This document shows positions 1 to 64,000 of a DNA stretch of 64,000 bases, piece after piece. The position numbers and the translations under genes are program-made. The DNA is taken from positions 1-64,000 of the forward strand of contig NZ_LZRN01000016.1 in assembly GCF_001678675.1 (NCBI RefSeq). The letters run 5' to 3'. This DNA comes from Gelidibacter algens (GTDB lineage: Bacteria > Bacteroidota > Bacteroidia > Flavobacteriales > Flavobacteriaceae). The notes beneath the pieces were generated by a model. The model saw only the letters and a program-made list of their open reading frames with translations. It ran no database searches and was not told where the DNA came from. Position 1 is the stretch's first letter. Every line of letters begins with the position of its first letter.

Positions 1-925
1 GGTCAAGTCTTTAAGAAGGAAAGAAATCCTATCAATTCTACAACTACTAATGCTTAAGAATTATCTGGGAAAGAAAAAATAGTGGAATTGAAGAGTTGAT
101 AAATTCATTTGTTCTGCATCTAAATGAATTAATTACACCTAATAACCTAATTTTTCAAGTTAGAGTTTCAGAACTCATCGTACTTGGATAAAATATGTAC
201 TCTTTTACCTGGTTTTGATTTCTTACTAAAACAATATAAGAACTTAGCCGATGAAGGAAGTGTTGATATAGAACTGCTTCAAATGAGCTCAAAACCTATC
301 GGATTTAGTCAAATTACAAGTCAAGCTAAAAGAAAATATATTTATTCTAATGACAATTTAATATTACAGCTCAAAAATATATTTTTTTCAGACCAAAGTC
401 ATATGTACTATAGTGAGACTTATGGAACGAAGCACCCTAACTTATTTGATTTAATAACAAAAAGAAAAAATAGTCATAGACGATTTTGAGAATTACCAAA
501 AAGATACAATTCAAAGTCTCATTAAAGATGGTTACCTAAAAATCAATAAGGAAAACATAATAGAAATAGAGAAAATCACTTTTATATATATCATCAAGGA
601 ATTACATAGAAATGAATTATTAAATTATTGGCATTACCCAAAATTTGTGAGGGATGAAATCGACTTGTTAATTCGAGATAAAAAGGTCTTAACCGAAAAC
701 ACTCTTTTTTCTAAAGAAGAAGTAAAATATTTTAATTTTCATCTTAATAAAAAGACATATACAAACGGTTACGACCTGAGGAATAAATATTTACATGGAA
801 CAAATACACAATCTGAACAAAAACATGAAAATGATTATTACTTAATACTTAAAATAATAATCCTTGCTCTATTAAAAATTGAGGATGATATTTTGATAAG
901 CACTAATCCCGTTCGTCATATATAA
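1..925 (+). pseudogene. Frameshifted gene with HEPN-like C-terminus (5' end outside window)
   Basis: No single frame is open, but coherent protein can be read by changing frame three times. Frame 2 covers about 2-78, frame 3 about 78-180, frame 1 about 181-465, and frame 2 again about 465-925. Two changes fall at runs of A (about 73-79 and 464-469). The last part has a gapless coding stretch ending at the TAA at 923-925. It contains LRNKYLHG, an R-x4-H motif with Asn after Arg, as in HEPN ribonuclease toxins and the C-terminus of DUF4209-like proteins, followed by a hydrophobic helix. The gene converges on hsdR with a 19-bp gap. What I see is the frame changes and the motif; the HEPN assignment is inference. 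The breaks could be decay or homopolymer sequencing errors. Confidence 0.55.
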
Positions 926-944
926 TATTTTCTTATACCACAAA

Positions 945-1733
945 TTACTTCCCCGCAAAAAACGCCGCCAAGTTCTCACTTTGGGCTAAAACCTTATCAG
1001 CCTCCAATTTGGCTAAATCTGGTGGATAGCCGTAACGCATCAAAATCTTTTTAACGGTAAGTCGTAATTTGGCACGGACATCATCTCGATTCTGCCAATC
1101 TACTGTTGCATTATTTCTCACGACATCAACGATGGTATGAATGAGTTCTCTCATCTTTTCATCATCGAGCATTTTTGTAGAATCATTTTGAGATAGCACG
1201 GTGTAAAACGCATATTCTTCAGGCGTCAATTTGAGTTCTTCACTCTTTTGGTCTTCCAAGCGCATTTCTTTAGCCATTTCAGAAAGCTCTGCGAGGACTT
1301 GTGCCGAATCAATTTGGTTGTTGTGGTATCTTTTAACGATGGACTCTAACATCTCTGAAAAACGCTTCCCTTGTGCTATATTCTTTACTTTACGTACTCT
1401 CACTTCATCACTCAGTAATTTTTTGAGTAATTCATAAGCAACGTTCTTTTGTTGCATATTTTTTACTTCCAATAGAAATTCATCTGAAAGTATACTAACC
1501 GATGGACTTTCTATTCCTGCGGCTTGAAATAGATCTATAATACCATCACTGCCTAACTTGTCGTCAATGATTTGTTTGACGGCAGTTTCTACTTCATAAT
1601 CTGAAATAACATTATTCCCAGAAAACTTATTGATTCTACTTTTAATCGCTTGAAAAAATGCAATGTCATCTTTAATCTGGTTTGCTTGCGGACTTGGAAC
1701 AGACATCGCATAAAGCTTAGACAATAGCGTCAC
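945..1733 (-). CDS. hsdR: Type I restriction enzyme R subunit, C-terminal part (downstream of an in-frame stop)
   Basis: This is the C-terminal helical domain of HsdR, which in complete enzymes contacts the M2S core. It lies in exactly the same reading frame as the upstream hsdR piece and is cut off from it only by a TAG at 1809-1811. Between that stop and the GTG used here as start, the frame continues with family-like sequence (RLQIILGAQNFILATPKLKD). Readthrough would therefore give one protein of 1041 residues, a normal HsdR length. The piece is probably either untranslated or made by reinitiation. The GTG start is only the first available one and has no convincing ribosome-binding site. 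The identity as an HsdR fragment is secure from position and frame. Confidence 0.75.
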   Translation of the reverse strand: MTLLSKLYAMSVPSPQANQIKDDIAFFQAIKSRINKFSGNNVISDYEVETAVKQIIDDKLGSDGIIDLFQAAGIESPSVSILSDEFLLEVKNMQQKNVAYELLKKLLSDEVRVRKVKNIAQGKRFSEMLESIVKRYHNNQIDSAQVLAELSEMAKEMRLEDQKSEELKLTPEEYAFYTVLSQNDSTKMLDDEKMRELIHTIVDVVRNNATVDWQNRDDVRAKLRLTVKKILMRYGYPPDLAKLEADKVLAQSENLAAFFAGK

Positions 1734-1808
1734 TTCTTTTAAGAAACGATCTTTCAGTTTTGGCGTTGCTAAAATAAAGTTTTGTGCACCTAAAATAATC
1801 TGTAAACG

Positions 1809-4070
1809 CTATGAGACTTCCGATGTAAAATAACTTCTGTAATCAAAACCCGAAAACATTTGCTCGACCACTTCAAACTTCTCAAGCATTCCTGCAATGG
1901 CTTCTCTAATATCCACAATTGGACTGCCTTCGCCACCGCTTTGTAAATAAACTGCCATAGCATTTCGAAGGTCTTGACCGATGCCAATATAATCCACAAT
2001 TAAACCGCCCGGCTTATCTCCGTAAACTCGGTTTACTCGGGCAATGGCTTGCATTAAATTGGCACCCTGCATTTTCTTATCGACATACAAAGTGTGTAAA
2101 CTTGGCGCATCAAAACCTGTAAGCCACATATCACGTACAATAACCAATTTTAGGGAATCATTTTTATCTTTCATTCGCAACGCCAATTCTTTGCGTTGCT
2201 TTTTGGTGGTATGATGGGGTTGAAAAATAGGAAGGTCATCAGAAGAGCTGGTCATAACAACTTTAATAGTACCTTGAGTTAAATCGTTACTATGCCATTC
2301 AGGACGCAATGCAATTATTTCATTATAAAGTAATACGCAAATTCTGCGTGTCATTCCGACGATCATTGCTTTGCCATCAAACACTTCTTGGCGGGCTTCA
2401 AAGTGAGCAACTAAATCTTTAGCAATATCTATAATGCGTTCAGGATGCCCGATTACTGCTTCAATGGTGGCAGTTCTCTTTTTTACGTATTCCAATTGTT
2501 CTTCAGAAACGTGTGCAATAGCGTTTATTTCTTCATCGATAGTTGCAGCAGTTTTTTCATCCAGCTTGATTTTTACCAAACGTGATTCATAACTAATTGG
2601 CACGGTTGCACCATCATCTACTGCTTGTTTAATATCGTAAACATCTATATACTCGCCAAAAACGGCAGGTGTGGACTTGTCTTCTTTTTCTATGGGCGTT
2701 CCTGTAAAACCAATGTACGAGGCATTGGGTAGCGCATCTCTTAAATACTTGGCATTACCATACCGAATTTCACTGCCTTCATCGGTTTCAACTTCACGCG
2801 CTTTAAAACCGTATTGACTACGGTGTGCTTCATCGGCAACCACTACAATATTGGTGCGCTCAGATAGGGTATCAAAAACATTGCCTTCTTCTGGCGAGAA
2901 CTTTTGAATGGTGGTAAAAATAACGCCACCGCCACTAACGTTTAATAGTTCTTTAATGTGTTCTCTGTTTTGCGCTTGCACCGGGCTTTGGCGTAATAAT
3001 TCTTTACAGTTTCCAAAAGTGGAAAAGAGCTGATCGTCTAAATCGTTTCTATCGGTAAGTATGACGATGGTTGGATTTCCCATTGCGGGATGCGTTACTA
3101 TTTGACCGCTATAAAACACCATCGACAGCGATTTTCCTGAACCTTGTGTATGCCAAACTACCCCAATTTTACGATCGCCATCTTCAGCGTGTGTCGCTCT
3201 TATGGTTTGGGTTACTGCTTTTTGAACGGCATAATATTGATGATAGGCGGCTACTTTTTTAATTTTGACTTGAAATATCAAGCCTGTGCTTTTATCCTTT
3301 TTTTCTTCTTGCTCAAAAACGGTACAATAGCGAATAAGTTCCACCAAGGTTTTTTTATTGAGCATATGCTCTGTAAGAATTTGTAGTTCTGTTCTAGGAT
3401 CATTAGGATTTGGAATAGGGGTTTTCCAACTCAAAAACCTTGAAAAAGGTGCGGATAAGCTTGATGTTTTAGCTTCAATACCATCACTAATAATGCAAAT
3501 GCTGTTGAAATAAAAAATACTAGGGACAGCGGTCTTGTAATTCTGTATTTGTTGATGGGCTCTTAGCAGGGTCGCCTTCTTATCTGTTGCATTTTTAAGT
3601 TCTGCAAAAACTAAGGGTAAACCGTTGACGAAAATGACCACGTCAAAACGCTTTTCATTATTGTTTTCTTTAACAACCAATTGATTGACTGCCCAAAAAC
3701 TATTGTTTTCTGGCTGAACCACATCTAATAATTTGATATTAATCCCGCGTGTTCTGCCATCTTTATGATATTCTACCGTAACGCCATTTGTTAGATAGGT
3801 ATGAAAACGCTCGTTGTTTTCCATAAGATCTAAAGTGCCTAAGTTTTTCACTTTTTGGAAGGCTTCATTTCTCGCCATTTGTGAAACGTCTGGGTTTAGT
3901 TTTTGGATAGCAGCTTTTAATTGTTGCTCTAATAAAACTGACTCAAAACTCTCGCGTTGCGGATTCTTGCTGTAAGGTGCGATATCTGGTCCGTAATGAT
4001 AAGTGTAGCCTTGCTCAATAAGTTGTGCTATAAACGCTTGCTCAATGCTGTCTTCAGTAATTTTAGTCAT
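1809..4070 (-). CDS. hsdR: Type I restriction enzyme R subunit, truncated by amber codon
   Basis: This is the ATP-dependent translocase and endonuclease subunit of a type I restriction-modification complex. The N-terminal nuclease core is visible near residues 140-160 (FDVVIF then AELK, a PD-(D/E)xK arrangement). The helicase motor follows: Walker A HTQGSGKS near residue 310, DEAH box ADEAHRSQYG near 420, GFTGTP near 460 and QAIARVNRVYG near 690. The protein stops at TAG 1809-1811, directly before the conserved C-terminal domain that continues in frame. At 753 residues it keeps nuclease and motor but lacks the assembly domain, so activity as part of a complex is doubtful. It starts 15 bases after hsdS, implying one transcript hsdS-hsdR. 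No hsdM lies in the window. Confidence 0.9.
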   Translation of the reverse strand: MTKITEDSIEQAFIAQLIEQGYTYHYGPDIAPYSKNPQRESFESVLLEQQLKAAIQKLNPDVSQMARNEAFQKVKNLGTLDLMENNERFHTYLTNGVTVEYHKDGRTRGINIKLLDVVQPENNSFWAVNQLVVKENNNEKRFDVVIFVNGLPLVFAELKNATDKKATLLRAHQQIQNYKTAVPSIFYFNSICIISDGIEAKTSSLSAPFSRFLSWKTPIPNPNDPRTELQILTEHMLNKKTLVELIRYCTVFEQEEKKDKSTGLIFQVKIKKVAAYHQYYAVQKAVTQTIRATHAEDGDRKIGVVWHTQGSGKSLSMVFYSGQIVTHPAMGNPTIVILTDRNDLDDQLFSTFGNCKELLRQSPVQAQNREHIKELLNVSGGGVIFTTIQKFSPEEGNVFDTLSERTNIVVVADEAHRSQYGFKAREVETDEGSEIRYGNAKYLRDALPNASYIGFTGTPIEKEDKSTPAVFGEYIDVYDIKQAVDDGATVPISYESRLVKIKLDEKTAATIDEEINAIAHVSEEQLEYVKKRTATIEAVIGHPERIIDIAKDLVAHFEARQEVFDGKAMIVGMTRRICVLLYNEIIALRPEWHSNDLTQGTIKVVMTSSSDDLPIFQPHHTTKKQRKELALRMKDKNDSLKLVIVRDMWLTGFDAPSLHTLYVDKKMQGANLMQAIARVNRVYGDKPGGLIVDYIGIGQDLRNAMAVYLQSGGEGSPIVDIREAIAGMLEKFEVVEQMFSGFDYRSYFTSEVS

Positions 4071-4085
4071 TTTTGGTCACGCTTT

Positions 4086-5366
4086 TTATTTCTCTGCTAA
4101 TTGAATTGTTTCAATATTTTTAACCCGCAATTGCCCGCTCATTAATTTTGGTAATAAGGTGTCTCTGGTTTCAGATAAGTTTTTAATTGCTTCTTTATTT
4201 AAGGAAATTTTTTTTGTTGTTGAATTGGCTATTATTGAAAATTCATTAACTTTTTTGAAATCTATAGGTAGTGGTAATTCATAATCTGGTATAGCCTTTT
4301 TAGATAAATGTAAAACAGTAGTTCCATTTGAATATCCTACACAGTGGCCTTTGAACTTCCTGTCTTTCATTAAGTAATATAGAAACGATGTTGAAATATC
4401 TTTATGATTTGGTATAACTTTTACCAAGTCCATAGTAATAAACATTCTATTAAAACCACCGTTATCAAAAATAAATGCAGGATTTCCAAGAACTTCTGCA
4501 TCTTGTGTTAAATCAGTGTGAGCGACTACTAAATCGCCAATTACAACTTCTTGAGTAACTTTAGGATTTCCTTTAAATGGTTTAAATCCTCTTGTTTGAA
4601 AACCACCACTTCTATCAAAGCTTTTTAACGTTACCAACGCTTCGTCGCTTTCATCTACCAATTCTTTCCCTTTATAAGAGTAACCATTGATAGATTTTAC
4701 TAACTCACTTAATTTAAAAGTTTTCCAACCCTCAGGCAATTCATCTCCAATTTGATACTTCCCAAACCATTCTTTGAAAATAGTTTGTGCGGTTTGTTCT
4801 AAGGTTTCGTTTTGAGCGCGTAGGTTTTCTATTTTGTCATCAAAAGCAGTTAAGACTTTGGCAATGGCTTTTTGTTCTGTGAGCTGTGGAAACTTGATAG
4901 GGATACTTTTCAGAATACCCGTGTTTATTGAAGGCATTGTAGCACCAACTGAAATTTTAAAAATGAAACTTCTAAATCTGGGTTGTCTAAAAAAATAACT
5001 CAAATATTTTGAGTCTACTTTTTTTGTTGGTCTAACGGATAACATTCTCGAAGAAAACATCCATCCATCTTGATTTTTAGAAACGTATGCACTTAGATCA
5101 ACTGAACCAACACGAGTAAAAACGATATCTCCTTCTTTTAATAAATATTTTGACAACCTGTCTCTATCTTCAATAGTAACACTTGGATAATCAAAATCTT
5201 TAATTTTGAAATCTTCAATATGTTCAACTGTAATTACAGGTGTACCTCCTGTTATATATTGCTCATTTTTCAATTGACTACCAAATGGTCCTGTCTGAAC
5301 CTTAGAAACCTCGCCTAAAGTAGTTTTAGTCCAATTTTCAAATAAATCGTTTTCTTCTTGACTCAT
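4086..5366 (-). CDS. hsdS: Type I restriction-modification specificity subunit S
   Basis: This is the DNA-recognition subunit that sets the bipartite target of a type I methylase/restriction complex. The architecture is typical. The first target-recognition domain covers about residues 10-165 (opening WTKTTLGEVSKVQTGPFGSQ). A central conserved helix covers about 170-205 (AKVLTAFDDKIENL, then FKEWF). The second recognition domain covers about 215-375 (opening GWKTFKLSELVKSINGYSYKG), and a second helix follows with TRDTLLPKLMSGQL near 405. At 426 residues it is full length. It precedes hsdR by 15 bases. The expected upstream partner hsdM is missing: upstream there are only hairpins and then an unrelated gene. 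The S subunit looks intact while its partners are missing or interrupted. Confidence 0.93.
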   Translation of the reverse strand: MSQEENDLFENWTKTTLGEVSKVQTGPFGSQLKNEQYITGGTPVITVEHIEDFKIKDFDYPSVTIEDRDRLSKYLLKEGDIVFTRVGSVDLSAYVSKNQDGWMFSSRMLSVRPTKKVDSKYLSYFFRQPRFRSFIFKISVGATMPSINTGILKSIPIKFPQLTEQKAIAKVLTAFDDKIENLRAQNETLEQTAQTIFKEWFGKYQIGDELPEGWKTFKLSELVKSINGYSYKGKELVDESDEALVTLKSFDRSGGFQTRGFKPFKGNPKVTQEVVIGDLVVAHTDLTQDAEVLGNPAFIFDNGGFNRMFITMDLVKVIPNHKDISTSFLYYLMKDRKFKGHCVGYSNGTTVLHLSKKAIPDYELPLPIDFKKVNEFSIIANSTTKKISLNKEAIKNLSETRDTLLPKLMSGQLRVKNIETIQLAEK

Positions 5367-5397
5367 AATGCAAATCCAATATTGGTCACGAATAAAT

Positions 5398-5455
5398 AAA
5401 AATGCTTCACGTCAAATCAAGCTCGCTTGAATTTGAAAGTGAAGCATTTTTATTT
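5398..5455. terminator. Long imperfect hairpin upstream of hsdS
   Basis: Outer arms AAAAATGCTTCAC and GTGAAGCATTTTT are complementary. A second inner pairing (TCAAAT/ATTTGA around CAAGCTCGCTTG) extends the stem. It has T-rich flanks on both strands, so it could stop transcription in either direction. It separates the restriction genes from the secreted-protein gene. The rest of the 5367-5708 gap, apart from the palindrome at 5649-5674, shows nothing I recognise, and in particular no remnant of hsdM. Confidence 0.6.
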
Positions 5456-5648
5456 TCATCCCGAAGCGCCGGGAGAAACGCTTTGAGGTCTACAATCCCT
5501 TTCGCTAAAATCACTTCGTTGTTTTATTTGATTAAAGTCTTTACAATCGGATAGAGACGAGACAATCTTTACCTAGCTCTCACGTTGTTCATTCCCTTTT
5601 AAGGAATTAGACCAACTTCCCGCTAATTGAAAACAGTTATAACTAAAA

Positions 5649-5674
5649 TGGCCAATACAAATTTGTATTGGCCA
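5649..5674 (-). terminator. Perfect 26-bp palindrome after the DUF4397 gene
   Basis: TGGCCAATACAAA is followed immediately by its reverse complement, forming a perfect palindrome 35 bases past the stop codon of the gene at 5709-7403. It is a likely rho-independent terminator, although the downstream T run on the minus strand is weak. Confidence 0.6.
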
Positions 5675-5708
5675 TCTCTATATGCACTGAAATTTAGTAG
5701 CACTACTG

Positions 5709-7403
5709 CTATTTTTTAATAAACTTTCTAACGCTTGAGTTATTTTGATCGTCGGTGATGATCAAGTGATAGATACCATTTGCTAATTGTGACACATCCA
5801 AACTGTTTGAATCAGACAGTTTATAACTGTTTGTATTCAATTTTCTACCTTGGATATCAATAATATCTAACCTGACATTTTCCAAATTTAAACCTGCAAT
5901 ATTTAGGTTCTGGGATACAGGGTTAGGGTATAGCTTAAAGGTGTTCAGATCAGATTCATTAACAGATAAAGGCACCATAGGTAGGGCAATCAAGTTACCT
6001 CCAGCTGGGAGTGCTACCCAGATTCCGAAAGCAGGACCGTTACTGTTTTTTGACGGATCGAGAAACCCTGAGGCTAATGCTGTTACCGCAGCACCTTGTA
6101 AATTTAAAGTAGCTAAAGGCATTTCATAGGTTGCTACCACGACTGCTCCTGAAGCATCCTTAACCTCAATAACATAATCATCTGTTGCTAATTCAAGATA
6201 ACCCTGAAACTCACCGTAGCTAATGTCATCAACTAGAGTTCCTTCGCCAACACCTGTTTCAACAATGTCAACCGTTGGGGCGTCAGTACCGCCATGGTGT
6301 ACCAAAATATCGGTATTGCTGCCGGTTGTTGCGGTTTCTCTTCCCATAGCATACACATTCAATCCGAAAGGTTGATTAGGTTCATAACCTGATGGGCTTA
6401 CAATACCATCAGCGACCACAATATAAGTTTCGTCAGCGGTAAGTGTCACAGGAAAGGCCGCAATGGCATCAGCAACTGAAGTGCTGTTTGCAGGAGCGAC
6501 GGCAATGTTGATTTGTGTATCCGCAGGCAAATTTAAAAATGGAGTTGCGGTTCTAAACGTAAAGTCATCGATGGCAAGTTCGCCATTGACATAAACATCC
6601 ACTTCAGCAGCGGCTGCATCTGGTGAATTGTGGACAACTTGCACACGCGCTATTTTACTTGTAGGTAATGGAATTAAGGCTCCACCAGAAGCTTTAGCAA
6701 CCCAAATTCCAAAAGCTGGTCCATTACTGTTATTTGACGGGTCCAAAAATCCTGAAGCTACAGCAGTCACTGCGGCTCCATTGAGATTAAGAGCGGCCAA
6801 TGGCAAATCATACGACCGTACTGTAGTCTCTCCAGAGGCATCACGTACTTCAATTTTGTAATTGGCTGTTGGGAGTATAATATAATTTTTGAATTCCCCG
6901 TAACTGATATTGTCCACAAGCGTTGTTGGCCCATCGGTGCTCACTCTCACAACATCTACCGTTGGTGCATCGGTGCTGCCGTGATGAACTAAAATGTCTG
7001 TATTTGGGCTTACTGTAGCGACAACTCTTCCAAAAGGATAAACATTTAAAATGAAAGGTTTTGCGGGTGCATACCCGGTTGTACTTAAGATACCGTCTGC
7101 AATAATAACATACGTTTTACTAGGTTCGAAGGTAAAATCCTGTTCATAAACAAATGCTGCTGAAGACGTGCTGTTTGCGGGAGTAATTTTTATGTTTAAT
7201 GGTGTACCCGAAGGTAGGTTTAAGAATGCTGTTGCATTCCTGAATTTGAAATTAGCAATGACTATGGCATCATTCAAATAGACGTCCACATTTTCAAGAG
7301 CCGCATCGGGAGAGTTGTGAATTACCTGAACCCTTGCGGTTTGGGATTGGGTCACTTGAAAAAAGCCAAGTGTTAAAGTAAAAATGAGTAATAGTTTTTT
7401 CAT
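5709..7403 (-). CDS. DUF4397-repeat protein with type IX secretion sorting tail
   Basis: This 564-residue protein is predicted to be surface-attached or secreted. A signal peptide covers residues 1-20 (MKKLLLIFTLTLGFFQVTQS). Two tandem copies of a roughly 225-residue DUF4397 module follow, opening ARVQVIHNSPDAA near residue 23 and ARVQVVHNSPDAA near 252. Each has the NTDILVHHGSTDAPTVD or NTDILVHHGGTDAPTVD core and ends in a GPAFGIWVA block. The last ~80 residues are a Por/type IX sorting domain: FKLYPNPV, then LDIIDIQGRKL, then LANGIYHLIITD and a final KFIKK. The signal peptide would take it through Sec and the tail through the outer membrane. The DUF4397 function is unknown; an adhesive, Ig-like role is only a guess. 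It appears monocistronic. Confidence 0.93.
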   Translation of the reverse strand: MKKLLLIFTLTLGFFQVTQSQTARVQVIHNSPDAALENVDVYLNDAIVIANFKFRNATAFLNLPSGTPLNIKITPANSTSSAAFVYEQDFTFEPSKTYVIIADGILSTTGYAPAKPFILNVYPFGRVVATVSPNTDILVHHGSTDAPTVDVVRVSTDGPTTLVDNISYGEFKNYIILPTANYKIEVRDASGETTVRSYDLPLAALNLNGAAVTAVASGFLDPSNNSNGPAFGIWVAKASGGALIPLPTSKIARVQVVHNSPDAAAAEVDVYVNGELAIDDFTFRTATPFLNLPADTQINIAVAPANSTSVADAIAAFPVTLTADETYIVVADGIVSPSGYEPNQPFGLNVYAMGRETATTGSNTDILVHHGGTDAPTVDIVETGVGEGTLVDDISYGEFQGYLELATDDYVIEVKDASGAVVVATYEMPLATLNLQGAAVTALASGFLDPSKNSNGPAFGIWVALPAGGNLIALPMVPLSVNESDLNTFKLYPNPVSQNLNIAGLNLENVRLDIIDIQGRKLNTNSYKLSDSNSLDVSQLANGIYHLIITDDQNNSSVRKFIKK

Positions 7404-7871
7404 AGTTTCACAGGTTTTATTTAAATAGAAATTGTAAAGCTAATCATAATAGACTATACTTATAAAAATAAGCGATAACTACTAAAATTAAGCGTTGTAG
7501 TGTTCAATTACAATAATGTATCGGATTTAATAAACAAGTTGTAGTCTTGAGAATTCATTCAAATTAGTGCGGTCCTAAGATATAGTCGACGCAATTTTTA
7601 TATGAATGAGGCGGTGATTAGGATTTTTTGCAGCTCGTCTCTGGCATAGGGGGCAATGGTTTGAAAGGAGATGAGCTTAAGGTAAGTAAAACTTTTATCG
7701 GTGAAGTGAGCACGGAAGCTACTATGACAGACTTTTAAGAAGGAGCTATTATAATTACTTATAACCACTAGTTTGCAATAAAGATCGCAAGAATTTGAGG
7801 TGCAATCACCCCTAAAATTGTAAAAAATAAACGTTGCGTTGACTTTAGACGTGCAGGTTTGTGGAAGATAA
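7404..7871. other. Non-coding gap upstream of the DUF4397 gene
   Basis: This 468-bp stretch should hold the promoter of the gene at 5709-7403. I found no clear TAnnTTTG box in it. Open frames on the minus strand run into the next gene in a different frame and have no recognisable protein character. Confidence 0.4.
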
Positions 7872-8432
7872 TTACAATCTGAAGACTGCTTGTACAAAAT
7901 GTTGCCAGTGATTGTTGTCGAATTCGCGATTTTTCGCATTGACCGCAAATTTTGCTGTGGTCTGAAGCCGTACCCCAAAATACTCGCTGAACCAATATGC
8001 AGCACCTACTGATATGTTGCCCGAGGTGTTCAATTCATCAATGGTAAATAGGCCAACCCCTGCACCAACATACACATCCAACCAATCCTCCTCCGGAAAG
8101 ATATAATCCGTAAAATACCATTTAAAATTGGTGTTTGTAGAGAAATAAGTCAAGGTTTTGTCTGGCGTGCCGTTGTCAATAGCGACACCTTTTTTAAAAC
8201 CGTTGAAACTCAAATCCTGTTCAATAGCGAATTCTCTGGACCATTTGTTTTCAAAGGCTACAGCGAATGGTGTTCTGAATGCGAAATCTCCTAAATTCTC
8301 CACAGGATTTCTTGTTCCCAAATTTCCAACAGCATTAAATCCTGCACTAAAATACCAACCTGTGTCAAATCTTTGCGCTTGGGAACTCCATGCCATAAGG
8401 CCGATAAACAAACAAATAACCAATTTTTTCAT
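7872..8432 (-). CDS. Small outer-membrane beta-barrel protein
   Basis: This 186-residue protein has a signal peptide (MKKLVICLFIGLMAWSSQA, residues 1-19) and an alternating amphipathic pattern of short strands rich in aromatic residues (FDTGWYFSAGFNAVGN, FKWYFTD, DVYVGAGVGLF, ISVGAAYWF, VRLQTTAKF). It ends in FRL, an aromatic-type terminus of a barrel. The size fits an eight-stranded OmpA-like or porin-like barrel with no peptidoglycan-binding domain. Such proteins are common in Flavobacteriaceae and their function is generally unknown. It lies 71 bases downstream of the nucleotidyltransferase gene on the same strand. It may share the transcript, but nothing ties its role to that cluster. Confidence 0.8.
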   Translation of the reverse strand: MKKLVICLFIGLMAWSSQAQRFDTGWYFSAGFNAVGNLGTRNPVENLGDFAFRTPFAVAFENKWSREFAIEQDLSFNGFKKGVAIDNGTPDKTLTYFSTNTNFKWYFTDYIFPEEDWLDVYVGAGVGLFTIDELNTSGNISVGAAYWFSEYFGVRLQTTAKFAVNAKNREFDNNHWQHFVQAVFRL

Positions 8433-8503
8433 AAGAGAACTTTGCTCAAAAATAACTTATTACATCAAGATTACAAAACATCGCCATCAAGTTTTTGGAT
8501 AAT

Positions 8504-9547
8504 TTACTTTTTTTGAGGATTAAGCTTATTTCTTAGCACGTGCATACGATAACTTTTGTTGCCAACTAATAAGTTAAGTCGTTCTCCTACAGCATCTAGT
8601 AAGTATAACGTTTTTTGACAATAGTGGCCCATTTTGGGATGTGTCAATTTATACCTATAATACGATTTTATAAATTTGGAATAGCCATTGGTTTGAAAGG
8701 GCTTAAGTTCAGGAAAATAGAGGCTTGAGAGTTCTAAAAAGCACTGCGCATGTTTCTGAGATGATAAAACATGGAGCAGTTCTTTGTTCTGATGAAGTTC
8801 CAAAGCCAAACAATCATAGACGCTCTTAAACTTAATGTATCCAAAAAGATGCGCTTTATCATTGATCTGCGATGTGAAAATGGCAATGCGAATAGCATCT
8901 TCAATAGATGGAACGAAGATGCCTTCTATATGCTGCTTTTTTTGAAGTACGGAGGTAGTGTCAATGAGCAATCTATACTTATGGACTAAAGTTTCATGGT
9001 GCAATTCAACGGCACCCATTTTTTTAGGATGGATTTGCCGTGAGAGATGACGGTAATTTTTCTGTATATAATTAAAGGCCACTGTTTGGGTGTAACCATT
9101 CACTTCAAGAAGGGTAAAGGCCTGTTGCACTTGGTTTGGTGCTACTAAAATATCAATGTCGCCAATCATCCGTTCGGCACGATCCTTAAAAGTATGGCCC
9201 GCAATAAGCGCCAACCCTTTTATAAAAACATGGTCGATTTGTGATTTGTGAAACAGTTCTGAAATGGCGTGAGCTTCGGTGATTAAAACCTCATTTCTGT
9301 TGCGGTTGATGGCTGTTAATTCTTCCAAATACAATTCTAGATCTTTCGGAATATAGGACAGCAACCCTTTTGCCCTGAGTTGGCAATACAGCGCTGGAAG
9401 CATCAAATGCTGACTGGCGATGGTGACCACTGCATCCCAATTGGTCTCAGTAGTATTAAAAAGGGACATAAGAGCGACACCATTAGTCTCAAAACTTAAG
9501 ATGTCAGCCATAAGCTGTAATGTGGAATGCGCGGAAGTCTTGGTCAA
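8504..9547 (-). CDS. NTP_transf_5-type nucleotidyltransferase
   Basis: This 347-residue protein belongs to the uncharacterised nucleotidyltransferase family often found beside RiPP or PEP-CTERM-type clusters. The catalytic core is near residues 110-145: FIKGLALIAGHTFKDRAERMIGDIDILV shows the metal-binding IGDIDIL acidic pair after the KG turn. The rest is helical with no further motif I can name. It is the last gene of the minus-strand series peptide, kinase, nucleotidyltransferase, starting 53 bases after the kinase stop. The same kinase and nucleotidyltransferase types accompany some lasso-peptide clusters, for example those with a peptide kinase. That is the basis for suggesting it modifies a peptide or carrier here; the substrate is unknown. 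Confidence 0.82.
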   Translation of the reverse strand: MTKTSAHSTLQLMADILSFETNGVALMSLFNTTETNWDAVVTIASQHLMLPALYCQLRAKGLLSYIPKDLELYLEELTAINRNRNEVLITEAHAISELFHKSQIDHVFIKGLALIAGHTFKDRAERMIGDIDILVAPNQVQQAFTLLEVNGYTQTVAFNYIQKNYRHLSRQIHPKKMGAVELHHETLVHKYRLLIDTTSVLQKKQHIEGIFVPSIEDAIRIAIFTSQINDKAHLFGYIKFKSVYDCLALELHQNKELLHVLSSQKHAQCFLELSSLYFPELKPFQTNGYSKFIKSYYRYKLTHPKMGHYCQKTLYLLDAVGERLNLLVGNKSYRMHVLRNKLNPQKK

Positions 9548-9600
9548 AGTTATGATTTAAGCATTTTCAAAAATAACCAACACAACGGACATTTAATGAA

Positions 9601-10626
9601 TTACCTTTTAAATAACTCAGAAAATTTCGAAACTGCTACCGCATTGTCCGCATAGGTAAGCTCATAACAGGTGAGTTCTTGTAGCCATTCTAAAAACAGT
9701 GCCGCATTGGGTGCCAGAGGTGATAGCCAAGATTCCGGGATCAAGGTTTCCAAAATTTTCTCTGTCGGTACGGCTTTCAAATGTGACGTCGCTGTGGGGT
9801 CATAGTTTACATAGACGATTTTTGTACATGGTAAATGCGACACGGCACTGTTAAAATTTTGAGCAGGCGGAATATATTTGATAGGAACCGCCTTTGAGGT
9901 GCTTTTATAAATAGGATACTGCTCAAAATCAGGATACAGTTTTTCTAAAATCTCAAAGGCGCCTTCTTTAATGGAGATGCCTGATGGCACCCGATACAGT
10001 TCTTTTGTCTCTGCCAGTAACGGCGTGAAATCATCCGCGAGGAGATCAAATCCGTGGGCCATGAGTACTGCAGATAAAGTGCTTTTCCCATTCCCGGAGG
10101 CGCCAATAATCATAATGGCTTCCTTAGCATTACACACTGTGGAGGCATGAAAGGTGGCGATCCAATCCGCTTCAGTTTTGTTGTAAAGTGTGTTGATCAG
10201 CTGTAATGAGAATTGGCCTTGCAAGAGGTGGTATTCTGAGGGTGAATACTGTCCAATATAAGCTTGGTTTATGAAGAGATAGCTCAAATTATCTTTTTCA
10301 AAGATATCCACTACAGTATTGGAAGTTTTATTATCATCACCTGCTGTGTGGGAGTATTGCGGGTGGATTAAATTTTGAAGTTTTAAGGACCCATAATTAA
10401 TCTTTAAGTTTGTAGTGCCAAAAGCATAGTGAACCGCATTTTCTATTTTTGGAACCGCTGGTAGCGTTTTAATTTCAGTGTTCTTTTCTGTGACGGTGTT
10501 GACACTGTTAAGTAGGGTGCTGATTTCAGTGTAATAGGTTGCAGCAAGCTCTGGAGATATATGGTCGTGCCTTTGTAAATGCCTAATAAAAGAAGCTTTG
10601 TTGGGGGTTGTCAGAAACACATCCAT
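9601..10626 (-). CDS. HprK-related kinase with probable PqqD-like N-terminal extension
   Basis: This is an HPr-kinase-like P-loop protein. Walker A IIGASGNGKSTL lies near residue 175, followed by LLADDFTPL near 195 and the YRVPSGISIKE block. This is the fold used by HprK and by lasso-peptide tail kinases such as the paeninodin type. The ATG at 10626 is probably not the true start. The frame is open upstream to a TAG at 10744-10746 and reads LWFEKSNQYLVVSETIK, resembling a PqqD-type leader-binding module. No ATG, GTG or TTG lies in that extension, so the real start would be a rare codon or a sequence change. A decayed paralogue at 11241-11690 conserves the extension (LRIQKTNQYFVIAEAVK), which supports it being coding. 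The gene follows the 57-residue peptide gene directly. Phosphorylation of that peptide is inference. Confidence 0.82.
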   Translation of the reverse strand: MDVFLTTPNKASFIRHLQRHDHISPELAATYYTEISTLLNSVNTVTEKNTEIKTLPAVPKIENAVHYAFGTTNLKINYGSLKLQNLIHPQYSHTAGDDNKTSNTVVDIFEKDNLSYLFINQAYIGQYSPSEYHLLQGQFSLQLINTLYNKTEADWIATFHASTVCNAKEAIMIIGASGNGKSTLSAVLMAHGFDLLADDFTPLLAETKELYRVPSGISIKEGAFEILEKLYPDFEQYPIYKSTSKAVPIKYIPPAQNFNSAVSHLPCTKIVYVNYDPTATSHLKAVPTEKILETLIPESWLSPLAPNAALFLEWLQELTCYELTYADNAVAVSKFSELFKR

Positions 10627-10749
10627 TATATGTTTGATAGTCTCTGAAACAACCAGATATTGATTGGATTTTTCAAACCAAAGTATGAAACTGTTTGCCG
10701 TTTGAGAAAAATGTGTTGGGCTGATGTTATGAAATTTAGAACGCTATAG

Positions 10750-10923
10750 TTAAGGGATGTCAAAGGGTCCACCACCCGGATCGGTTGGTGTTGGGGAAGC
10801 TTGTGCGGCTTTCAAAGGTTCCAATATCAAAAAAGTACCCACTGCGGTAAGGGCGGCATATTTGCCCAGTCGCTGAAGTGCTTCTTTCCTAGATATTCCA
10901 ACTGCGGAAATTTTCTTTTCCAT
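10750..10923 (-). CDS. 57-residue leader-type peptide, copy 1
   Basis: This small gene encodes MEKK, then ISRKEALQRLGKYAALTA, a hydrophobic VGTFLIL, an A-x-A site (AAQA) and a 15-residue tail SPTPTDPGGGPFDIP. The SRKxAL sequence before a modest hydrophobic segment resembles a Bacteroidota twin-arginine-type signal with RK in place of RR. The tail is rich in Pro and Gly and has no Cys. The second copy at 11759-11929 is nearly identical through the leader but has a different tail. That pattern, conserved leader with variable C-terminus, is what precursor peptides show. It ends a few bases before the kinase coding frame opens. A modified peptide product is inference; an alternative is a small membrane-anchored exported peptide. 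Confidence 0.75.
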   Translation of the reverse strand: MEKKISAVGISRKEALQRLGKYAALTAVGTFLILEPLKAAQASPTPTDPGGGPFDIP

Positions 10924-11034
10924 GTCATAAATATAGTGATTTTTATAAGATACATAATGTCTATAAAAATAGTTTTTTTGAATTCCAAAAAAACCAAACT
11001 ACCGTCTCGTATTCAAAAGAAAAAGCGCACCTTT

Positions 11035-11157
11035 TTAAGGTGCACTCTCCGTAAGAACTGAGTCAATGGTTTTGCATACAGACTTCTGCGTTTTTTCGTG
11101 GGAACGATGCTTCTGCTTCACTTTATCAACGCCTATAGCCATTTGAGACAGGTCCAT
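11035..11157 (-). pseudogene. Remnant of a type IX secretion sorting tail
   Basis: A 40-codon frame reads MDLSQMAIGVDKVKQK, followed by EKTQKSV. This matches the end of the sorting domains in the two large secreted proteins nearby (LDLSQLNTGVYIVKLK and EKTQKVMLK). Only the last ~30 residues of the domain survive and no secreted protein precedes them. I take it as debris of a duplicated secreted-protein gene caught in the peptide/kinase duplication. A GC-rich hairpin (GCACCTT/AAGGTGC) lies at its end, near 11027-11043. Confidence 0.45.
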
Positions 11158-11240
11158 TTAACTGTCAGTAGTATTTTAATTTAACTTAACCTTGCTCATT
11201 AACTGGGCGTGGATGTTAATTGCGCTTTCTCTTATGGACA

Positions 11241-11690
11241 TGCTTAGTGGCAGCTGATGCAGTTTTTTAGTTGCTGCCAATAAAAGGGTTGATACAATAA
11301 GCCAAGAGATCAAATCCGTGGCAGATCTACATCTAAAACTGCTGCACGTGCATATTGGAGGTGCTTTAATTGCGGAAGGAATGCTGAACCGTAATTGACG
11401 ATCAGATCAACATGGCCAAATTTATAAAAATTTACCTCATCAGTATTGAGGTAAAATGGAGTGGCTCGGTTTTTATTTGTGGCTTGAGATGCGTAATTGA
11501 ACTGTCGAGGAGTACGCTAATTTCTTTTGTAGTAAACGTCAGGCTAGAATTTGAAATATCTTCTACTGTAAATGTGCTCTAAAAGCAGACTTGGTAGAAG
11601 ATTTTAAATACGTTTCAACACTATTTTTTACAGCTTCTGCTATAACGAAGTATTGATTGGTTTTTTGAATCCTTAGCACATAACTTGACC
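11241..11690 (-). pseudogene. Decayed second copy of the PqqD/HprK-like kinase
   Basis: Scattered blocks match the intact kinase gene at nucleotide level. The segment around 11257-11321 matches the kinase region 9997-10058, sharing AGATCAAATCCGTGG. The segment near 11501-11545 matches the kinase region near 10500. The segment 11590-11690 matches the kinase N-terminus. In the last block the minus strand reads LRIQKTNQYFVIAEAVK, continuing to SAFRAHLQ and then an in-frame TAG. The intact copy reads LWFEKSNQYLVVSETIK, continuing to ASFIRHLQ. Frame breaks, the stop and large deletions show it is not functional. It sits right after peptide copy 2, so peptide plus kinase was duplicated as a unit. 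Confidence 0.7.
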
Positions 11691-11758
11691 ACAGTTAAAT
11701 CACCATATGTGCGGCTATTTTGAAACTCAACTAAGTAGTGGTCACTAAATCAGCACTA

Positions 11759-11929
11759 TCAAGGAAACACTTCGCATTCTACACATGGTGGTGCATCGTG
11801 AGACGAAGCCTGTGCTTGTTTTGGATTTAGGATTAAAAAAGTGCCGACAGCCGTAAGCGCGGCATATTTGCCCATGCGTTGCAAGGCTTCTTTTCTAGTA
11901 ATCTCAGATTTGGGTTGGTTCTTTTCCAT
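11759..11929 (-). CDS. 56-residue leader-type peptide, copy 2
   Basis: This is a paralogue of the peptide at 10750-10923. The leader ITRKEALQRMGKYAALTA, hydrophobic VGTFLIL and A-x-A site (NPKQAQA) are almost unchanged, but the tail is SSHDAPPCVECEVFP. It contains a Cys-x-x-Cys pair absent from copy 1. Both tails end in a short aromatic/Pro sequence (FDIP, VFP). Preservation of the leader while the adjoining kinase copy is wrecked suggests the peptide is still used, perhaps by the intact kinase. A perfect TAnnTTTG match (minus strand, 11934-11941) lies 4 bases before the ATG, so the message may be nearly leaderless; no -33 box is at good spacing. Function unknown. Confidence 0.75.
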   Translation of the reverse strand: MEKNQPKSEITRKEALQRMGKYAALTAVGTFLILNPKQAQASSHDAPPCVECEVFP

Positions 11930-12061
11930 TGTGCAAATATAGGGATGATTTTCAAAGATCTACCATCTTGCTAGGATAGTTAAAACAGAGCTCGTTTTCT
12001 AGTACTTAATGTAAAGCAAACGTGATATAACAATACGCTTTTGTAAGCTGCGGCCATCACG

Positions 12062-14266
12062 TTATTTCAGCATGACTTTTTGCGTTTTTTCTTGAGCTTT
12101 ATTTTTCAATTTTACAATATATACACCCGTACGCAAATTGGACATGTCCACTTCATGGCTTTGGCTATTTCCGTTTAATTCTTTAGTGCTCATCAATCTG
12201 CCCTGTAAATCATAAATAGTTACTAAAGTATGTGATTGAAGTTGCCCCTTTACTATTAAAGTTCGAGACGTATTGTTAGTAAAAATTCGCACTATGTCAG
12301 TGTCAGTATTATCAGTTGATAAGGTCGTATTGGAAAAACGAAGATAAAAACGTCCTGTGGAAGCCAAATTTGATTCTGCTGTAAAAATATAGTCAGATGA
12401 ATTCAATAACGTAAAAGTGTTTTTTAAGTTGTCTTCTAAATACACTTCAGTGCCCTCTGGCAATATGGATTCAGCAATGCTTAATGTAATTTGTTGTCCT
12501 GAAGCTGCATTGACACCCAAAGGAACAATCACATCGTTTTGAAGATCTTCAAAGTTTAGAGATTGTATAGCCATATCGTCACCTTCATTATTTTCAACTA
12601 AATGAGAGTATACTGCGAAAGCTGGTGCGGTACCTCCATAAATACTCGCGTCGTATCCTGCGTCCATACCTTTTGATGATGCGTCATTAAAATACAACTC
12701 TGTACGGTACTGTTGTGTATGGCTAGATATTTTTAAATTCACGAAACCTAGTTTATAGGCGTCGCTGGTATTTCTGCCTAAAATAAAATCGTCTGTATTT
12801 CCCGTGGTGCGCATCTCTGGGGTAAATATGATCGCTCCAACATCATTTTTGGATGACAGAAAGAAGCCTTGGCCTGGAGTGATACGAGCGTTTTCTTGAT
12901 TATAAGGTAAGGTAGCCAAATTAACAATTGTCCACCCGTCAGAGGATTTTCCATCAAAGCCATAAATAGCAGCTGCAGTAGGAGAAAGTTGCGATACGTT
13001 AGCTTTTAAAAATGTTTCAGTATCAATATAAGATGGATATGGGTTTCCGACTAAATTCCAAGATTTAGAATAAGGTCCAGATTTGTAAATATTTACATTT
13101 ACAGGTGCTGTGTTGACCTTTCCGGTGAAGGTGAAAGCGCTATTGTCAGAAGAAGCTGTTCTGTACCCCATTCCAGCTTTCAAAGGGGTGTTCTCCGTAT
13201 TTGAGTAGTTTACAAAAGTACCTGTAGTCTTGTTGAAAACACCAAAAAGGAATAACGTATTAGTTGCGTTGCTAATTATATTTGGATTTTTAGTGCGGAA
13301 GGTATCAAAAGTCTCATCTGATACTGGTGCTGAAACTAGATCATTGCCTCCTTTTTGAGTGTTGATATGGCGTTCGTACTTTGTAGTTCCCGTCACAGTG
13401 CCGTTTACAATTAAACTGGAATACTGTGTTGAACTTGACTCTAAAGTGACGTTATCAGAAGTAATTAAGTTGCCATTGACCGTAATAGATCCTGTATTCT
13501 TGACCACAAGACCAGCACCTGGAGCAACCGTAAAGTTTTTTGCTTTGATATTATTTGTTACGATATACATCCCCTTTTCTATCAATATATCCTTAGTGCC
13601 GGTGTTCTCTTCTGGAGCACTAGGCGACCATTTGGTGCCATTGTAAACTAATCCTTCATATGTTACCGTACCTTCTAGTATGATCCCTGTATGTTCAAGT
13701 TGAAGGATGTTGCCCAAGCCACCTTCAATGGCAAGTGTGCCGTCCTCAGACTTTTTTCCACCTTTAGCTTTATAGCCATAGAGCCTAAAAATAATGATAC
13801 CCCCTTTAGCACTGAGGTCGGTAGAGATAACAGGAGATTTTCCAGAGTCTTTTCCGTTCTTATCGAAGTAGATATCTTTTGTGAAATTATCGGCATTGGT
13901 TCTTATGCTGACCTCTTTTGGACCTTTCCCATGACCAGAGGCACCCTTCCCGTTGCTTGCATCGGTAGTATAATCAATTTGTAGGCTAGTGATTTTAATT
14001 TCATAACCAGGCGCTGCTGTAACAGACCATTCTATATAATCATTGACATCTAAAGTCTGGTCAGTTGTCCAACCACCACTGTTAAATGTAGCACCGCCAG
14101 CATCTATAAGTCCAGGACCTCTGGATAAAGCTGTTGCGGTAATAGTGCCATTTAGAGTCTTGGCGGCAGGGGTAGATGTCCCTGAAAAAGCTGCAATCTC
14201 TCGGCTTTGGCTACATATAGACATGGAGAGTGAAAAAATAAATAAAGAAGTAATTAGTGTTCTCAT
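12062..14266 (-). CDS. Large type IX-secreted protein, paralogue A
   Basis: This 734-residue protein has a signal peptide (residues 1-20, MRTLITSLFIFSLSMSICSQ). An N-terminal module follows, with RGPGLIDAGGATFNSGGW and NDYIEWSVTAAPGYEIKITSLQID. A beta-helix-like stretch covers about residues 230-290 (KNFTVAPGAGLVVKN, GSITVNGNLI). Next is a central domain containing YERHINTQKGGNDLVSAPV and WNLVGNPYPSYID. The last ~80 residues are a type IX sorting domain (VTIYDLQGRL, LRTGVYIVKLKNK, VMLK). The same layout occurs in the next gene, so the two arose by duplication. It is predicted to be exported by Sec and then the type IX system. A role at the cell surface is all that can be said. Its promoter is probably at 14296-14324. 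Confidence 0.92.
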   Translation of the reverse strand: MRTLITSLFIFSLSMSICSQSREIAAFSGTSTPAAKTLNGTITATALSRGPGLIDAGGATFNSGGWTTDQTLDVNDYIEWSVTAAPGYEIKITSLQIDYTTDASNGKGASGHGKGPKEVSIRTNADNFTKDIYFDKNGKDSGKSPVISTDLSAKGGIIIFRLYGYKAKGGKKSEDGTLAIEGGLGNILQLEHTGIILEGTVTYEGLVYNGTKWSPSAPEENTGTKDILIEKGMYIVTNNIKAKNFTVAPGAGLVVKNTGSITVNGNLITSDNVTLESSSTQYSSLIVNGTVTGTTKYERHINTQKGGNDLVSAPVSDETFDTFRTKNPNIISNATNTLFLFGVFNKTTGTFVNYSNTENTPLKAGMGYRTASSDNSAFTFTGKVNTAPVNVNIYKSGPYSKSWNLVGNPYPSYIDTETFLKANVSQLSPTAAAIYGFDGKSSDGWTIVNLATLPYNQENARITPGQGFFLSSKNDVGAIIFTPEMRTTGNTDDFILGRNTSDAYKLGFVNLKISSHTQQYRTELYFNDASSKGMDAGYDASIYGGTAPAFAVYSHLVENNEGDDMAIQSLNFEDLQNDVIVPLGVNAASGQQITLSIAESILPEGTEVYLEDNLKNTFTLLNSSDYIFTAESNLASTGRFYLRFSNTTLSTDNTDTDIVRIFTNNTSRTLIVKGQLQSHTLVTIYDLQGRLMSTKELNGNSQSHEVDMSNLRTGVYIVKLKNKAQEKTQKVMLK

Positions 14267-14295
14267 TGGTTAAGCGTCTTTTCGATTAGGAGCTG

Positions 14296-14324
14296 CAAAA
14301 GTAGCACGTCATCCTTGCTACAAT
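14296..14324 (-). promoter_or_regulatory. Bacteroidota-type promoter for secreted protein A
   Basis: On the minus strand ATTG is followed after 17 bases by TACTTTTG, an exact TAnnTTTG -7 box (14296-14303). It lies 29 bases upstream of the ATG at 14266. The -33 box is one base short of TTTG and the spacing is slightly short. Confidence 0.5.
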
Positions 14325-14397
14325 TGCATTTAATTGATGTAGGTAAAGGGATAATCGATAAGTTGAACACACGTGTAAATTTTAGCGATGAAAAACA

Positions 14398-14436
14398 AAA
14401 AATCCAATCACTTATTCTAAAAGCGATTGGATTTTT
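14398..14436 (-). terminator. Hairpin terminator after secreted protein B
   Basis: AAAATCCAATC and GATTGGATTTTT form a stem of at least 11 bp with a 15-base loop. The minus strand continues into TTTTTTGTTTTT. It lies 28 bases past the stop of the 14464-16713 gene. Confidence 0.75.
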
Positions 14437-14463
14437 CGATACATTATAATGAGATTTTTTTAT

Positions 14464-16713
14464 TTATCTCAGCATGATCTTTTGAGTGATCTCTTGTATA
14501 GTATTTTTAAGTTTTACAATATAAACACCGGTATTTAATTGGGATAAATCTAATTGATTCGTGTTGCTGTTTGCCTTTAATTGTACGTTATTTACAAGTC
14601 TTCCGTGAATATCATACACAGACACCGCTGTATTTTCTTTTAGAAGTCCTTTTACGAATAACACTTTAGAATCAGTCGCGTAAAGTTGCAAACCACTTAA
14701 TTCGTTCGGGTCGGATGTCGATAATGTGGCTTTTGTGAATCTTAAAAAGAATCTCCCAGTACCTACTAACTTTGAATTTGCAGTAAAGACATAGTCAGAT
14801 GTGTTTAATAAAGTGAACGTATTATTTACATTGTCTTCTAAATACACTTCAATACCTTCAGGTAACATCGACTTTTCAATACTTACGGTAATTTGCTCAC
14901 CCTTTGCCATATTAATACCTAAGGGAATAAGGACGTTACTAGTTAAATCCTCAAACGGAAGGGATTGTACCGCTAAATCAATGCCTGTATTATTGTCAAC
15001 TAACTGCGTATAGATTGCGAAGCTTGGTGCATTTTTACCAAATACGGCAGCGTCGTAGCCTTTGTCCAGTGCTTTTGTTGAATTATCATTAAAGTAGAGT
15101 TCTGTCTTATAACTTTTAGCACCGGTATGTATCTTAAGTTGGGTATATGCTGCATTGGTATTGGCAGTTCTATTTGGAATAAAATCATCAGATGTTCCAG
15201 TGCTCCGCATTGCGGCATTGAAAGAAATGGTTCCTCCCCCAGGTTTTGAGGCTACAAAAAAACCTTGCCCAGGGGCTATCAGCTCGGTCGCATTGTTATT
15301 ATTCAAAATCGTCCAACCATCCGATGAATTGCCATCAAACCCATACACTGCTGCAGTATCATCATCAAAAGCAGTTTCGTTTTGATTGAAAAAATCTATA
15401 AAACGTATGTAAGACGGATAAGGATTGCCAATGAGATTCCATTTTTGGAAAGCTGTCCCCTCATTTGAAATGGGTTGATTAACGGTTCCTAAGTTGACAT
15501 CACCAACAAATGTAAAGGTGCCATTAACTATAGAAGCCGCTCTATAGCCAGTACCAGGATTCAGAGTTGTGCTTTCAGTGTCTGACCAGTTTACAAAGGT
15601 GCCATCCACTTTTTCAAAGGGACCAAACAAGAATACCGTACCATTGTTATTTCTGATATTATCATTATTAATTACAAATTCACTAAAAGGTTGCCCAGTA
15701 ACCGGAGCAGAAATAAGATCATTACCCGCTGCGTTGCTATTCACATGGCGCTTATAGGTGACATCTCCAATAGAAGTGCCTTCAACAATTAAACTTGAAT
15801 AGCGTGTTGAGGTAGAATTTAAGACCAGATTTCCTGGGTTGTCAAGATTATCACCTACTGAGAGATTTTCATTTATGGTGAGGTTACTTTCAGGAGTAAT
15901 GGTCACGGCGGCTCCATTGGCGATTACTAAATTTTTTATGAATACATTTTCATCTACAGACTCCCCATATTCATTTTTTCCAATGTCATAGGTGCCGTCG
16001 GCAATATAGACATTTTGATCCCCGGTTTCATCTGATGGTTTTACCGGAGTCCATTGTTCATTTGAATACTGTATACCGTCGTAGATTAAACTTCCTTTAA
16101 TGCGACAACCAGGGTTAGTAATACCAAAATCCGTTGTTAACAAAGTCTGTTGGATCGCAAGCATATTTTCTCCAGTTTCACTTCCACCCCAAGCATATAA
16201 GCGAAATTTAATCGTACCTCCAAAATCTGATATGATATTAAAACCAGTTACATTGATTGAGGATAAGGGATACTCGTCACCATCATAGGGGAGTAGGTCG
16301 GTTACGGCAGAGAGCGGCGCTTCATTTACAAAATCGTTAACGCTATAAAAAATTTGCCATTTTCTAGGGCCGCCCAAAGTTGTGTTTGCTGCAATTCGTA
16401 ACGCTGAGATTTTGAGTTTGAAATTAGGATCAGCAGTAACGGACCATTCTATAAAATCATTGGCATTTTTAGCGGTTTCTTTATCACCTAGTGCATTCCA
16501 GTTATTTGCTGTGAAAGTAGCGCTTAGTGGCGCACCATTTCCCAACCCGGGACCACGTGTAAAACCTATGGCAGACAAGTTATCAGCAAAACCTATAATT
16601 GTAGATTGTCCAACAGAGACATTGGCTTTATCTATGGACACAATAACCGGATCTTGCCCATACCCAAAATTAAAAGCAATTACTGTAATTAAAAGAAAGT
16701 AGAATTTTTTCAT
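14464..16713 (-). CDS. Large type IX-secreted protein, paralogue B
   Basis: This 749-residue paralogue of the preceding gene product has the same order of parts. These are the signal peptide (MKKFYFLLITVIAFNFGYG), an N-terminal module with RGPGLGNGAPLSATFTANNW and NDFIEWSVTADPNFKLKISA, and a beta-helix-like stretch (NLVIANGAAVTITPESNLTI). They are followed by YKRHVNSNAAGNDLISAPV, WNLIGNPYPSYIR, the FDGNSSDGWTI block, and the type IX sorting tail (VSVYDIHGRLV, LNTGVYIVKLKNT, IMLR). The C-terminal two-thirds is clearly more conserved between copies than the N-terminal third. It has its own terminator and its own -7 box, so the two copies are separate transcription units. Function beyond surface or secreted location is unknown. 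Confidence 0.92.
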   Translation of the reverse strand: MKKFYFLLITVIAFNFGYGQDPVIVSIDKANVSVGQSTIIGFADNLSAIGFTRGPGLGNGAPLSATFTANNWNALGDKETAKNANDFIEWSVTADPNFKLKISALRIAANTTLGGPRKWQIFYSVNDFVNEAPLSAVTDLLPYDGDEYPLSSINVTGFNIISDFGGTIKFRLYAWGGSETGENMLAIQQTLLTTDFGITNPGCRIKGSLIYDGIQYSNEQWTPVKPSDETGDQNVYIADGTYDIGKNEYGESVDENVFIKNLVIANGAAVTITPESNLTINENLSVGDNLDNPGNLVLNSTSTRYSSLIVEGTSIGDVTYKRHVNSNAAGNDLISAPVTGQPFSEFVINNDNIRNNNGTVFLFGPFEKVDGTFVNWSDTESTTLNPGTGYRAASIVNGTFTFVGDVNLGTVNQPISNEGTAFQKWNLIGNPYPSYIRFIDFFNQNETAFDDDTAAVYGFDGNSSDGWTILNNNNATELIAPGQGFFVASKPGGGTISFNAAMRSTGTSDDFIPNRTANTNAAYTQLKIHTGAKSYKTELYFNDNSTKALDKGYDAAVFGKNAPSFAIYTQLVDNNTGIDLAVQSLPFEDLTSNVLIPLGINMAKGEQITVSIEKSMLPEGIEVYLEDNVNNTFTLLNTSDYVFTANSKLVGTGRFFLRFTKATLSTSDPNELSGLQLYATDSKVLFVKGLLKENTAVSVYDIHGRLVNNVQLKANSNTNQLDLSQLNTGVYIVKLKNTIQEITQKIMLR

Positions 16714-17204
16714 GTGGGGGCTGTGAATTAAATTTGGGTTTTCTGATATGCTAGGGTCATTCTCTTAAGCGGCTATTAGACAAGCAACTATTTAGCTTTA
16801 TTATTCGCTTAATTTTTGATCTGTAATCTAAAAGTTGTGACAAAAGTAGGAAGTAATTTAAATTTTATGCCTTATTATTTTCTAATTAAGCCCTAAGGAA
16901 ATATTTACCGATGAAATGCATGAACGCTTTGTTTTGAACGGGATTAAAAGGAAAAAATCCAGTCAAAAGACCACCTTTATTTGGGTCCTTTTTAAGAAAG
17001 TGGATGCATATGATTCAATAGTTCCTATTTACTTCCTATGTTTCTTATGTTAGGTTATTGAAAGGCAAATGTTGGACCTTATTTGAGTGCTATTGTTAAG
17101 AGAAAGAACACCTAATACTTCCTCATTATTTCCAGAATTAGCTTAGGAACCTGAAAAAGTTTGATTTACTTTGCTTTCTAATGTTAATTTAAAATCCTAC
17201 ACCA
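16714..17204. other. Divergent promoter gap between secreted protein B and the capsule locus
   Basis: This 491-bp AT-rich gap lies between divergently transcribed genes. For the minus-strand gene a perfect TACTTTTG -7 box is at 16841-16848 (minus strand), with no good -33 box. For the + strand a partial TTTACTTTG lies at about 17165-17173, 32 bases before the antiterminator ATG. No gene or terminator is evident. Confidence 0.4.
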
Positions 17205-17666
17205 ATGGCTTGGCACGTCCTCATCACAAAACCTAAATTTGAACTTAAAGTGGCGGAGCGTCTCACTGATCTGCACTTTGAAGTCTGTTGCCCTACCCGA
17301 GTTGAGATCCGGCAATGGAGTGACCGCAAAAAAAAGGTGACCGTTCCCTTATTGCCGTCCATGGTGCTTATTAACATCACAGACAAGGAACGTGCCGAGG
17401 TGTTTACGGTACATGGTGCGGTTCGTTATCTCTTTTGGTTGGGCAAACCCGCCATAGTACCTTCTAAAGAAGTGACTTTACTCCAGGATATTGCAGATAA
17501 AAAGCAACAGGTGCTCTCTACAGAAAAAATAGGCATAGGTCAAGAGATTAATTTAGAAGAATTTGGACTCACTGCAAAAAAAGGCACCGTAAAATATGTG
17601 TCGGGGAATCAGTGTTGGGTGGTGCTCCACAACTTGGGCTATGTTATAAAATTGAAAATTAAATGA
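17205..17666 (+). CDS. UpxY-family transcription antiterminator (NusG paralogue)
   Basis: This 153-residue protein is of the NusG/RfaH superfamily. In Bacteroides, UpxY proteins bind RNA polymerase and prevent premature termination in the 5' region of their own capsule operon. The NGN domain covers about residues 1-95 (AWHVLITKPKFELKVAERL, then VPLLPSMVLINI, then VHGAVRYLFWLGKPAIVP). A short KOW-type region covers about 115-150 (KKGTVKYVSGNQCWVVLHNLGYVIKLKI). It is the first + strand gene of the polysaccharide locus and is followed by 155 non-coding bases before gmd, the usual position for a locus-specific antiterminator. No UpxZ-like antagonist is seen. The assignment rests on fold features and position. 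Confidence 0.88.
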   Translation: MAWHVLITKPKFELKVAERLTDLHFEVCCPTRVEIRQWSDRKKKVTVPLLPSMVLINITDKERAEVFTVHGAVRYLFWLGKPAIVPSKEVTLLQDIADKKQQVLSTEKIGIGQEINLEEFGLTAKKGTVKYVSGNQCWVVLHNLGYVIKLKIK

Positions 17667-17830
17667 ACGCAGTAAAGGCATTCTCCAAATTAGTTCTATT
17701 TTTGCGTCTTCTTAGAGCTAAATCGTATAGCTTGTTTGAAATATAAGTAATTAAAAACCATATAGTTGCATTTTTTTATGTGACTATTCTTGGCGAAGCC
17801 ATGAGATTATTTAAATAGACAGTGATTAAA

Positions 17831-18946
17831 ATGAAAAAAGTTGCACTTATTACAGGAATTACAGGTCAGGATGGTGCCTACCTTGCCGAATTTCTATTGA
17901 ACAAAGACTATGAAGTCCACGGTGTCAAAAGACGCTCTTCCTTGTTCAATACCGATAGAATCGATCATTTATACCAAGATCCGCATGAGAAAAATCGCGA
18001 TTTTTTTCTGCATTATGGTGATTTGACCGACAGTACCAATTTGATCCGATTGGTGAAGGACATTCAACCTGATGAGATTTATAATTTAGCAGCCATGAGC
18101 CATGTTGGGGTCTCTTTTGAAATCCCAGAATATACCGGAAATACCGATGGCCTTGGAACGCTCAGAATATTGGAAGCCGTCCGTTTGTTGGGTATGGAGC
18201 AAAAAACCCGAATCTATCAAGCCTCTACTTCAGAGCTTTATGGCAAGGTGCAAGAAGTACCACAAACCGAGACCACACCTTTTTATCCGCGCTCTCCGTA
18301 TGCCGTGGCTAAAATGTATGCGTATTGGATTACGGTCAATTATAGGGAAGCCTATAATATGTTTGCGTGTAATGGAATCCTGTTCAATCACGAATCGCCA
18401 ATTAGGGGAGAAACATTTGTGACCCGTAAAATCACCAGAGCGGTCTCTCGGATTGCTCTTGGCTTGCAGGATAAAGTGTATTTGGGGAATTTGGATGCCA
18501 AAAGAGATTGGGGCCATGCCAAGGATTATGTGAGGATGATGTGGATGATCCTTCAGGCTGATGAAGCTGAAGATTGGGTCATCGCCACCGGAAAGACAAC
18601 CACAGTAAGGGATTTTGTAAAAATGGCCTTTGCTGAAGTCGGTATTGATGTGGTCTTTAAAGGCACAGGCGTGGAAGAAAAGGCGTTTGTGAGTGCGTGT
18701 CACAATCCCGAATTTCAATTGCCTGAGGGTATGGAAGTGGTGAATGTGGATCCTAAATATTTCAGGCCTACAGAAGTTGATCTTTTAATAGGCGACGCTT
18801 CAAAAGCCAAGAATAAATTAGGCTGGGTACCGCAATTGGATTTGCAGGATTTGGTCAAGGATATGATGCAAAGTGATGTCAAACTGATGCAGAAAGAGCA
18901 GTACTTAAAAGAAGGCGGCCACAAAACGCTTAATTATTTTGAATAA
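17831..18946 (+). CDS. gmd: GDP-mannose 4,6-dehydratase
   Basis: This enzyme converts GDP-D-mannose to GDP-4-keto-6-deoxy-D-mannose, the first step to GDP-L-fucose. It is an extended short-chain dehydrogenase: NADP-binding [11 protein letters not shown] at residues 8-18, the [16 protein letters not shown] block, the [11 protein letters not shown] segment with the catalytic Thr/Ser-Glu region, and the SPYAVAKMY Tyr-x3-Lys motif near 156. The length is normal (371 residues). I prefer the ATG at 17831 over the GTG at 17822 because it begins directly with the Rossmann strand. A weak promoter (TTTG 17735-17738, TATAGTTG 17761-17768) lies upstream. fcl follows after two bases. Confidence 0.96.
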
Positions 18947-18948
18947 GG

Positions 18949-19896
18949 ATGACTAAAGACGGTAAAATATATATTGCTGGCCATAGGGGAATGGTAGGTT
19001 CTGCGGTTTGGCGGGCCTTAAGTGCCTTGGGGTATCACAATCTTATCGGGAAAACAAGTAAGGAACTCGATTTGCGCAATCAAGCTGAGGTGAATGCCTT
19101 TTATGAACGTGAGCAACCAGAAGTGGTGATTGACGCTGCTGCGAAAGTGGGAGGCATTTTAGCCAACAGTGAGCATCCCTATCCGTTTTTGATGGAGAAT
19201 CTTCAAATTCAGAATAACTTGATTGACGGGGCACATCATCACAAGGTAGAGAAATTTATCTTTTTGGGGAGTTCTTGTATTTATCCGAAGCTGGCACCGC
19301 AGCCATTAAAAGAAGATTATTTACTGACCGATAGTTTAGAGCCCACAAATGAGTGGTATGCTATTGCAAAAATAGCGGGCGTTAAGGCTTGTGAAGCCAT
19401 CCGAAAACAATATCAGAAGGATTTTGTGAGCTTAATGCCGACCAATCTCTACGGGCCCCATGATAATTTTGATCTGAAATCGTCGCACGTGTTGCCGGCA
19501 ATGCTCAGAAAGTTCCATGATGCCAAATTGAACAATGAGACGGTAACCCTTTGGGGAAGCGGTACTCCTATGCGCGAGTTTTTGCACGTAGATGATCTGG
19601 CGCGGGCGGTCGTGTATGCGGTTGAAAACGTGCTTCCAGAACATTTATACAATGTGGGTACGGGAACCGATGTGACCATTAAAGACCTGGCAGATACCAT
19701 TCAGGCTATTGTTGGGCATGAAGGCGCTATTGATTGGGATAGCTCCAAACCTGATGGCACGCCTCGTAAGTTAATGGACGTGTCAAAATTGAACCAACAG
19801 GGCTGGCAGGCCAATATTGATTTAAAGTCTGGAATTGAAATGACGTATGCTTGGTTTCTTGAGAATGAAGGCGCTGTGAAGGAGGTCAAATTGTGA
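18949..19896 (+). CDS. fcl: GDP-L-fucose synthase
   Basis: This epimerase-reductase makes GDP-L-fucose from the Gmd product using NADPH. It shows the GHRGMVGSAVWRAL nucleotide-binding turn at residues 12-25, the GSSCIYPK catalytic Ser/Cys region near 110, WYAIAKIAG (Tyr-x3-Lys) near 136 and MREFLHVDDLA near 210. All are diagnostic for Fcl/WcaG. It is translationally close-coupled to gmd (2-base gap). Together they supply L-fucose for the polysaccharide. It is followed by a very long degenerate heptamer array, so this two-gene unit ends here. Confidence 0.96.
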   Translation: MTKDGKIYIAGHRGMVGSAVWRALSALGYHNLIGKTSKELDLRNQAEVNAFYEREQPEVVIDAAAKVGGILANSEHPYPFLMENLQIQNNLIDGAHHHKVEKFIFLGSSCIYPKLAPQPLKEDYLLTDSLEPTNEWYAIAKIAGVKACEAIRKQYQKDFVSLMPTNLYGPHDNFDLKSSHVLPAMLRKFHDAKLNNETVTLWGSGTPMREFLHVDDLARAVVYAVENVLPEHLYNVGTGTDVTIKDLADTIQAIVGHEGAIDWDSSKPDGTPRKLMDVSKLNQQGWQANIDLKSGIEMTYAWFLENEGAVKEVKL

Positions 19897-19926
19897 AAGG
19901 AGATTTTAGATGTTCGATCGCTTTGC

Positions 19927-20716
19927 TATTAGACGTTAGATGTTAGATGTTAGATTGCTTTGTTGTTGGAAGAATGACTGATGAATAGCGAGTAACGAAT
20001 AACGAATGATGAATTTCGAATAACGAATAACGAATAACGAATGATGAATATCGAATAACGAATATCGAATAACGAATATCGAATAACGAATATCGAATAA
20101 CGAATATCGAATAACGAATATCGAATAACGGATAACAGATAACGGATAACGATTAACAGATAACGAATAACGAATAACGAATGATGAATATCGAATAACG
20201 AATATCGAATAACGAATATCGAATAACGAATATCGAATAACGAATATCGAATAACGGATAACAGATAACGATTAACAGATAACGAATAACGAATATCGAA
20301 TAACGAATAACGAATGATGAATAACGAATATCGAATAACGAATATCGAATAACGAATATCGAATAACGGATAACAGATAACGGATAACAGATAACGAATA
20401 ACGGATAACAGATAACGAATAACGAATAACAAATAAGGAATATCGAACAACGAACAACGAATATCGAATAACGAATAACGAATAACGAATAACGAATAAC
20501 GAATAACGAATATCGGATAACGAATATCGGATAACGGATAACAGATAACGGATAACAGATAACAGATAACGGATAACGGATAACGAATATCGAATAACGA
20601 ATAACGAATAACGAATATCGAATAACGGATAACAGATAACGGATAACGAATAACGACTACTGAATTTCGAATAATTAATGTCGAATATCGAATAAAAATA
20701 AATAATAGAAATAACA
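19927..20716. repeat. About 0.75-kb degenerate heptanucleotide array
   Basis: Roughly 100 consecutive 7-bp units run from about 19979 to 20700, based on GAATAAC with variants GAATATC, GAATGAT, GATAACG/A and GAATTTC. A short TTAGATG array sits just before, at about 19934-19956. The 7-bp phase is kept almost throughout while the word drifts, and blocks of units recur in higher-order order. Because the period is not a multiple of three and the words lack stops on one strand, long spurious frames run through it on the minus strand. It separates fcl from ugd; I see no gene in it. Confidence 0.95.
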
Positions 20717-20799
20717 AATGTCGGGACTGCCAATTCCCCTAGAGGTTATAGGGCTTGACAGAAAAACAAGAAGACAACACTGCTAATAATCAATAAAAA

Positions 20800-22191
20800 A
20801 TGAAAGTTAAAAATATTTGCTGTATCGGTGCTGGGTACGTTGGCGGACCTACCATGGCCGTCATCGCTCAAAAAAATCCGGATATTAAAGTAACGGTGGT
20901 GGATATCAACGCCTCCCGAATTGCGGCTTGGAACCATGACGATTTGGAGCAACTTCCTATTTATGAACCAGGATTGGACAAGGTTGTTGCGGAAGCCAGA
21001 AACAGGAACTTATTTTTTAGTACAGACGTTGATGCGGCGATTGAAGCGGCGGATATGGTTTTTATTTCAGTGAATACGCCCACCAAAACCTACGGAAAAG
21101 GGAAGGGCATGGCGGCCGATTTAAAATACATCGAGCTTTGTGCACGACAAATTGCAAGGGTTGCCAAATCAGATAAAATCATTGTGGAAAAATCCACTTT
21201 ACCCGTTAGAACAGCCCAGGCCATTAAAAGTATTTTACACAATACCGGCAATGGGGTCAAATTTCAAATTCTGTCAAACCCAGAATTTTTAGCGGAAGGT
21301 ACCGCTGTTGCCGATTTGATGGCGCCAGACCGGGTTTTGATTGGTGGCGAACAAACCGAAGACGGCTTTAAGGCCATCCAAGCTTTGGTCAACATTTACG
21401 CCACTTGGGTGCCTCAAGAAAATATCTTGACTACCAACCTTTGGTCGTCAGAATTATCAAAATTAACCGCCAACGCATTTTTGGCACAACGCGTCTCTTC
21501 TATCAATGCCCTATCCGAATTATGTGAAGTGACCGGCGCTGATGTCAACGAGGTGGCCAACGCGATTGGAAAAGACAGCAGAATCGGACCTAAATTTTTA
21601 AAAGCGTCTGTCGGTTTTGGAGGCTCTTGTTTTCAAAAGGATATTTTGAACTTGGTATATATCGCAAAATCTTATGGCTTGGATGCGGTGGCCGATTATT
21701 GGGAACAAGTGATCATCATGAACGACCATCAAAAACACCGCTTTGCTTCCAAAATCATTCAAACCTTATACAATACCATTTCAGGAAAGAAAATCGCATT
21801 TTTAGGCTGGGCCTTTAAAAAAGATACGAATGACACGCGGGAGTCGGCCGCTATTTATGTGGCAGACCAACTTCTGGAAGAGCAAGCTTCTATTGTCGTA
21901 TTTGACCCGAAAGTGACCAAACAAAAAATGCAAAGCGACCTTAATTATCTCAACACACGTTCTGAAGAAGATAACGCACAGTATCTGACCACAGTTCCTG
22001 AGCCTTATGAAGCCTGTAAAGACGCACATGCCATCGCGATATTGACCGAGTGGGATGAGTTTAAAACCTACGACTGGCAGCGCATTTATGACCAGATGCA
22101 AAAACCGGCCTTTGTGTTTGATGGCCGTGGTATTTTAGATCAGTCACAATTAAAAACTATAGGATTCCAAGTCTATGTCATCGGAAAATAA
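20800..22191 (+). CDS. ugd: UDP-glucose 6-dehydrogenase
   Basis: This enzyme oxidises UDP-glucose twice to UDP-glucuronate with NAD. It has the N-terminal Rossmann turn [14 protein letters not shown] (residues 9-22), [10 protein letters not shown] near 130, [12 protein letters not shown] near 166, the catalytic-Cys loop [13 protein letters not shown] near 272 and [14 protein letters not shown] near 340. The long form (463 residues) with [11 protein letters not shown] near 48 is of the animal-type subgroup that is frequent in Bacteroidota. The gene end overlaps the next gene by 17 bases, linking UDP-glucuronate production to its 4-epimerisation. Confidence 0.95.
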
Positions 22192-23224
22192 CAGCCTTTC
22201 AAAAACCATCTTGGTAACCGGCGCCGCTGGCTTTATCGGCTTCCACGTATCCAAAGCCTTATTGGCATTGGGCCATAAGGTTGTTGGGATCGATAATCTT
22301 AACGATTATTATGATGTCAATTTAAAACTGGCACGATTGGCCGAGTTGGGGATAGACAAGGAAGAAGCCATTCAAGATCTGAATGTTACGTCAAGTACCA
22401 CTCATGATAGCAAAATGATATTCCTCAAAATGAATTTGGAAGACCGAAAGGCGCTCCCAGAGTTATTTAAGAAGTACAACTTTGATGTGGTCTGCAATTT
22501 GGCGGCCCAAGCGGGCGTGCGGTATTCCTTGGAAAATCCTGAAGCCTATGCCGATAGCAATTTGACGGGTTTTTTAAATGTCTTGGAATGTTGTCGCCAT
22601 ACAAAAGTTCCGAAGTTGGTCTATGCCAGCAGCTCCAGTATTTACGGGAACAGTGATGCGGTGCCTTTTGAGGAAACGGCCAATGTAGACCATCCCATCA
22701 GTCTTTACGCCGCCACCAAAAAGGCCAATGAACTGATGGCACATGCCTACAGTCATTTGTATGGTTTTGAAACGATCGGCCTCCGATTTTTCACGGTCTA
22801 CGGCCCTTGGGGACGACCAGATATGGCCATGTTTTTATTTACGGAAGCCATTATCAACGGCCAACCTGTTAAGGTATTTAATAATGGCGATCTCTCTCGA
22901 GACTTCACCTATATTGATGATATTGTTTCTGGGATTCTTGCAACGCTTTTAGAAACTTCGGATAATACCTCGCTTTACAAACTCTACAATATTGGCAACA
23001 GTCAGCCTGTCCAACTTTTAGAATATATTGAGGCTATTGAAACCGCACTGGACAAAACCGCCATTAAAGAAATGCTGCCGATGCAACCGGGAGATGTCAA
23101 ACAGACTTATGCCAACGTCAACCTGTTGAAAAAAGATTTTAAGTACCAGCCTAAAACGGAAGTGACCCAAGGGATTGCTGCTTTTGTGGCGTGGTATAAG
23201 GGGTTTTATGATATCGGGCGGTAA
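22175..23224 (+). CDS. UDP-glucuronate 4-epimerase (CapI-type)
   Basis: This is an extended short-chain epimerase that should interconvert UDP-glucuronate and UDP-galacturonate. The motifs are [16 protein letters not shown] near residue 15, [13 protein letters not shown] near 40, [15 protein letters not shown] near 108, YASSSSIYG near 148, the YAATKKANE Tyr-x3-Lys site near 178, and [14 protein letters not shown] near 207. The AGVRYS and GPWGRPDMA segments are typical of the GlcA 4-epimerase branch rather than GalE. It overlaps ugd in another frame, so the pair is likely co-translated. The ATG at 22175 gives a ~10-residue leader before the Rossmann strand; later starts are possible. Confidence 0.9.
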
Positions 23225-23736
23225 TTTAAATGAGTGAGGTATGAGCGCGGCAACTTGTCAATAGTAAATTGCCTGCCCGACTGCAGCTTTTGCGAAGGCG
23301 GGAACTTGAAGTGTGTTCTAAACAAGAAACAAGAAACAAGAAACTAGAAGCTAGAAGCTAGAAGCTAGAAGCTAGAAGTGGGAAGCGGAAAGCCAAATGG
23401 TAAAATTTTAAAATTCCAAGTTCCAACTGCCAAATCATCATCGTGAGCGTCATTGCGAGTGAGGTACGAGCGCGGCAATCTGACTGTTGTTAGTAGAAAT
23501 TGGATTAAGCTTGAATTGGAAGTTGAAACACCAAATGACAACTCCTTAAAAATGTTAATTTGAAGTCTGCGGAAATCTGCGTTATCTGCGGGAAATTTTT
23601 TGAGTGAAGTAGTCGTTTTTGGAGTGAATCTCCGAGTCCGCAAAGTGAACAAGTTGAAATTGAAATTGAACTTGAACTTGAAGTGTGTTCTAAACAAGAA
23701 ACCTGAAACCTGAAACCTGAAACCCCCTTTAACCCC
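23225..23736. repeat. Repeat-filled gap: heptamer arrays and dispersed palindromic elements
   Basis: No gene. It holds a partial then a full copy (about 23447-23493) of the dispersed element GCGTCATTGCGAG...GCGGCAATCTG. It also has an ATTGCCTGCCCG...GAAGGCGGG element (about 23261-23301), 7-bp arrays of ACAAGAA and GCTAGAA (about 23322-23390), a CTGCGGAAATCTGCG element near 23568, a 6-bp TTGAAA-type tract near 23654-23682, and ACCTGAA units just before the next ATG. Confidence 0.85.
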
Positions 23737-24693
23737 ATGAAAAATTTCGCACTAATCGGTGCATCTGGCTATATCGCGCCACGGCACATGAAAGCCATTA
23801 AAGATACCGGCAACACCTTGGTGGCTGCTTTGGATCCTTATGACGGCATTGGGGTGATGGACAGTTATTTTCCACAGGCCAGTTTTTTTACGGAGTTTGA
23901 ACGCTTTGACCGCTTTGTGGACAAATGGCGCAGAGACAGTGGGAATAAAATCGATTATGTGTCTATCTGCTCACCAAACTATTTGCATGATTCGCATATT
24001 CGGTTTGCCTTGCGCAGTGGTGCCGATGCCATTTCTGAAAAACCTTTGGTGCTCAATCCGTGGAATATAGATCAGCTGAAAGTCATTGAAAAGGAGACCG
24101 GAAAAAAGATCCACAACGTGCTTCAGTTACGCCTGCATCCAACATTGATCGCTTTAAAAGAGAAGATTGGAGCGGAGTTAAAAAACAACCCAGACAAAGT
24201 CTATGACATTGACCTGACCTATTTGACCTCAAGAGGCAAATGGTATTTTGTATCCTGGAAAGGGGACGAATCAAAATCAGGAGGGATTGCCTCCAACATC
24301 GGCGTTCATTTTTTTGATATGCTCAGTTGGATTTTTGGAGCTGTTACAGAAAATATCGTTCACATAAAAACGGCAGACACAAATGCCGGTTATTTAAAAT
24401 TAAAGCACGCCAATGTGCGGTGGTTTTTATCCGTAAACCACGACCATATTCCGGACGCGGTTAAGAATAAGGGACTTTCTACGTATCGTTCAATCACAGT
24501 AAACGGTGAAGACATAGAATTTAGCGGTGGCTTTACAGACCTGCATACCAAAAGTTATGAAGCCATATTAAAAGGCGACGGGTTCGGACTTGATGATGCT
24601 TATGGCTCCATCACTACCGTTTCTGCCATCAGAAACTTGGATCCTGTTGGATTAAAAGGCGATTACCATCCGTTTTGTAAAAAGATGAAATGA
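23737..24693 (+). CDS. Gfo/Idh/MocA oxidoreductase, WbpB/WlbA-type
   Basis: This enzyme probably oxidises C3 of UDP-N-acetylglucosaminuronate, the first committed step to 2,3-diacetamido-2,3-dideoxy uronic acids. It shows the Rossmann start NFALIGASGYIAPRHMKAI, IDYVSICSPNYLHDSHI near residue 72, and the family lysine in ISEKPLVLNPWN near 95. A C-terminal sugar domain follows with GKWYFVSWKGDESKSGGIASNIGVHFFDML near 170-200. The IAPRHMKAI and WYFVSWKG segments are those of the WbpB/WlbA branch. It is flanked on both sides by repeats and pairs functionally with the acetyltransferase at 24945. The aminotransferase that should act between them (WbpE/WlbC) is not in the window. Confidence 0.85.
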   Translation: MKNFALIGASGYIAPRHMKAIKDTGNTLVAALDPYDGIGVMDSYFPQASFFTEFERFDRFVDKWRRDSGNKIDYVSICSPNYLHDSHIRFALRSGADAISEKPLVLNPWNIDQLKVIEKETGKKIHNVLQLRLHPTLIALKEKIGAELKNNPDKVYDIDLTYLTSRGKWYFVSWKGDESKSGGIASNIGVHFFDMLSWIFGAVTENIVHIKTADTNAGYLKLKHANVRWFLSVNHDHIPDAVKNKGLSTYRSITVNGEDIEFSGGFTDLHTKSYEAILKGDGFGLDDAYGSITTVSAIRNLDPVGLKGDYHPFCKKMK

Positions 24694-24944
24694 GTTAAAT
24701 CTCAAATTCCAAATTGCAAGTACCAAATACCAAGTGCCAAGTACCAAGTACCAAGCACCAAATTCCAATTGATAAATCATAATCGTGAGCGTCATTGCGA
24801 GTGAAGCACGAGCGCGGTAATCTGTCTGTTGTTAGGAGGAAAATGAAATCATTTCCCGCAGATGACGCAGATGCTCGCAGATCTTAGTTTAGAAACAAGA
24901 AACAAGAAACAAGAAACACCAAACACCAAACCCAACCCATTCCT
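24694..24944. repeat. Repeat gap between the WbpB-like and WbpD-like genes
   Basis: It contains a CAAGTAC/CAAATTC 7-bp array (about 24703-24770), another copy of the GCGTCATTGCGAG element (about 24789-24838), and ACAAGAA/ACACCAA heptamers running up to the next start codon. No gene is seen. Confidence 0.85.
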
Positions 24945-25523
24945 ATGAGTGATTTTTTTGTCCACGACTCCAGTTATATAGATGCCGATGTCACTATCGG
25001 AAAAGACACCAAAATCTGGCATTTCAGTCATATTATGGCACATACCACCATAGGCGACAATTGTTCCTTCGGGCAAAATTGTGTGGTGGGGCCTAATGTT
25101 GTCATTGGTAATAATGTCAAAGTTCAGAACAACATCTCTATTTACGAAGGGGTGGAAGTGGAAGATGATGTGTTTATTGGTCCGTCCGTAGTTTTTACCA
25201 ATGTGATCAATCCGCGGAGTTTTATTGTCAGGAAGCAGGAGTTTCGAAAAACGCTGTTAAAAAAAGGCGTTTCTATTGGCGCCAATGCGACTATTATTTG
25301 TGGAAATACTCTTGGTGAATATGCCTTTATCGGCTCAGGAACTGTAGTTACCAAAGATGTTCCCAATTTTGCCTTGGTTGTGGGGAATCCTGGGCGTCGA
25401 ATAGGCTGGGTGAGTAGAGTTGGGCATATGTTGACGTTTAATGAACAGCAGGTGGCCACATGTCCAGAGACTGGGGAGACGTATCAGTTGAAAGAGGATG
25501 AGGTTGTTGCATTGAGAGGATGA
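24945..25523 (+). CDS. Hexapeptide-repeat N-acetyltransferase, WbpD/WlbB-type
   Basis: This left-handed beta-helix acyltransferase has 192 residues. Hexapeptide turns run from residue ~12 to ~150 (YIDADVTIGKDTKIWHF, IGDNCSFGQNCVVGPNVVIG, VEVEDDVFIGPSVVFTN, VSIGANATIICG, YAFIGSGTVVTKDVP) and the protein ends in VVGNPGRRIGWVSRVG. The KIWHF, FTNVINPR and NPGRRIGWVS segments are characteristic of WbpD/WlbB. That enzyme acetylates the 3-amino group of UDP-2-acetamido-3-amino-2,3-dideoxyglucuronate. The WbpB-like gene upstream supports that reaction. A different 3- or 4-amino sugar substrate (FdtC/QdtC-like) remains possible because the aminotransferase is absent here. Confidence 0.85.
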   Translation: MSDFFVHDSSYIDADVTIGKDTKIWHFSHIMAHTTIGDNCSFGQNCVVGPNVVIGNNVKVQNNISIYEGVEVEDDVFIGPSVVFTNVINPRSFIVRKQEFRKTLLKKGVSIGANATIICGNTLGEYAFIGSGTVVTKDVPNFALVVGNPGRRIGWVSRVGHMLTFNEQQVATCPETGETYQLKEDEVVALRG

Positions 25524-26268
25524 AATTGAAATTGAAATTGCCTGCCCGTCCGTAGCTTTTGCGAACCTGACTGTCGGCAGACAGAGGCGGGAAATTGAAT
25601 TTTGTTCTAAATATGAAACAAGAAACACAAAGCCAGAAGCCAGAAGCCAGAAGCTGGAAGCACGAACCACCCCCTAAGCGTCATTGCGAGTGAGGTACGA
25701 GCGCGGCAATCTGTCAGTTGTTAGGAGTAAATTGCCTGCCCGTCCGTAGCTTTTGAGAAGGCGGGAATTTGAACTTGAACTTGAAATTGAAATTGAATTT
25801 TTTCTAAATAAGAAACAAGAAACAAGAAACAAGAAACAAGAAACAAGAAACACGAAGCTAGAAGCTAGAAGCTGGAAGCACGAACCTCCACCTAAGCGTC
25901 ATTGCGAGTGAGGAACGAGCGCGGCAATCTGTCTGTTGTTAAGATTAAATTGCCTGTCCGACCGTAGCATTTGCGAACCTGCCTGTCGGCAAATAGGGGC
26001 GGGAATTCAAAGCTGAAAGACCAAATGACAACCCCCTAAAGTATTAGTATCGCTATTTTAACTTAAAGTCTGCGGAAATCTGCGCTATCTGCGGGAAATT
26101 TTTAAGTAAAGCAGTAGGTTCTTAAGTGGGCACTTCGACTGCGCTCAGTGTGACAGCAGGTTGAAGTTGAATTTGAAGTTGAATTTGAAGTTGAAGTTGA
26201 AATTGAAGCGTGTTCTAAACCCGAAACCCGAAACAAGAAACAAGAAACAAGAAACTAACAACCCAATA
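25524..26268. repeat. 0.74-kb repeat mosaic upstream of cysQ
   Basis: This gap has no gene. It carries two more copies of the GCGTCATTGCGAG element (about 25677-25727 and 25896-25942) and at least three ATTGCCTGCCCG/GGCGGG elements (about 25536, 25731, 25947). It has long GAAACAA and GAAGCTA/GAAGCCA 7-bp arrays (about 25615-25660, 25806-25880, 26225-26255), a CTGCGGAAATCTGCG element near 26071, and TTGAAA/TTGAAC hexamer tracts. The order of elements is similar to that in 23225-23736, as if a block had been copied. Confidence 0.85.
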
Positions 26269-27054
26269 GTGAACCTAAAAACCGCCATAACCGCAGCCTT
26301 AGAAGCAGGAAAAGTAATTCTTGACATCTATCATTCCGATGACTTTGGAGTGGCACTTAAAGATGATAAGTCACCTTTAACTAAAGCAGACATCGCGGCT
26401 CATAATATGATCATCGCTTATCTTAATGAGACTGGCATTCCTATTCTTTCAGAAGAAGGGAATTCCATACCCTACAACGTTCGGAAAGACTGGAAGCAGT
26501 TGTGGATTGTAGATCCATTGGACGGTACCAAAGAGTTCATTAAACGCAATGGCGAATTTACCGTCAATATCGCGCTGATAGAAAATCAGAAACCAGTTTT
26601 GGGCGTTATTTTCGTTCCGGTCTCAGGAGAGCTGTATTTTTCAACAAAAGAAACTGGTGCTTTCAAAGTCACCGTAGATCTCAACAATTTTGAAGTAGAT
26701 GCTTTGATGGAAAAATGTGTGAAGTTACCAATCCAAAGAGAAGATAAAACTTTTACTATCCTGGCGAGCCGCTCACACAGGTCTGTTGAAACTGATGACT
26801 ATATCAACGCCATGCGCATAAAGCACGGTACAGTGAATTTGATATCCAAAGGCAGTTCGTTAAAGTTTTGTATGGTTGCAGAAGGGCTGGCCGATTGCTA
26901 CCCACGTTTTGGACCAACGATGGAGTGGGATACCGCTGCAGGACAAGCTATTTGTGAACATGCGGGTTTTGAAGTTATGGATTGGGAAACTCAAAAAACC
27001 ATGTTATACAATAGGGAGGCGCTTCTGAATAACTGGTTTGTGGTGGGAAAATAA
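26269..27054 (+). CDS. cysQ: 3'(2'),5'-bisphosphate nucleotidase CysQ
   Basis: This inositol-monophosphatase-fold enzyme hydrolyses 3'-phosphoadenosine 5'-phosphate, a by-product of sulfate activation and sulfation. Metal-site motifs are present: KDDKSPLTKADIAAH near residue 30, ILSEEG near 60, WIVDPLDGTKEFIKRNGEFTVNIALI near 80, and the GPTMEWDTAAGQAI C-terminal site near 220. I place the start at the GTG at 26269, giving 261 residues, the usual length. The frame stays open upstream only because it runs through a repeat tract, and the extra residues there (Leu/Lys alternation) are not protein-like. A hairpin terminator follows. Its presence inside a polysaccharide locus hints at sulfated sugars or is incidental. 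Confidence 0.93.
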   Translation: MNLKTAITAALEAGKVILDIYHSDDFGVALKDDKSPLTKADIAAHNMIIAYLNETGIPILSEEGNSIPYNVRKDWKQLWIVDPLDGTKEFIKRNGEFTVNIALIENQKPVLGVIFVPVSGELYFSTKETGAFKVTVDLNNFEVDALMEKCVKLPIQREDKTFTILASRSHRSVETDDYINAMRIKHGTVNLISKGSSLKFCMVAEGLADCYPRFGPTMEWDTAAGQAICEHAGFEVMDWETQKTMLYNREALLNNWFVVGK

Positions 27055-27387
27055 TTAAATGGATAAAATAGGGGATTCTCAATATTATTGTAGTTTTGCA
27101 GGCTTTTAAAAACGCTTTTAATAGCGTTTTGTCTTTTAGGATAAGTAATTGTATGTCATCATATTAATTAATTTAATGTGAGTGATGGTGGCGAAGCCAT
27201 TCCTAAAGATGCTTTGCTATAAATTAAAGGATGGAACCAAAAGTCAGGACTAAATCAATTACTATGGTTAGGCCAACAACAAAAATAATATTCGTTTTGT
27301 TAAAATGAACATACATCAAACGAAAATATACCTAAACCCAAAATTAAACCATACAATCATCCCATCTCCTTTTGTAATACCTATCAA
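27055..27387. other. Gap with terminator before the acyltransferase operon
   Basis: This 333-bp gap holds the cysQ terminator (27108-27135) and an AT-rich stretch likely to carry the promoter of the long operon beginning at 27388. I could not pick a convincing -33/-7 pair. It includes GATGGTGGCGAAGCCATTCC (about 27184-27203), a short imperfect palindrome whose core GGCGAAGCCAT also occurs at about 17792. Confidence 0.4.
27108..27135 (+). terminator. Hairpin terminator after cysQ
   Basis: AAAACGCT and AGCGTTTT form an 8-bp stem with a 6-base loop, followed by GTCTTTT. It lies 54 bases past the stop of cysQ. Confidence 0.7.
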
Positions 27388-29412
27388 ATGAATCTCATCA
27401 ACAATTTCAAATACAGACCTGAAATCGATGGACTCAGGGCCCTTGCGGTATTAGCGGTGCTTTTTTATCATGTAGGTTTGGGGTTTCCTGGCGGCTATAT
27501 TGGGGTTGACATATTCTTTGTGATTTCAGGATTTCTTATTACCTCTTTAATCATCAAAGAGATTGAGCAAGATAAATTTTCGTTTATCCAGTTTTATGAA
27601 CGAAGAGTACGACGCATTTTCCCTGCTTCCGCAGTATTGATGTTGAGCACTGTAATAACGGGCTGGTTTCTTTTACTACCTTCAGATTTTATTGGTTTAG
27701 GAAAATCAATAATTAGTCAATCGTTCTTTAGTTCTAATATCTACTTTTGGAGGAATACCAATTATTTTGCTGAAGCTGCTGGGTTACAGCCGCTACTTCA
27801 CATGTGGTCCCTTGCCGTTGAAGAGCAGTTCTATATGATTATGCCCTTTTTTATATGGGGGCTAATGAAAGTTCTAAAAATAGGATCGAGAATCAAATTG
27901 ATTCTTTTTTTAGGAATGTTGTTTTGCGCTAGCCTAGCTTTGAGTATTTGGTCATTACCTAGGATGTCTGCATTTACCTTTTACTTACTTCCTACACGAG
28001 CTTGGGAGATGCTGATAGGTTCTCTAGTAGCTTTAGTTCCGACTATTGGATTGATAAAAAAGCGTTCCGTAAGAGAAGCATTAGCCTTTATAGGATTATT
28101 GGGCATGATTCTGCCCTGTTTTTTATACACAAAAGACACCTTGTTTCCGGGTCTAGCAGCGTTACCTCCTTGTTTAGGAGTAGCATTCTTCATACTGGCA
28201 TCCTCTCCGCTGCCTAATGGCAATATTCCTATGACGGCAAAATTATTTACGTGGCGCCCTATAATTTTTATCGGCCTCATCTCATATTCCCTGTATCTCT
28301 GGCATTGGCCGCTCGTTGCTTTTTCAAAATATTGGGCACTGGAAGAGTTTACAACGTTCTATAAGTGGGGTATTGTGGCATTGAGTATAATTCTAGGAAT
28401 AGCTTCTTGGCATTTTGTTGAAACTCCTTTTCGCAAGAAAAATATTGCAAGAAGCAGAAAACCATTATTTGGGTATGCCATAATTGCATCCTCAATACTT
28501 ATAATCGGTGGGTCATCATTAATAGCGATGAACGGTTTTGCAGGACGTTACAGTGATAGAGTTCTCGTCTATGAAAAATCGAAAGAAGATTCGCTACTTG
28601 AAAATGTTATGAACACACCACTTGATCTTGAAGGTGCGAGATTGGGTGAATTTCCGATTTTTGGGAACTCAAACTTAAATACGGTTAATGTTCTTGTATG
28701 GGGAGACTCCCATGCAAAATCTATTTTACCTGCCGTTATAGAAGCAGCTGGAGATTTTTATGTCGTCGGTTCTGCTTGGCATAGTAGTACTGCACCTATA
28801 CTGAATTATGTACCTCCGCAGTTTGCTGCTGAATTTTCCTTAGGAGATAATAGTCCTACATGGGCAGCTGCAATTGTAGAACAAGTAGAAAAAAAACAGA
28901 TTCCTAATGTTTTACTTGCTGCAAGATGGAGTGGCTATTACAAGACGGCATCTGAACAAATGGAGGAAAATAATTTGTCTCTCATTAATTTTAATAATAA
29001 TTTATTGAAGACAGTAAAATCTCTAAGTGAAGCAGGTGCTCAAGTATGGATTCTTAGAGAAGTGCCTAATCATCTTGTTTCTGTGCCTAAAGCTCTGATA
29101 AAAGGGGAGGTGTTTGATGCAGACATATCTGAATATGCATGTACAATAGGTCAGTTAATTGATCAGAATGAGACTTTTGACGCTTTGAAAATGGAATTAG
29201 AATTAGCAGGAGCTAAAATATTGGACACTTCAGAGTTATTGCTTGATCAAACTGAAAAAAAATACCGGATGGAATATAAAGGTGTGGCTTTGTACTATGA
29301 TCAGCATCATCTTTCAATTAATGGTGCAAAAAAAGTAAAAGGAGTTTTTGATCCTATTTTTTCACAAGCGAAAGCCAAAGTAAATATAGTTAACAATGAA
29401 GGAGAATTATAA
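27388..29412 (+). CDS. Membrane O-acyltransferase with C-terminal SGNH domain (OafA-like)
   Basis: This 674-residue protein should O-acetylate glycans. The N-terminal acyltransferase-3 domain (about residues 1-370) opens YRPEIDGLRALAVLAVLFYHVG with the catalytic-type Arg and His, then GVDIFFVISGFLI and ERRVRRIFPA, and has about ten to eleven membrane helices. The periplasmic SGNH hydrolase-like domain (about 410-670) has the nucleophile loop VLVWGDSHAKSILP near 437 and the Asp-x2-His block YYDQHHLSING near 640. This OafA/OatA-type fusion is typical of O-antigen acetylases. It overlaps the flippase start by one base (TAATG), so it heads a tightly packed operon. Confidence 0.93.
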   Translation: MNLINNFKYRPEIDGLRALAVLAVLFYHVGLGFPGGYIGVDIFFVISGFLITSLIIKEIEQDKFSFIQFYERRVRRIFPASAVLMLSTVITGWFLLLPSDFIGLGKSIISQSFFSSNIYFWRNTNYFAEAAGLQPLLHMWSLAVEEQFYMIMPFFIWGLMKVLKIGSRIKLILFLGMLFCASLALSIWSLPRMSAFTFYLLPTRAWEMLIGSLVALVPTIGLIKKRSVREALAFIGLLGMILPCFLYTKDTLFPGLAALPPCLGVAFFILASSPLPNGNIPMTAKLFTWRPIIFIGLISYSLYLWHWPLVAFSKYWALEEFTTFYKWGIVALSIILGIASWHFVETPFRKKNIARSRKPLFGYAIIASSILIIGGSSLIAMNGFAGRYSDRVLVYEKSKEDSLLENVMNTPLDLEGARLGEFPIFGNSNLNTVNVLVWGDSHAKSILPAVIEAAGDFYVVGSAWHSSTAPILNYVPPQFAAEFSLGDNSPTWAAAIVEQVEKKQIPNVLLAARWSGYYKTASEQMEENNLSLINFNNNLLKTVKSLSEAGAQVWILREVPNHLVSVPKALIKGEVFDADISEYACTIGQLIDQNETFDALKMELELAGAKILDTSELLLDQTEKKYRMEYKGVALYYDQHHLSINGAKKVKGVFDPIFSQAKAKVNIVNNEGEL

Positions 29413-30902
29413 TGGCTAAAGGTTCTAAAATAGCCTCTTTAGATACCGAAGATCTGGGGCGTAAATCTATGCGTTCAGGAATGGTTAACATGGGGGCGCA
29501 AGGTGTCTCTGTTGTTTTACAGTTAGCTTCAACGGTTATACTTGCACGGATGCTTACCCCTGATGCCTATGGGTTATTAGGTATGGTCATGGCTGTTATT
29601 GCATTTGCTGGGTTATTCCGCGACTTGGGGCTAAGTACAGCAACAATACAGCGAAAAAATCTGAATGCGCCACAAGTAAGTGTTTTATTTTGGGTGAATG
29701 TTGCTATTGGGCTTGGACTTACAATTACATTAGCGTTGTCCTCTCCTTTGGTTGTTTGGTTTTATGAAAGACCAGAACTAAAATGGATGACCGTTGTATT
29801 AGGTGTTAATATTTTGATTTCTAGTTTGGGAGCGCAACATTCTGCTCTATTGACTCGCAACATGCTATTTAAAAAGTTAAGTATTGCAAGAATTTCCAGT
29901 GCATTGGCCAGTTTTATAGTGGCATTAGTTGGAGCTCTTAATGGATTAGAACATTGGGCTTTAGTATTAGGTGCGGTTGCAGCTTCTTTTACCTATACCC
30001 TCATGGTATGGTTATTCTCTGGATGGATACCTGGATTGCCAAGCAGGAATACAGGTAGCCGAGAAATGATAAAATATGGACTGAATTTAACCGGTTTTGA
30101 ATTTGTGAATTATTTTTCGAGAAATCTTGATAATATTTTAATTGGTAAAGTTCTAGGTTCTGAAATATTAGGCTTTTATAGTAGAGCATACCAGTTAATT
30201 ATGTTTCCTATCTCAAATATTAGAACACCTTTAGCGTCTGTTGCGCTCCCTGGTTTAAGCAGTTTACAGGCTGAAAAAGACCGGTTTCGTTCCTATTACA
30301 CGCAGCTATTGGGTGTATTATCATTGGTAACGATGCCTATTGCAGCCTTAACTTATGCGGCAGCTGATCCAATTGTCAGAGTTGTTTTGGGAGATAATTG
30401 GGCACCTGTAGTGCCCATAATGAAATGGTTGGCCGTTGCCGCATTTTTACAGCCAGTTGCTGGCTTGTTTGGTATTGTTTTATTGGCATTAGGCCATGCA
30501 AAGCGTCATTTGCACTGTGGACTAATTTCTGCAGTGGTCGTTTCAATTACATTTCTTATTAGTGTTCAATACGGGGTGGTTACTTTGGCAATTGCATATG
30601 CCATTTCAGGTTATGTTCTATTTGTGCCCATTTTTTTATATGCCGCAAAGGGGTCTGGTATAACATTGGTTGATTTTATAAAAGGAGTTTGGCGTGCAGC
30701 TTTGGCGGCTATAGTCGCCACGATTTTACTTCAAGTGCTTGATGTGTCAATGATATCAGAAAGTAGCTTTATAGATCTTATACTCGTAGGTTTAGAATTT
30801 GTATTATTTTATATAGGATGTATTATTATTCTGCCTGGCGGCAAGGCGCAATTATTAAAACTTTTTAATCGCCTTAAGCATGCCGTTTCTAAAAAAAAGT
30901 AA
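29412..30902 (+). CDS. Polysaccharide flippase, Wzx/WzxC-type
   Basis: This 496-residue integral membrane protein of the MOP superfamily has about fourteen hydrophobic helices. It should translocate the undecaprenyl-diphosphate-linked repeat unit to the periplasm. Diagnostic segments are SGMVNMGAQGVSVVLQLASTVILARMLTP near the start, FRDLGLSTATIQRK near 68 and YFSRNLDNILIGKVLGSEILGFYSRAYQL near 232, the WzxC/lipopolysaccharide biosynthesis (Polysacc_synt_3) signature. It is in the same operon as the acyltransferase (overlapping start and stop) and the ATP-grasp fusion (13-base gap). It is the only flippase seen in the locus and so the likely exporter for the whole unit. Confidence 0.92.
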   Translation: MAKGSKIASLDTEDLGRKSMRSGMVNMGAQGVSVVLQLASTVILARMLTPDAYGLLGMVMAVIAFAGLFRDLGLSTATIQRKNLNAPQVSVLFWVNVAIGLGLTITLALSSPLVVWFYERPELKWMTVVLGVNILISSLGAQHSALLTRNMLFKKLSIARISSALASFIVALVGALNGLEHWALVLGAVAASFTYTLMVWLFSGWIPGLPSRNTGSREMIKYGLNLTGFEFVNYFSRNLDNILIGKVLGSEILGFYSRAYQLIMFPISNIRTPLASVALPGLSSLQAEKDRFRSYYTQLLGVLSLVTMPIAALTYAAADPIVRVVLGDNWAPVVPIMKWLAVAAFLQPVAGLFGIVLLALGHAKRHLHCGLISAVVVSITFLISVQYGVVTLAIAYAISGYVLFVPIFLYAAKGSGITLVDFIKGVWRAALAAIVATILLQVLDVSMISESSFIDLILVGLEFVLFYIGCIIILPGGKAQLLKLFNRLKHAVSKKK

Positions 30903-30915
30903 TTAACAAGCATAT

Positions 30916-32670
30916 ATGACTTTTAATAATAATCAATTATCTGTATTACTTACTAATATTCAGGAGCGTTCTGCTCAAGGGGCATGGAAATCCTTAGATA
31001 AAGCTAGAATACCTGTTATTTTATCTACCACAGCTAAGGGACTACTTTTAATGGACCGTAAAGAAAATGTTGAAGTCCATCCTTGCCCTGATACTGAATT
31101 TTATGACTTTAAAAATTGGGTATATTCGAAAATAAATAGTGACAATGGCTTACTAATTTTACCCATCAATGAAGCTATTATGTTTGCTTGTGATACCTTA
31201 AGAAAAGCACATCCAGAGATGGCTAATAGGTTTATAATGCCATCTTCATCCTCTTTACACTATACTTTAAGTAAATTCAACGCTACAAAAGCGGCGATAA
31301 AAGCAAATATCAAAACTCCGGAAACTTTTTTTATAAAAGAATCGGGATCTGATGTCATTAATTTACCTTCTAAGAGCCTAAAATATCCACGGATCTTAAA
31401 ATGGGATAATGTATTAAATCCTGAAGGAAACTATGAAAAAGGCAGTTTGCGTGTTGTGGCGAACACTATAGAGTTAGAGGATTCCGCCGCTGAATTGGCA
31501 CCATCAAACTGTAGTATCATTCTTCAAGACATGGTTCCCGGTCATGGTGTTGGCGCTTTTTTTCTACGTCAAAATGGGAAAATTCTCCTTCGCTTTGCGC
31601 ATCGTAGATTACATGAAGTTCCTTGGACTGGGGGTGTATCAGCATATTGTGAGAGTTCAGATGATCAAGAGGTTTTAGAAGCAGGAGAACGTATGTTAGA
31701 AGCCATAAACTACGAAGGTTTAGCGATGGTGGAATTTCGTAAAGAAAACGGGAAGTCGCCTTTGTTTCTCGAAATCAACGGACGTCTTTGGGGTTCATTA
31801 GGTCTCGCACTAAAGGCTGGAGCTGATTTTCCCAAAGCAATGGTTGAGTATCATTGTCAACAAAAAACGTCGGTTAAACAACCTTCTTTGAAGAATAAAG
31901 TCCGCTGGCACGAGCCAGGGTTTGATATGATGTTTCTGCAGTCATTATGGACAGAACAGTCTAAAAGCAGAAATGAGACTGCACCAAAACTTAAAGGACT
32001 CTGTCAGGTCATTATTAATTTCATTAACCCAAATATTGGTAACGATTGGATGCGGTTGAACGAGCCAATACATACTTCTAAGCGCTACTTACGTCTCGTA
32101 AAACATCAATTATCCTATTTAAAAAGAGCCATCATTAGAAGTCTGGAAAAGGAAAAAACTTCATCTATCGTAGAAGAAACGGCTTTACGTACACAAATCT
32201 TAGGTAAGGATTTACATAGCGTTCAAAATATTCTTTTTGTCTGTTATGGGAATATATGCAGAAGCCCTTACACTGAGTTAAAATGGGAGCAGTTGAGATT
32301 AGAAAATCCACAGCTTCCCAAATCTATATCAGTAGGCTTTCATGATAATGTTGCACGTACAACACCTGCTCGGTTTCAATCGGTGGCACGCAATTTAGGC
32401 GTTGAGTTAACCAATCATAGATCGCGTCGCATCACAGAGGAGTTAGTAGAAAATGCCGATTTAATAATTGCCATGGATCAGCGTAATTTGCAAGATATAC
32501 AACGTGAATTTCCAGAGGCGATGAAAAAAACAATATTATTGGGTGCCATTCATACCTCTGCAAATCCTGAAATCTTGGATCCGTACGGGCAAAAGATTGG
32601 TACAGGTGGGCAGATTTATCGTCGTTTGGATATAGAATTGGACCATTTGAAAAATTCAATCTTGCAATAA
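30916..32670 (+). CDS. ATP-grasp / low-molecular-weight tyrosine phosphatase fusion
   Basis: This 584-residue two-domain protein has an ATP-grasp ligase domain at about residues 100-330. The motifs there are SKFNATKAAIKANIKTPETF, PRILKWDN as the ATP-binding Lys strand, MVPGHGVGAFFL, and FLEINGRLWGSLGLALKAG as the metal-binding Glu/Asn strand. A complete low-molecular-weight phosphatase occupies about 435-584. Its P-loop VCYGNICRSP has Cys at about 443 and Arg at about 449, and its DPYG holds the general acid near the C-terminus. ATP-grasp proteins of this sort ligate carboxylates to amines, and LMW phosphatases such as Wzb dephosphorylate Wzc kinases. No free-standing phosphatase is present although a Wzc-like kinase is. 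The fused phosphatase may serve it, or act on a ligation product; both are inference. Confidence 0.88.
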   Translation: MTFNNNQLSVLLTNIQERSAQGAWKSLDKARIPVILSTTAKGLLLMDRKENVEVHPCPDTEFYDFKNWVYSKINSDNGLLILPINEAIMFACDTLRKAHPEMANRFIMPSSSSLHYTLSKFNATKAAIKANIKTPETFFIKESGSDVINLPSKSLKYPRILKWDNVLNPEGNYEKGSLRVVANTIELEDSAAELAPSNCSIILQDMVPGHGVGAFFLRQNGKILLRFAHRRLHEVPWTGGVSAYCESSDDQEVLEAGERMLEAINYEGLAMVEFRKENGKSPLFLEINGRLWGSLGLALKAGADFPKAMVEYHCQQKTSVKQPSLKNKVRWHEPGFDMMFLQSLWTEQSKSRNETAPKLKGLCQVIINFINPNIGNDWMRLNEPIHTSKRYLRLVKHQLSYLKRAIIRSLEKEKTSSIVEETALRTQILGKDLHSVQNILFVCYGNICRSPYTELKWEQLRLENPQLPKSISVGFHDNVARTTPARFQSVARNLGVELTNHRSRRITEELVENADLIIAMDQRNLQDIQREFPEAMKKTILLGAIHTSANPEILDPYGQKIGTGGQIYRRLDIELDHLKNSILQ

Positions 32671-33860
32671 TGATAATAACTTGGATTATTCCTGATACTT
32701 ATGGGTTTCTATTGGATGAATTAGAAGAGTTAGCAATTAGAGATGTAAACATTCGTGTGCTTTCAGGTAAACCCATTCCAAATAATGTGAATAAACGACT
32801 TCCAAGTGTCGCGTTTCATTATTGTCCTGAGCGATCAATTCTAGTAGATAGTTTATTTCAAAGGATTTTTGACCCTTTATGGAATACGTATACATGGAGA
32901 CTTCCACGGCATTCTTATCATACAAAACCAATAGCAGGAATTTATAAGGTTTTGTTAGATTTAGAAAAGGAACACCCTAGTGATGTGATTCATTCGCATT
33001 TTGGGTATCCTGGAGGTTTGGGTGGAAGCCTAATTGATATGCCGCAAATATTGACCTTACGAGGCTATGACATACTCACCACTGGAAACTATGGTGCCTT
33101 ATGGAATTACTTTTTTCGTCATAACTTAATAAACAGCTATTCTAATAAAGGAATCGTTAATGGTGGTAGTGGCTATACCGTAAGTAGAGCGAAACAGATT
33201 CTAGGTTCTCATGCTGATATACGGTGTTTAAAGGAAGGTCTTTCAGTAGTATCCTTTGCGACAGCAGGGGTTCATACCAGGAATTCACTTGGAATAAAGG
33301 TTCGAGATACCGTCATATTGAGTGTTGGTAATTTAGTGGATGTAAAAAACCACGAATTAATGATCGAGGTCTTTGCAGGTTGTTCTTTAAAAGAGATAGA
33401 AAATAGTTCTTTGATAATCTGTGGCGATGGACCATTACGAAAAACGCTTGAAAAACAATGTGAGACACTTGGTATTGCCCAGCGGGTTATATTTATGGGA
33501 CAGTTAGAGAGAGAAGAGCTAAGCGATATTTTTGAATTGTCTGATATATTTATACATACTTCAATGTCTGAAGGCTTTGGGAATGTGATTTTAGAAGCGA
33601 TGTTGTTTAGACTTTTAGTTGTTGCCAGTCCAGTTGGTGTTGCGCCAGATGTCATTACTCACAAAGAAAATGGGTTTTTACCTGAGCTTGGTGATAAAGC
33701 AAGTTGGATAAGTTGCTTAAAGGAAGCAATTACTACTCGCAAAAATTACACTCAAGTCTTGGAAGTAAATAGAAAATTGGTGTTAAGAGAATTTGGAATG
33801 GACAAACGGATTGACGCTTACATGAAGCTATATGAAGAAGCTATTGTTACTAGAAATTAG
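32670..33860 (+). CDS. Glycosyltransferase family 4
   Basis: This 396-residue GT-B enzyme has an N-terminal half with VIHSHFGYPGGLGG near residue 107 and TLRGYDI near 128. The C-terminal donor domain has LSVGNLVDVKNHELMIEVF near 213, IICGDGPLRKTLE near 250 and the HTSMSEGFGNVILEAML acceptor/donor block (E-x7-E) near 293. It is a retaining transferase using a nucleotide sugar; donor and linkage cannot be read. It overlaps the fusion gene by one base (TAATG), so translation is coupled. Confidence 0.9.
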   Translation: MIITWIIPDTYGFLLDELEELAIRDVNIRVLSGKPIPNNVNKRLPSVAFHYCPERSILVDSLFQRIFDPLWNTYTWRLPRHSYHTKPIAGIYKVLLDLEKEHPSDVIHSHFGYPGGLGGSLIDMPQILTLRGYDILTTGNYGALWNYFFRHNLINSYSNKGIVNGGSGYTVSRAKQILGSHADIRCLKEGLSVVSFATAGVHTRNSLGIKVRDTVILSVGNLVDVKNHELMIEVFAGCSLKEIENSSLIICGDGPLRKTLEKQCETLGIAQRVIFMGQLEREELSDIFELSDIFIHTSMSEGFGNVILEAMLFRLLVVASPVGVAPDVITHKENGFLPELGDKASWISCLKEAITTRKNYTQVLEVNRKLVLREFGMDKRIDAYMKLYEEAIVTRN

Positions 33861-33871
33861 GCATTTCAACT

Positions 33872-35125
33872 ATGAATAAGGAGAGAACTAAGTCACTTTG
33901 GTTAAATTTGGCACCTTCACTTCGTGAGTTCTTAACGACTAACCTCATGGTATCTGATGCTGTGGAATTGCAGAACGCCACTTTAGACAACTTTCCAGAA
34001 AAGCCATATAACTACCACGTAGTTTTTGCTCAGTTGGATAAGGATTTTCTTAGTTGGCAGAGATGGTATTTTCAGTGTTTTTCACACCAACTCCATGACC
34101 ATGGCTACTTTTTTTTAAAGGGTTATAAAATTCCTAATCTAAGTTCAGGATTAAAGTTTTTTGTTCCTGCATTATTACGTTGGTTTTTATGGCATTTAGC
34201 TACCTTATTTCAAAACCCGTCAAGACAAAAAAAGCTCTTATCATCAAAATTTCTTGCAATGGCTGAAACCTACGGGCTTTATTTGGTGGCATTTCCTACT
34301 GAGTTACAATTTCTGAAAAACCATGGTATCGTGTTTCAAAAAAAAGAAATCGCCGAGGAAAAGAAGCAGCAGCAATTATATAATAAGGACTTCTTATTAA
34401 AACAAGTTCAAACGCAATACTTAGATAGAGCCATTACAAATACTTCTTTTTCCTATAATGATATCGAGCTTACTTCTGTTTCTGAATTATTGGCTCCTAA
34501 AAACAGTACAATACTTGTGCTCTCACCGCATCCAGATGATGAATTAGTGGGCTGTGGAGGCACACTTTTAGCATTGGCAGAAGCAGGTGCAAATATTCAT
34601 GTTTTACAAATGACTGAAGGGGTTACCTGCAGTGGTCTTAAAAATGAGAATGAAGCTATTAAAAGAACAGTAAGATGGGAAGAAGCTAAAGCCGTGGCTA
34701 ATGGATTTGGTTTTATACAGTGTTATTGGAGTACAAATACAGATGCTGAATTAATTAATAGTAACGAAAATAGAGATAAATTGCACAGTTTATTACACAA
34801 CTTAAAACCTGAGTTAATTTTTGTGCCTTCAGATCTAGATCATCATCCAGAACACCAAGTCGCATTTCAGCTTTTTTCAGAAGTCAGGAAACAGTACCTA
34901 TCTGAGATTATAGTATTGAAATATCCCGTTTGGGGAACACTGAATACAATAACTCATGCCATTGATGTTACAAATTACAGCCAAGAGGTATTGGAAGCGA
35001 TGTATCTCTATAAAACAGCTATGAAAGCGGAAGATTACAACGCCCGCCTCCAAACGCTATGGGCTTACCAAAGTTTATTGGTTAATGGAACTTCCGAAAA
35101 ACATGTTGAAGTGTTTTCTATTTAA
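33872..35125 (+). CDS. PIG-L-family deacetylase with N-terminal extension
   Basis: This 417-residue protein has a zinc-dependent LmbE/PIG-L deacetylase domain at about 205-400: LVLSPHPDDELVGCGGTLLAL with the metal-binding His-Asp-Asp near 212, then LDHHPEHQVAF near 328. Such enzymes deacetylate GlcNAc-type sugars or amides. The first ~180 residues are not part of that family. They contain YNYHVVFAQLDKDFLSWQRW and LHDHGYFFLKGYKIPN, loosely like the late strands of a class I methyltransferase but without a SAM-binding glycine motif. The gene sits 11 bases after a glycosyltransferase and before an acyltransferase, consistent with glycan tailoring. Confidence 0.82.
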   Translation: MNKERTKSLWLNLAPSLREFLTTNLMVSDAVELQNATLDNFPEKPYNYHVVFAQLDKDFLSWQRWYFQCFSHQLHDHGYFFLKGYKIPNLSSGLKFFVPALLRWFLWHLATLFQNPSRQKKLLSSKFLAMAETYGLYLVAFPTELQFLKNHGIVFQKKEIAEEKKQQQLYNKDFLLKQVQTQYLDRAITNTSFSYNDIELTSVSELLAPKNSTILVLSPHPDDELVGCGGTLLALAEAGANIHVLQMTEGVTCSGLKNENEAIKRTVRWEEAKAVANGFGFIQCYWSTNTDAELINSNENRDKLHSLLHNLKPELIFVPSDLDHHPEHQVAFQLFSEVRKQYLSEIIVLKYPVWGTLNTITHAIDVTNYSQEVLEAMYLYKTAMKAEDYNARLQTLWAYQSLLVNGTSEKHVEVFSI

Positions 35126-35146
35126 AGTAATGTTTAAATAACTACA

Positions 35147-36190
35147 ATGTCAATAATGAATCTATACGACAGAAAAACAATCACAATTGCTAAAGCACTT
35201 GTCATCGCAAGTGTTGTGCTTGGGCATATTTTGGAAGCTATGCTTTTAGATGGTAATCGTAGTGGTTTTGTCAGCGGATCTTACAATTCCATATATTTGG
35301 TGCACATGCCTTTCTATTTTATACTCAGTGGTTGGCTATTTAAGGGCGCACAACCAAAGCTTAAGTATCTCATTAAAAAGAGTAAACATCTGTTAGTACC
35401 CTATGCTGCTTGGTTAATTATATTTAACATTCCTGCCATAGCGGGTTTTATTTTTAATTTAAGCCAAGGAAATATGGTGGGAGAAAAGTTGGTTTTTTAC
35501 CAACAACACTTTTTGTCACAGCTTTATGGTGGTATGGCAGTGAGCGGGATTCAAATGATACTATGGTTCCCCATGTGTCTTTTTTTTACGCAACAACTAG
35601 CAAATTATATTTTGGACAAGTTTGAAAAACACGTAACTGTTATCACATCAATTACTGCATTATTTTATACGCTTGCTTACGTGAATCAATATTTTTTTCC
35701 AGAGTTTCATTTACCATTAGCCATAAACGTCGTCTGCGGGGCCTTACCTTTATTTTTGCTTGGGTATTATATTAAAAAGTATCCTATAAAAATGAGTTTT
35801 TTCTGGGGGTTGATTGTTTTCTGTCTAGTAATTTGTGTGTCACTCTTTATTTATAGCTATCCATTAACTTATCATATGCGGGGTGCAAATTATGGGATTC
35901 CAATTATATCTATCTTGGCAGCTCTTGGTGGTTTCTTTACTGTGTTACTAATTAGTAACTATCTGTCGCGGAGTAAATACGTGTATAGTGTTTCACAACC
36001 TCTTGGCAAAGCATCTATGACTATTATGTACTTGCACGCCCTGATTCTTGTGCAAATCAGAACATTGGATGTTTATAATGTATTCTGGTTATTAATTGCT
36101 GGTATATTGATACCCACTTCGATTCATTTAGCCATGGGTCGCGTAAGCATACTTTCAAAATTATTTCTCGGTGAAGATAAAAATGAATAA
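35147..36190 (+). CDS. Acyltransferase-3 family membrane protein
   Basis: This 347-residue protein has about ten hydrophobic helices and is of the stand-alone acyltransferase-3 type, without an SGNH domain. The N-terminus TIAKALVIASVVLGHILEAML carries the catalytic-type His, and LVHMPFYFILSGWLFKG near 50 is the second signature. It should acylate a glycan at the membrane. The ATG at 35156 is an alternative start three codons in. It is the last gene before a 0.4-kb AT-rich break in the operon. Confidence 0.85.
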   Translation: MSIMNLYDRKTITIAKALVIASVVLGHILEAMLLDGNRSGFVSGSYNSIYLVHMPFYFILSGWLFKGAQPKLKYLIKKSKHLLVPYAAWLIIFNIPAIAGFIFNLSQGNMVGEKLVFYQQHFLSQLYGGMAVSGIQMILWFPMCLFFTQQLANYILDKFEKHVTVITSITALFYTLAYVNQYFFPEFHLPLAINVVCGALPLFLLGYYIKKYPIKMSFFWGLIVFCLVICVSLFIYSYPLTYHMRGANYGIPIISILAALGGFFTVLLISNYLSRSKYVYSVSQPLGKASMTIMYLHALILVQIRTLDVYNVFWLLIAGILIPTSIHLAMGRVSILSKLFLGEDKNE

Positions 36191-36592
36191 TTGGTTAGAG
36201 AATGTGCAATTAATAAGTAAATTTTAATTGAACATCAAAATATTAAAGCTATTAATATAAAGAAAAATTACAAGATCAAAAATAAGTATGTTATTCTTTA
36301 ATATTCCAACGAAAATAACATTGGTAAGAGAAACACGAATAGTTTTTACAAAAAGTACATCTTTTAAGGGATAGTTAGGCAAACTGTGATGATATATGTC
36401 AAACATAGCTCAATTTAAATTCTTTAATACGTTCTCTTTTAAACAACGTAATAGGTGAAATTATTAATTGCTCTGTGTCGTTATAACAACTTATGCTTTT
36501 AATAATATCCACTTGTAGAAACTTAATTATTTGAAAACAATATTAGCGATCATTTATTGTAAACCAAATTGTTTCCTGAAAAATCAAATTAA
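36191..36592. other. AT-rich gap
   Basis: 402 bp of very AT-rich sequence lies between two parts of the polysaccharide locus. No credible gene, repeat or strong hairpin is seen. The base composition drops further from here to about 42.4 kb, which suggests the following glycosyltransferase block has a different origin. Confidence 0.4.
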
Positions 36593-37504
36593 ATGATATC
36601 AGTAATAATACCAAATTATAATAAGGCGAGATATATTAGTCAAACACTGGACTCTGTTATAGAACAAACTTACGATGAATGGGAAGTAATTGTTGTAGAT
36701 GATCAGTCTACTGACGGGTCGTGGGAACTTATTTTGAGTTATGCAAATAAATATCGCAACATAATTGCTCTTAAACCTGAACGCAAATTGTTTGGTTCAG
36801 GTTGCAGAAACTATGGAATAGAACATGCCAAAGGAGATTATGTTTTGTTTTTAGATTCTGATGATGTTTTGGATAAAAAATGTTTACAAAATAGGATAGA
36901 TTATTTTGACAGCTACAAAGATGCTGACTTTATAGTTTTTGTTACTGGAACATTTTTCAATTTAATTGGTGATAGCAAAAGTGTATGGCGTCCCAAAGAC
37001 TCGAATTTCTTGAGAGATTTTCTGGAACACAAACTTCCATGGAATATAATGTCTGTGTTATGGAAAAAAAAGACACTGTTGAGGCTGGATGGTTTTGATG
37101 AAGATTATATGAGACTTCAGGATGTAGAGTTGCATACCAGAGCTTTATTATTGGATGACGTAAAATTTGAAGTGCTGTCAAATTTACAACCAGATTGCTT
37201 CTACAGAATTGATGAGAGTAGAAAGAATAACGATATTATCACAACAATTAATAATCAGGTACAAGGTGTAACTACTTACATAAATAAAATTTCTGAGATA
37301 TTAAAGAATAGATCACAATTTAAATATTTGAAGAGTACGTTATTTTCAATAATTACTTATTTAAATTATTGCTACGTTAGTAAACAAATAAATCCCAAAG
37401 ATCATGGAGATTTCATTCGTGACCTAGTGGAGTTAAACAGACAAAGACTTAATTTAAATCTATTTGAACTGAAATTTTTTAGAGATTTATATAGTTCTAT
37501 ATAA
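36593..37504 (+). CDS. Glycosyltransferase family 2
   Basis: This 303-residue GT-A enzyme begins ISVIIPNYNKARYISQTLDSVIEQTYDEWEVIVVDDQSTDGS. It continues with GSGCRNYGIEHAKGDYVLFLDSDDVLD, where the DxD is the metal site near residue 92. The MRLQDVELHTRALL block near 170 is the acceptor-side signature. It is an inverting transferase using a nucleotide sugar; specificity is unknown. The C-terminal third is Asn/Lys-rich with no transmembrane segment. Confidence 0.9.
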   Translation: MISVIIPNYNKARYISQTLDSVIEQTYDEWEVIVVDDQSTDGSWELILSYANKYRNIIALKPERKLFGSGCRNYGIEHAKGDYVLFLDSDDVLDKKCLQNRIDYFDSYKDADFIVFVTGTFFNLIGDSKSVWRPKDSNFLRDFLEHKLPWNIMSVLWKKKTLLRLDGFDEDYMRLQDVELHTRALLLDDVKFEVLSNLQPDCFYRIDESRKNNDIITTINNQVQGVTTYINKISEILKNRSQFKYLKSTLFSIITYLNYCYVSKQINPKDHGDFIRDLVELNRQRLNLNLFELKFFRDLYSSI

Positions 37505-37677
37505 AAAAGGTTTATATAGGATAAAGGGCTTTAATTATGCATCAAATTTGTTATTCAAAATAATAAAATAGCAGCATTTGTTTATTCTGAAAAAGTTCTT
37601 GTTTTTTAATATTATCAAATAAATGAAAAAAAATAGCTCTATTAACAAATGGTGTCTTCCCCTTTGTAGTTGGAGGA

Positions 37678-38769
37678 ATGCAAAAACACTCTTATGCTTT
37701 GGCTAAAAATTTTGCTAATAGTAAAATTAACGTTGATGTCTATCATTTTAGAAAGGAAGAAAATAAAACTATTGCTTTAAATCAGTATTTCTCAGATGAA
37801 GAGTTAAGAAGAATTAATTTTATAGAGATTACATTTCCTGTATTCAGACATTTTATAGGTCATTATATTTATGCATCCTTTTGTTATTCAAAAGCATTAT
37901 ATGAAAATGTAATTAATAAAGATTACGATTGCATATATGCCCAAGGTTTTACGTCATGGTATTTCTTAAAAAGAGAAGCATCTCTAAAAGTCAAATTAAT
38001 TACAAATTTACACGGCTTAGAAATGTACCAGCCTTCTATAAATTTGAAGAATAAATTGGAACAATGCTTACTTAAAATACCTGCTAAAAAAATCATACAA
38101 AATTCTAAAGCAAACATTTCTTTAGGAGGCAAACTGACCTCTATTTTATATACTAATGGCGCACCCGAAAATTCGGTTATTGAGTTACCAAATGGCATAG
38201 ATGACTCCTGGATTATAGATGAAAATGCAATTGCCGCCCTTAATCAAGAGGGATTAAAATTTCTATTCGTTGGAAGATATGAACGCAGAAAAGGTATAGA
38301 AGAATTACTCGAAGTCATTGAGCGTACAATTAGTAATGAGAATTACGAAATTTCTTTTATTGGACCAATTCCAAAAAACAAGCAAATTGACCATCCACGA
38401 GTTATGTTTAAAGGTTTAATTGCTGATGTCGATTTGCTGAAGAATGAATTCTTGAATGCTGATATCTTAGTTTGTCCTAGCTATTCAGAAGGTATGCCTA
38501 CAGTCATTTTGGAAGCTATGGCATCTGGTTGTGCCATCATTGCAACTAACGTTGGCGCTGTTAGTACAATGGTAGATGATCAAAATGGTTGGCTAATTGA
38601 AGGTGATATTAAAATTGGGTTAGACCGTGTAATAACCGAGGCGCTACATTTAGATGAAAAGGAATTACGAGATAAAAAGTTGGTTTCAATAAACCGGGTT
38701 TCTGAGAAATTTACGTGGGAGCGGGTTATCAAGCAGACCATAGAGGCAATCTATCATATTAAATATTAA
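37678..38769 (+). CDS. Glycosyltransferase family 4, start interrupted by an A8 tract
   Basis: This GT-B enzyme has a donor domain with FLFVGRYERRKGIEELLEVIE near residue 195, ISFIGPIPKN near 230 and CPSYSEGMPTVILEAMASGCAIIATNVGA near 267. The ATG used here is internal to the family N-terminus: upstream the same frame reads IALLTNGVFPFVVGG, the expected first strand. An ATG at 37623 would start it properly, but it is followed by eight A residues. Seven would restore the frame; with eight it runs into a stop. Either the gene is phase-variable or rescued by slippage, or one base was added in decay or sequencing. Confidence 0.85.
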   Translation: MQKHSYALAKNFANSKINVDVYHFRKEENKTIALNQYFSDEELRRINFIEITFPVFRHFIGHYIYASFCYSKALYENVINKDYDCIYAQGFTSWYFLKREASLKVKLITNLHGLEMYQPSINLKNKLEQCLLKIPAKKIIQNSKANISLGGKLTSILYTNGAPENSVIELPNGIDDSWIIDENAIAALNQEGLKFLFVGRYERRKGIEELLEVIERTISNENYEISFIGPIPKNKQIDHPRVMFKGLIADVDLLKNEFLNADILVCPSYSEGMPTVILEAMASGCAIIATNVGAVSTMVDDQNGWLIEGDIKIGLDRVITEALHLDEKELRDKKLVSINRVSEKFTWERVIKQTIEAIYHIKY

Positions 38770-39020
38770 TATTGACTCGCTTTTTTTAAAGTGTTTTGAT
38801 CCATAAATAGTCCGATCTTTGACACCTGGTATGTAATTTAAGTATGGATTGAAAATAAAATTAACAGTCTTCGAAATTTAGTTCCCAGTGAATTTCGAGT
38901 TAATAAGTTGTGATAAAAGGGAGTTAACATCAACTTAAAATAAATCAACTTCATTGATTAAATTGTGATCTATCTGAAGTAAAATTCATAATTATTTGAA
39001 AGAATAAAACAAAATAAGAA

Positions 39021-40106
39021 ATGAATATATTAATTGTCATAGGGACACGTCCAAACTTTATTAAAGTCACCCAATTTAAAAAAGTCATTGATCAGCACTA
39101 TCCCCATATTAACTTAAAGATTGTACATACAGGACAACATTATGATGAAAAGATGGCGAACATATTTTTTGATCAATTCGAGTTGCGGCCGGATTATTTT
39201 TTAAATATTTCTCCAGATACCCCAATCAAGCAGATGGCTGATATCATGGGTTTGTTAGAAGAATTGGTAAAGAATACTTTTAATCCAGACTTGATGATTG
39301 TTCCTGGGGACGTTAATTCCACACTGGCTGCAGCTTTGGTAGCTAATAAAAATGGAATTAAATTAGCGCATCTTGAAAGTGGGTTGCGTTCTTTAGATAG
39401 AACTATGCCAGAAGAATGGAACAGAATTTTAGTAGATGAAATGGCGGACTATTATTTTGTCACGGAAAAAAGTGGAATTGAGTATCTCAATCAAGAAAAC
39501 AAAAAAGGTAAAATATTCTTTGTAGGTAATACAATGATTGATACTATGGTTGGTTTTGAGAAACAAATACAAAGTAGCGATATACTTGTTCGCTTAAACA
39601 TTAACATTGATTTTGTGTTACTTACATTGCACCGCCCATCAAATGTTGATAGTAAAGAAGGTATAAAAACTATGATCAGTCTGTTAAGCTATTTAAATAA
39701 AAAAACAAAGGTAGTGTTCCCTATTCATCCACGCACAAGAGCTAGAATTACATCTTTTGGTTACGACGAAGAGTTTAGTAAACTTGAAAATATTATTCTT
39801 ACAGAACCTTTAGGTTATTTTGACTTTCAAAAACTGATTGCAACATCCAAAATGGTATTAACCGATAGTGGTGGTATTCAAGAGGAAACTACGTTTAGAG
39901 GTATACCGTGCTTAACATTGCGTGAAAACACAGAACGTCCAATTACCATTGATGAGGGAACTAATACATTAGTGCCTTTCGAATTTGATGCACTACAGAA
40001 ATATATAGATCAAATATTAGAAGGGACTTACAAAACTGGTAAAATTCCAGAATTATGGGATGGAAAAGCAACTGAGCGTATTTTAAAACATATTACAGAG
40101 ATTTAA
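39021..40106 (+). CDS. UDP-N-acetylglucosamine 2-epimerase family (WecB/WbpI-like)
   Basis: This 361-residue non-hydrolysing 2-epimerase interconverts UDP-GlcNAc and UDP-ManNAc, or the corresponding diacetamido-uronates in WbpI/WlbD. The motifs are IVIGTRPNFIKVTQF at the start, PGDVNSTLAAALVA near 95, AHLESGLRSLDRTMPEEWNR near 115-133, LTLHRPSNVD near 207 and TDSGGIQEETTFRGIPCLTLRENTERPIT near 283. It could be the last step for the WbpB/WbpD-type sugar encoded upstream or simply make ManNAc; sequence motifs alone do not separate these. The next gene starts in its stop codon. Confidence 0.92.
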   Translation: MNILIVIGTRPNFIKVTQFKKVIDQHYPHINLKIVHTGQHYDEKMANIFFDQFELRPDYFLNISPDTPIKQMADIMGLLEELVKNTFNPDLMIVPGDVNSTLAAALVANKNGIKLAHLESGLRSLDRTMPEEWNRILVDEMADYYFVTEKSGIEYLNQENKKGKIFFVGNTMIDTMVGFEKQIQSSDILVRLNINIDFVLLTLHRPSNVDSKEGIKTMISLLSYLNKKTKVVFPIHPRTRARITSFGYDEEFSKLENIILTEPLGYFDFQKLIATSKMVLTDSGGIQEETTFRGIPCLTLRENTERPITIDEGTNTLVPFEFDALQKYIDQILEGTYKTGKIPELWDGKATERILKHITEI

Positions 40107-41233
40107 TGATATACCTAACCTTTGGTGATATATACAGTGGTATATTTCAATCCCAAGTGATTGACGTTTTAAAATATATTAACAAAACCAATACTGTTAA
40201 TACCAAGCTTATTTCCTTCGTCCCTTACCCTATATATAAAGAACAAAGACAACTAATTAAATCACAATATCCCAACTCTCAAATCTTGCCGATGATACCT
40301 AGTAGAAATCATTGGGTGATTTTCTATAGTTTTTTAATTGTATGTTTCAGTTTCTTCTCAATACTAAATCAAAAAGTGGTGTGTCGTAACATTTGGTCTA
40401 CTAATATTGGATTGCTTTTGAGGAAATTAAAAATTTTAAAATGGGTGTGTTGCGATGGTAGAGGCGCTGTTTTTGCAGAATGGCAGGAATATTTAATAAC
40501 TAATACGGATGTTGATTTAAATATCATATATAAGGCTGAAAAAAATGCAGTTAGAAAAGCTGATTACAGAATGGCAGTTTCCACAGCCCTTGTTAATTAT
40601 TGGGAGATGACTTATCAATATAAATTAATCTCAGAATCATTTTCAGTAATACCGTGTACCATAGCAGAATCTTTTGAAATATTTATAAACGACGAGACTC
40701 GACTGGTATCCAGACAACAATTAGGCTATACATCTGAGGATACTGTTATAGTTTTTAGTGGTGGTATTGATAAATGGCAATCTCCTGAATTGTTGGGCGA
40801 GGTAATGGAGAACCTCAAAAAAAACAATAAAAATATTAAATTTTTATTTTTGGCAAAACCTGAAATAATTAATCATCCTGCAATTTCTCCTTTTAAAGCC
40901 TTAGTCAAAGCTTTTTGGGTTAAGCCTGATGAAGTTAAGGACTATCTCATAGTAGGAGACTTTGGACTTTTAATTAGAGAAAAATCAGTAACGAACAGAG
41001 TCGCTGCCCCAACTAAATTCGGAGAATATTTGGCATGTGGTTTAGAGGTTGTCATTACAGAGGCTCTGGGTGACTATACTTCTTTTGTTAAAGAACACAA
41101 CTGCGGCATAATATATAATGGCGATGTTCTTGCTTTGAACAAAACATCAACTAGAACTGAAATGTATAATCTTGCAATTAACAACTTCTCAAAACGTAAT
41201 TTTTCTAAAGAGTATGGAAAAATATATAATTAA
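40106..41233 (+). CDS. Probable GT-B glycosyltransferase
   Basis: This 375-residue protein has a GT-B layout but weak motifs. The N-terminal half has a membrane-associating segment (HWVIFYSFLIVCFSFFSIL near residue 70). The C-terminal half has VIVFSGGIDKWQSPELLGEVM near 213, FLFLAKPE near 246, and KFGEYLACGLEVVITEALGDY near 309. The last segment corresponds to the GT4 donor block although the usual E-x7-E is altered. It overlaps the epimerase by one base. Glycosyl transfer is inferred from fold-like features and context; the donor is unknown. Confidence 0.72.
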   Translation: MIYLTFGDIYSGIFQSQVIDVLKYINKTNTVNTKLISFVPYPIYKEQRQLIKSQYPNSQILPMIPSRNHWVIFYSFLIVCFSFFSILNQKVVCRNIWSTNIGLLLRKLKILKWVCCDGRGAVFAEWQEYLITNTDVDLNIIYKAEKNAVRKADYRMAVSTALVNYWEMTYQYKLISESFSVIPCTIAESFEIFINDETRLVSRQQLGYTSEDTVIVFSGGIDKWQSPELLGEVMENLKKNNKNIKFLFLAKPEIINHPAISPFKALVKAFWVKPDEVKDYLIVGDFGLLIREKSVTNRVAAPTKFGEYLACGLEVVITEALGDYTSFVKEHNCGIIYNGDVLALNKTSTRTEMYNLAINNFSKRNFSKEYGKIYN

Positions 41234-41297
41234 AAAAGAACGTATTTACTTCTATTCAAAATAGTTCAAATAATTATGCAATTTATGAAATGCTAAA

Positions 41298-42425
41298 ATG
41301 AAAAAGATACTATTTATAACAGATATTGGTTTGCCGTGGGGAGGAAGTGAAGAATTATGGAGTAAAAGCGCAACCATTTTGAAAAATGAAGGTTTTAATA
41401 TTCAAGCTTCAGTAGGATGGTATGGACAAGTTCATCCTAAAATGCAAAACATGATTGATATAGGCATTAAAGTCCATTTTAGAAAAAATAAAGTTAGAAA
41501 TTTATTACATAAGGCATATGGCGTTACGCAAAATGGTCTTCTAAAATATGTTAAAGCTGAAGCAATAAAGCACATTGATAAGATAAAACCTGATTTTATT
41601 GTTTTCTCTCAATCTCACATTTTCAGCGCCTGGGAATATATGCGCTATGCCAAAAAAAACGATATTCGCTATTGCGTCATAACGCAATTAAACTCTGAAT
41701 TGTCTTGGGCAAATGATACTAATTACAAACAAATTCGTCAAGCATTTGTTGGTGCTGAAAGTTGTTTTTTTGTGTCAAAAGGTAATCTGGAATTATTAGA
41801 AACTCAATTAGCGTTTAAATTATCAAATGCAGAAGTTATTTCAAATCCATTTAATATGGATTCTGTAAAAGATATTCAGTGGCCAAAAATGGATACCTTG
41901 AATTTTGCATATGTAGGAAGGCTTGATTTTACACATAAAGGCATAGATATTTTACTAAAATCTTTTGCAACTGAATCATGGAAAAAAAGGGAATTTTTGC
42001 TAAACATTTATGGATCTGGCAATATCGAATTAACGAAAGAACTTGTTAATCATCTGGATTTATCAGAAAAGGTAATCTTTCACGGACATGTAAATAACAT
42101 ACATGAAATTTGGAAAAAAAATCATATTCTCGCATTGGCTTCGCGCTATGAGGGCATGCCTTTAGTTTTAATTGAAGCGATGTTTTGCAAGAGAACAGCA
42201 ATTGTAACAGATGTTGCGGGTCATGGCGAATTAATATCTGATGGGGTAAACGGTTTCGTGGTGGCCGCTGCTCAAAACAAACTATTTGCACAAAAATTAG
42301 AAGTTGTTTGGGCAAATAAACATAGGTTGGAAGACTATGGTAAGGCTGCCCTTAGTACTATCAAAAAGTCGATTGAAGAATTGCCAGAGAAGAAATTCTC
42401 TGAGTTGATAAAAAATACTTGGTAG
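41298..42425 (+). CDS. Glycosyltransferase family 4
   Basis: This 375-residue GT-B enzyme opens with LFITDIGLPWGGSEELWSK, a typical acceptor-site Gly-Gly-x-E. It has FAYVGRLDFTHKGIDILLKSF near residue 208, LLNIYGSGN near 235 and ALASRYEGMPLVLIEAMFCKRTAIVTDVAGH near 277, with the E-x7-E catalytic/donor pair. It ends at TAG 42423-42425. Part of the AT-rich glycosyltransferase block; specificity unknown. Confidence 0.92.
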   Translation: MKKILFITDIGLPWGGSEELWSKSATILKNEGFNIQASVGWYGQVHPKMQNMIDIGIKVHFRKNKVRNLLHKAYGVTQNGLLKYVKAEAIKHIDKIKPDFIVFSQSHIFSAWEYMRYAKKNDIRYCVITQLNSELSWANDTNYKQIRQAFVGAESCFFVSKGNLELLETQLAFKLSNAEVISNPFNMDSVKDIQWPKMDTLNFAYVGRLDFTHKGIDILLKSFATESWKKREFLLNIYGSGNIELTKELVNHLDLSEKVIFHGHVNNIHEIWKKNHILALASRYEGMPLVLIEAMFCKRTAIVTDVAGHGELISDGVNGFVVAAAQNKLFAQKLEVVWANKHRLEDYGKAALSTIKKSIEELPEKKFSELIKNTW

Positions 42426-42486
42426 AAGTAATCATTCACCAATTGCAATATCCGTTATTAACTTGGTCCAAAAATTAAAAACAAAT

Positions 42487-43365
42487 ATGTTTAGTAAGAG
42501 CATAGATATTGTTGTCCCCACATACAACAGACCCAATGAAATAAAGAAATTCATTTATGAAATTCAGAAACAAACGTATTTAAACTACAAGGTTTATATC
42601 ATAGACGATTGTGGTTCTGAAGATATAAAGTCATTAATTCCGAAAAATGATGCTCATTTCGCCTATGAACGACTAAAAGAAAACTCAGGGCAGGCTTATG
42701 CTCGTAATTACGCATCGACTTTAGGCGAAGGTGATATCATTATTTTTATGGATGATGATGCCTATTTTATTCAAGACAATAGTTTAGATCTTGTGCTTGA
42801 ATACTTTGAAGAAAATGAGGATGTAGGGTTTACCATGTTTAACATCAAAGAACCAAATAGAGATTGGCTTAGTAAGAGGAAAAATTTAAACGATTTTCAA
42901 GAAATAGGAGGATTTATTGCTTGTGGTTGTGCTTTTAGACGCAGCACTTTCTTAAATTCCCCTGGGTTTTCAAAAGAATTTCATTCCTATGCCGAAGAAA
43001 CAGATATCTCCATGCAATTGATTAAGAATTCCGAAAAATTGGTGTTCGCGTCTCGCGTTAAAGTATTTCATAATTACAATCCCACGGAGAGAACTCAAGC
43101 TTGGCTTAAAAGATTTAAATATAATACAGTTAGAAATGACCTAGCCATAGTATTAACAAGATACCCGACAATCTATGTGATCCCAAACTATATAGGAAAG
43201 ATCATTTCTCACTTGGTCTTTACACTTAAATTTGAAAAACATAAACGACTCAATTTTGCTTGCATCTTTAAGGGCGCTTTTGCGAGCTTTTATTTATCGC
43301 GTAAATTAAAGCGAGATCCTCTGACTATGAAACAGTATGACTATTGGAAATCTCGTAGGATTTGA
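42487..43365 (+). CDS. Glycosyltransferase family 2
   Basis: This GT-A enzyme of 292 residues from the ATG at 42487 begins SIDIVVPTYNRPNEIKKFI. A TTG eight codons earlier is possible but adds non-family residues. It has VYIIDDCGSED near 40, GQAYARNYASTLGEGDIIIFMDDDAYF with the DDD metal site near 95, and IACGCAFRRSTF then YAEETDISMQLI near 150-175. It overlaps the polymerase gene by four bases, the TTGA at 43362-43365 holding both stop and start. Confidence 0.9.
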   Translation: MFSKSIDIVVPTYNRPNEIKKFIYEIQKQTYLNYKVYIIDDCGSEDIKSLIPKNDAHFAYERLKENSGQAYARNYASTLGEGDIIIFMDDDAYFIQDNSLDLVLEYFEENEDVGFTMFNIKEPNRDWLSKRKNLNDFQEIGGFIACGCAFRRSTFLNSPGFSKEFHSYAEETDISMQLIKNSEKLVFASRVKVFHNYNPTERTQAWLKRFKYNTVRNDLAIVLTRYPTIYVIPNYIGKIISHLVFTLKFEKHKRLNFACIFKGAFASFYLSRKLKRDPLTMKQYDYWKSRRI

Positions 43366-44666
43366 GTAAGTTCTTAAATATATTTTTAGAATTTAAACTA
43401 ACTATATTGTGGCTCTTAATTATCACAATAGGGGGTATGTTTGGTGGATTTATCATTGCAAGTGTGTTATGCATGCCGATATTGATATCTGATAAGCCTC
43501 TATTCAAAATCGAAACATTATTTGGGCTCTTTATTGTTATATTCTTTTTAGGTGACAATTTTGAAGGTGTCTTTAGTTTTACTCAAAACCTGAGATTTGT
43601 AATTTTGGCTATTAGTTTATTCGTACTATTAAAATTTGAGCTTTTTCAGTCTAACGTCGCAAAATTTATTTTGCCGTTCAGTATTGTGATAACATTGATT
43701 ACCATTGCCGTTTCTCCATTAGGAATTCAGGCTGCCTCAAGAGGTTTAAGCTATTTTTTAGTGGCTTTAGTAATGTTTAAATCTGTCCAATTATTAGTAG
43801 CGCATGATGCGAAGCGTTTTTATGATCTTATTATTACGGTATTACTCCTCTATTTTAGTGTGACGCTGTTATTGTTATTTGTTCCTTTTCTCGGTGACGT
43901 CTATATTAATGAGCGTTTTAATGGCTTGATGGGTAATCCTAACGGACTGGGCTTTGTGGCCATGTTTTCGTATGCTGTTATTGACATCATCAGAAGAAAA
44001 AATCAAACCTCCTTTAGTCCTCATTTTTTTACAGCATTTAAAATAGTACTTATTGGTTTGGTAATACTGACGGCTTCGCGTACAGCATTATTTAGCGTTT
44101 TAATCTATGAAATCACCTTAAGACTTTTAAAGTACAAATTTCTTTTAGCGGTAGTGCTTTTAGCTATGATTTATATATATGGAATTAGTGCTACCTTAAG
44201 TACGGAGGCCATCGTGGAGTCTCTTGGTTTATCTGAGTATTTAAGAATAGATAGTTTAGATGATGCTAGTGGGCGTACAGAGGTATGGGCTGTAGCTCTA
44301 GATGAAATACAAAATCAACCCTGGTTCGGTAAAGGGATGCTCTATGATAATTATTTTATAAATGATTTTGCTGATCGCTATATAGGGGAACCAAGAGCAA
44401 GGCATTGGTATGGCATTTGGAATTCTTATTTGAGTCTTTTGCTAAATGTTGGTATTATTGGCCTACTAGGGTTTGCTTTTTTTTGGTATAAAATGTATGC
44501 CTTAAGTCAAATGAGAATTGTTAGAGTAGCATTTTTAATGATGTGTTTGTTTTCAGCAGTTTCAGAATCTTGGATGGCAGCCTCAATGAATGCCTATATG
44601 CCCATGGTTTTTTTATGCTGGGCCTTACAGATTTATAACCCCAAACCTCGTGAAATAAGTTTATGA
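43362..44666 (+). CDS. O-antigen/capsule polymerase, Wzy-type
   Basis: This 434-residue membrane protein has about ten to twelve hydrophobic helices and one larger periplasmic loop. The loop carries the O-antigen ligase/polymerase signature: NERFNGLMGNPNGLGFVAMFSY near residue 185, VILTASRTALFSVLIYE near 230, and DDASGRTEVWAVALDEIQNQPWFGKGMLYDNYF near 305-340. It should polymerise lipid-linked repeat units in the periplasm. It uses a TTG start inside the stop of the preceding glycosyltransferase and overlaps the next gene by four bases, so expression is tightly coupled. It is the only polymerase candidate in the locus. Confidence 0.88.
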   Translation: MSKFLNIFLEFKLTILWLLIITIGGMFGGFIIASVLCMPILISDKPLFKIETLFGLFIVIFFLGDNFEGVFSFTQNLRFVILAISLFVLLKFELFQSNVAKFILPFSIVITLITIAVSPLGIQAASRGLSYFLVALVMFKSVQLLVAHDAKRFYDLIITVLLLYFSVTLLLLFVPFLGDVYINERFNGLMGNPNGLGFVAMFSYAVIDIIRRKNQTSFSPHFFTAFKIVLIGLVILTASRTALFSVLIYEITLRLLKYKFLLAVVLLAMIYIYGISATLSTEAIVESLGLSEYLRIDSLDDASGRTEVWAVALDEIQNQPWFGKGMLYDNYFINDFADRYIGEPRARHWYGIWNSYLSLLLNVGIIGLLGFAFFWYKMYALSQMRIVRVAFLMMCLFSAVSESWMAASMNAYMPMVFLCWALQIYNPKPREISL

Positions 44667-45700
44667 ATATTTTAGTTTTGTATACACGATTGACAGGATA
44701 TTGGCTGGCCTGCATGAGAAAAGACCATGAGCTAAATGCTAATATTTACTTAGTTTTTAGAACACCACCTAGTAAAGATGCGCCTTTTACAATAGAAAGC
44801 GAAGCAGGAATTGAAATATGCGATTACAGTCCTGAGCGCATGAATGAAATACAAACTCAGATATCAAACTTTCAACCTAAGGTGGTATATATATCAGGTT
44901 GGTCCAATAAAAATTATTTAAGGATTGCTAAATTTTATAAAGCTAAAGGATTACCTGTAGTTACAGGTATGGACAACCAATGGCTGGGGAGTTTAAAACA
45001 GCGCGTGGCTTCTGTTTTTAGTTTTTGGTTTATAAGTCGCCATGTTTCACATATTTGGGTGCCCGGAAAACCTCAGTATTATTATGCTCGCAAACTCGGG
45101 TTTAAACCGCAGCATATTCTTTCTGGTTTGTATTGTGCAGATGAGTCTCTATTTAAAAATATAGCACAGCATGAACATGTAAAACAATTAATTTTTGTAG
45201 GTCGGATTGTTGATCATAAAGGAGTTAAGGAGTTGTTTGAAGTTATTGAAGAATTGATTTCATCCAATCAATTTAGATTGAAGTTGCATATTATTGGAAG
45301 TGGCCCTTTAGAACATCTAATACCCAAACACAAAAATATCAAACACACGTCATTTGTAGCCCCAGATAAATTACCTCAGTTATTAAGCAATGCGGGGACT
45401 TTTATATTACCCAGTCTTTATGAAGCTTGGGGTGTTGTGGTGCATGAGGCTGCATTGTCTGGGCTACCAATAATAACAACATATCAATGTGGAGCAGGAA
45501 CAGATTTGGTGATTGATCATTTTAATGGTTTTAAATATGATGCAACTAACAAAGTGGATTTAAAAACGATTTTATTAAAAGTTACGGAACAAAGTGCGGA
45601 TGATTATTTTAAAATGTCTGCCAACAGTAAGTTTTTGGGGTCTAAGATTAATTTAATCAATTGGTCAGCTCAAATAAATACTTTGAAAAACTATAATTAA
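44663..45700 (+). CDS. Glycosyltransferase family 4
   Basis: This 345-residue GT-B enzyme has PVVTGMDNQWLGSLKQR near residue 90, HIWVPGKPQYYYARKLG near 130, LIFVGRIVDHKGVKELFEVIE near 174, HIIGSGPLEHLIPKHK near 212 and FILPSLYEAWGVVVHEAALSGLPIITT near 250. The E-x7-E pair is intact. The ATGA overlap with the polymerase indicates coupling. Donor and acceptor cannot be predicted. Confidence 0.92.
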   Translation: MNILVLYTRLTGYWLACMRKDHELNANIYLVFRTPPSKDAPFTIESEAGIEICDYSPERMNEIQTQISNFQPKVVYISGWSNKNYLRIAKFYKAKGLPVVTGMDNQWLGSLKQRVASVFSFWFISRHVSHIWVPGKPQYYYARKLGFKPQHILSGLYCADESLFKNIAQHEHVKQLIFVGRIVDHKGVKELFEVIEELISSNQFRLKLHIIGSGPLEHLIPKHKNIKHTSFVAPDKLPQLLSNAGTFILPSLYEAWGVVVHEAALSGLPIITTYQCGAGTDLVIDHFNGFKYDATNKVDLKTILLKVTEQSADDYFKMSANSKFLGSKINLINWSAQINTLKNYN

Positions 45701-45742
45701 AGTGAAGGCGATTTTAAATATTAAATTAAAAAGCTTTAATAG

Positions 45743-46906
45743 TTGATAGTGAGTAGAGTGAAAGGAAATAGAAAAAAAGTATTAATTGTCATCGATTGGT
45801 TCCTGCCAGGGACTATGTCAGGTGGCCCCGTGAGATCGTATGCCAATTTAATTGAGCACCTTACGGATGAGTTCGAGTTTTTAGTGGTTACACGAGATTC
45901 TGATTTTGGATCGGACCGACCTTATGATACCGTTATTTCAAATACCTGGACGGAGTTTAATGACTATACCAAAGTATTTTATTTATCCAATGACAACGTT
46001 AAAAGAGAATTTTTAAAGGAGTTATTTCAAAATACAGAATTTGATATTGCTTATATTAATGGTATTTATAGTTGGTATTTTTCAATACTACCAATTATCC
46101 TATTAAAACCATTAGGGAAAGCAATAATTGTATCAGCACGAGGGATGTTAAATCCGCAAGCCTTTTCCGTAAAAGGCTTTAAAAAGAAGTCGTTTTTGAA
46201 AATTGCAAGTGTTTTCAAACTATACAATAATGTAAGTTTTCATGCCACCAATGCCGATGAGGCAAGTTTTATAAAATCTATTATTGGTGATAAAACTTTG
46301 GTGCAGATTGCACCCAATTTGCCAAGGAAACTAAGACCTAGTTTTCAACAAAGAACTCAGAAGCAAAACCCTGTTAGTTTTATTAATTTGGCAAGAGTAT
46401 CTGTTGAAAAGGGAACTTTAATAATGCTAAAGACCCTTAGCAATATAGAACAACCATTAAAATTGGATCTCTATGGCCCCATTCACGATGAAGTTTATTG
46501 GACGCAATGTCAAACTGTAATATCCCAATTACCAAAACATATCAATGTGACCTATAAAGGTGTTTTGCCGAGTGAAAAAATACCAGAGACCTTGACTGAT
46601 TATGATTTTTTTGTTTTGCTTTCAGAAGGCGAAAATTTCGGTCACGCTATTATTGAGGCTCTTTCTAGTGGGCTCCCTGTTTTAATATCAGATAAAACAC
46701 CTTGGAAAGCGTTAGAATCTAAATTGATAGGCTGGGATGTTGATATTAAAAACCAATACGATATTATTAAAGCATTTAATGAGGCCATTAAAATGTCTGA
46801 AATCGAATATTCAAAATGTTCTAAAGCAGCATTTGAGTATGCTGAAGCATTTATTGATAACCCAGAAGTTCTAAAACAAAATAAAGCCTTATTTTTGAAC
46901 GCTTAA
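45743..46906 (+). CDS. Glycosyltransferase family 4
   Basis: This 387-residue GT-B enzyme has KVLIVIDWFLPGTMSGGPVRSYANLIEHL as acceptor-side start and VSARGMLNPQAFSVKGFKK near residue 133, a signature of a GT4 subgroup common in Bacteroidota capsule loci. It also has FINLARVSVEKGTLIMLKTL near 212 and FFVLLSEGENFGHAIIEALSSGLPVLISDKTPW near 290. The TTG at 45743 is used; GTG codons at 45749 and 45758 are alternatives. It ends the AT-rich variable block. Confidence 0.92.
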   Translation: MIVSRVKGNRKKVLIVIDWFLPGTMSGGPVRSYANLIEHLTDEFEFLVVTRDSDFGSDRPYDTVISNTWTEFNDYTKVFYLSNDNVKREFLKELFQNTEFDIAYINGIYSWYFSILPIILLKPLGKAIIVSARGMLNPQAFSVKGFKKKSFLKIASVFKLYNNVSFHATNADEASFIKSIIGDKTLVQIAPNLPRKLRPSFQQRTQKQNPVSFINLARVSVEKGTLIMLKTLSNIEQPLKLDLYGPIHDEVYWTQCQTVISQLPKHINVTYKGVLPSEKIPETLTDYDFFVLLSEGENFGHAIIEALSSGLPVLISDKTPWKALESKLIGWDVDIKNQYDIIKAFNEAIKMSEIEYSKCSKAAFEYAEAFIDNPEVLKQNKALFLNA

Positions 46907-47025
46907 AAACATAACATGATCCTAGCTTGCTGGCAGTTTTATCAGTTAAGGGAATGATCCCTGGAGAACTTCATCTGCATACCGACAGGCAGGCGTAACA
47001 ATTAGAAAAAACAATTAAAAAACAT

Positions 47026-47973
47026 ATGAAACGCATTTTAATTACAGGAGGCGCAGGATTTGTAGGCTCGCATTTGTGTGAACGTCTACTCAAGGAGGGC
47101 AATGAAGTCATTTGCTTGGACAATTATTTTACAGGCTCGAAAAAGAATATTGAGCATTTGATGGATAACCACTATTTTGAATTAGTGCGGCATGATGTGA
47201 TCAATCCGTATATGATTGAAGTGGATGAGATTTATAATATGGCCTGTCCCGCATCCCCAGTCCATTACCAATACAACCCGATAAAGACAATCAAGACCTC
47301 GGTCATGGGTGCCATCAATATGCTGGGACTTGCAAAACGTGTCAAGGCTAAAATATTACAGGCTTCCACCAGCGAAGTTTATGGGGATCCTGCGGTTCAC
47401 CCACAACCAGAAACCTATTGGGGCAATGTCAACCCTATTGGTTTACGCTCCTGCTATGATGAGGGCAAACGCTGTGCGGAAACCTTGTTTATGGATTACC
47501 ATATTCAAAATGATGTCAAAATTAAGATCATTCGCATCTTTAATACCTATGGGCCAAACATGAATCCAGGCGATGGTCGTGTGGTTTCTAATTTTATCGT
47601 ACAAGCTTTAAAAGGTGAGGACATTACTATTTTTGGTGACGGTACGCAAACCCGAAGTTTTCAATATGTCGATGATTTAGTGGAAGGGACTATCCGGATG
47701 ATGAACAGTAGGGATGGCTTTGTAGGTCCTGTCAATATTGGGAATCCTAGCGAGTTTACCATGCTGGAACTGGCCAATAAAGTGATTGAACTCACCAATT
47801 CCAAATCAAAATTAGTGTATCTGCCGTTACCACAAGATGATCCCTTACAACGCAAACCTGTCATCGATTTAGCGAAAAAGGAACTCAACGGATGGGAGCC
47901 GAAAGTACAATTGGAGGAAGGATTGACAACGACGATTGGGTATTTTGATAGGTTGCTTCGGACGACTGATTAA
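47026..47973 (+). CDS. UDP-glucuronate decarboxylase (UDP-xylose synthase type)
   Basis: This 315-residue short-chain dehydrogenase is of the UXS branch and should decarboxylate UDP-glucuronate to UDP-xylose. Motifs are [17 protein letters not shown] near residue 5, [21 protein letters not shown] near 75, [17 protein letters not shown] near 118, the [14 protein letters not shown] Tyr-x3-Lys site near 147, and [10 protein letters not shown] near 180. The [10 protein letters not shown] and CYDEGKR sequences are specific to UXS enzymes. Its substrate would come from the Ugd encoded at 20800. It is flanked by repeats on its downstream side. Confidence 0.94.
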
Positions 47974-48468
47974 ATAGGAATTAAGCATGCCCTTCCGTAG
48001 CTATGGCGAAGGCGGGTATCAAGAATCAAGAATCAAGTATTAAGATTTGAGAATCAGGAATTGATCTTGGCCGTTCTTAGCCTTAATGGACCTGCCTGAC
48101 AGCGGATAGGGGCGGGTGTTACGTATTAAGCTTAATGTGGTGAGATCCTGAAGCTCTAGGTTTTCTAAATTTTAACCGATCAGCAATATCTTAGAAAAAT
48201 TAATTAAAATAAATCAGTATTGCCCGGTTAAACACCATATGATGTCCCTACGGGACATTGACCTAATTGTGCTTTTCTGATTACCAATATTTTGTTCCCC
48301 TGGGACTATATGCCGTTAGGTATTTAATATGGGTAACTAAATAGAACCCCTGCAAAGGCTAGTCCCGTAGGGACTAAATATAGAATGAGGTTTCCCGGAA
48401 TCATGTATTACTTTTATCGGACACCAATAACAATAAATAATAAATAATAATTTATAAGGAACATACTC
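47974..48468. repeat. Gap with heptamers and three CCC-TA-GGG palindromes
   Basis: 495 bp without a gene. It starts with the TGCC...CCGTAGC...GAAGGCGGG element (about 47988-48016) and a CAAGAAT heptamer tract (about 48019-48055), followed by another GGCGGG element near 48090-48118. Three related palindromes then occur: TGTCCCTACGGGACA (48243-48257), a TTCCCCTGGGACTA variant (about 48294-48308) and TAGTCCCGTAGGGACTA (48360-48376). Together they look like a small non-coding mobile or REP-type element. Confidence 0.75.
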
Positions 48469-49017
48469 TTGAAAACCGATCTTTCTAAATACAATAACAG
48501 TTGGTATCAACCAGGCTCTATGGTGAAGCGCTTGCTGTGGTATGTTGTTAATGAGCTGTTTTTACGTAATCCGTTGAATATGTCATCTGGGCTTAAAATT
48601 TTTTGGCTGCGTCTGTTTGGAGCCACCATCGGAAATGGGGTAGTGGTCAAACCGCACATCAACATCAAATATCCTTGGAAATTAACGGTGGGCAGTCATT
48701 GCTGGATAGGGGAAGGCGTTTGGATCGATAATTTGGATCAGGTGACTCTTGAAGATCATGTCTGCATCTCACAAGGTGCATCTTTAATTTGTGGCAATCA
48801 CAACTATAAAACATCCGCTTTTGAATTAATGATTGCCCCAATTGTTTTGAAAGAAGGCAGTTGGGTTGGTGCCAAAAGTAGTGTTGGTCCGGGCGTGGTT
48901 TTTGAAAGTCACGCAGTGTTATCGTTAGGTTCCGTGGCCACTGGACATTTAGAAGCGTATGGCATTTATCGCGGTAATCCTGCTATTAAGATTAAAGAAC
49001 GAACATTCATAAAATAG
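48469..49017 (+). CDS. WcaF-like hexapeptide acetyltransferase
   Basis: This 182-residue left-handed beta-helix acyltransferase is of the WcaF/colanic-acid acetyltransferase type. It has SWYQPGSMVKRLLWYVVNELFL at the N-terminus, LFGATIGNGVVVKPHINIKYPW near 45, GSHCWIGEGVWIDNLDQVTLEDHVCISQGASLICGNHNY near 70-107, and GSWVGAKSSVGPGVVF near 135. It should acetylate a sugar hydroxyl or a precursor. A TTG start is used with AAGGAA nine bases upstream. The next glycosyltransferase begins two bases after its stop. Confidence 0.9.
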   Translation: MKTDLSKYNNSWYQPGSMVKRLLWYVVNELFLRNPLNMSSGLKIFWLRLFGATIGNGVVVKPHINIKYPWKLTVGSHCWIGEGVWIDNLDQVTLEDHVCISQGASLICGNHNYKTSAFELMIAPIVLKEGSWVGAKSSVGPGVVFESHAVLSLGSVATGHLEAYGIYRGNPAIKIKERTFIK

Positions 49018-49018
49018 A

Positions 49019-49774
49019 ATGAAAATAACAATTATCACCGCCACCTATAACAGCGCCAGGACTTTGGAAGTTTGCATGGACTCTGTGCTGCAGCAAACCT
49101 TTAAGGAGATCGAGTATATTATTATTGATGGCGGCTCTACGGATGGTACTTTGGATGTAATCTCCTCCAAAGCTAAAAACAACCTGAATATCGTTTATAG
49201 TTCTGAACCTGACAAAGGAATTTATGATGCCTTAAATAAAGGGATTGCCAAAGCTACTGGAGACGTGATCGGTTTTGTCCATTCGGATGATTTTCTAGCA
49301 GACCATCAGGTCATTTTAAAAATTGCGGAAGCTTTTGAGACGGACGACGTAGACGGTGTTTATGGAAATCTGCATTATGTGCAATTTGATGACACTGAAA
49401 AAATTGTACGCAATTGGATCAGTCAGCCATTTTTGCCCAAACTATTGACACGGGGGTGGATGCCAGCACACCCTACCTTATTCTTAAAAAGCGAAGTGTA
49501 TCGAAACTACGGGCAATTTAATTTGGAGTATCGCATTGCAGCAGACTATGATTTTGTGCTACGGGTATTTCAGCAAGCACATCATAAGTTTACCTACTTA
49601 CCATTGACCATCACTAAAATGAGAGTGGGAGGTGCCAGCAATAGAAGTCTTAAGAATCTTGTACAAAAAACAAGGGAAGATTATAAGGCTCTGATAACCA
49701 ATAAAATTGGGTTTCCTATAAAGGTCGTGCTTCACAAAAATCTTTCAAAATTGCCACAATGGTTTACCAAATGA
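49019..49774 (+). CDS. Glycosyltransferase family 2 (WcaA-like)
   Basis: This 251-residue GT-A enzyme has ITIITATYNSARTLEVCMDSVLQQ at the start, EYIIIDGGSTDGTLDVI near 33, DKGIYDALNKGIAKATGDVIGFVHSDDFL with the metal-binding DD near 88, PAHPTLFLKSEVY near 150 and EYRIAADYDFVLRVF near 170. This is the pattern of the WcaA/PgaC-like subgroup common in Bacteroidota capsule loci. It is coupled to the acetyltransferase gene upstream and is followed by a 200-bp promoter-bearing gap. Confidence 0.92.
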   Translation: MKITIITATYNSARTLEVCMDSVLQQTFKEIEYIIIDGGSTDGTLDVISSKAKNNLNIVYSSEPDKGIYDALNKGIAKATGDVIGFVHSDDFLADHQVILKIAEAFETDDVDGVYGNLHYVQFDDTEKIVRNWISQPFLPKLLTRGWMPAHPTLFLKSEVYRNYGQFNLEYRIAADYDFVLRVFQQAHHKFTYLPLTITKMRVGGASNRSLKNLVQKTREDYKALITNKIGFPIKVVLHKNLSKLPQWFTK

Positions 49775-49895
49775 TTCGTGGTTGAGTGACCTAATTTAAT
49801 CATTAGCGTTAACAGGGTATAAAATAAAGGTTATATTATGGCGATTTAACGCGCTGAAAATCAATCAATATCGATAGTATTGATATAAATAAATA

Positions 49896-49925
49896 TTGGA
49901 TTTTAACACATTACGTGTATCTTTG
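49896..49925 (+). promoter_or_regulatory. Bacteroidota-type promoter for the assembly/export genes
   Basis: TTGG at 49896-49899 is followed after 18 bases by TATCTTTG (49918-49925), an exact TAnnTTTG -7 box. It lies 51 bases before the ATG of the WecA-like gene. This suggests the transferase, exporter and kinase genes can be transcribed separately from the variable glycosyltransferase region. Confidence 0.6.
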
Positions 49926-49976
49926 CAAAAATTTGGCGCAGCATTTTAGCCAATGGTACTCAAACTTATATAACAC

Positions 49977-51101
49977 ATGATTCAAGAACTTCTAGCCTAT
50001 TTTAATCCCTTGGATTATTTGGGAATATGGTTATTTACAGCTTTTATTTTAGCGTTTTTTGTGTCGTGGAGTACCTTTCCTGCCATTTTTAAAGTGTCAG
50101 AAGCCAAGCAGCTTATGGATGAACCAAGTTCACGAAGCGTGCATGCCAGCAGAACGCCAAACTTGGGCGGGATTGGGATTTTCTTTAGTTTGGTGGTGGT
50201 CATTACGACTTTTGGGGGCCTTTTGGATACTAAAATTTTACTATTGCTTTTGGGCGGGATGACCGTCCTTTTCTTTTTAGGCTTGAAGGATGATTTATTG
50301 ATTTTATCGCCTAAAAAGAAATTCATCGGGCAGCTGTTGGCCGCTTTGGTATTGATCATCTTTACCGATACCCGCATTATGGGGTTTTTTGGTATTTTTG
50401 GGATTACCATCCTACCATATTGGTTTTCTGTGATCTTTACGCTATTTGTTTACATCTTGATCATTAATGCTTACAATTTGATTGACGGGGTGGATGGGTT
50501 GGCAGGGTCCTTGGCGTTATTTGCCTGTGCCGCCTTTAGCTATGTCTTCTTCAAAACAGAAGATGCCAGTATGATCACCATTGCCGTAGCAACCATTGGG
50601 TCATTATTACCATTTCTTCGGTTGAATTTTTCTAAGAAAAATAAGATTTTTATGGGTGATACGGGATCAATGATCATTGGATTTCTTGTCGCTTTTTTTG
50701 TCGTCCGGTTTATCAGTGAGGCGCAAGTTGTTAGAACATCTACTTTTTACAAGTCAGCACCTGTTTTGGCGGTCGCGATTGTGTTCTTCCCGCTGTTGGA
50801 TACGCTCCGTATTTTCTTTATCCGCTTGATCATTCATAAGACAAGTCCATTTAAAGCCGATAGGAACCACTTGCACCACTGCTATTTAAATCTTGGGTTT
50901 ACGCATGTCCACACCACCTTAGTTGTCGTCGTTATAAATATCCTTATTTTTATACTTGCCCTTTTGATTAAGGATATCGACATCCATTTGCAATTGCTAA
51001 TCGTGTTGTGTGTGGGCTCATTTTTATATGGCAGTATCTTTATCTATTGCGGGCTATTTAAAATCAAAACCAATTCAAAAATGCCGGAACATGTTCGTTG
51101 A
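49977..51101 (+). CDS. Undecaprenyl-phosphate sugar-1-phosphate transferase (WecA/MraY family)
   Basis: This 374-residue protein has about eleven membrane helices and transfers a sugar-1-phosphate (usually GlcNAc) to undecaprenyl phosphate, starting repeat-unit synthesis. Family motifs are ASRTPNLGGIGIFFS near residue 57, GLKDDLLILSPKKKFIGQ with the Asp-Asp pair near 103, NAYNLIDGVDGLAGSLAL near 162, MGDTGSMIIGF near 225, and the C-terminal FKADRNHLHHCYL His motif near 292. The last is the WecA/TagO-like form. No other initiating transferase appears in the locus, so this probably defines the first sugar. Confidence 0.92.
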   Translation: MIQELLAYFNPLDYLGIWLFTAFILAFFVSWSTFPAIFKVSEAKQLMDEPSSRSVHASRTPNLGGIGIFFSLVVVITTFGGLLDTKILLLLLGGMTVLFFLGLKDDLLILSPKKKFIGQLLAALVLIIFTDTRIMGFFGIFGITILPYWFSVIFTLFVYILIINAYNLIDGVDGLAGSLALFACAAFSYVFFKTEDASMITIAVATIGSLLPFLRLNFSKKNKIFMGDTGSMIIGFLVAFFVVRFISEAQVVRTSTFYKSAPVLAVAIVFFPLLDTLRIFFIRLIIHKTSPFKADRNHLHHCYLNLGFTHVHTTLVVVVINILIFILALLIKDIDIHLQLLIVLCVGSFLYGSIFIYCGLFKIKTNSKMPEHVR

Positions 51102-51180
51102 TAGCACGTCTTGTTAAAAATCCAATGTCTTTGCGGAATCTCCAACATGCCTAAACAATTCACTCTTTAAGATCATTTAA

Positions 51181-51945
51181 ATGAAACACATCTTTTACGC
51201 GCTTTTAACATTACTCGTGTTCAGTTCATGCGCAACAAAAAAAGAAATCCTTTATTTTCAGGACTCAGCGCAGTATAACAATACCCCCATTAGTTACATA
51301 CGGCCTACCATACAGCCCAATGATATTTTGAAGATTACCGTGGGTGCCCTGGTTGAGGAAGCCGCACGCCCCTATAACAGGATTGGTGCCGGGGCACAGC
51401 AGGGAGGTGGAAGCGTGGAGCTGATGAAACTTGAAGGGTATTTGGTGTCAGAAGATTACACCATTAATTTTCCGCAATTGGGAGAGCTCTCCATAAAAGG
51501 TAAAACCACCCAACAATTTCAACAAGAATTGACGCAGCTTTTGGAAGAGGGTGGGCATCTGAAGAATCCAACAGTCAACGTGAGGTTGCTCAATGCCAAG
51601 GTGACCATTTTGGGTGAAGTGGGGTCACCTGGGACCTATGATTTTACAGAAGAAAGCATCACGGTATTACAAGCCTTGGGTCTGGCAGGCGATTTGACCA
51701 TTAATGGACAACGTGAAGACATCCTGTTGGTACGGGAAACCGAAGGGGTCTATAAAACCACCCATCTTGACTTGACCTCGGCAGAATTACTGACCAGCCC
51801 CTATTATTTAATAAAACCCAACGACGTGATTGTGGTCAACCAAAACGGACCCAAAGTTAAGAGCGCTGGTTTTATTGGGAACCTGGGAACTTTACTTTCT
51901 GTATTTTCAATAATATTGAGCACTGTGCTAATAATAACAAGATAA
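51181..51945 (+). CDS. wza: Polysaccharide export lipoprotein (Wza/BexD-like)
   Basis: This 254-residue outer-membrane polysaccharide export protein has a lipoprotein signal MKHIFYALLTLLVFSSC with the acylated Cys at residue 17. A Poly_export domain follows (RPTIQPNDILKITVGAL near 38, EGYLVSEDYTINFPQLGELSIKGKTT near 85). A SLBB-type domain comes next (AKVTILGEVGSPGTYDFTEESITVLQALGLAGDLTINGQRED near 138-180), and a final hydrophobic helix (LGTLLSVFSIILSTVLII) should form the outer-membrane pore. It is shorter than E. coli Wza because it has a single SLBB repeat, as usual in Bacteroidota. It is followed by the kinase gene with a 2-base gap. Confidence 0.92.
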   Translation: MKHIFYALLTLLVFSSCATKKEILYFQDSAQYNNTPISYIRPTIQPNDILKITVGALVEEAARPYNRIGAGAQQGGGSVELMKLEGYLVSEDYTINFPQLGELSIKGKTTQQFQQELTQLLEEGGHLKNPTVNVRLLNAKVTILGEVGSPGTYDFTEESITVLQALGLAGDLTINGQREDILLVRETEGVYKTTHLDLTSAELLTSPYYLIKPNDVIVVNQNGPKVKSAGFIGNLGTLLSVFSIILSTVLIITR

Positions 51946-51947
51946 GA

Positions 51948-54287
51948 ATGAACCAAGACAAATTGAATGCCGTTACTGGAAAATCTGATCAAGGGGAACT
52001 GATCAAATATGAGGTCAGGAAGTATCTGCGCTATTGGGTGTGGTTTGTCATTGGCGTTGTGATCGCCTTAAGTATTGCATTCCTTTATTTAAGATATACA
52101 AACAATATTTACAATACCTCAGCCAAGATTCAAATCTTGAATAAAAATAAAGGGATTGAACTGCCCTCTTCGGCCTTTATCTTTAACCGTTCTACCATAA
52201 ATTTAGAGAACGAAATTGAAGTCATCAAATCGTTGCGGATCAGTGAGCGTGTGGTAAGAAATTTAGATCTTACCATGGCGTTTTATGAAGAAGGCAATGT
52301 GAGGACCTCCGAAATTGACCGATTTCCGTTCAGTCTCACAAAGACGATCCCCAATGATAGCATAATTTCTAATGCATCCTTTAAAATAGCAATTACTGAC
52401 AAGGGCTTTGAAGTGTATAGAGGCGCTTCAGAGAAGTCCATTGTCTTTCCAAATTACAGTACCTATAGTGTAAGTCATAGCCTACCGTTTGAAATGGAAG
52501 CCAATAGCCTCAACGCGATTAAAGAAAATAAAGGGAAAACTTATATATTTAGGCTTATCCCTGTGTCTTCTGCCGCAAAAGCTATTAAAGGTGGTTTGGG
52601 AATTTCGCTATTGGGAAAAAGCAGTGAGTTATTGCAGCTTAGCTACAGCGGGCAAAGCAAATCAAAATCAGAGCGCATTCTTAATGAGGTGATGTCTGTA
52701 TTTAATTTGGATGGTATTGTGGACCGTCAAGAGGTTTCAAAAAGAACCATTGCTTTTATTGATGAACGCTTTGAACTGTTGGCAGGGGAGTTGGATTCTA
52801 TAGAAGGGAAAAAACAGGATTACAAACAGAATAATAATTTTTTTACTGTAGAATCTGATGCGGCATTGGGCATGTCACAACGCACCGCATCGGAAAACGA
52901 AGTATTTGCCATCGAAAGCCAAATTTTGTTGTCTAATATGTTGGTAGAATCCTTAAATATCAAGAATAATGACTACGAGTTACTGCCCGCCAATATTGGT
53001 ATTTCCAGTGCCAATACCAATGAGCTTATAGGCACTTATAATGCCTTGATTTTTGAGCGTGATAATTATTTGACCAGTGGTGGGGAAAACAACCCTATGG
53101 TGCAGACCCTTAATGAGCAGTTGAAAGAACTGGCTAGGAATATCAATGTGTCATTGAGCTCCTACAAAGCACAATTACAGGCTTCAAAGAATCAGTTGGA
53201 GACAAGGAATACGAAGTTCTCCTCGCAGGTTTCTGCAATCCCAGCCAAGGAAAAAATTATGCGTTCCATTGAGCGCCAACAAGCCATTAAAGAAACCTTG
53301 TATTTGTTTTTACTCCAAAAGAGAGAAGAAGCCGCAATTAATTTAGCCATCACGGAGCCCTCTATTAAAGTGGTTGAATATGCCATTTCTAGTGGCGCAC
53401 CCATTTCACCAAATCCAAAGAACATTTATCTTATGGCCTTTGTTGCCGGATTACTTGTGCCTTTTGGGGGAATTTATGCCAGTATTTTATTGGATACGAA
53501 AGTTAAAGGGAAAAAGGATGTCAAGTTGAGAGTAGATCATATCCCGATTTTAGCGGAGCTTCCAAAAATTAAAGGCACAGATCAGGTGTTTATTGATCCC
53601 ACAGCCCGCAATATTCAAGCAGAGGCCTTTAGGATCTTGAGTTCTAATGTTAATTATATTTTGCCCGCCGGAAAGGAGTCCAAAGGCAAGGTGATCTACG
53701 TGACCTCTACCATAAAAGGAGAAGGGAAAACCTATGTGGCGATGAACCTTTCATTAGCGCTTTCTAGTTTAAACAAAAAGGTATTGTTGATTGGCGCCGA
53801 TTTGAGAAATCCGCAAATCCATCATTACACGCAACCTGAATCTGATAAAAACCAACCTGGGCTTTCCAATTATTTACATGATGTCTCCTTTAATTGGAGG
53901 GATGCTTTGATCAAAGGCTTTTTGATGCATACCACTCACGACATTTTACTTGCAGGGGCGATACCTCCAAATCCTGCGCATTTATTGACCAATGGGCGTT
54001 TTGAATCGTTGTTGAATGCCGCTAAAGAAGACTATGATTATATCATCGTAGATACCGCCCCTACAATTTTGGTGACCGATACTCTGCTGATTTCTGAATT
54101 TGCTGACGCCACCTTATATTTGGTAAGAGCGGAAGTGACCGAGAAAAACCTATTGGACTTCTCAAAAGAGCTCAACGATTCAGGACGTTTGAAAAACATG
54201 GCGTATATTATTAATGGGGTTGGCGCAAGCAAATCTTACGGATATAGTTATAATTATGGCTACAACTATGGCTATGGTAATGACTAA
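51948..54287 (+). CDS. wzc: Polysaccharide co-polymerase / BY-kinase (Wzc-like)
   Basis: This 779-residue inner-membrane protein controls polymerisation and export. It has an N-terminal Wzz domain with a first membrane helix at about 28-50 and a long periplasmic coiled-coil part to about 480. The second membrane helix is at about 490-515 (NIYLMAFVAGLLVPFGGIYAS). The cytoplasmic bacterial tyrosine kinase follows: Walker A STIKGEGKTYVA near 586-597, Walker A' VLLIGADLRNP near 614 and Walker B YDYIIVDTAP near 697. The end is a Tyr/Gly-rich cluster (YGYSYNYGYNYGYG) as autophosphorylation sites. It forms the export pair with the Wza-like gene. Its phosphatase partner may be the fusion encoded at 30916. 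Confidence 0.95.
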   Translation: MNQDKLNAVTGKSDQGELIKYEVRKYLRYWVWFVIGVVIALSIAFLYLRYTNNIYNTSAKIQILNKNKGIELPSSAFIFNRSTINLENEIEVIKSLRISERVVRNLDLTMAFYEEGNVRTSEIDRFPFSLTKTIPNDSIISNASFKIAITDKGFEVYRGASEKSIVFPNYSTYSVSHSLPFEMEANSLNAIKENKGKTYIFRLIPVSSAAKAIKGGLGISLLGKSSELLQLSYSGQSKSKSERILNEVMSVFNLDGIVDRQEVSKRTIAFIDERFELLAGELDSIEGKKQDYKQNNNFFTVESDAALGMSQRTASENEVFAIESQILLSNMLVESLNIKNNDYELLPANIGISSANTNELIGTYNALIFERDNYLTSGGENNPMVQTLNEQLKELARNINVSLSSYKAQLQASKNQLETRNTKFSSQVSAIPAKEKIMRSIERQQAIKETLYLFLLQKREEAAINLAITEPSIKVVEYAISSGAPISPNPKNIYLMAFVAGLLVPFGGIYASILLDTKVKGKKDVKLRVDHIPILAELPKIKGTDQVFIDPTARNIQAEAFRILSSNVNYILPAGKESKGKVIYVTSTIKGEGKTYVAMNLSLALSSLNKKVLLIGADLRNPQIHHYTQPESDKNQPGLSNYLHDVSFNWRDALIKGFLMHTTHDILLAGAIPPNPAHLLTNGRFESLLNAAKEDYDYIIVDTAPTILVTDTLLISEFADATLYLVRAEVTEKNLLDFSKELNDSGRLKNMAYIINGVGASKSYGYSYNYGYNYGYGND

Positions 54288-54380
54288 TATCAGTTTTTTT
54301 CTTATGAGTATGTGATAATTATCATGGGATGTGTGATTAGTATGGGTTACTTTTATGAGTGAATTTAAGAGACCAGAACC

Positions 54381-54800
54381 ATGAAAACAATACCGCCAAT
54401 TTCTACAATAATGTCCGTTAAGATTATCACGCTTAAAAAAGATGATGATCTTGAAAAGGCCGAACTTCTATTTAAAAAACATAAGATCAGACACATTCCT
54501 GTAGTCAATGGCGATGCCATTATCGGGATGTTGAGCTATACCGATTTACTTCGGATAAGTTTTGCAGATGCTGTAGATGAGTCTGAAACTGAAATCGAGA
54601 GCTTGGTCTATAATATGTTTACGATAGAGCATGTGATGGCTAAAAATCTAGTCAGCGTGTCTTCTGATACAAGCATCAAGGACGTTGCTAAAATTTTATC
54701 AAAAAAAGAATTTCACGCCTTGCCGGTTGTTGATGATGGCGCTTTGGTGGGGATTGTCACCACTACGGATTTGATCAACTATTTGTTGACACAGCTGTAA
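54381..54800 (+). CDS. Two-CBS-domain protein
   Basis: This 139-residue stand-alone CBS pair is likely an adenine-nucleotide sensor. CBS1 covers about 8-60 (SVKIITLKKDDDLEKAELLF, IRHIPVVNGDAIIGMLSYTDLLR) and CBS2 about 83-139 (VMAKNLVSVSSDTSIKDVA, FHALPVVDDGALVGIVTTTDLI). No other domain is attached. It follows the kinase gene on the same strand after 93 bases. It could be the last gene of the polysaccharide unit or an independent gene; nothing links its function to export. Confidence 0.9.
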   Translation: MKTIPPISTIMSVKIITLKKDDDLEKAELLFKKHKIRHIPVVNGDAIIGMLSYTDLLRISFADAVDESETEIESLVYNMFTIEHVMAKNLVSVSSDTSIKDVAKILSKKEFHALPVVDDGALVGIVTTTDLINYLLTQL

Positions 54801-54935
54801 TGTAAGAGCTGCTATGTAACGCGTAATTACCAGTTTTTAGGCAATTGAATTGGCTTGAAAATTACACCTATTTTTATATTCCCTGCCAGAAAAAGGTAGG
54901 GTTTTCTGTTTTATCTCGCTTTTGGGGAGGTTGGA

Positions 54936-55100
54936 ATTTCTATTTAGTTTTGGATGGGTAAAATAGGGATCAGGTCATAAACTCGATTGATGGTGGAAAA
55001 CACCAACAATGGCGTGAAAAATTTCTATTTAGTTTTGGATGGGTAAAATAGGGATCAGGTCATAAACTCGATTGTTGGTGGAAAACACCAACAATGGCGT
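54936..55100. repeat. Two 80-bp direct repeats each containing a hairpin
   Basis: 54936-55015 and 55021-55100 are identical except for one base (GATTGATGG versus GATTGTTGG). Each contains ATTG(A/T)TGGTG-GAAAA-CACCAACAAT, a 10-bp stem with a 5-base loop; the stem is perfect only in the second copy. They lie between the converging CBS and rpe genes. Confidence 0.85.
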
Positions 55101-55106
55101 AATATA

Positions 55107-55134
55107 AAACCCCGATGGCGAAGCCTTCAGGGTT
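55107..55134. terminator. Hairpin between the CBS and rpe genes
   Basis: AAACCC and GGGTTT flank an inner GGC-GAA-GCC stem. It lies about 50 bases past the end of rpe (minus strand) and about 300 past the CBS gene. It probably terminates rpe and perhaps both. The whole 54801-55182 gap otherwise contains only the 80-bp direct repeats and AT-rich sequence. Confidence 0.55.
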
Positions 55135-55182
55135 TATTAGTTTTATCTACTTTAGAAAAGATTGGGAACTATCTTTTAAGAT

Positions 55183-55854
55183 TTAGATCATTTTAGAATT
55201 GGCTAAGTCTCTCAAGGTTTTGATCGTTGCCGTTGGATTGTCACTTTTAAATACATGACTCCCTGCTACAAAAGCGTCTGCGCCCGCAGCTACTAATTTT
55301 TGAATGTTTTGGTCTGTAACCCCGCCATCAACTTCTATACGCGTATCCAACCCTTGTTCATCAATCATTTTACGCAGGTTTTTGATCCGCTTGTAAGTCA
55401 CTTCTTCAAATTTCTGTCCGCCGAAACCTGGGTTAATGGACATCAACAGCACCATATAACATTCCGGCAATATATCTTCTAAAACAACGAGCGGGGTTGT
55501 GATATTGAGTACAACACCCGCTTTGCAACCCGCATCCTTAATTTGTCGCAACGTCCGGTGTAAATGGACCGTTGATTCGTAATGGACGGTGATAATATCG
55601 GCACCAACTTTGGCGAATTCTTCGATAAAGCGTTCTGGTTTTTCAATCATTAAATGGACGTCCAGGGGCTTCGTGGCGTGTTTTTTAATGGCTGCAATTA
55701 CAGGCATCCCATAAGAGATGTTGGGTACAAAGTGGCCATCCATCACATCAATGTGAAACCAATCGGCATCACTGTTGTTGACCATTTCAACATCACGTTG
55801 AAGGTTGCCAAAATCGGCGGCGAGCATGGAAGGGGCGATAAGTTTTGAAGACAT
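55183..55854 (-). CDS. rpe: Ribulose-phosphate 3-epimerase
   Basis: This enzyme interconverts ribulose 5-phosphate and xylulose 5-phosphate in the pentose phosphate pathway. It is a 223-residue TIM barrel with the complete metal and catalytic set: IAPSMLAADFGNL at the start, WFHIDVMDGHFVPNISYG near 32, LDVHLMIEKPERFI near 64, VLLMSINPGFGGQKF near 135, and IEVDGGVTDQNIQKLVAAGADAFVAGSHVF near 170-200. It is a housekeeping gene with repeats on its upstream side. Confidence 0.97.
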   Translation of the reverse strand: MSSKLIAPSMLAADFGNLQRDVEMVNNSDADWFHIDVMDGHFVPNISYGMPVIAAIKKHATKPLDVHLMIEKPERFIEEFAKVGADIITVHYESTVHLHRTLRQIKDAGCKAGVVLNITTPLVVLEDILPECYMVLLMSINPGFGGQKFEEVTYKRIKNLRKMIDEQGLDTRIEVDGGVTDQNIQKLVAAGADAFVAGSHVFKSDNPTATIKTLRDLANSKMI

Positions 55855-56863
55855 GTGGTGGTGTTTTTAAGTTTTTGCAAAGATAGGGAAATTTAGTTGG
55901 CGGTATTCAGTCGGCAGTCTTCAGTCTTCAGTTGGCAGTCTTCAGTCGGCGGTCTTCAGTTGGCGATCTTCAGTATTCGGCGTTCAGGGTAAGTAGTTTG
56001 GAATATGGAATTTTGAGTATGAGGTATGAGGTCTGGTTTTTGGAATTTGGTACTTGTTGTTTGTTGTAAAGTTGAACTCTACCAGGATTATTGTTCTCTG
56101 TGTTCTCGGTGAAACCTCTGAGGGTCTCTGTGTCATTTTATCTCGCAAAGTCGCGGAGGCGCAAAGTTGTTTGTTGTAAAATTGAAGGTCTGTAAAGATA
56201 GAGTTCTTTAGGTGTCATGGTGGAGTAGGTAGTTTGTTAGCAGTTTACAGCCTTCGGTTGGCAGTCTTCAGTCTTCAGTGTTCAGTGTTCGGTGTTCGGT
56301 ATTCGGTGTTCAGTGTTCGGTCTGGTGCTTGTTGTTTGTTGTAAAGTTGAACTCTACCAAGATTAGTGTTCTCTGTTTGTCTCTGTGAAACCTCTTTGGT
56401 TCTCTGTACCATTTTATCTCGCAAAGTCGCGGAGGCGCAAAGGTGGTTGTTGTTACCGTGAATTAGATAGCTTGTTGGCAGTCTTCAGTCTTCAGTCTTT
56501 AGTCTTTCCGGGAGGAAGGAGGCACTTTTATTTGCTAAATTTTTTAAAAAGATGAAAGTTCCCTTCCCTTTGGGAAGGGTTAGGGATGGGCTATTTCCCC
56601 TTCCCTTTGGGAAGGGTTAGGGATGGGCTAAGTTTCTTCCCTTTGGGAAGACGGAAGATGGGCCTAAAAACAAACCCCCGGTAATCAGCCGAGGGTTCTT
56701 TCATCAATCAAAAAACGAACAGCCTTAACACCCACGGAAGTGGGTGTCCCTCTAAAATGAGAGTAAACTGTTTGTTGCTTTCAAATTCCTCCCGAAACTT
56801 CGGGATTCAAGATTTAAATTCTAAATATTAGTTTTGGAATTTGGTGCTTGAAATTTGGAATTT
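55855..56863. repeat. 1-kb repeat-rich gap upstream of rpe
   Basis: No gene is visible. It contains CAGTCTT-based 7-bp arrays with CAGTCGG/CAGTTGG variants (about 55912-55985, 56255-56320, 56475-56505). Two copies of a longer module occur: TTGTTTGTTGTAAAGTTGAACTC..., then the TCTCGCAAAGTCGCGGAGGCGCAAAG element, at about 56047-56180 and 56329-56445. Three copies of a TTCCCTTTGGGAAG palindrome occur at about 56563-56655, the first two followed by GGTTAGGGATGGGCTA. No known function. Confidence 0.8.
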
Positions 56864-56884
56864 AAACCTACCCTAGGTAGGTTT
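56864..56884 (-). terminator. Palindrome overlapping the sigma factor stop codon
   Basis: AAACCTACC-CTA-GGTAGGTTT has 9-bp arms with a 3-base loop. The loop and arms include the last codons and stop of the sigma factor gene. The run of T after it on the minus strand is short, so termination efficiency is uncertain. Confidence 0.5.
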
Positions 56885-57731
56885 TTAATATTTTGCTGCG
56901 TGAGGTATGTTTCAACCTACGAATTGCTTTTTCTTTAATCTGACGGACACGTTCGCGCGTTAGGTCAAAGGTCTCACCGATTTCTTCCAGAGTCATCGGG
57001 TGTTGGTCTCCCAAACCAAAGTACAAACGGATCACGTCTGCTTCACGAGGGGTCAATGTTTCCAAAGCACGTTCGATCTCTGTACGCAAGGATTCATGTA
57101 ACAAATCTTTATCAGGATTTGGAGATTCTCCAGAACGCAAGACATCGTATAAGTTGGAATCTTCACCTTCAACCAACGGCGCATCCATGGAGACGTGACG
57201 GCCAGAGTTTTTCATGGACTCTTTTACATCATTGATGGTCATGTCCAATTCTTTGGCAATCTCTTCTGCACTTGGCGGACGCTCATGACTTTGCTCTAAA
57301 AAAGCAAAGGTCTTGTTGATTTTGTTAATCGATCCAATTTTATTCAATGGCAAACGGACAATACGTGATTGTTCAGCCAAAGCCTGTAAAATGGATTGAC
57401 GGATCCACCACACCGCGTAAGAAATAAATTTGAAACCACGTGTTTCATCAAAACGCTGTGCCGCTTTGATCAAACCTAAGTTGCCTTCATTAATTAAATC
57501 TGGTAAGGTCAGGCCTTGATTTTGGTATTGTTTTGCTACCGAGACAACAAAACGTAGATTGGCTTTTGTCAATTTTTCTAAGGCAAGTTGATCTCCTGCT
57601 TTGATCCGCTGTGCCAATTCAACTTCTTCATCAGCGGTAATTAAGTCAACTTTTCCAATTTCTTGAAGATACTTGTCTAGCGAAGCTGTTTCCCTATTGG
57701 TAACTTGCTTCGTAATTTTGAGTTGTCTCAT
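56868..57731 (-). CDS. rpoD: Primary sigma factor, RpoD/SigA family
   Basis: This 287-residue group 1 sigma factor is of the short Bacteroidota form. A compact region 1.2 ([27 protein letters not shown]) replaces the long N-terminal domain of enterobacterial RpoD. Region 2 has [57 protein letters not shown]. Region 3 follows, and region 4 has [15 protein letters not shown] and [28 protein letters not shown]. It should recognise TTTG/TAnnTTTG promoters of the kind noted here. It is monocistronic, and the reading frame ends inside a palindrome. Confidence 0.96.
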
Positions 57732-57832
57732 TTAAATGTGTCTCTGTTATTTAAAATAGTGAATAATCCTTTCGTAAGTAGTTATACGCAAAAGGCACTC
57801 AAAATGTTACAAGATGGTGAAAATTAATTTTT

Positions 57833-58207
57833 TTAAATCTTAATCAATTTTTTATCCGCTAAGTTGATGTCTTCAAGCATCTCATTGGTAAACTTGTAGT
57901 GCCCACGGGTGGTGATAATCTTGAAGCGGGAAGACGTCATTGTGCTTAAGGTGTTAAGAAATAACCACTTTGATTTCAATAAACGTGGTTCGTCTGACTT
58001 TAAACTCAGTTCAAAATAATGTTTTCTGCCTTCCTTTTCGGCTACAATGTCTGGGGTAACATCAATATCACTGCCTTTTTTGTGATACGATTTTGGGGTT
58101 TCATAACCCTCTGCGTCTGCTTTGATGTTTTCAAAACCACTCTTCTCTAAGTAAGCCAAAGAATTACTTAAAATGTCTGAATATTTCTCTTTATCTGTGT
58201 AAACCAT
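57833..58207 (-). CDS. Small conserved protein with possible PD-(D/E)xK-like core
   Basis: This 124-residue protein has no signal or membrane segment. The middle reads GSDIDVTPDIVAEKEGRKHYFELSLKS, then LNTLSTMTSSRFKIITTRGHYKFTNEML. An Asp at the end of one strand, a Glu-x-x-Lys-like step (ELSLK) in the next, and later strands resemble restriction-endonuclease-like folds used in holiday-junction or archaeal-type nucleases. It lies next to the sigma factor gene. The fold suggestion is inference from spacing and hydrophobic pattern; catalytic activity cannot be claimed. I do not recognise a named family. Confidence 0.6.
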   Translation of the reverse strand: MVYTDKEKYSDILSNSLAYLEKSGFENIKADAEGYETPKSYHKKGSDIDVTPDIVAEKEGRKHYFELSLKSDEPRLLKSKWLFLNTLSTMTSSRFKIITTRGHYKFTNEMLEDINLADKKLIKI

Positions 58208-58653
58208 AACCTAGAATATAATTAAATTTTTAACTAATACAAATTTTTGTGAGGTTTTAACAGTTTCAGTCGGCAGTCCTCAGTCGGCAGTCCTCAGTCC
58301 TCAGTCTACAGTCTCAGTCTCGGTGTTGCAGTTCTGCCTGTCTAAGGGCGGGTTCGCAAAAGCCGTGGGGGGCAAGCTGTTGACAGTCTCTTCGTTTTTG
58401 GAAATATTAAAGAGCGAAAGGTGCTTTAGGTAAATCATCATTAGATTTTAATCCATGCTTAGTGGCTGATTTCCTCCTCTGTGAATCTCTGCGTTCCTCT
58501 GTGTAACTCTGTGACATCCTTTTTTGTAACAAGCAATATTAATGTCAGTCTTTACTCATCCGTACTCCGTCATCCATCATCGGTCATCCATCATCCGTCA
58601 TCCGTCATCCATCACCCGTCACCCGTCATCCGTCATTCTCCCATCCGTCTTTA
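58208..58653. repeat. Repeat gap between proA and the small nuclease-like gene
   Basis: 446 bp without a gene. It has a CAGTCGG/CAGTCCT heptamer array (about 58266-58312) and a GCCTGTC...GGGCGGGTTCGCAAAAGCCGTGGGGGGCAAG stretch related to the dispersed GGCGGG element (about 58336-58378). It also has a CCGTCAT/CCATCAT heptamer array (about 58559-58640) that runs up to the end of proA. Confidence 0.8.
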
Positions 58654-59853
58654 TTAAACCCTCACATGCCCATCACCAAATACATAATATTTATTGGTCA
58701 CCAATTGTTTTAATCCCAATGGGCCTCTGTGGTGCAATTTATCGGTGCTGATGGCCAATTCTGCGCCAACGCCCATTTGACCACCATCGGTAAAACGAGT
58801 GGATGCATTGTGGTATACGGCAGCACTGTCTACTTGCTCCATGAATTTTTGTGCTAAAGCTTTATTTTCGGTCAAAATTACAGCGGAATGGCCACCAGAA
58901 TATTTGTTGATCATGTCAATAGCACTGTCTTCATTGTCAGTTTCTGCAACTAAAAGTTTCATCGCTAAATATTCTTCATACCAAGTGTCCTCGTTTTCAA
59001 TTTGAGGTTCTTCTGTTAGAATCTTTCCTACTTTAGTATCCACTAGCAATTCCACCTTCAAGCTTTTCAAAACTGTTTGAAGTTCTTTCAGTTTGTGTTC
59101 ATAATTCGGAATGTTTTTATCAATCAACACTTTATCAAGAGCGTTGCATCCTGAAATCTTATCTGTTTTAGCGTTTACGATGACTTTGATTGCTTTTTCC
59201 CAATCGGCATCTTTGGCAACATATAAAAAGTTATTGCCTCTCCCACTGATCAACACCGCGCAAGTAGCGTGGTCCTTTACAAATTTGATGAGGCGCTCGC
59301 CACCTCTTGGCACGATCAAATCAATTTTCTCGGTCGGATTTTTCAAAAATTCTTGGGTTTCCTCACGTTTCAAGTGTAGCAGCTTAATCCAATCTTTTGA
59401 AAGACCGTTTTCTGCTAAGGCTTCATGCCAGCATTTCTCTAAGGTAAGATTACTATTCAAAGCTTCCTTCCCGCCTTTGAGGAGAATTTTGTTATTCGCT
59501 TTAAAAGCTAAAACGGCGGCTTCAATAGTCACATCTGGACGTGATTCATAAATGATCATGATGGTCCCGAAGGGCGCAGTTTTATTGATGATTTTCAGTC
59601 CGCTGTCCAAAGTCAAATCTGATATTTCTTTTCCTACAGGGTCTTCTTGCGCTCTCACTTGTTTAATGGCGGTAATCATCCCGTCAATTTTAGAATCGTC
59701 AACCACCAATCGGTCATAGAGTGCCTGATCATCTCTATCAAAGGCATCCAAATCTTTTTGGTTAGCTTCTAAAATAGCATGTCGTTCTTTATCAAGAATG
59801 TTCATCATCGATTGAAGAACGTTATTTTTTATATCTGTATCTATAAGTTTCAT
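58654..59853 (-). CDS. proA: Glutamate-5-semialdehyde dehydrogenase (gamma-glutamyl phosphate reductase)
   Basis: This second enzyme of proline synthesis reduces gamma-glutamyl phosphate with NADPH. It is a 399-residue aldehyde dehydrogenase-fold protein with FGTIMIIYESRPDVTIEAAVLAFKANNKILLKGGKEA near residues 95-130, VPRGGERLIKFVKDHATCAVLISGRG near 183, the catalytic Cys in KTDKISGCNALDKVLI near 238, and NASTRFTDGGQMGVGAELAISTDKLHHRGPLGL near 350. It is the last gene of proC-proB-proA, separated from proB by about 300 bp of repeats rather than the usual short spacer. Confidence 0.96.
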   Translation of the reverse strand: MKLIDTDIKNNVLQSMMNILDKERHAILEANQKDLDAFDRDDQALYDRLVVDDSKIDGMITAIKQVRAQEDPVGKEISDLTLDSGLKIINKTAPFGTIMIIYESRPDVTIEAAVLAFKANNKILLKGGKEALNSNLTLEKCWHEALAENGLSKDWIKLLHLKREETQEFLKNPTEKIDLIVPRGGERLIKFVKDHATCAVLISGRGNNFLYVAKDADWEKAIKVIVNAKTDKISGCNALDKVLIDKNIPNYEHKLKELQTVLKSLKVELLVDTKVGKILTEEPQIENEDTWYEEYLAMKLLVAETDNEDSAIDMINKYSGGHSAVILTENKALAQKFMEQVDSAAVYHNASTRFTDGGQMGVGAELAISTDKLHHRGPLGLKQLVTNKYYVFGDGHVRV

Positions 59854-59923
59854 AGTTTCGTTTTTAATATTAATTATTGTGGTGTGGCTAGAACTTCAAA
59901 AATCTTGGTTCCGTAATATCTCA

Positions 59924-60042
59924 CCCTTCCGACTCCAATTCCTTTTCGGGAACCCTTCCGGATCCAATTCCTTTTCTGGGCCCTTCCGGATCCAATTCCT
60001 TTCCGGGAACCCTTCCGACTCCAATTCCTTTTCGGGAATTGG
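59924..60042. repeat. Four tandem ~28-bp repeats between proB and proA
   Basis: The unit CCCTTCCG(G)A(T/C)TCCAATTCC followed by TTTTCGGGAA occurs four times with a 28-29-bp period (59924, 59953, 59981, 60010). The last copy folds as CTCCAATTCC/GGAATTGGAG. A CAAGCTT heptamer array follows at about 60099-60141. These fill the 59854-60160 gap inside an operon. A 70-codon frame across them has only repeat-encoded, periodic residues. Confidence 0.85.
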
Positions 60043-60160
60043 AGCCACCTTCCCTTGAAAAAAGGGAAGGGACTTTTCCTCTATTTGATTATAAACGTCA
60101 AGCTTCAAGCTTCAATCTTCCAACTTCAAGCTTCAAGCTTCAAAACCGCTATAGTGCTTT

Positions 60161-60931
60161 TTAATGAACAAACTTTGTACCCACTTGTTTATTGTCGATG
60201 ATATCCACAATCACATTGGCGCGTTTTCCATTGGCGATATAAGTAGGAATATTTTTTTCGGCTGTGCCTTTGGCAATTTTTAATTTCGAAGCCATTCCGC
60301 CTCTTCCTTCGCCTTCTTTTTTATTGGAATCCATGACATAATGCTCCACAGCTTGGTCAACCGTAACCTCTTTAAGCTGTCTAGAATCCTTATCATCAGG
60401 GTGTCCTGTCCATAGGCCATCAGTATCTGATAGAATGATCAATCGGTCCACATCCAATAATTCAGCTACCAAACTGGCCAGCTCATCATTATCAGAAAAC
60501 ATAGACATGGTTAATGACGTCGCATCATCTTCATTGGCAATAGGAGTTATTCCTTCTGAAAGGAGGCCTTCATAACAATTAATCATATTTTGGCGGTGCT
60601 TGCCAATGTCAAAATCACGTTTAGTTGCCAATACCTGAGCGCAACGCATTCCATAATCATGGAATAGACTGTAATAATGGCGCATCATTCTTGGTTGTCC
60701 CACTGCAGAATAAACTTGTCTTCTAATGGCAGGATCTGTAATTTTAGTTTCCCCAAGGATCTCTCTACCCGCAATTGCTGAACCTGAAGACACGAGGATG
60801 ACCTCAATGTTTCGTTCGTTTAAAACAGATATTTGTCTTACCAATTCCTTTAAAACTGGACCTAAAATTCTATTATCTTTATTGGTCAGTACATTGGTAC
60901 CAACTTTTACTAATACACGTTTCGTTTCCAT
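60161..60931 (-). CDS. proB: Glutamate 5-kinase, PUA-less
   Basis: This enzyme phosphorylates glutamate in the first step of proline synthesis. It is a 256-residue amino-acid-kinase fold: RVLVKVGTNVLTNKD at the start, VILVSSGSAIAGREIL near 45, SAVGQPRMMRHYYSLF near 75, TPIANEDDATSLTMSMFSDNDELASLVA near 130-155, IILSDTDGLWTGHPD near 165, and GRGGMASKLKIAKGTAEK near 208. The C-terminal PUA domain of the E. coli enzyme is absent, as in other Bacteroidota. The conserved NEND is NEDD here. It starts two bases after proC, implying one transcript. Confidence 0.95.
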   Translation of the reverse strand: METKRVLVKVGTNVLTNKDNRILGPVLKELVRQISVLNERNIEVILVSSGSAIAGREILGETKITDPAIRRQVYSAVGQPRMMRHYYSLFHDYGMRCAQVLATKRDFDIGKHRQNMINCYEGLLSEGITPIANEDDATSLTMSMFSDNDELASLVAELLDVDRLIILSDTDGLWTGHPDDKDSRQLKEVTVDQAVEHYVMDSNKKEGEGRGGMASKLKIAKGTAEKNIPTYIANGKRANVIVDIIDNKQVGTKFVH

Positions 60932-60933
60932 TG

Positions 60934-61737
60934 TTATTTTTTTCCCAATTCAACGGCTCTGTCAAATGCTGCATAGGCCGCATCTTGAATAAGTTGTTTT
61001 ACATTATTATCATCCATAGAATCAATGGCTGCTTGTGTGGTGCCTCCTTTTGAAGCGACTTTGGCAATCCAAGATTTTGGTGAAATGTCATTTTGATTGA
61101 AGAGCTCAATAGCGCCTTCAAACGTATTGCTTACGAGAACTTTGGAATCGTAATCTGAAAAGCCCATTTTTAAGGCGGCTTCCAACATTGATTGCATAAA
61201 GTAGAATACGTAAGCGGGTCCACTTCCTGAGATTCCTGTAGAGGCATCAATAAAATTTTCAGTCTCTACATGGATTGACGTTCCTGTGGTATCCAAAAGG
61301 TTTCTCACCATGAGCAATTCTACTTTTGAAACTTCCTCAGATTCTGTGTAAGATGTGACGCCTTTTCCAACTTGAGCTGGCAAATTTGGCATTGTTCTGA
61401 CTACTTTATTTTGACCCAAGTGTTCTTGGATAGTTTGTATGGTAACACCTGCCATCAACGATACAAAAATCTGCTCATCGTTGAGCATAGGCTTCATTTT
61501 CTCAAATAAGTCTTCACTGTGAAAGGGTTTGACTGCTATAAAAACAAGATCTGCTTTTGGCAAACAATCGTCAAGTGTGTCGTAGACCTCAAATTGAGGT
61601 TGTTGTCTTAAGGTTTCTATTTTTTTTGGATCGGTGTCAAAAATCCGAAGTTTATGCTTGCTGAGCAACGGCGAACTTGCCATTCCTTCTGCATAGGTCA
61701 ATCCCATATTTCCTGCTCCAATGACTAATACTTTCAT
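60934..61737 (-). CDS. proC: Pyrroline-5-carboxylate reductase
   Basis: This enzyme reduces pyrroline-5-carboxylate to proline with NAD(P)H. It is a 267-residue protein with the N-terminal Rossmann turn VIGAGNMGLTYAEGM near residue 5, LVFIAVKPFH near 65, VSLMAGVTIQTIQEHLG near 93, VRTMPNLPAQVGKGVTSY near 113, and the C-terminal dimer and substrate motif DASTGISGSGPAYVFYFMQSMLEAALKMG near 163-190. SKGGTTQAAIDSM near 230 completes the signature. It is the first gene of the minus-strand proC-proB-proA unit. Confidence 0.97.
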   Translation of the reverse strand: MKVLVIGAGNMGLTYAEGMASSPLLSKHKLRIFDTDPKKIETLRQQPQFEVYDTLDDCLPKADLVFIAVKPFHSEDLFEKMKPMLNDEQIFVSLMAGVTIQTIQEHLGQNKVVRTMPNLPAQVGKGVTSYTESEEVSKVELLMVRNLLDTTGTSIHVETENFIDASTGISGSGPAYVFYFMQSMLEAALKMGFSDYDSKVLVSNTFEGAIELFNQNDISPKSWIAKVASKGGTTQAAIDSMDDNNVKQLIQDAAYAAFDRAVELGKK

Positions 61738-62043
61738 GTTATAAGTTCTTGATTATCACTATTAATTTCTTCTGTAAGTGCAAGTACTGTACGGAAGTCC
61801 TATTTTACATAACTAATTTTGAAGTTTCACTAAATTACTAATTTTGGTTGTCTAAAACCACGTTTTTGTGAATTATTGTGAGTGACCCTTGCCATATCCT
61901 CAATTGTCAATAACTGATAGGGTGACAACTTGGCGGGTTTTTGTTAGTTTGTCGGGTTGACATCTCAAATAGGGCCATAAAAAAACCTCACAGGTTTTGA
62001 AAACCTGTGAGGTTTGAATACTATTCAAAAAGACATTTAGAAA
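61738..62043. other. Gap between pnp and proC with pnp terminator
   Basis: 306 bp. It contains the strong hairpin at 61983-62015 and an AT-rich stretch that should hold the proC promoter. I found no exact -7 box near proC. No gene. Confidence 0.45.
61983..62015 (-). terminator. Strong hairpin terminator of pnp
   Basis: AAACCTCACAGGTTT and its exact reverse complement form a 15-bp stem around TGA. The minus strand then continues into a T run. It is 29 bases past the pnp stop codon. Confidence 0.85.
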
Positions 62044-64000
62044 TTAATCTTCTTTTTTGTCTTCTCTTGGTTTACGATCATCACGTCTGTCATCACGACG
62101 GCTATTGTCACGAGATCCGCGATTATCACGTCCGCCACTTCTGCTGTCACGGCCACCTCTATCATTGCTATCTCTTGGTGGTCTTGCTACATAACCTTCT
62201 GGTTTTTCTAACAACGCCTTACGAGATACTTTTTCCTTGCGCGTCTTAGGATCCACTCCAAAGTACTTCACTTCAAAAACATCACCCATATTGACCACAT
62301 CAGAAACATTTTCTGTACGTTCCCAAGCCAATTCACTTACGTGCAATAAAACTTCGTTTCCTGGAGCATCAGTATATTCTACAACAGCACCAAAATCTAA
62401 CATTTTAATAACTTTCACTTCGTAAGAGCCACCAACGGTTGGTTTGAACAAGATCGAATCGATTTTAGCCAATACCGCATCAATACCTTCTTGGTTGGTA
62501 CCTAAAATTTCCACAATACCTTCTTCAGTAATAGGATCTTCGTTGATAACGATCGTAGTTTTAGTCGATTTCTGTAATTCTTGAATTACTTTTCCACCAG
62601 GTCCAATTAATGCGCCAATGAATTCGTTAGGAATTACACGGGTAATCATTTTAGGAGCATGTGCTTTTACATCAGCATTTGGCTGTGCAATAGTTTCATT
62701 CAATTTATCAAGAATATGTAAACGACCGTCACGTGCTTGTTTCAGTGCATTTACCAAAATTTCGTAACCTAATCCTTTGACCTTGATGTCCATCTGACAA
62801 GCCGTGATACCATCTGCAGTACCCGTCACTTTAAAGTCCATATCACCTAAATGATCTTCATCACCTAAAATATCAGATAAAACGGCATACTTTCCAGATT
62901 TTGCATCAGAAATCAATCCCATGGCAATACCAGAAACCGGTTTTTTCAACTGAACGCCAGCATCCATCAATGCCATAGTTCCTGCACAAACGGTAGCCAT
63001 AGAAGACGACCCGTTGCTTTCCAATACTTCAGATACTACTCTTACAGTATAAGGACAATCTGCAGGCACCATATTTTTCAAAGCACGTTGTGCCAAGTTA
63101 CCATGTCCTACCTCACGACGTGAAGTGCCACGGATTGGTCTGGCTTCACCTGTTGAAAAAGGAGGGAAGTTATAATGTAAATAGAAACGCTCTTCACCTT
63201 CAAAAGATGGCATATCTATTTGGTTGGCTTCTCTTGAAGTTCCCAAAGTAACCGTAGCCAAGGCTTGAGTTTCACCACGTGTAAAAATGGCTGAACCATG
63301 GGTGGATGGTAAATAATCTACTTCACACCAGATAGGTCTGATTTGGTCAGTTTTTCTACCGTCAAGACGTAAGCCTTCATTTAAGGTAAGGTCTCTAATG
63401 GCAGCTTTTTCTGCTTTGTAATAATATTTAGATACCATCCCGCCGTAATCAGCCAATTCCTCTTCAGAAAATGTGGCTTTGATTTCTTCTTTGATCGCGT
63501 CAAATGCAGCACTGCGTTCGTGTTTTGCCGAACCTGCTTGGGCGATTGCATATACTTTATCATATGCCATCTCGTGAATTTTATTTGCTAAATCAGCATC
63601 TTCACGTTCTGCGTCATACTCACGTACTTCTTTTCTACCGAAAGCTTCTGCTAATTTCATTTGAGCAGCACACTGAATTTTAATAGCTTCATGGGCGAAT
63701 TTGATCGCTTCAGCCATCTCTTCTTCAGAAATCTCATGCATTTCACCTTCCACCATCATAACAGAATCTGCTGATGCACCAATCATCATATCGATGTCTG
63801 ATTCTAGCAATTGTGCTCTGGTTGGGTTGATGATAAATTCTCCGTTGATACGGCCAACTCTGGCTTCAGAGATAGCGCATTCAAATGGAAAATCGGATAG
63901 CTGAATCGCAGCAGATGCAGCCAATCCAGCCATAGCATCTGGCATCACATTTTCGTCATGAGACATTAATTGGATCATCACTTGTGTTTCAGCATGGTAA
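62044..64000 (-). CDS. pnp: Polynucleotide phosphorylase (5' end outside window)
   Basis: This 3'-to-5' phosphorolytic exoribonuclease and degradosome component has 651 residues visible. The first ~90 residues lie beyond the right edge: the frame continues upstream of 63981 as YHAETQV, matching the family. Visible domains are the rest of RNase PH domain 1, the helical linker, and RNase PH domain 2 ([14 protein letters not shown], then [36 protein letters not shown]). They are followed by a KH domain ([19 protein letters not shown]), an S1 domain ([15 protein letters not shown]), and a basic/acidic Arg-Gly-Asp-rich tail of ~45 residues. The tail is longer than in E. coli and resembles RGG-type RNA-binding extensions of Bacteroidota. 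Confidence 0.97.

Follow-up and report, generated by a model that had tools for sequence, protein, structure and literature searches.

The question raised by this locus is what two short peptides with a common leader have to do with the HprK-type kinase and the nucleotidyltransferase-fold protein encoded beside them. The window (the whole analysed stretch of 64,000 nucleotides from Gelidibacter algens) had been read from its letters alone as carrying a candidate peptide-modification cassette, and that interpretation, taken as a whole, is partly supported. Our answer, which we regard as standing about evenly between right and wrong, is a dedicated peptide-maturation operon tied to a RemZ-like T9SS surface protein.

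Organization of the cassette

The coordinates of the features and the cassette as a whole were confirmed as real, and the recurrence of the leader in other genomes argues against chance. The features are:

7872..8432, minus strand: outer-membrane beta-barrel protein, accessory neighbour (cluster in 17 of 40 mapped loci)
8504..9547, minus strand: nucleotidyltransferase-fold protein of the NTP_transf_5 type, a putative second modifier (PF14907, E 2e-29)
frame 9601..10743, minus strand: kinase of the HprK/PEPCK type, its N-terminal domain winged-helix-like (TIGR04352, 75 bits, below the cut-off)
10750..10923, minus strand: precursor peptide 1, 57 aa, with a Tat-like leader, an A-x-A site and the tail SPTPTDPGGGPFDIP
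~11270..11730, minus strand: decayed kinase copy, fragments in several frames (tblastn, best E 6e-11)
11759..11929, minus strand: precursor peptide 2, 56 aa, with the leader of peptide 1 and a divergent, Cys-containing tail
12062..14266, minus strand: surface protein with a T9SS type A sorting domain and a RemA/RemZ-like 400-aa module, putative partner (TIGR04183, 48 bits)
14464..16713, minus strand: another T9SS type A protein, in tandem with 12062..14266 and in its cluster (TIGR04183, 44.6 bits)

The second kinase copy is also evidenced by a direct repeat (D2) and by an HMM-matched stretch, 11566-11694, inside 11270-11730. Since this decayed kinase lies between the peptides, the twin peptides represent a duplication of the peptide-kinase cassette, in which one kinase copy has decayed. 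Kinase fragments likewise lie between the peptides of locus L050.

The decayed kinase, the RemZ-like T9SS partner and the invariant serine described below were all absent from the sequence-only reading. Genes judged by eye to be polysaccharide-like are also found near the cassette in the window.

Co-occurrence and linkage across genomes

The leader is present in all nine searched genomes of the genus. In one draw of 299 genomes from the same family, the peptide was found in 32 and the kinase in 29, with both in 28, the peptide only in 4, the kinase only in 1 (at a contig start) and neither in 266. A chance likeness of the two peptides is ruled out by this recurrence in 9/9 genus and 32/299 family genomes. 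The Fisher values for co-occurrence of peptide and kinase are 6e-34 by genome and 1e-27 by genus; the genomes are related, so these values, like the binomial ones, overstate independence. The leader had been expected to travel with the enzymes, and it is not scattered without them, 28 of the 32 peptide genomes having the kinase. The NTP_transf_5 protein was detected in 27 of 29 kinase genomes, in none of 12 controls and in none of the four peptide-only genomes. These four are 82-92% complete, and in two of them (G289 and G301) the peptide match contains stops. Among 395 genomes of the phylum, a kinase match at E 1e-10 was obtained in 11, comprising five strong matches, all from the same family, and six weak partial ones.

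The linkage of the gene set is solid. The peptide lies near the kinase in 31 of 34 kinase-centred loci (broken in L140), and in the other three the kinase starts no more than 42 bases from the contig start. The 34 were counted out of 43 after leaving out L123-L131 (Gelidibacter, already covered as L048-L055 or close kin), and some of them come from genomes also among the 299. Peptide and enzymes co-occur even where unlinked: in G130 both peptides are >370 kb from the kinase and the NTP_transf_5 gene, and in G062 and G156 the matches fall on different contigs. The peptide, the T9SS protein, the kinase and the NTP_transf_5 protein are the only genes found in more than half of the 40 mapped loci; the rarer clusters are partly annotated and may include a transporter. 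The outer-membrane protein was rejected as a core part: 41 of 45 genomes have relatives of it, whether the system is present or not, so it is not diagnostic. A defence system was also considered and set aside: three proteins were scanned with PADLOC, and none gave a match.

The precursor peptides

The common leader proposed for the two peptides was borne out, with 74% identity over 43 residues (E 3e-19). The accompanying claim of unrelated tails needs correction: the tail of peptide 1 fits the family consensus S-x-PPDPGG-x-x-FD, and that of peptide 2 is divergent. A tail cysteine occurs in 2 of 73 peptides, one of them peptide 2 of the window. Mean pairwise identity is 71% in the leader and 50% in the tail. 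The peptide profile gave a single match in the PDB, which was weak and to an unrelated enzyme.

Ser43, which follows the signal-peptidase-like A-x-A site, is invariant in 41/41 rows of the peptide alignment. This alignment holds 41 of 45 peptide hits, the others being two from L053, where inspection by eye shows the serine, together with L082 and L083, which are broken or cut. Patterns were counted over 73 of 76 peptides, three having been dropped where the pattern was not fitted. Five of the 73 (L066, L165, L082, L083 and L140) failed a simple Ser pattern; the serine is nevertheless present in L066, L165 and the decayed L140, and there is none in L082 and L083, which are broken or cut short.

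For export by a Tat-like route, the evidence divides. The divergent L165, with a true twin arginine, barely passes TIGR01409 (16.8 versus 16.7 bits), which lends the claim slight support, whereas neither peptide of the window hits an NCBIfam Tat model. The Tat-type motif reads RK in 64/73 peptides and RR in 1/73. TatC was found in 44 of 45 genomes, and being near-universal, its presence is not diagnostic for Tat export.

The kinase and the NTP_transf_5 protein

The assignment of the kinase to the HprK type is supported by its best NCBIfam match, TIGR04352 (HprK_rel_A), and by Foldseek matches to PEPCK and HprK/P. The window kinase scores 75.4 bits, below the curated cut-off of 200, and judged by sequence it is a relative of TIGR04352 rather than a member. 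All 27 aligned kinases match this family at E <=1, the best at 1.5e-23. Residues H199, K220, D237 and D238 are invariant in 27/27 rows of the kinase alignment, which covers 27 of 30 near-full-length kinases (L049, L051 and L077 left out). The AF2 model of the kinase has a pLDDT of 93.4. Its front residues 11-81 are predicted, in the model only, to fold as E-E-E-H-H-H, three strands followed by three helices. The PqqD-like front part suggested earlier was not confirmed: no PqqD profile was seen among the best 25 of 34 family matches of the kinase alignment or among all 24 of a second alignment, and no RRE relative was recognised in the PDB match list for the kinase front. The window kinase frame has no ATG, GTG or TTG upstream of the LWF motif, the sole such case among 30 kinases; relatives such as those of Psychroserpens and Subsaxibacter start normally.

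The identity of 8504-9547 as an NTP_transf_5 protein proved correct (PF14907, 103.4 bits against a gathering cut-off of 31.2). R129, D133, D135, E184 and H186 are invariant in the 26 rows of its alignment, drawn from 29 such proteins (L049, L051 and L052 left out). Its AF2 model has a pLDDT of 91, and its Foldseek matches are weak (best E 0.0035). An apparent kinase-NTP_transf_5 fusion in L165 was set aside as Rosetta-stone proof because the joint frame, inspected by eye, misses ~100 residues of the kinase end and the NTP_transf_5 start, so that a deletion or an assembly fault is possible.

A T9SS surface protein as putative partner

Of 63 ORFs lying upstream of a peptide, 56 carry a TIGR04183 sorting domain, compared with ~1.7% of genes. 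The 63 ORFs derive from 76 distinct peptide hits, after setting aside five with no upstream ORF in the stretch and further hits that share an upstream ORF or lie >1 kb away. In the window, the 12062..14266 protein scores 48.3 bits, above the cut-off of 23. The exceptions include two FolD genes and L059, one of the two G130 peptides, whose upstream neighbour is an adhesin-Lcl-like protein lacking a T9SS tail. L060, in which the peptide is far from the enzymes, also has a T9SS protein upstream.

The 12062..14266 protein matches 39 of the 40 others among 41 hand-picked upstream proteins. Excluded from this set were L059, L075, L076, L121 and L140, which lack a T9SS tail; L066, which lies at a distance of 2 kb; and L052, L077 and L132-L156 except L139. 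A module of ~400 residues, usual in the upstream proteins, is homologous to the gliding adhesins RemA and RemZ. With 12062..14266 as row 1, the module alignment matches RemA 948-1344 and RemZ 617-1012 at E 6e-34 and 2e-32; the single 12062..14266 sequence alone gave no PDB match at E 0.01. A module model trained on 22 proteins matched 16/16 held-out partners and 0/60 other T9SS stretches, the latter being top-scoring, partly overlapping tails rather than a matched sample. The full model omits L165, L159 and L067. Two frames in the window bear the module. Since RemA and RemZ carry it, the module is wider than the peptide-kinase system, and we do not claim it as exclusive. One member, from a MAG whose label places it in a different phylum, has this peptide and these enzymes paired with a protein bearing a CFI-box-CTERM sorting signal, a hint that modified exported peptides may more generally partner surface proteins sorted by their C-termini.

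Proposed maturation pathway and alternatives

In the proposed operon, the N-terminal domain of the kinase would recognise the conserved leader of the 50-60-residue precursor and bind it there, and the kinase would phosphorylate the invariant Ser, 1-2 residues past A-x-A, in the cytoplasm. The NTP_transf_5 protein may then put a sugar or nucleotide on that phosphate, as is reported for PsmN on a lasso peptide. The Tat-like leader would take the modified peptide through the inner membrane, and cleavage by signal peptidase would free a Pro/Asp/Gly-rich peptide of ~13 residues. The released peptide could be a ligand, cofactor or anchor for the neighbouring surface protein. A more speculative and rather improbable extension gives every RemZ-like T9SS protein of this kind a small exported peptide of its own. 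The shared kinase and nucleotidyltransferase would convert this peptide into a phospho-glycan- or nucleotide-bearing group, and this group would anchor, activate or mark the surface protein once it has been secreted.

The peptide might instead be a membrane-anchored regulator, its hydrophobic stretch staying in the inner membrane and its phosphorylation adjusting how the T9SS protein is expressed or exported. The strong conservation of the leader relative to the tail and the tight coupling of peptide to T9SS gene would both fit; however, the A-x-A-like site, followed by the invariant Ser and a P/D/G tail, suggests release, and a divergent member barely passes the Tat model. We consider such a regulator unlikely. 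We are similarly doubtful of an antimicrobial or signalling RiPP, in which the modified peptide is diffusible and the T9SS protein a mere conserved neighbour. Such an enzyme pair has been described in lasso RiPPs (PMC9266682 and PMC7533575), and tails vary more than leaders. Against it, no genes but the four recur in more than half of the mapped loci (rarer clusters being partly annotated), and the T9SS protein carries a specific module and is upstream even of the enzyme-distant L060. That the kinase and NTP_transf_5 protein act elsewhere, e.g. on the T9SS protein or a polysaccharide carrier, with the peptide a scaffold or co-inherited gene, is very improbable: polysaccharide-like genes, by eye, lie near the window cassette and beside the unlinked G130 enzyme pair, but enzyme-unlinked peptides still co-occur with the enzymes and the peptide has one invariant Ser.

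If the maturation operon is real, peptide phosphorylation, and perhaps phosphate-linked glycosylation, would be a feature not just of lasso products but also of exported peptides associated with surface adhesins. A RiPP-like precursor would have a leader doubling as secretion signal, and type 9 secretion in Bacteroidota would gain an unrecognised partner. The system also offers a simple co-expression route to the function of NTP_transf_5 proteins.

Comparison with known systems

The peptide kinase operon of some flavobacteria seems to be undescribed so far; no description was found among related open PMC papers, represented mostly by title and abstract start. A lasso peptide cluster was rejected, in keeping with the reported absence of lasso cyclase and protease. 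The B2 transglutaminase-like leader peptidase (PF13471) was found in 0/33 genomes, the same search being positive in 2/14 control genomes, and the four asparagine-synthetase-type matches of the own genome all lie off the cassette contig.

The closest enzymes are those of lasso RiPPs. The sections of PMC9266682 considered describe kinases and a nucleotidyltransferase homologue (PadeK/ThcoK, PsmK and PsmN), with His-Lys-Asp-Asp reported essential in the kinases and the C-terminal Ser of the precursor as their substrate. They also link PsmN to a hexose on phospho-Ser, without deciding between a glycosyltransferase and a nucleotidyltransferase role for it. In the part of PMC7533575 considered, ruminal lasso clusters contain an HPr kinase and a nucleotidyltransferase. 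Like PadeK/ThcoK/SyanK and PsmK with PsmN (paeninodin, pseudomycoidin), the present system combines an HprK-type kinase bearing His-Lys-Asp-Asp with a nucleotidyltransferase homologue. These HprK-fold residues match the lasso tailoring-kinase set, and they probably correspond residue to residue. Unlike the lasso systems, the present one has a Tat-like leader with A-x-A, a T9SS neighbour and no lasso protease, and its Ser would lie near the mature N-terminus rather than at the C-terminus, the position given for lasso kinase substrates in those sections.

With HPr kinase/phosphorylase and PEPCK, the kinase shares the Walker loop, His and Asp-Asp according to Foldseek and profile matches. It differs from them in its weak sequence similarity and extra N-terminal domain, and no HPr role is implied. 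The sections of PMC10994853, the RemA/RemZ paper, that were considered mention no peptide-kinase set alongside these adhesins. The peptide-linked surface proteins resemble the Flavobacterium johnsoniae T9SS substrates RemA and RemZ in having the 400-residue module ahead of the sorting domain, and differ from them in their N-terminal parts.

Operon layout and apparent cassette duplication

The peptide-maturation gene set is real and conserved, with a surface-protein partner, and is apparently undescribed; its modification, export route and partner function are putative. In the window, the genes are found in the following transcription order.

14464-16713, minus strand: T9SS type A protein, first of a tandem with 12062-14266
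12062-14266, minus strand: T9SS type A protein, second of the tandem, between the 14464-16713 protein and peptide 2
11759-11929, minus strand: peptide 2
about 11730-11270, minus strand: decayed kinase, between peptide 2 and peptide 1
10750-10923, minus strand: peptide 1
frame to 10743, stop at 9601, minus strand: HprK-type kinase
8504-9547, minus strand: NTP_transf_5 protein (NTP)
7872-8432, minus strand: small outer-membrane barrel, last in the order

Just downstream of the operon (5709-7403, minus) is another T9SS type A protein, which carries DUF4397 repeats, and proteins at 1809-5366 (minus) resemble, by eye, the type I restriction subunits HsdR and HsdS. On the plus strand (17205-19893), a NusG-like gene with sugar-nucleotide genes behind it (all named by eye) looks like the start of a polysaccharide cluster; a similar gene adjoins an unlinked kinase-NTP pair at locus L116.

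The kinase remnant between the window peptides matches the intact kinase piecewise (residues 17-57, 78-134 and, weakly, 228-245). Kinase fragments also lie between the two peptides of locus L050, and in Lutibacter agarilyticus (L139:7707-12320) three peptides are clustered with a single intact kinase and kinase fragments. The cassettes seem to duplicate, with spare kinases lost and peptides retained, a pattern that would fit one kinase acting on several peptides.

ATG, GTG or TTG is found ahead of the LWF motif of the kinase in 29 of 30 loci, with a TTG 18 codons before the motif in 16 of those 29. The window is the only case among the 30 with none of these codons before the motif (10626-10749, minus). 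Its kinase frame is otherwise open, and may have a rare start, a recent start loss or a sequence error.

Co-occurrence of peptide and enzymes

The linkage of the leader to both enzymes, raised by the sequence-only reading, holds across genomes. In one draw of 299 Flavobacteriaceae genomes searched for both peptide and kinase, 28 of the 32 peptide genomes have the kinase; 4 have the peptide only, 1 the kinase only and 266 neither (genera, counted from tables: both 22, peptide only 2, kinase only 1, neither 211). The Fisher values of 6e-34 (genomes) and 1e-27 (genera) ignore relatedness. The peptide-only genomes (G143, G281, G289, G301) are 82-92% complete, with stops inside the peptide match of G289 and G301, and the kinase of the sole kinase-only genome, G055, sits at a contig start. 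A search of 45 genomes for NTP found it in 27 of 29 with the kinase, 0 of the 4 peptide-only genomes and 0 of 12 controls; the two kinase genomes without a match are G074 (87% complete) and G158 (82%).

A kinase-first search yielded 43 named loci, 34 of which (L132-L165) were examined. A peptide lies near the kinase in 31 (broken in L140); in the remaining three, the kinase starts at most 42 bases from the contig start. NTP was matched in 30 of the 34 and, within the kinase frame, in L165 as well; L156, L160 and L164 gave no match. The L165 frame (L165:1859-3592, 578 residues) joins kinase and NTP_transf_5 with the kinase end and the NTP start missing, and is either a natural deletion fusion or an assembly fault.

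Genome G130 has peptides at C1:1099846 and 1220906 and the enzymes at 727165-729317, while in G062 and G156 the peptide, kinase and NTP matches are spread over separate contigs. The kinase of G156 lies 76 bases from a contig end, and another peptide may adjoin it there. The coupling of peptide and enzymes is therefore more than a matter of gene order. Two contigs of G062 (L078:1-132 and L122:1-126) have an identical leader residue as their starting point, which may mean that the assembly broke at near-identical leader copies.

Precursor peptide family

The leader consensus is (I)(T/S)RKEAL-x-x-MGKYAALTA-x-GTF-x-IL-N-P-K-K-A-Q-A, with a mean pairwise identity of 71% versus 50% for the tail. Tails have a median length of 13 residues, with P, G, D and S abundant. 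R12, A15, T26, L34, P36 and S43 are invariant in 41/41 aligned peptides, the serine being 1 or 2 residues past the A-x-A-like site. The same design occurs beyond the family in a Prolixibacteraceae MAG contig (L162) and a contig labelled Candidatus Brocadiaceae (L165), whose peptide, SRRDALKTTGKYAALTS, just passes the NCBIfam Tat model.

Putative surface-protein partner

In 56 of 63 distinct cases, the nearest ORF upstream of the peptide encodes a protein with a T9SS type A sorting domain; such tails number 445 in 8 genomes, or ~1.7% of genes assuming 1.1 kb per gene. Upstream ORFs without the domain include an adhesin-Lcl-like end (L059), FolD (L075 and L076) and those of L121 and L140, where the peptides are decayed. 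The domain scores below the cut-off of 23 in L081 (18.2 bits, E 0.0018), and the L165 neighbour has a CFI-box-CTERM domain instead (84.6 bits, cut-off 40).

Of 40 further upstream proteins chosen by hand, 39 match the window protein once the last 90 residues are removed. A model of the 400 residues preceding the tail, trained on 22 closer loci, found 16/16 held-out partners and none of 60 other T9SS stretches taken from 8 genomes that have the system; these control stretches, each 3.2-3.7 kb long and partly overlapping, contain the top-scoring tails and therefore do not form a matched sample. Neither Pfam nor NCBIfam has a family that covers this module. Its profile matches the F. johnsoniae gliding adhesins RemA and RemZ, and the module therefore extends beyond the peptide-kinase system, although the window T9SS protein as a single sequence gave no match at E 0.01.

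Comparison with lasso-peptide tailoring enzymes

The predicted kinase model (pLDDT 93.4) has structural matches to PEPCK and HprK/P. Its front part, described as PqqD-like in the sequence-only reading, is predicted to have three strands and three helices, and no PqqD profile is among the matches listed for this domain. For the NTP model (pLDDT 91), all structural relatives are weak, and most of those at the top of the list bear the name nucleotidyltransferase.

Identity of the gene set as a lasso system was rejected. Ruminal lasso clusters are reported to be often accompanied by HPr kinase and PqqD, along with a nucleotidyltransferase that is uncharacterised (PMC7533575). Lasso kinases, in the relevant passages of PMC9266682, modify the precursor C-terminal Ser and require a His-Lys-Asp-Asp motif; H199, K220, D237 and D238 are invariant in the 27 aligned kinases of the present system. 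The same source states that addition of hexose to phospho-Ser requires PsmN, which is annotated as a nucleotidyltransferase (PMC9266682). Judged by homology, the gene set probably acts like the PsmK/PsmN pair.
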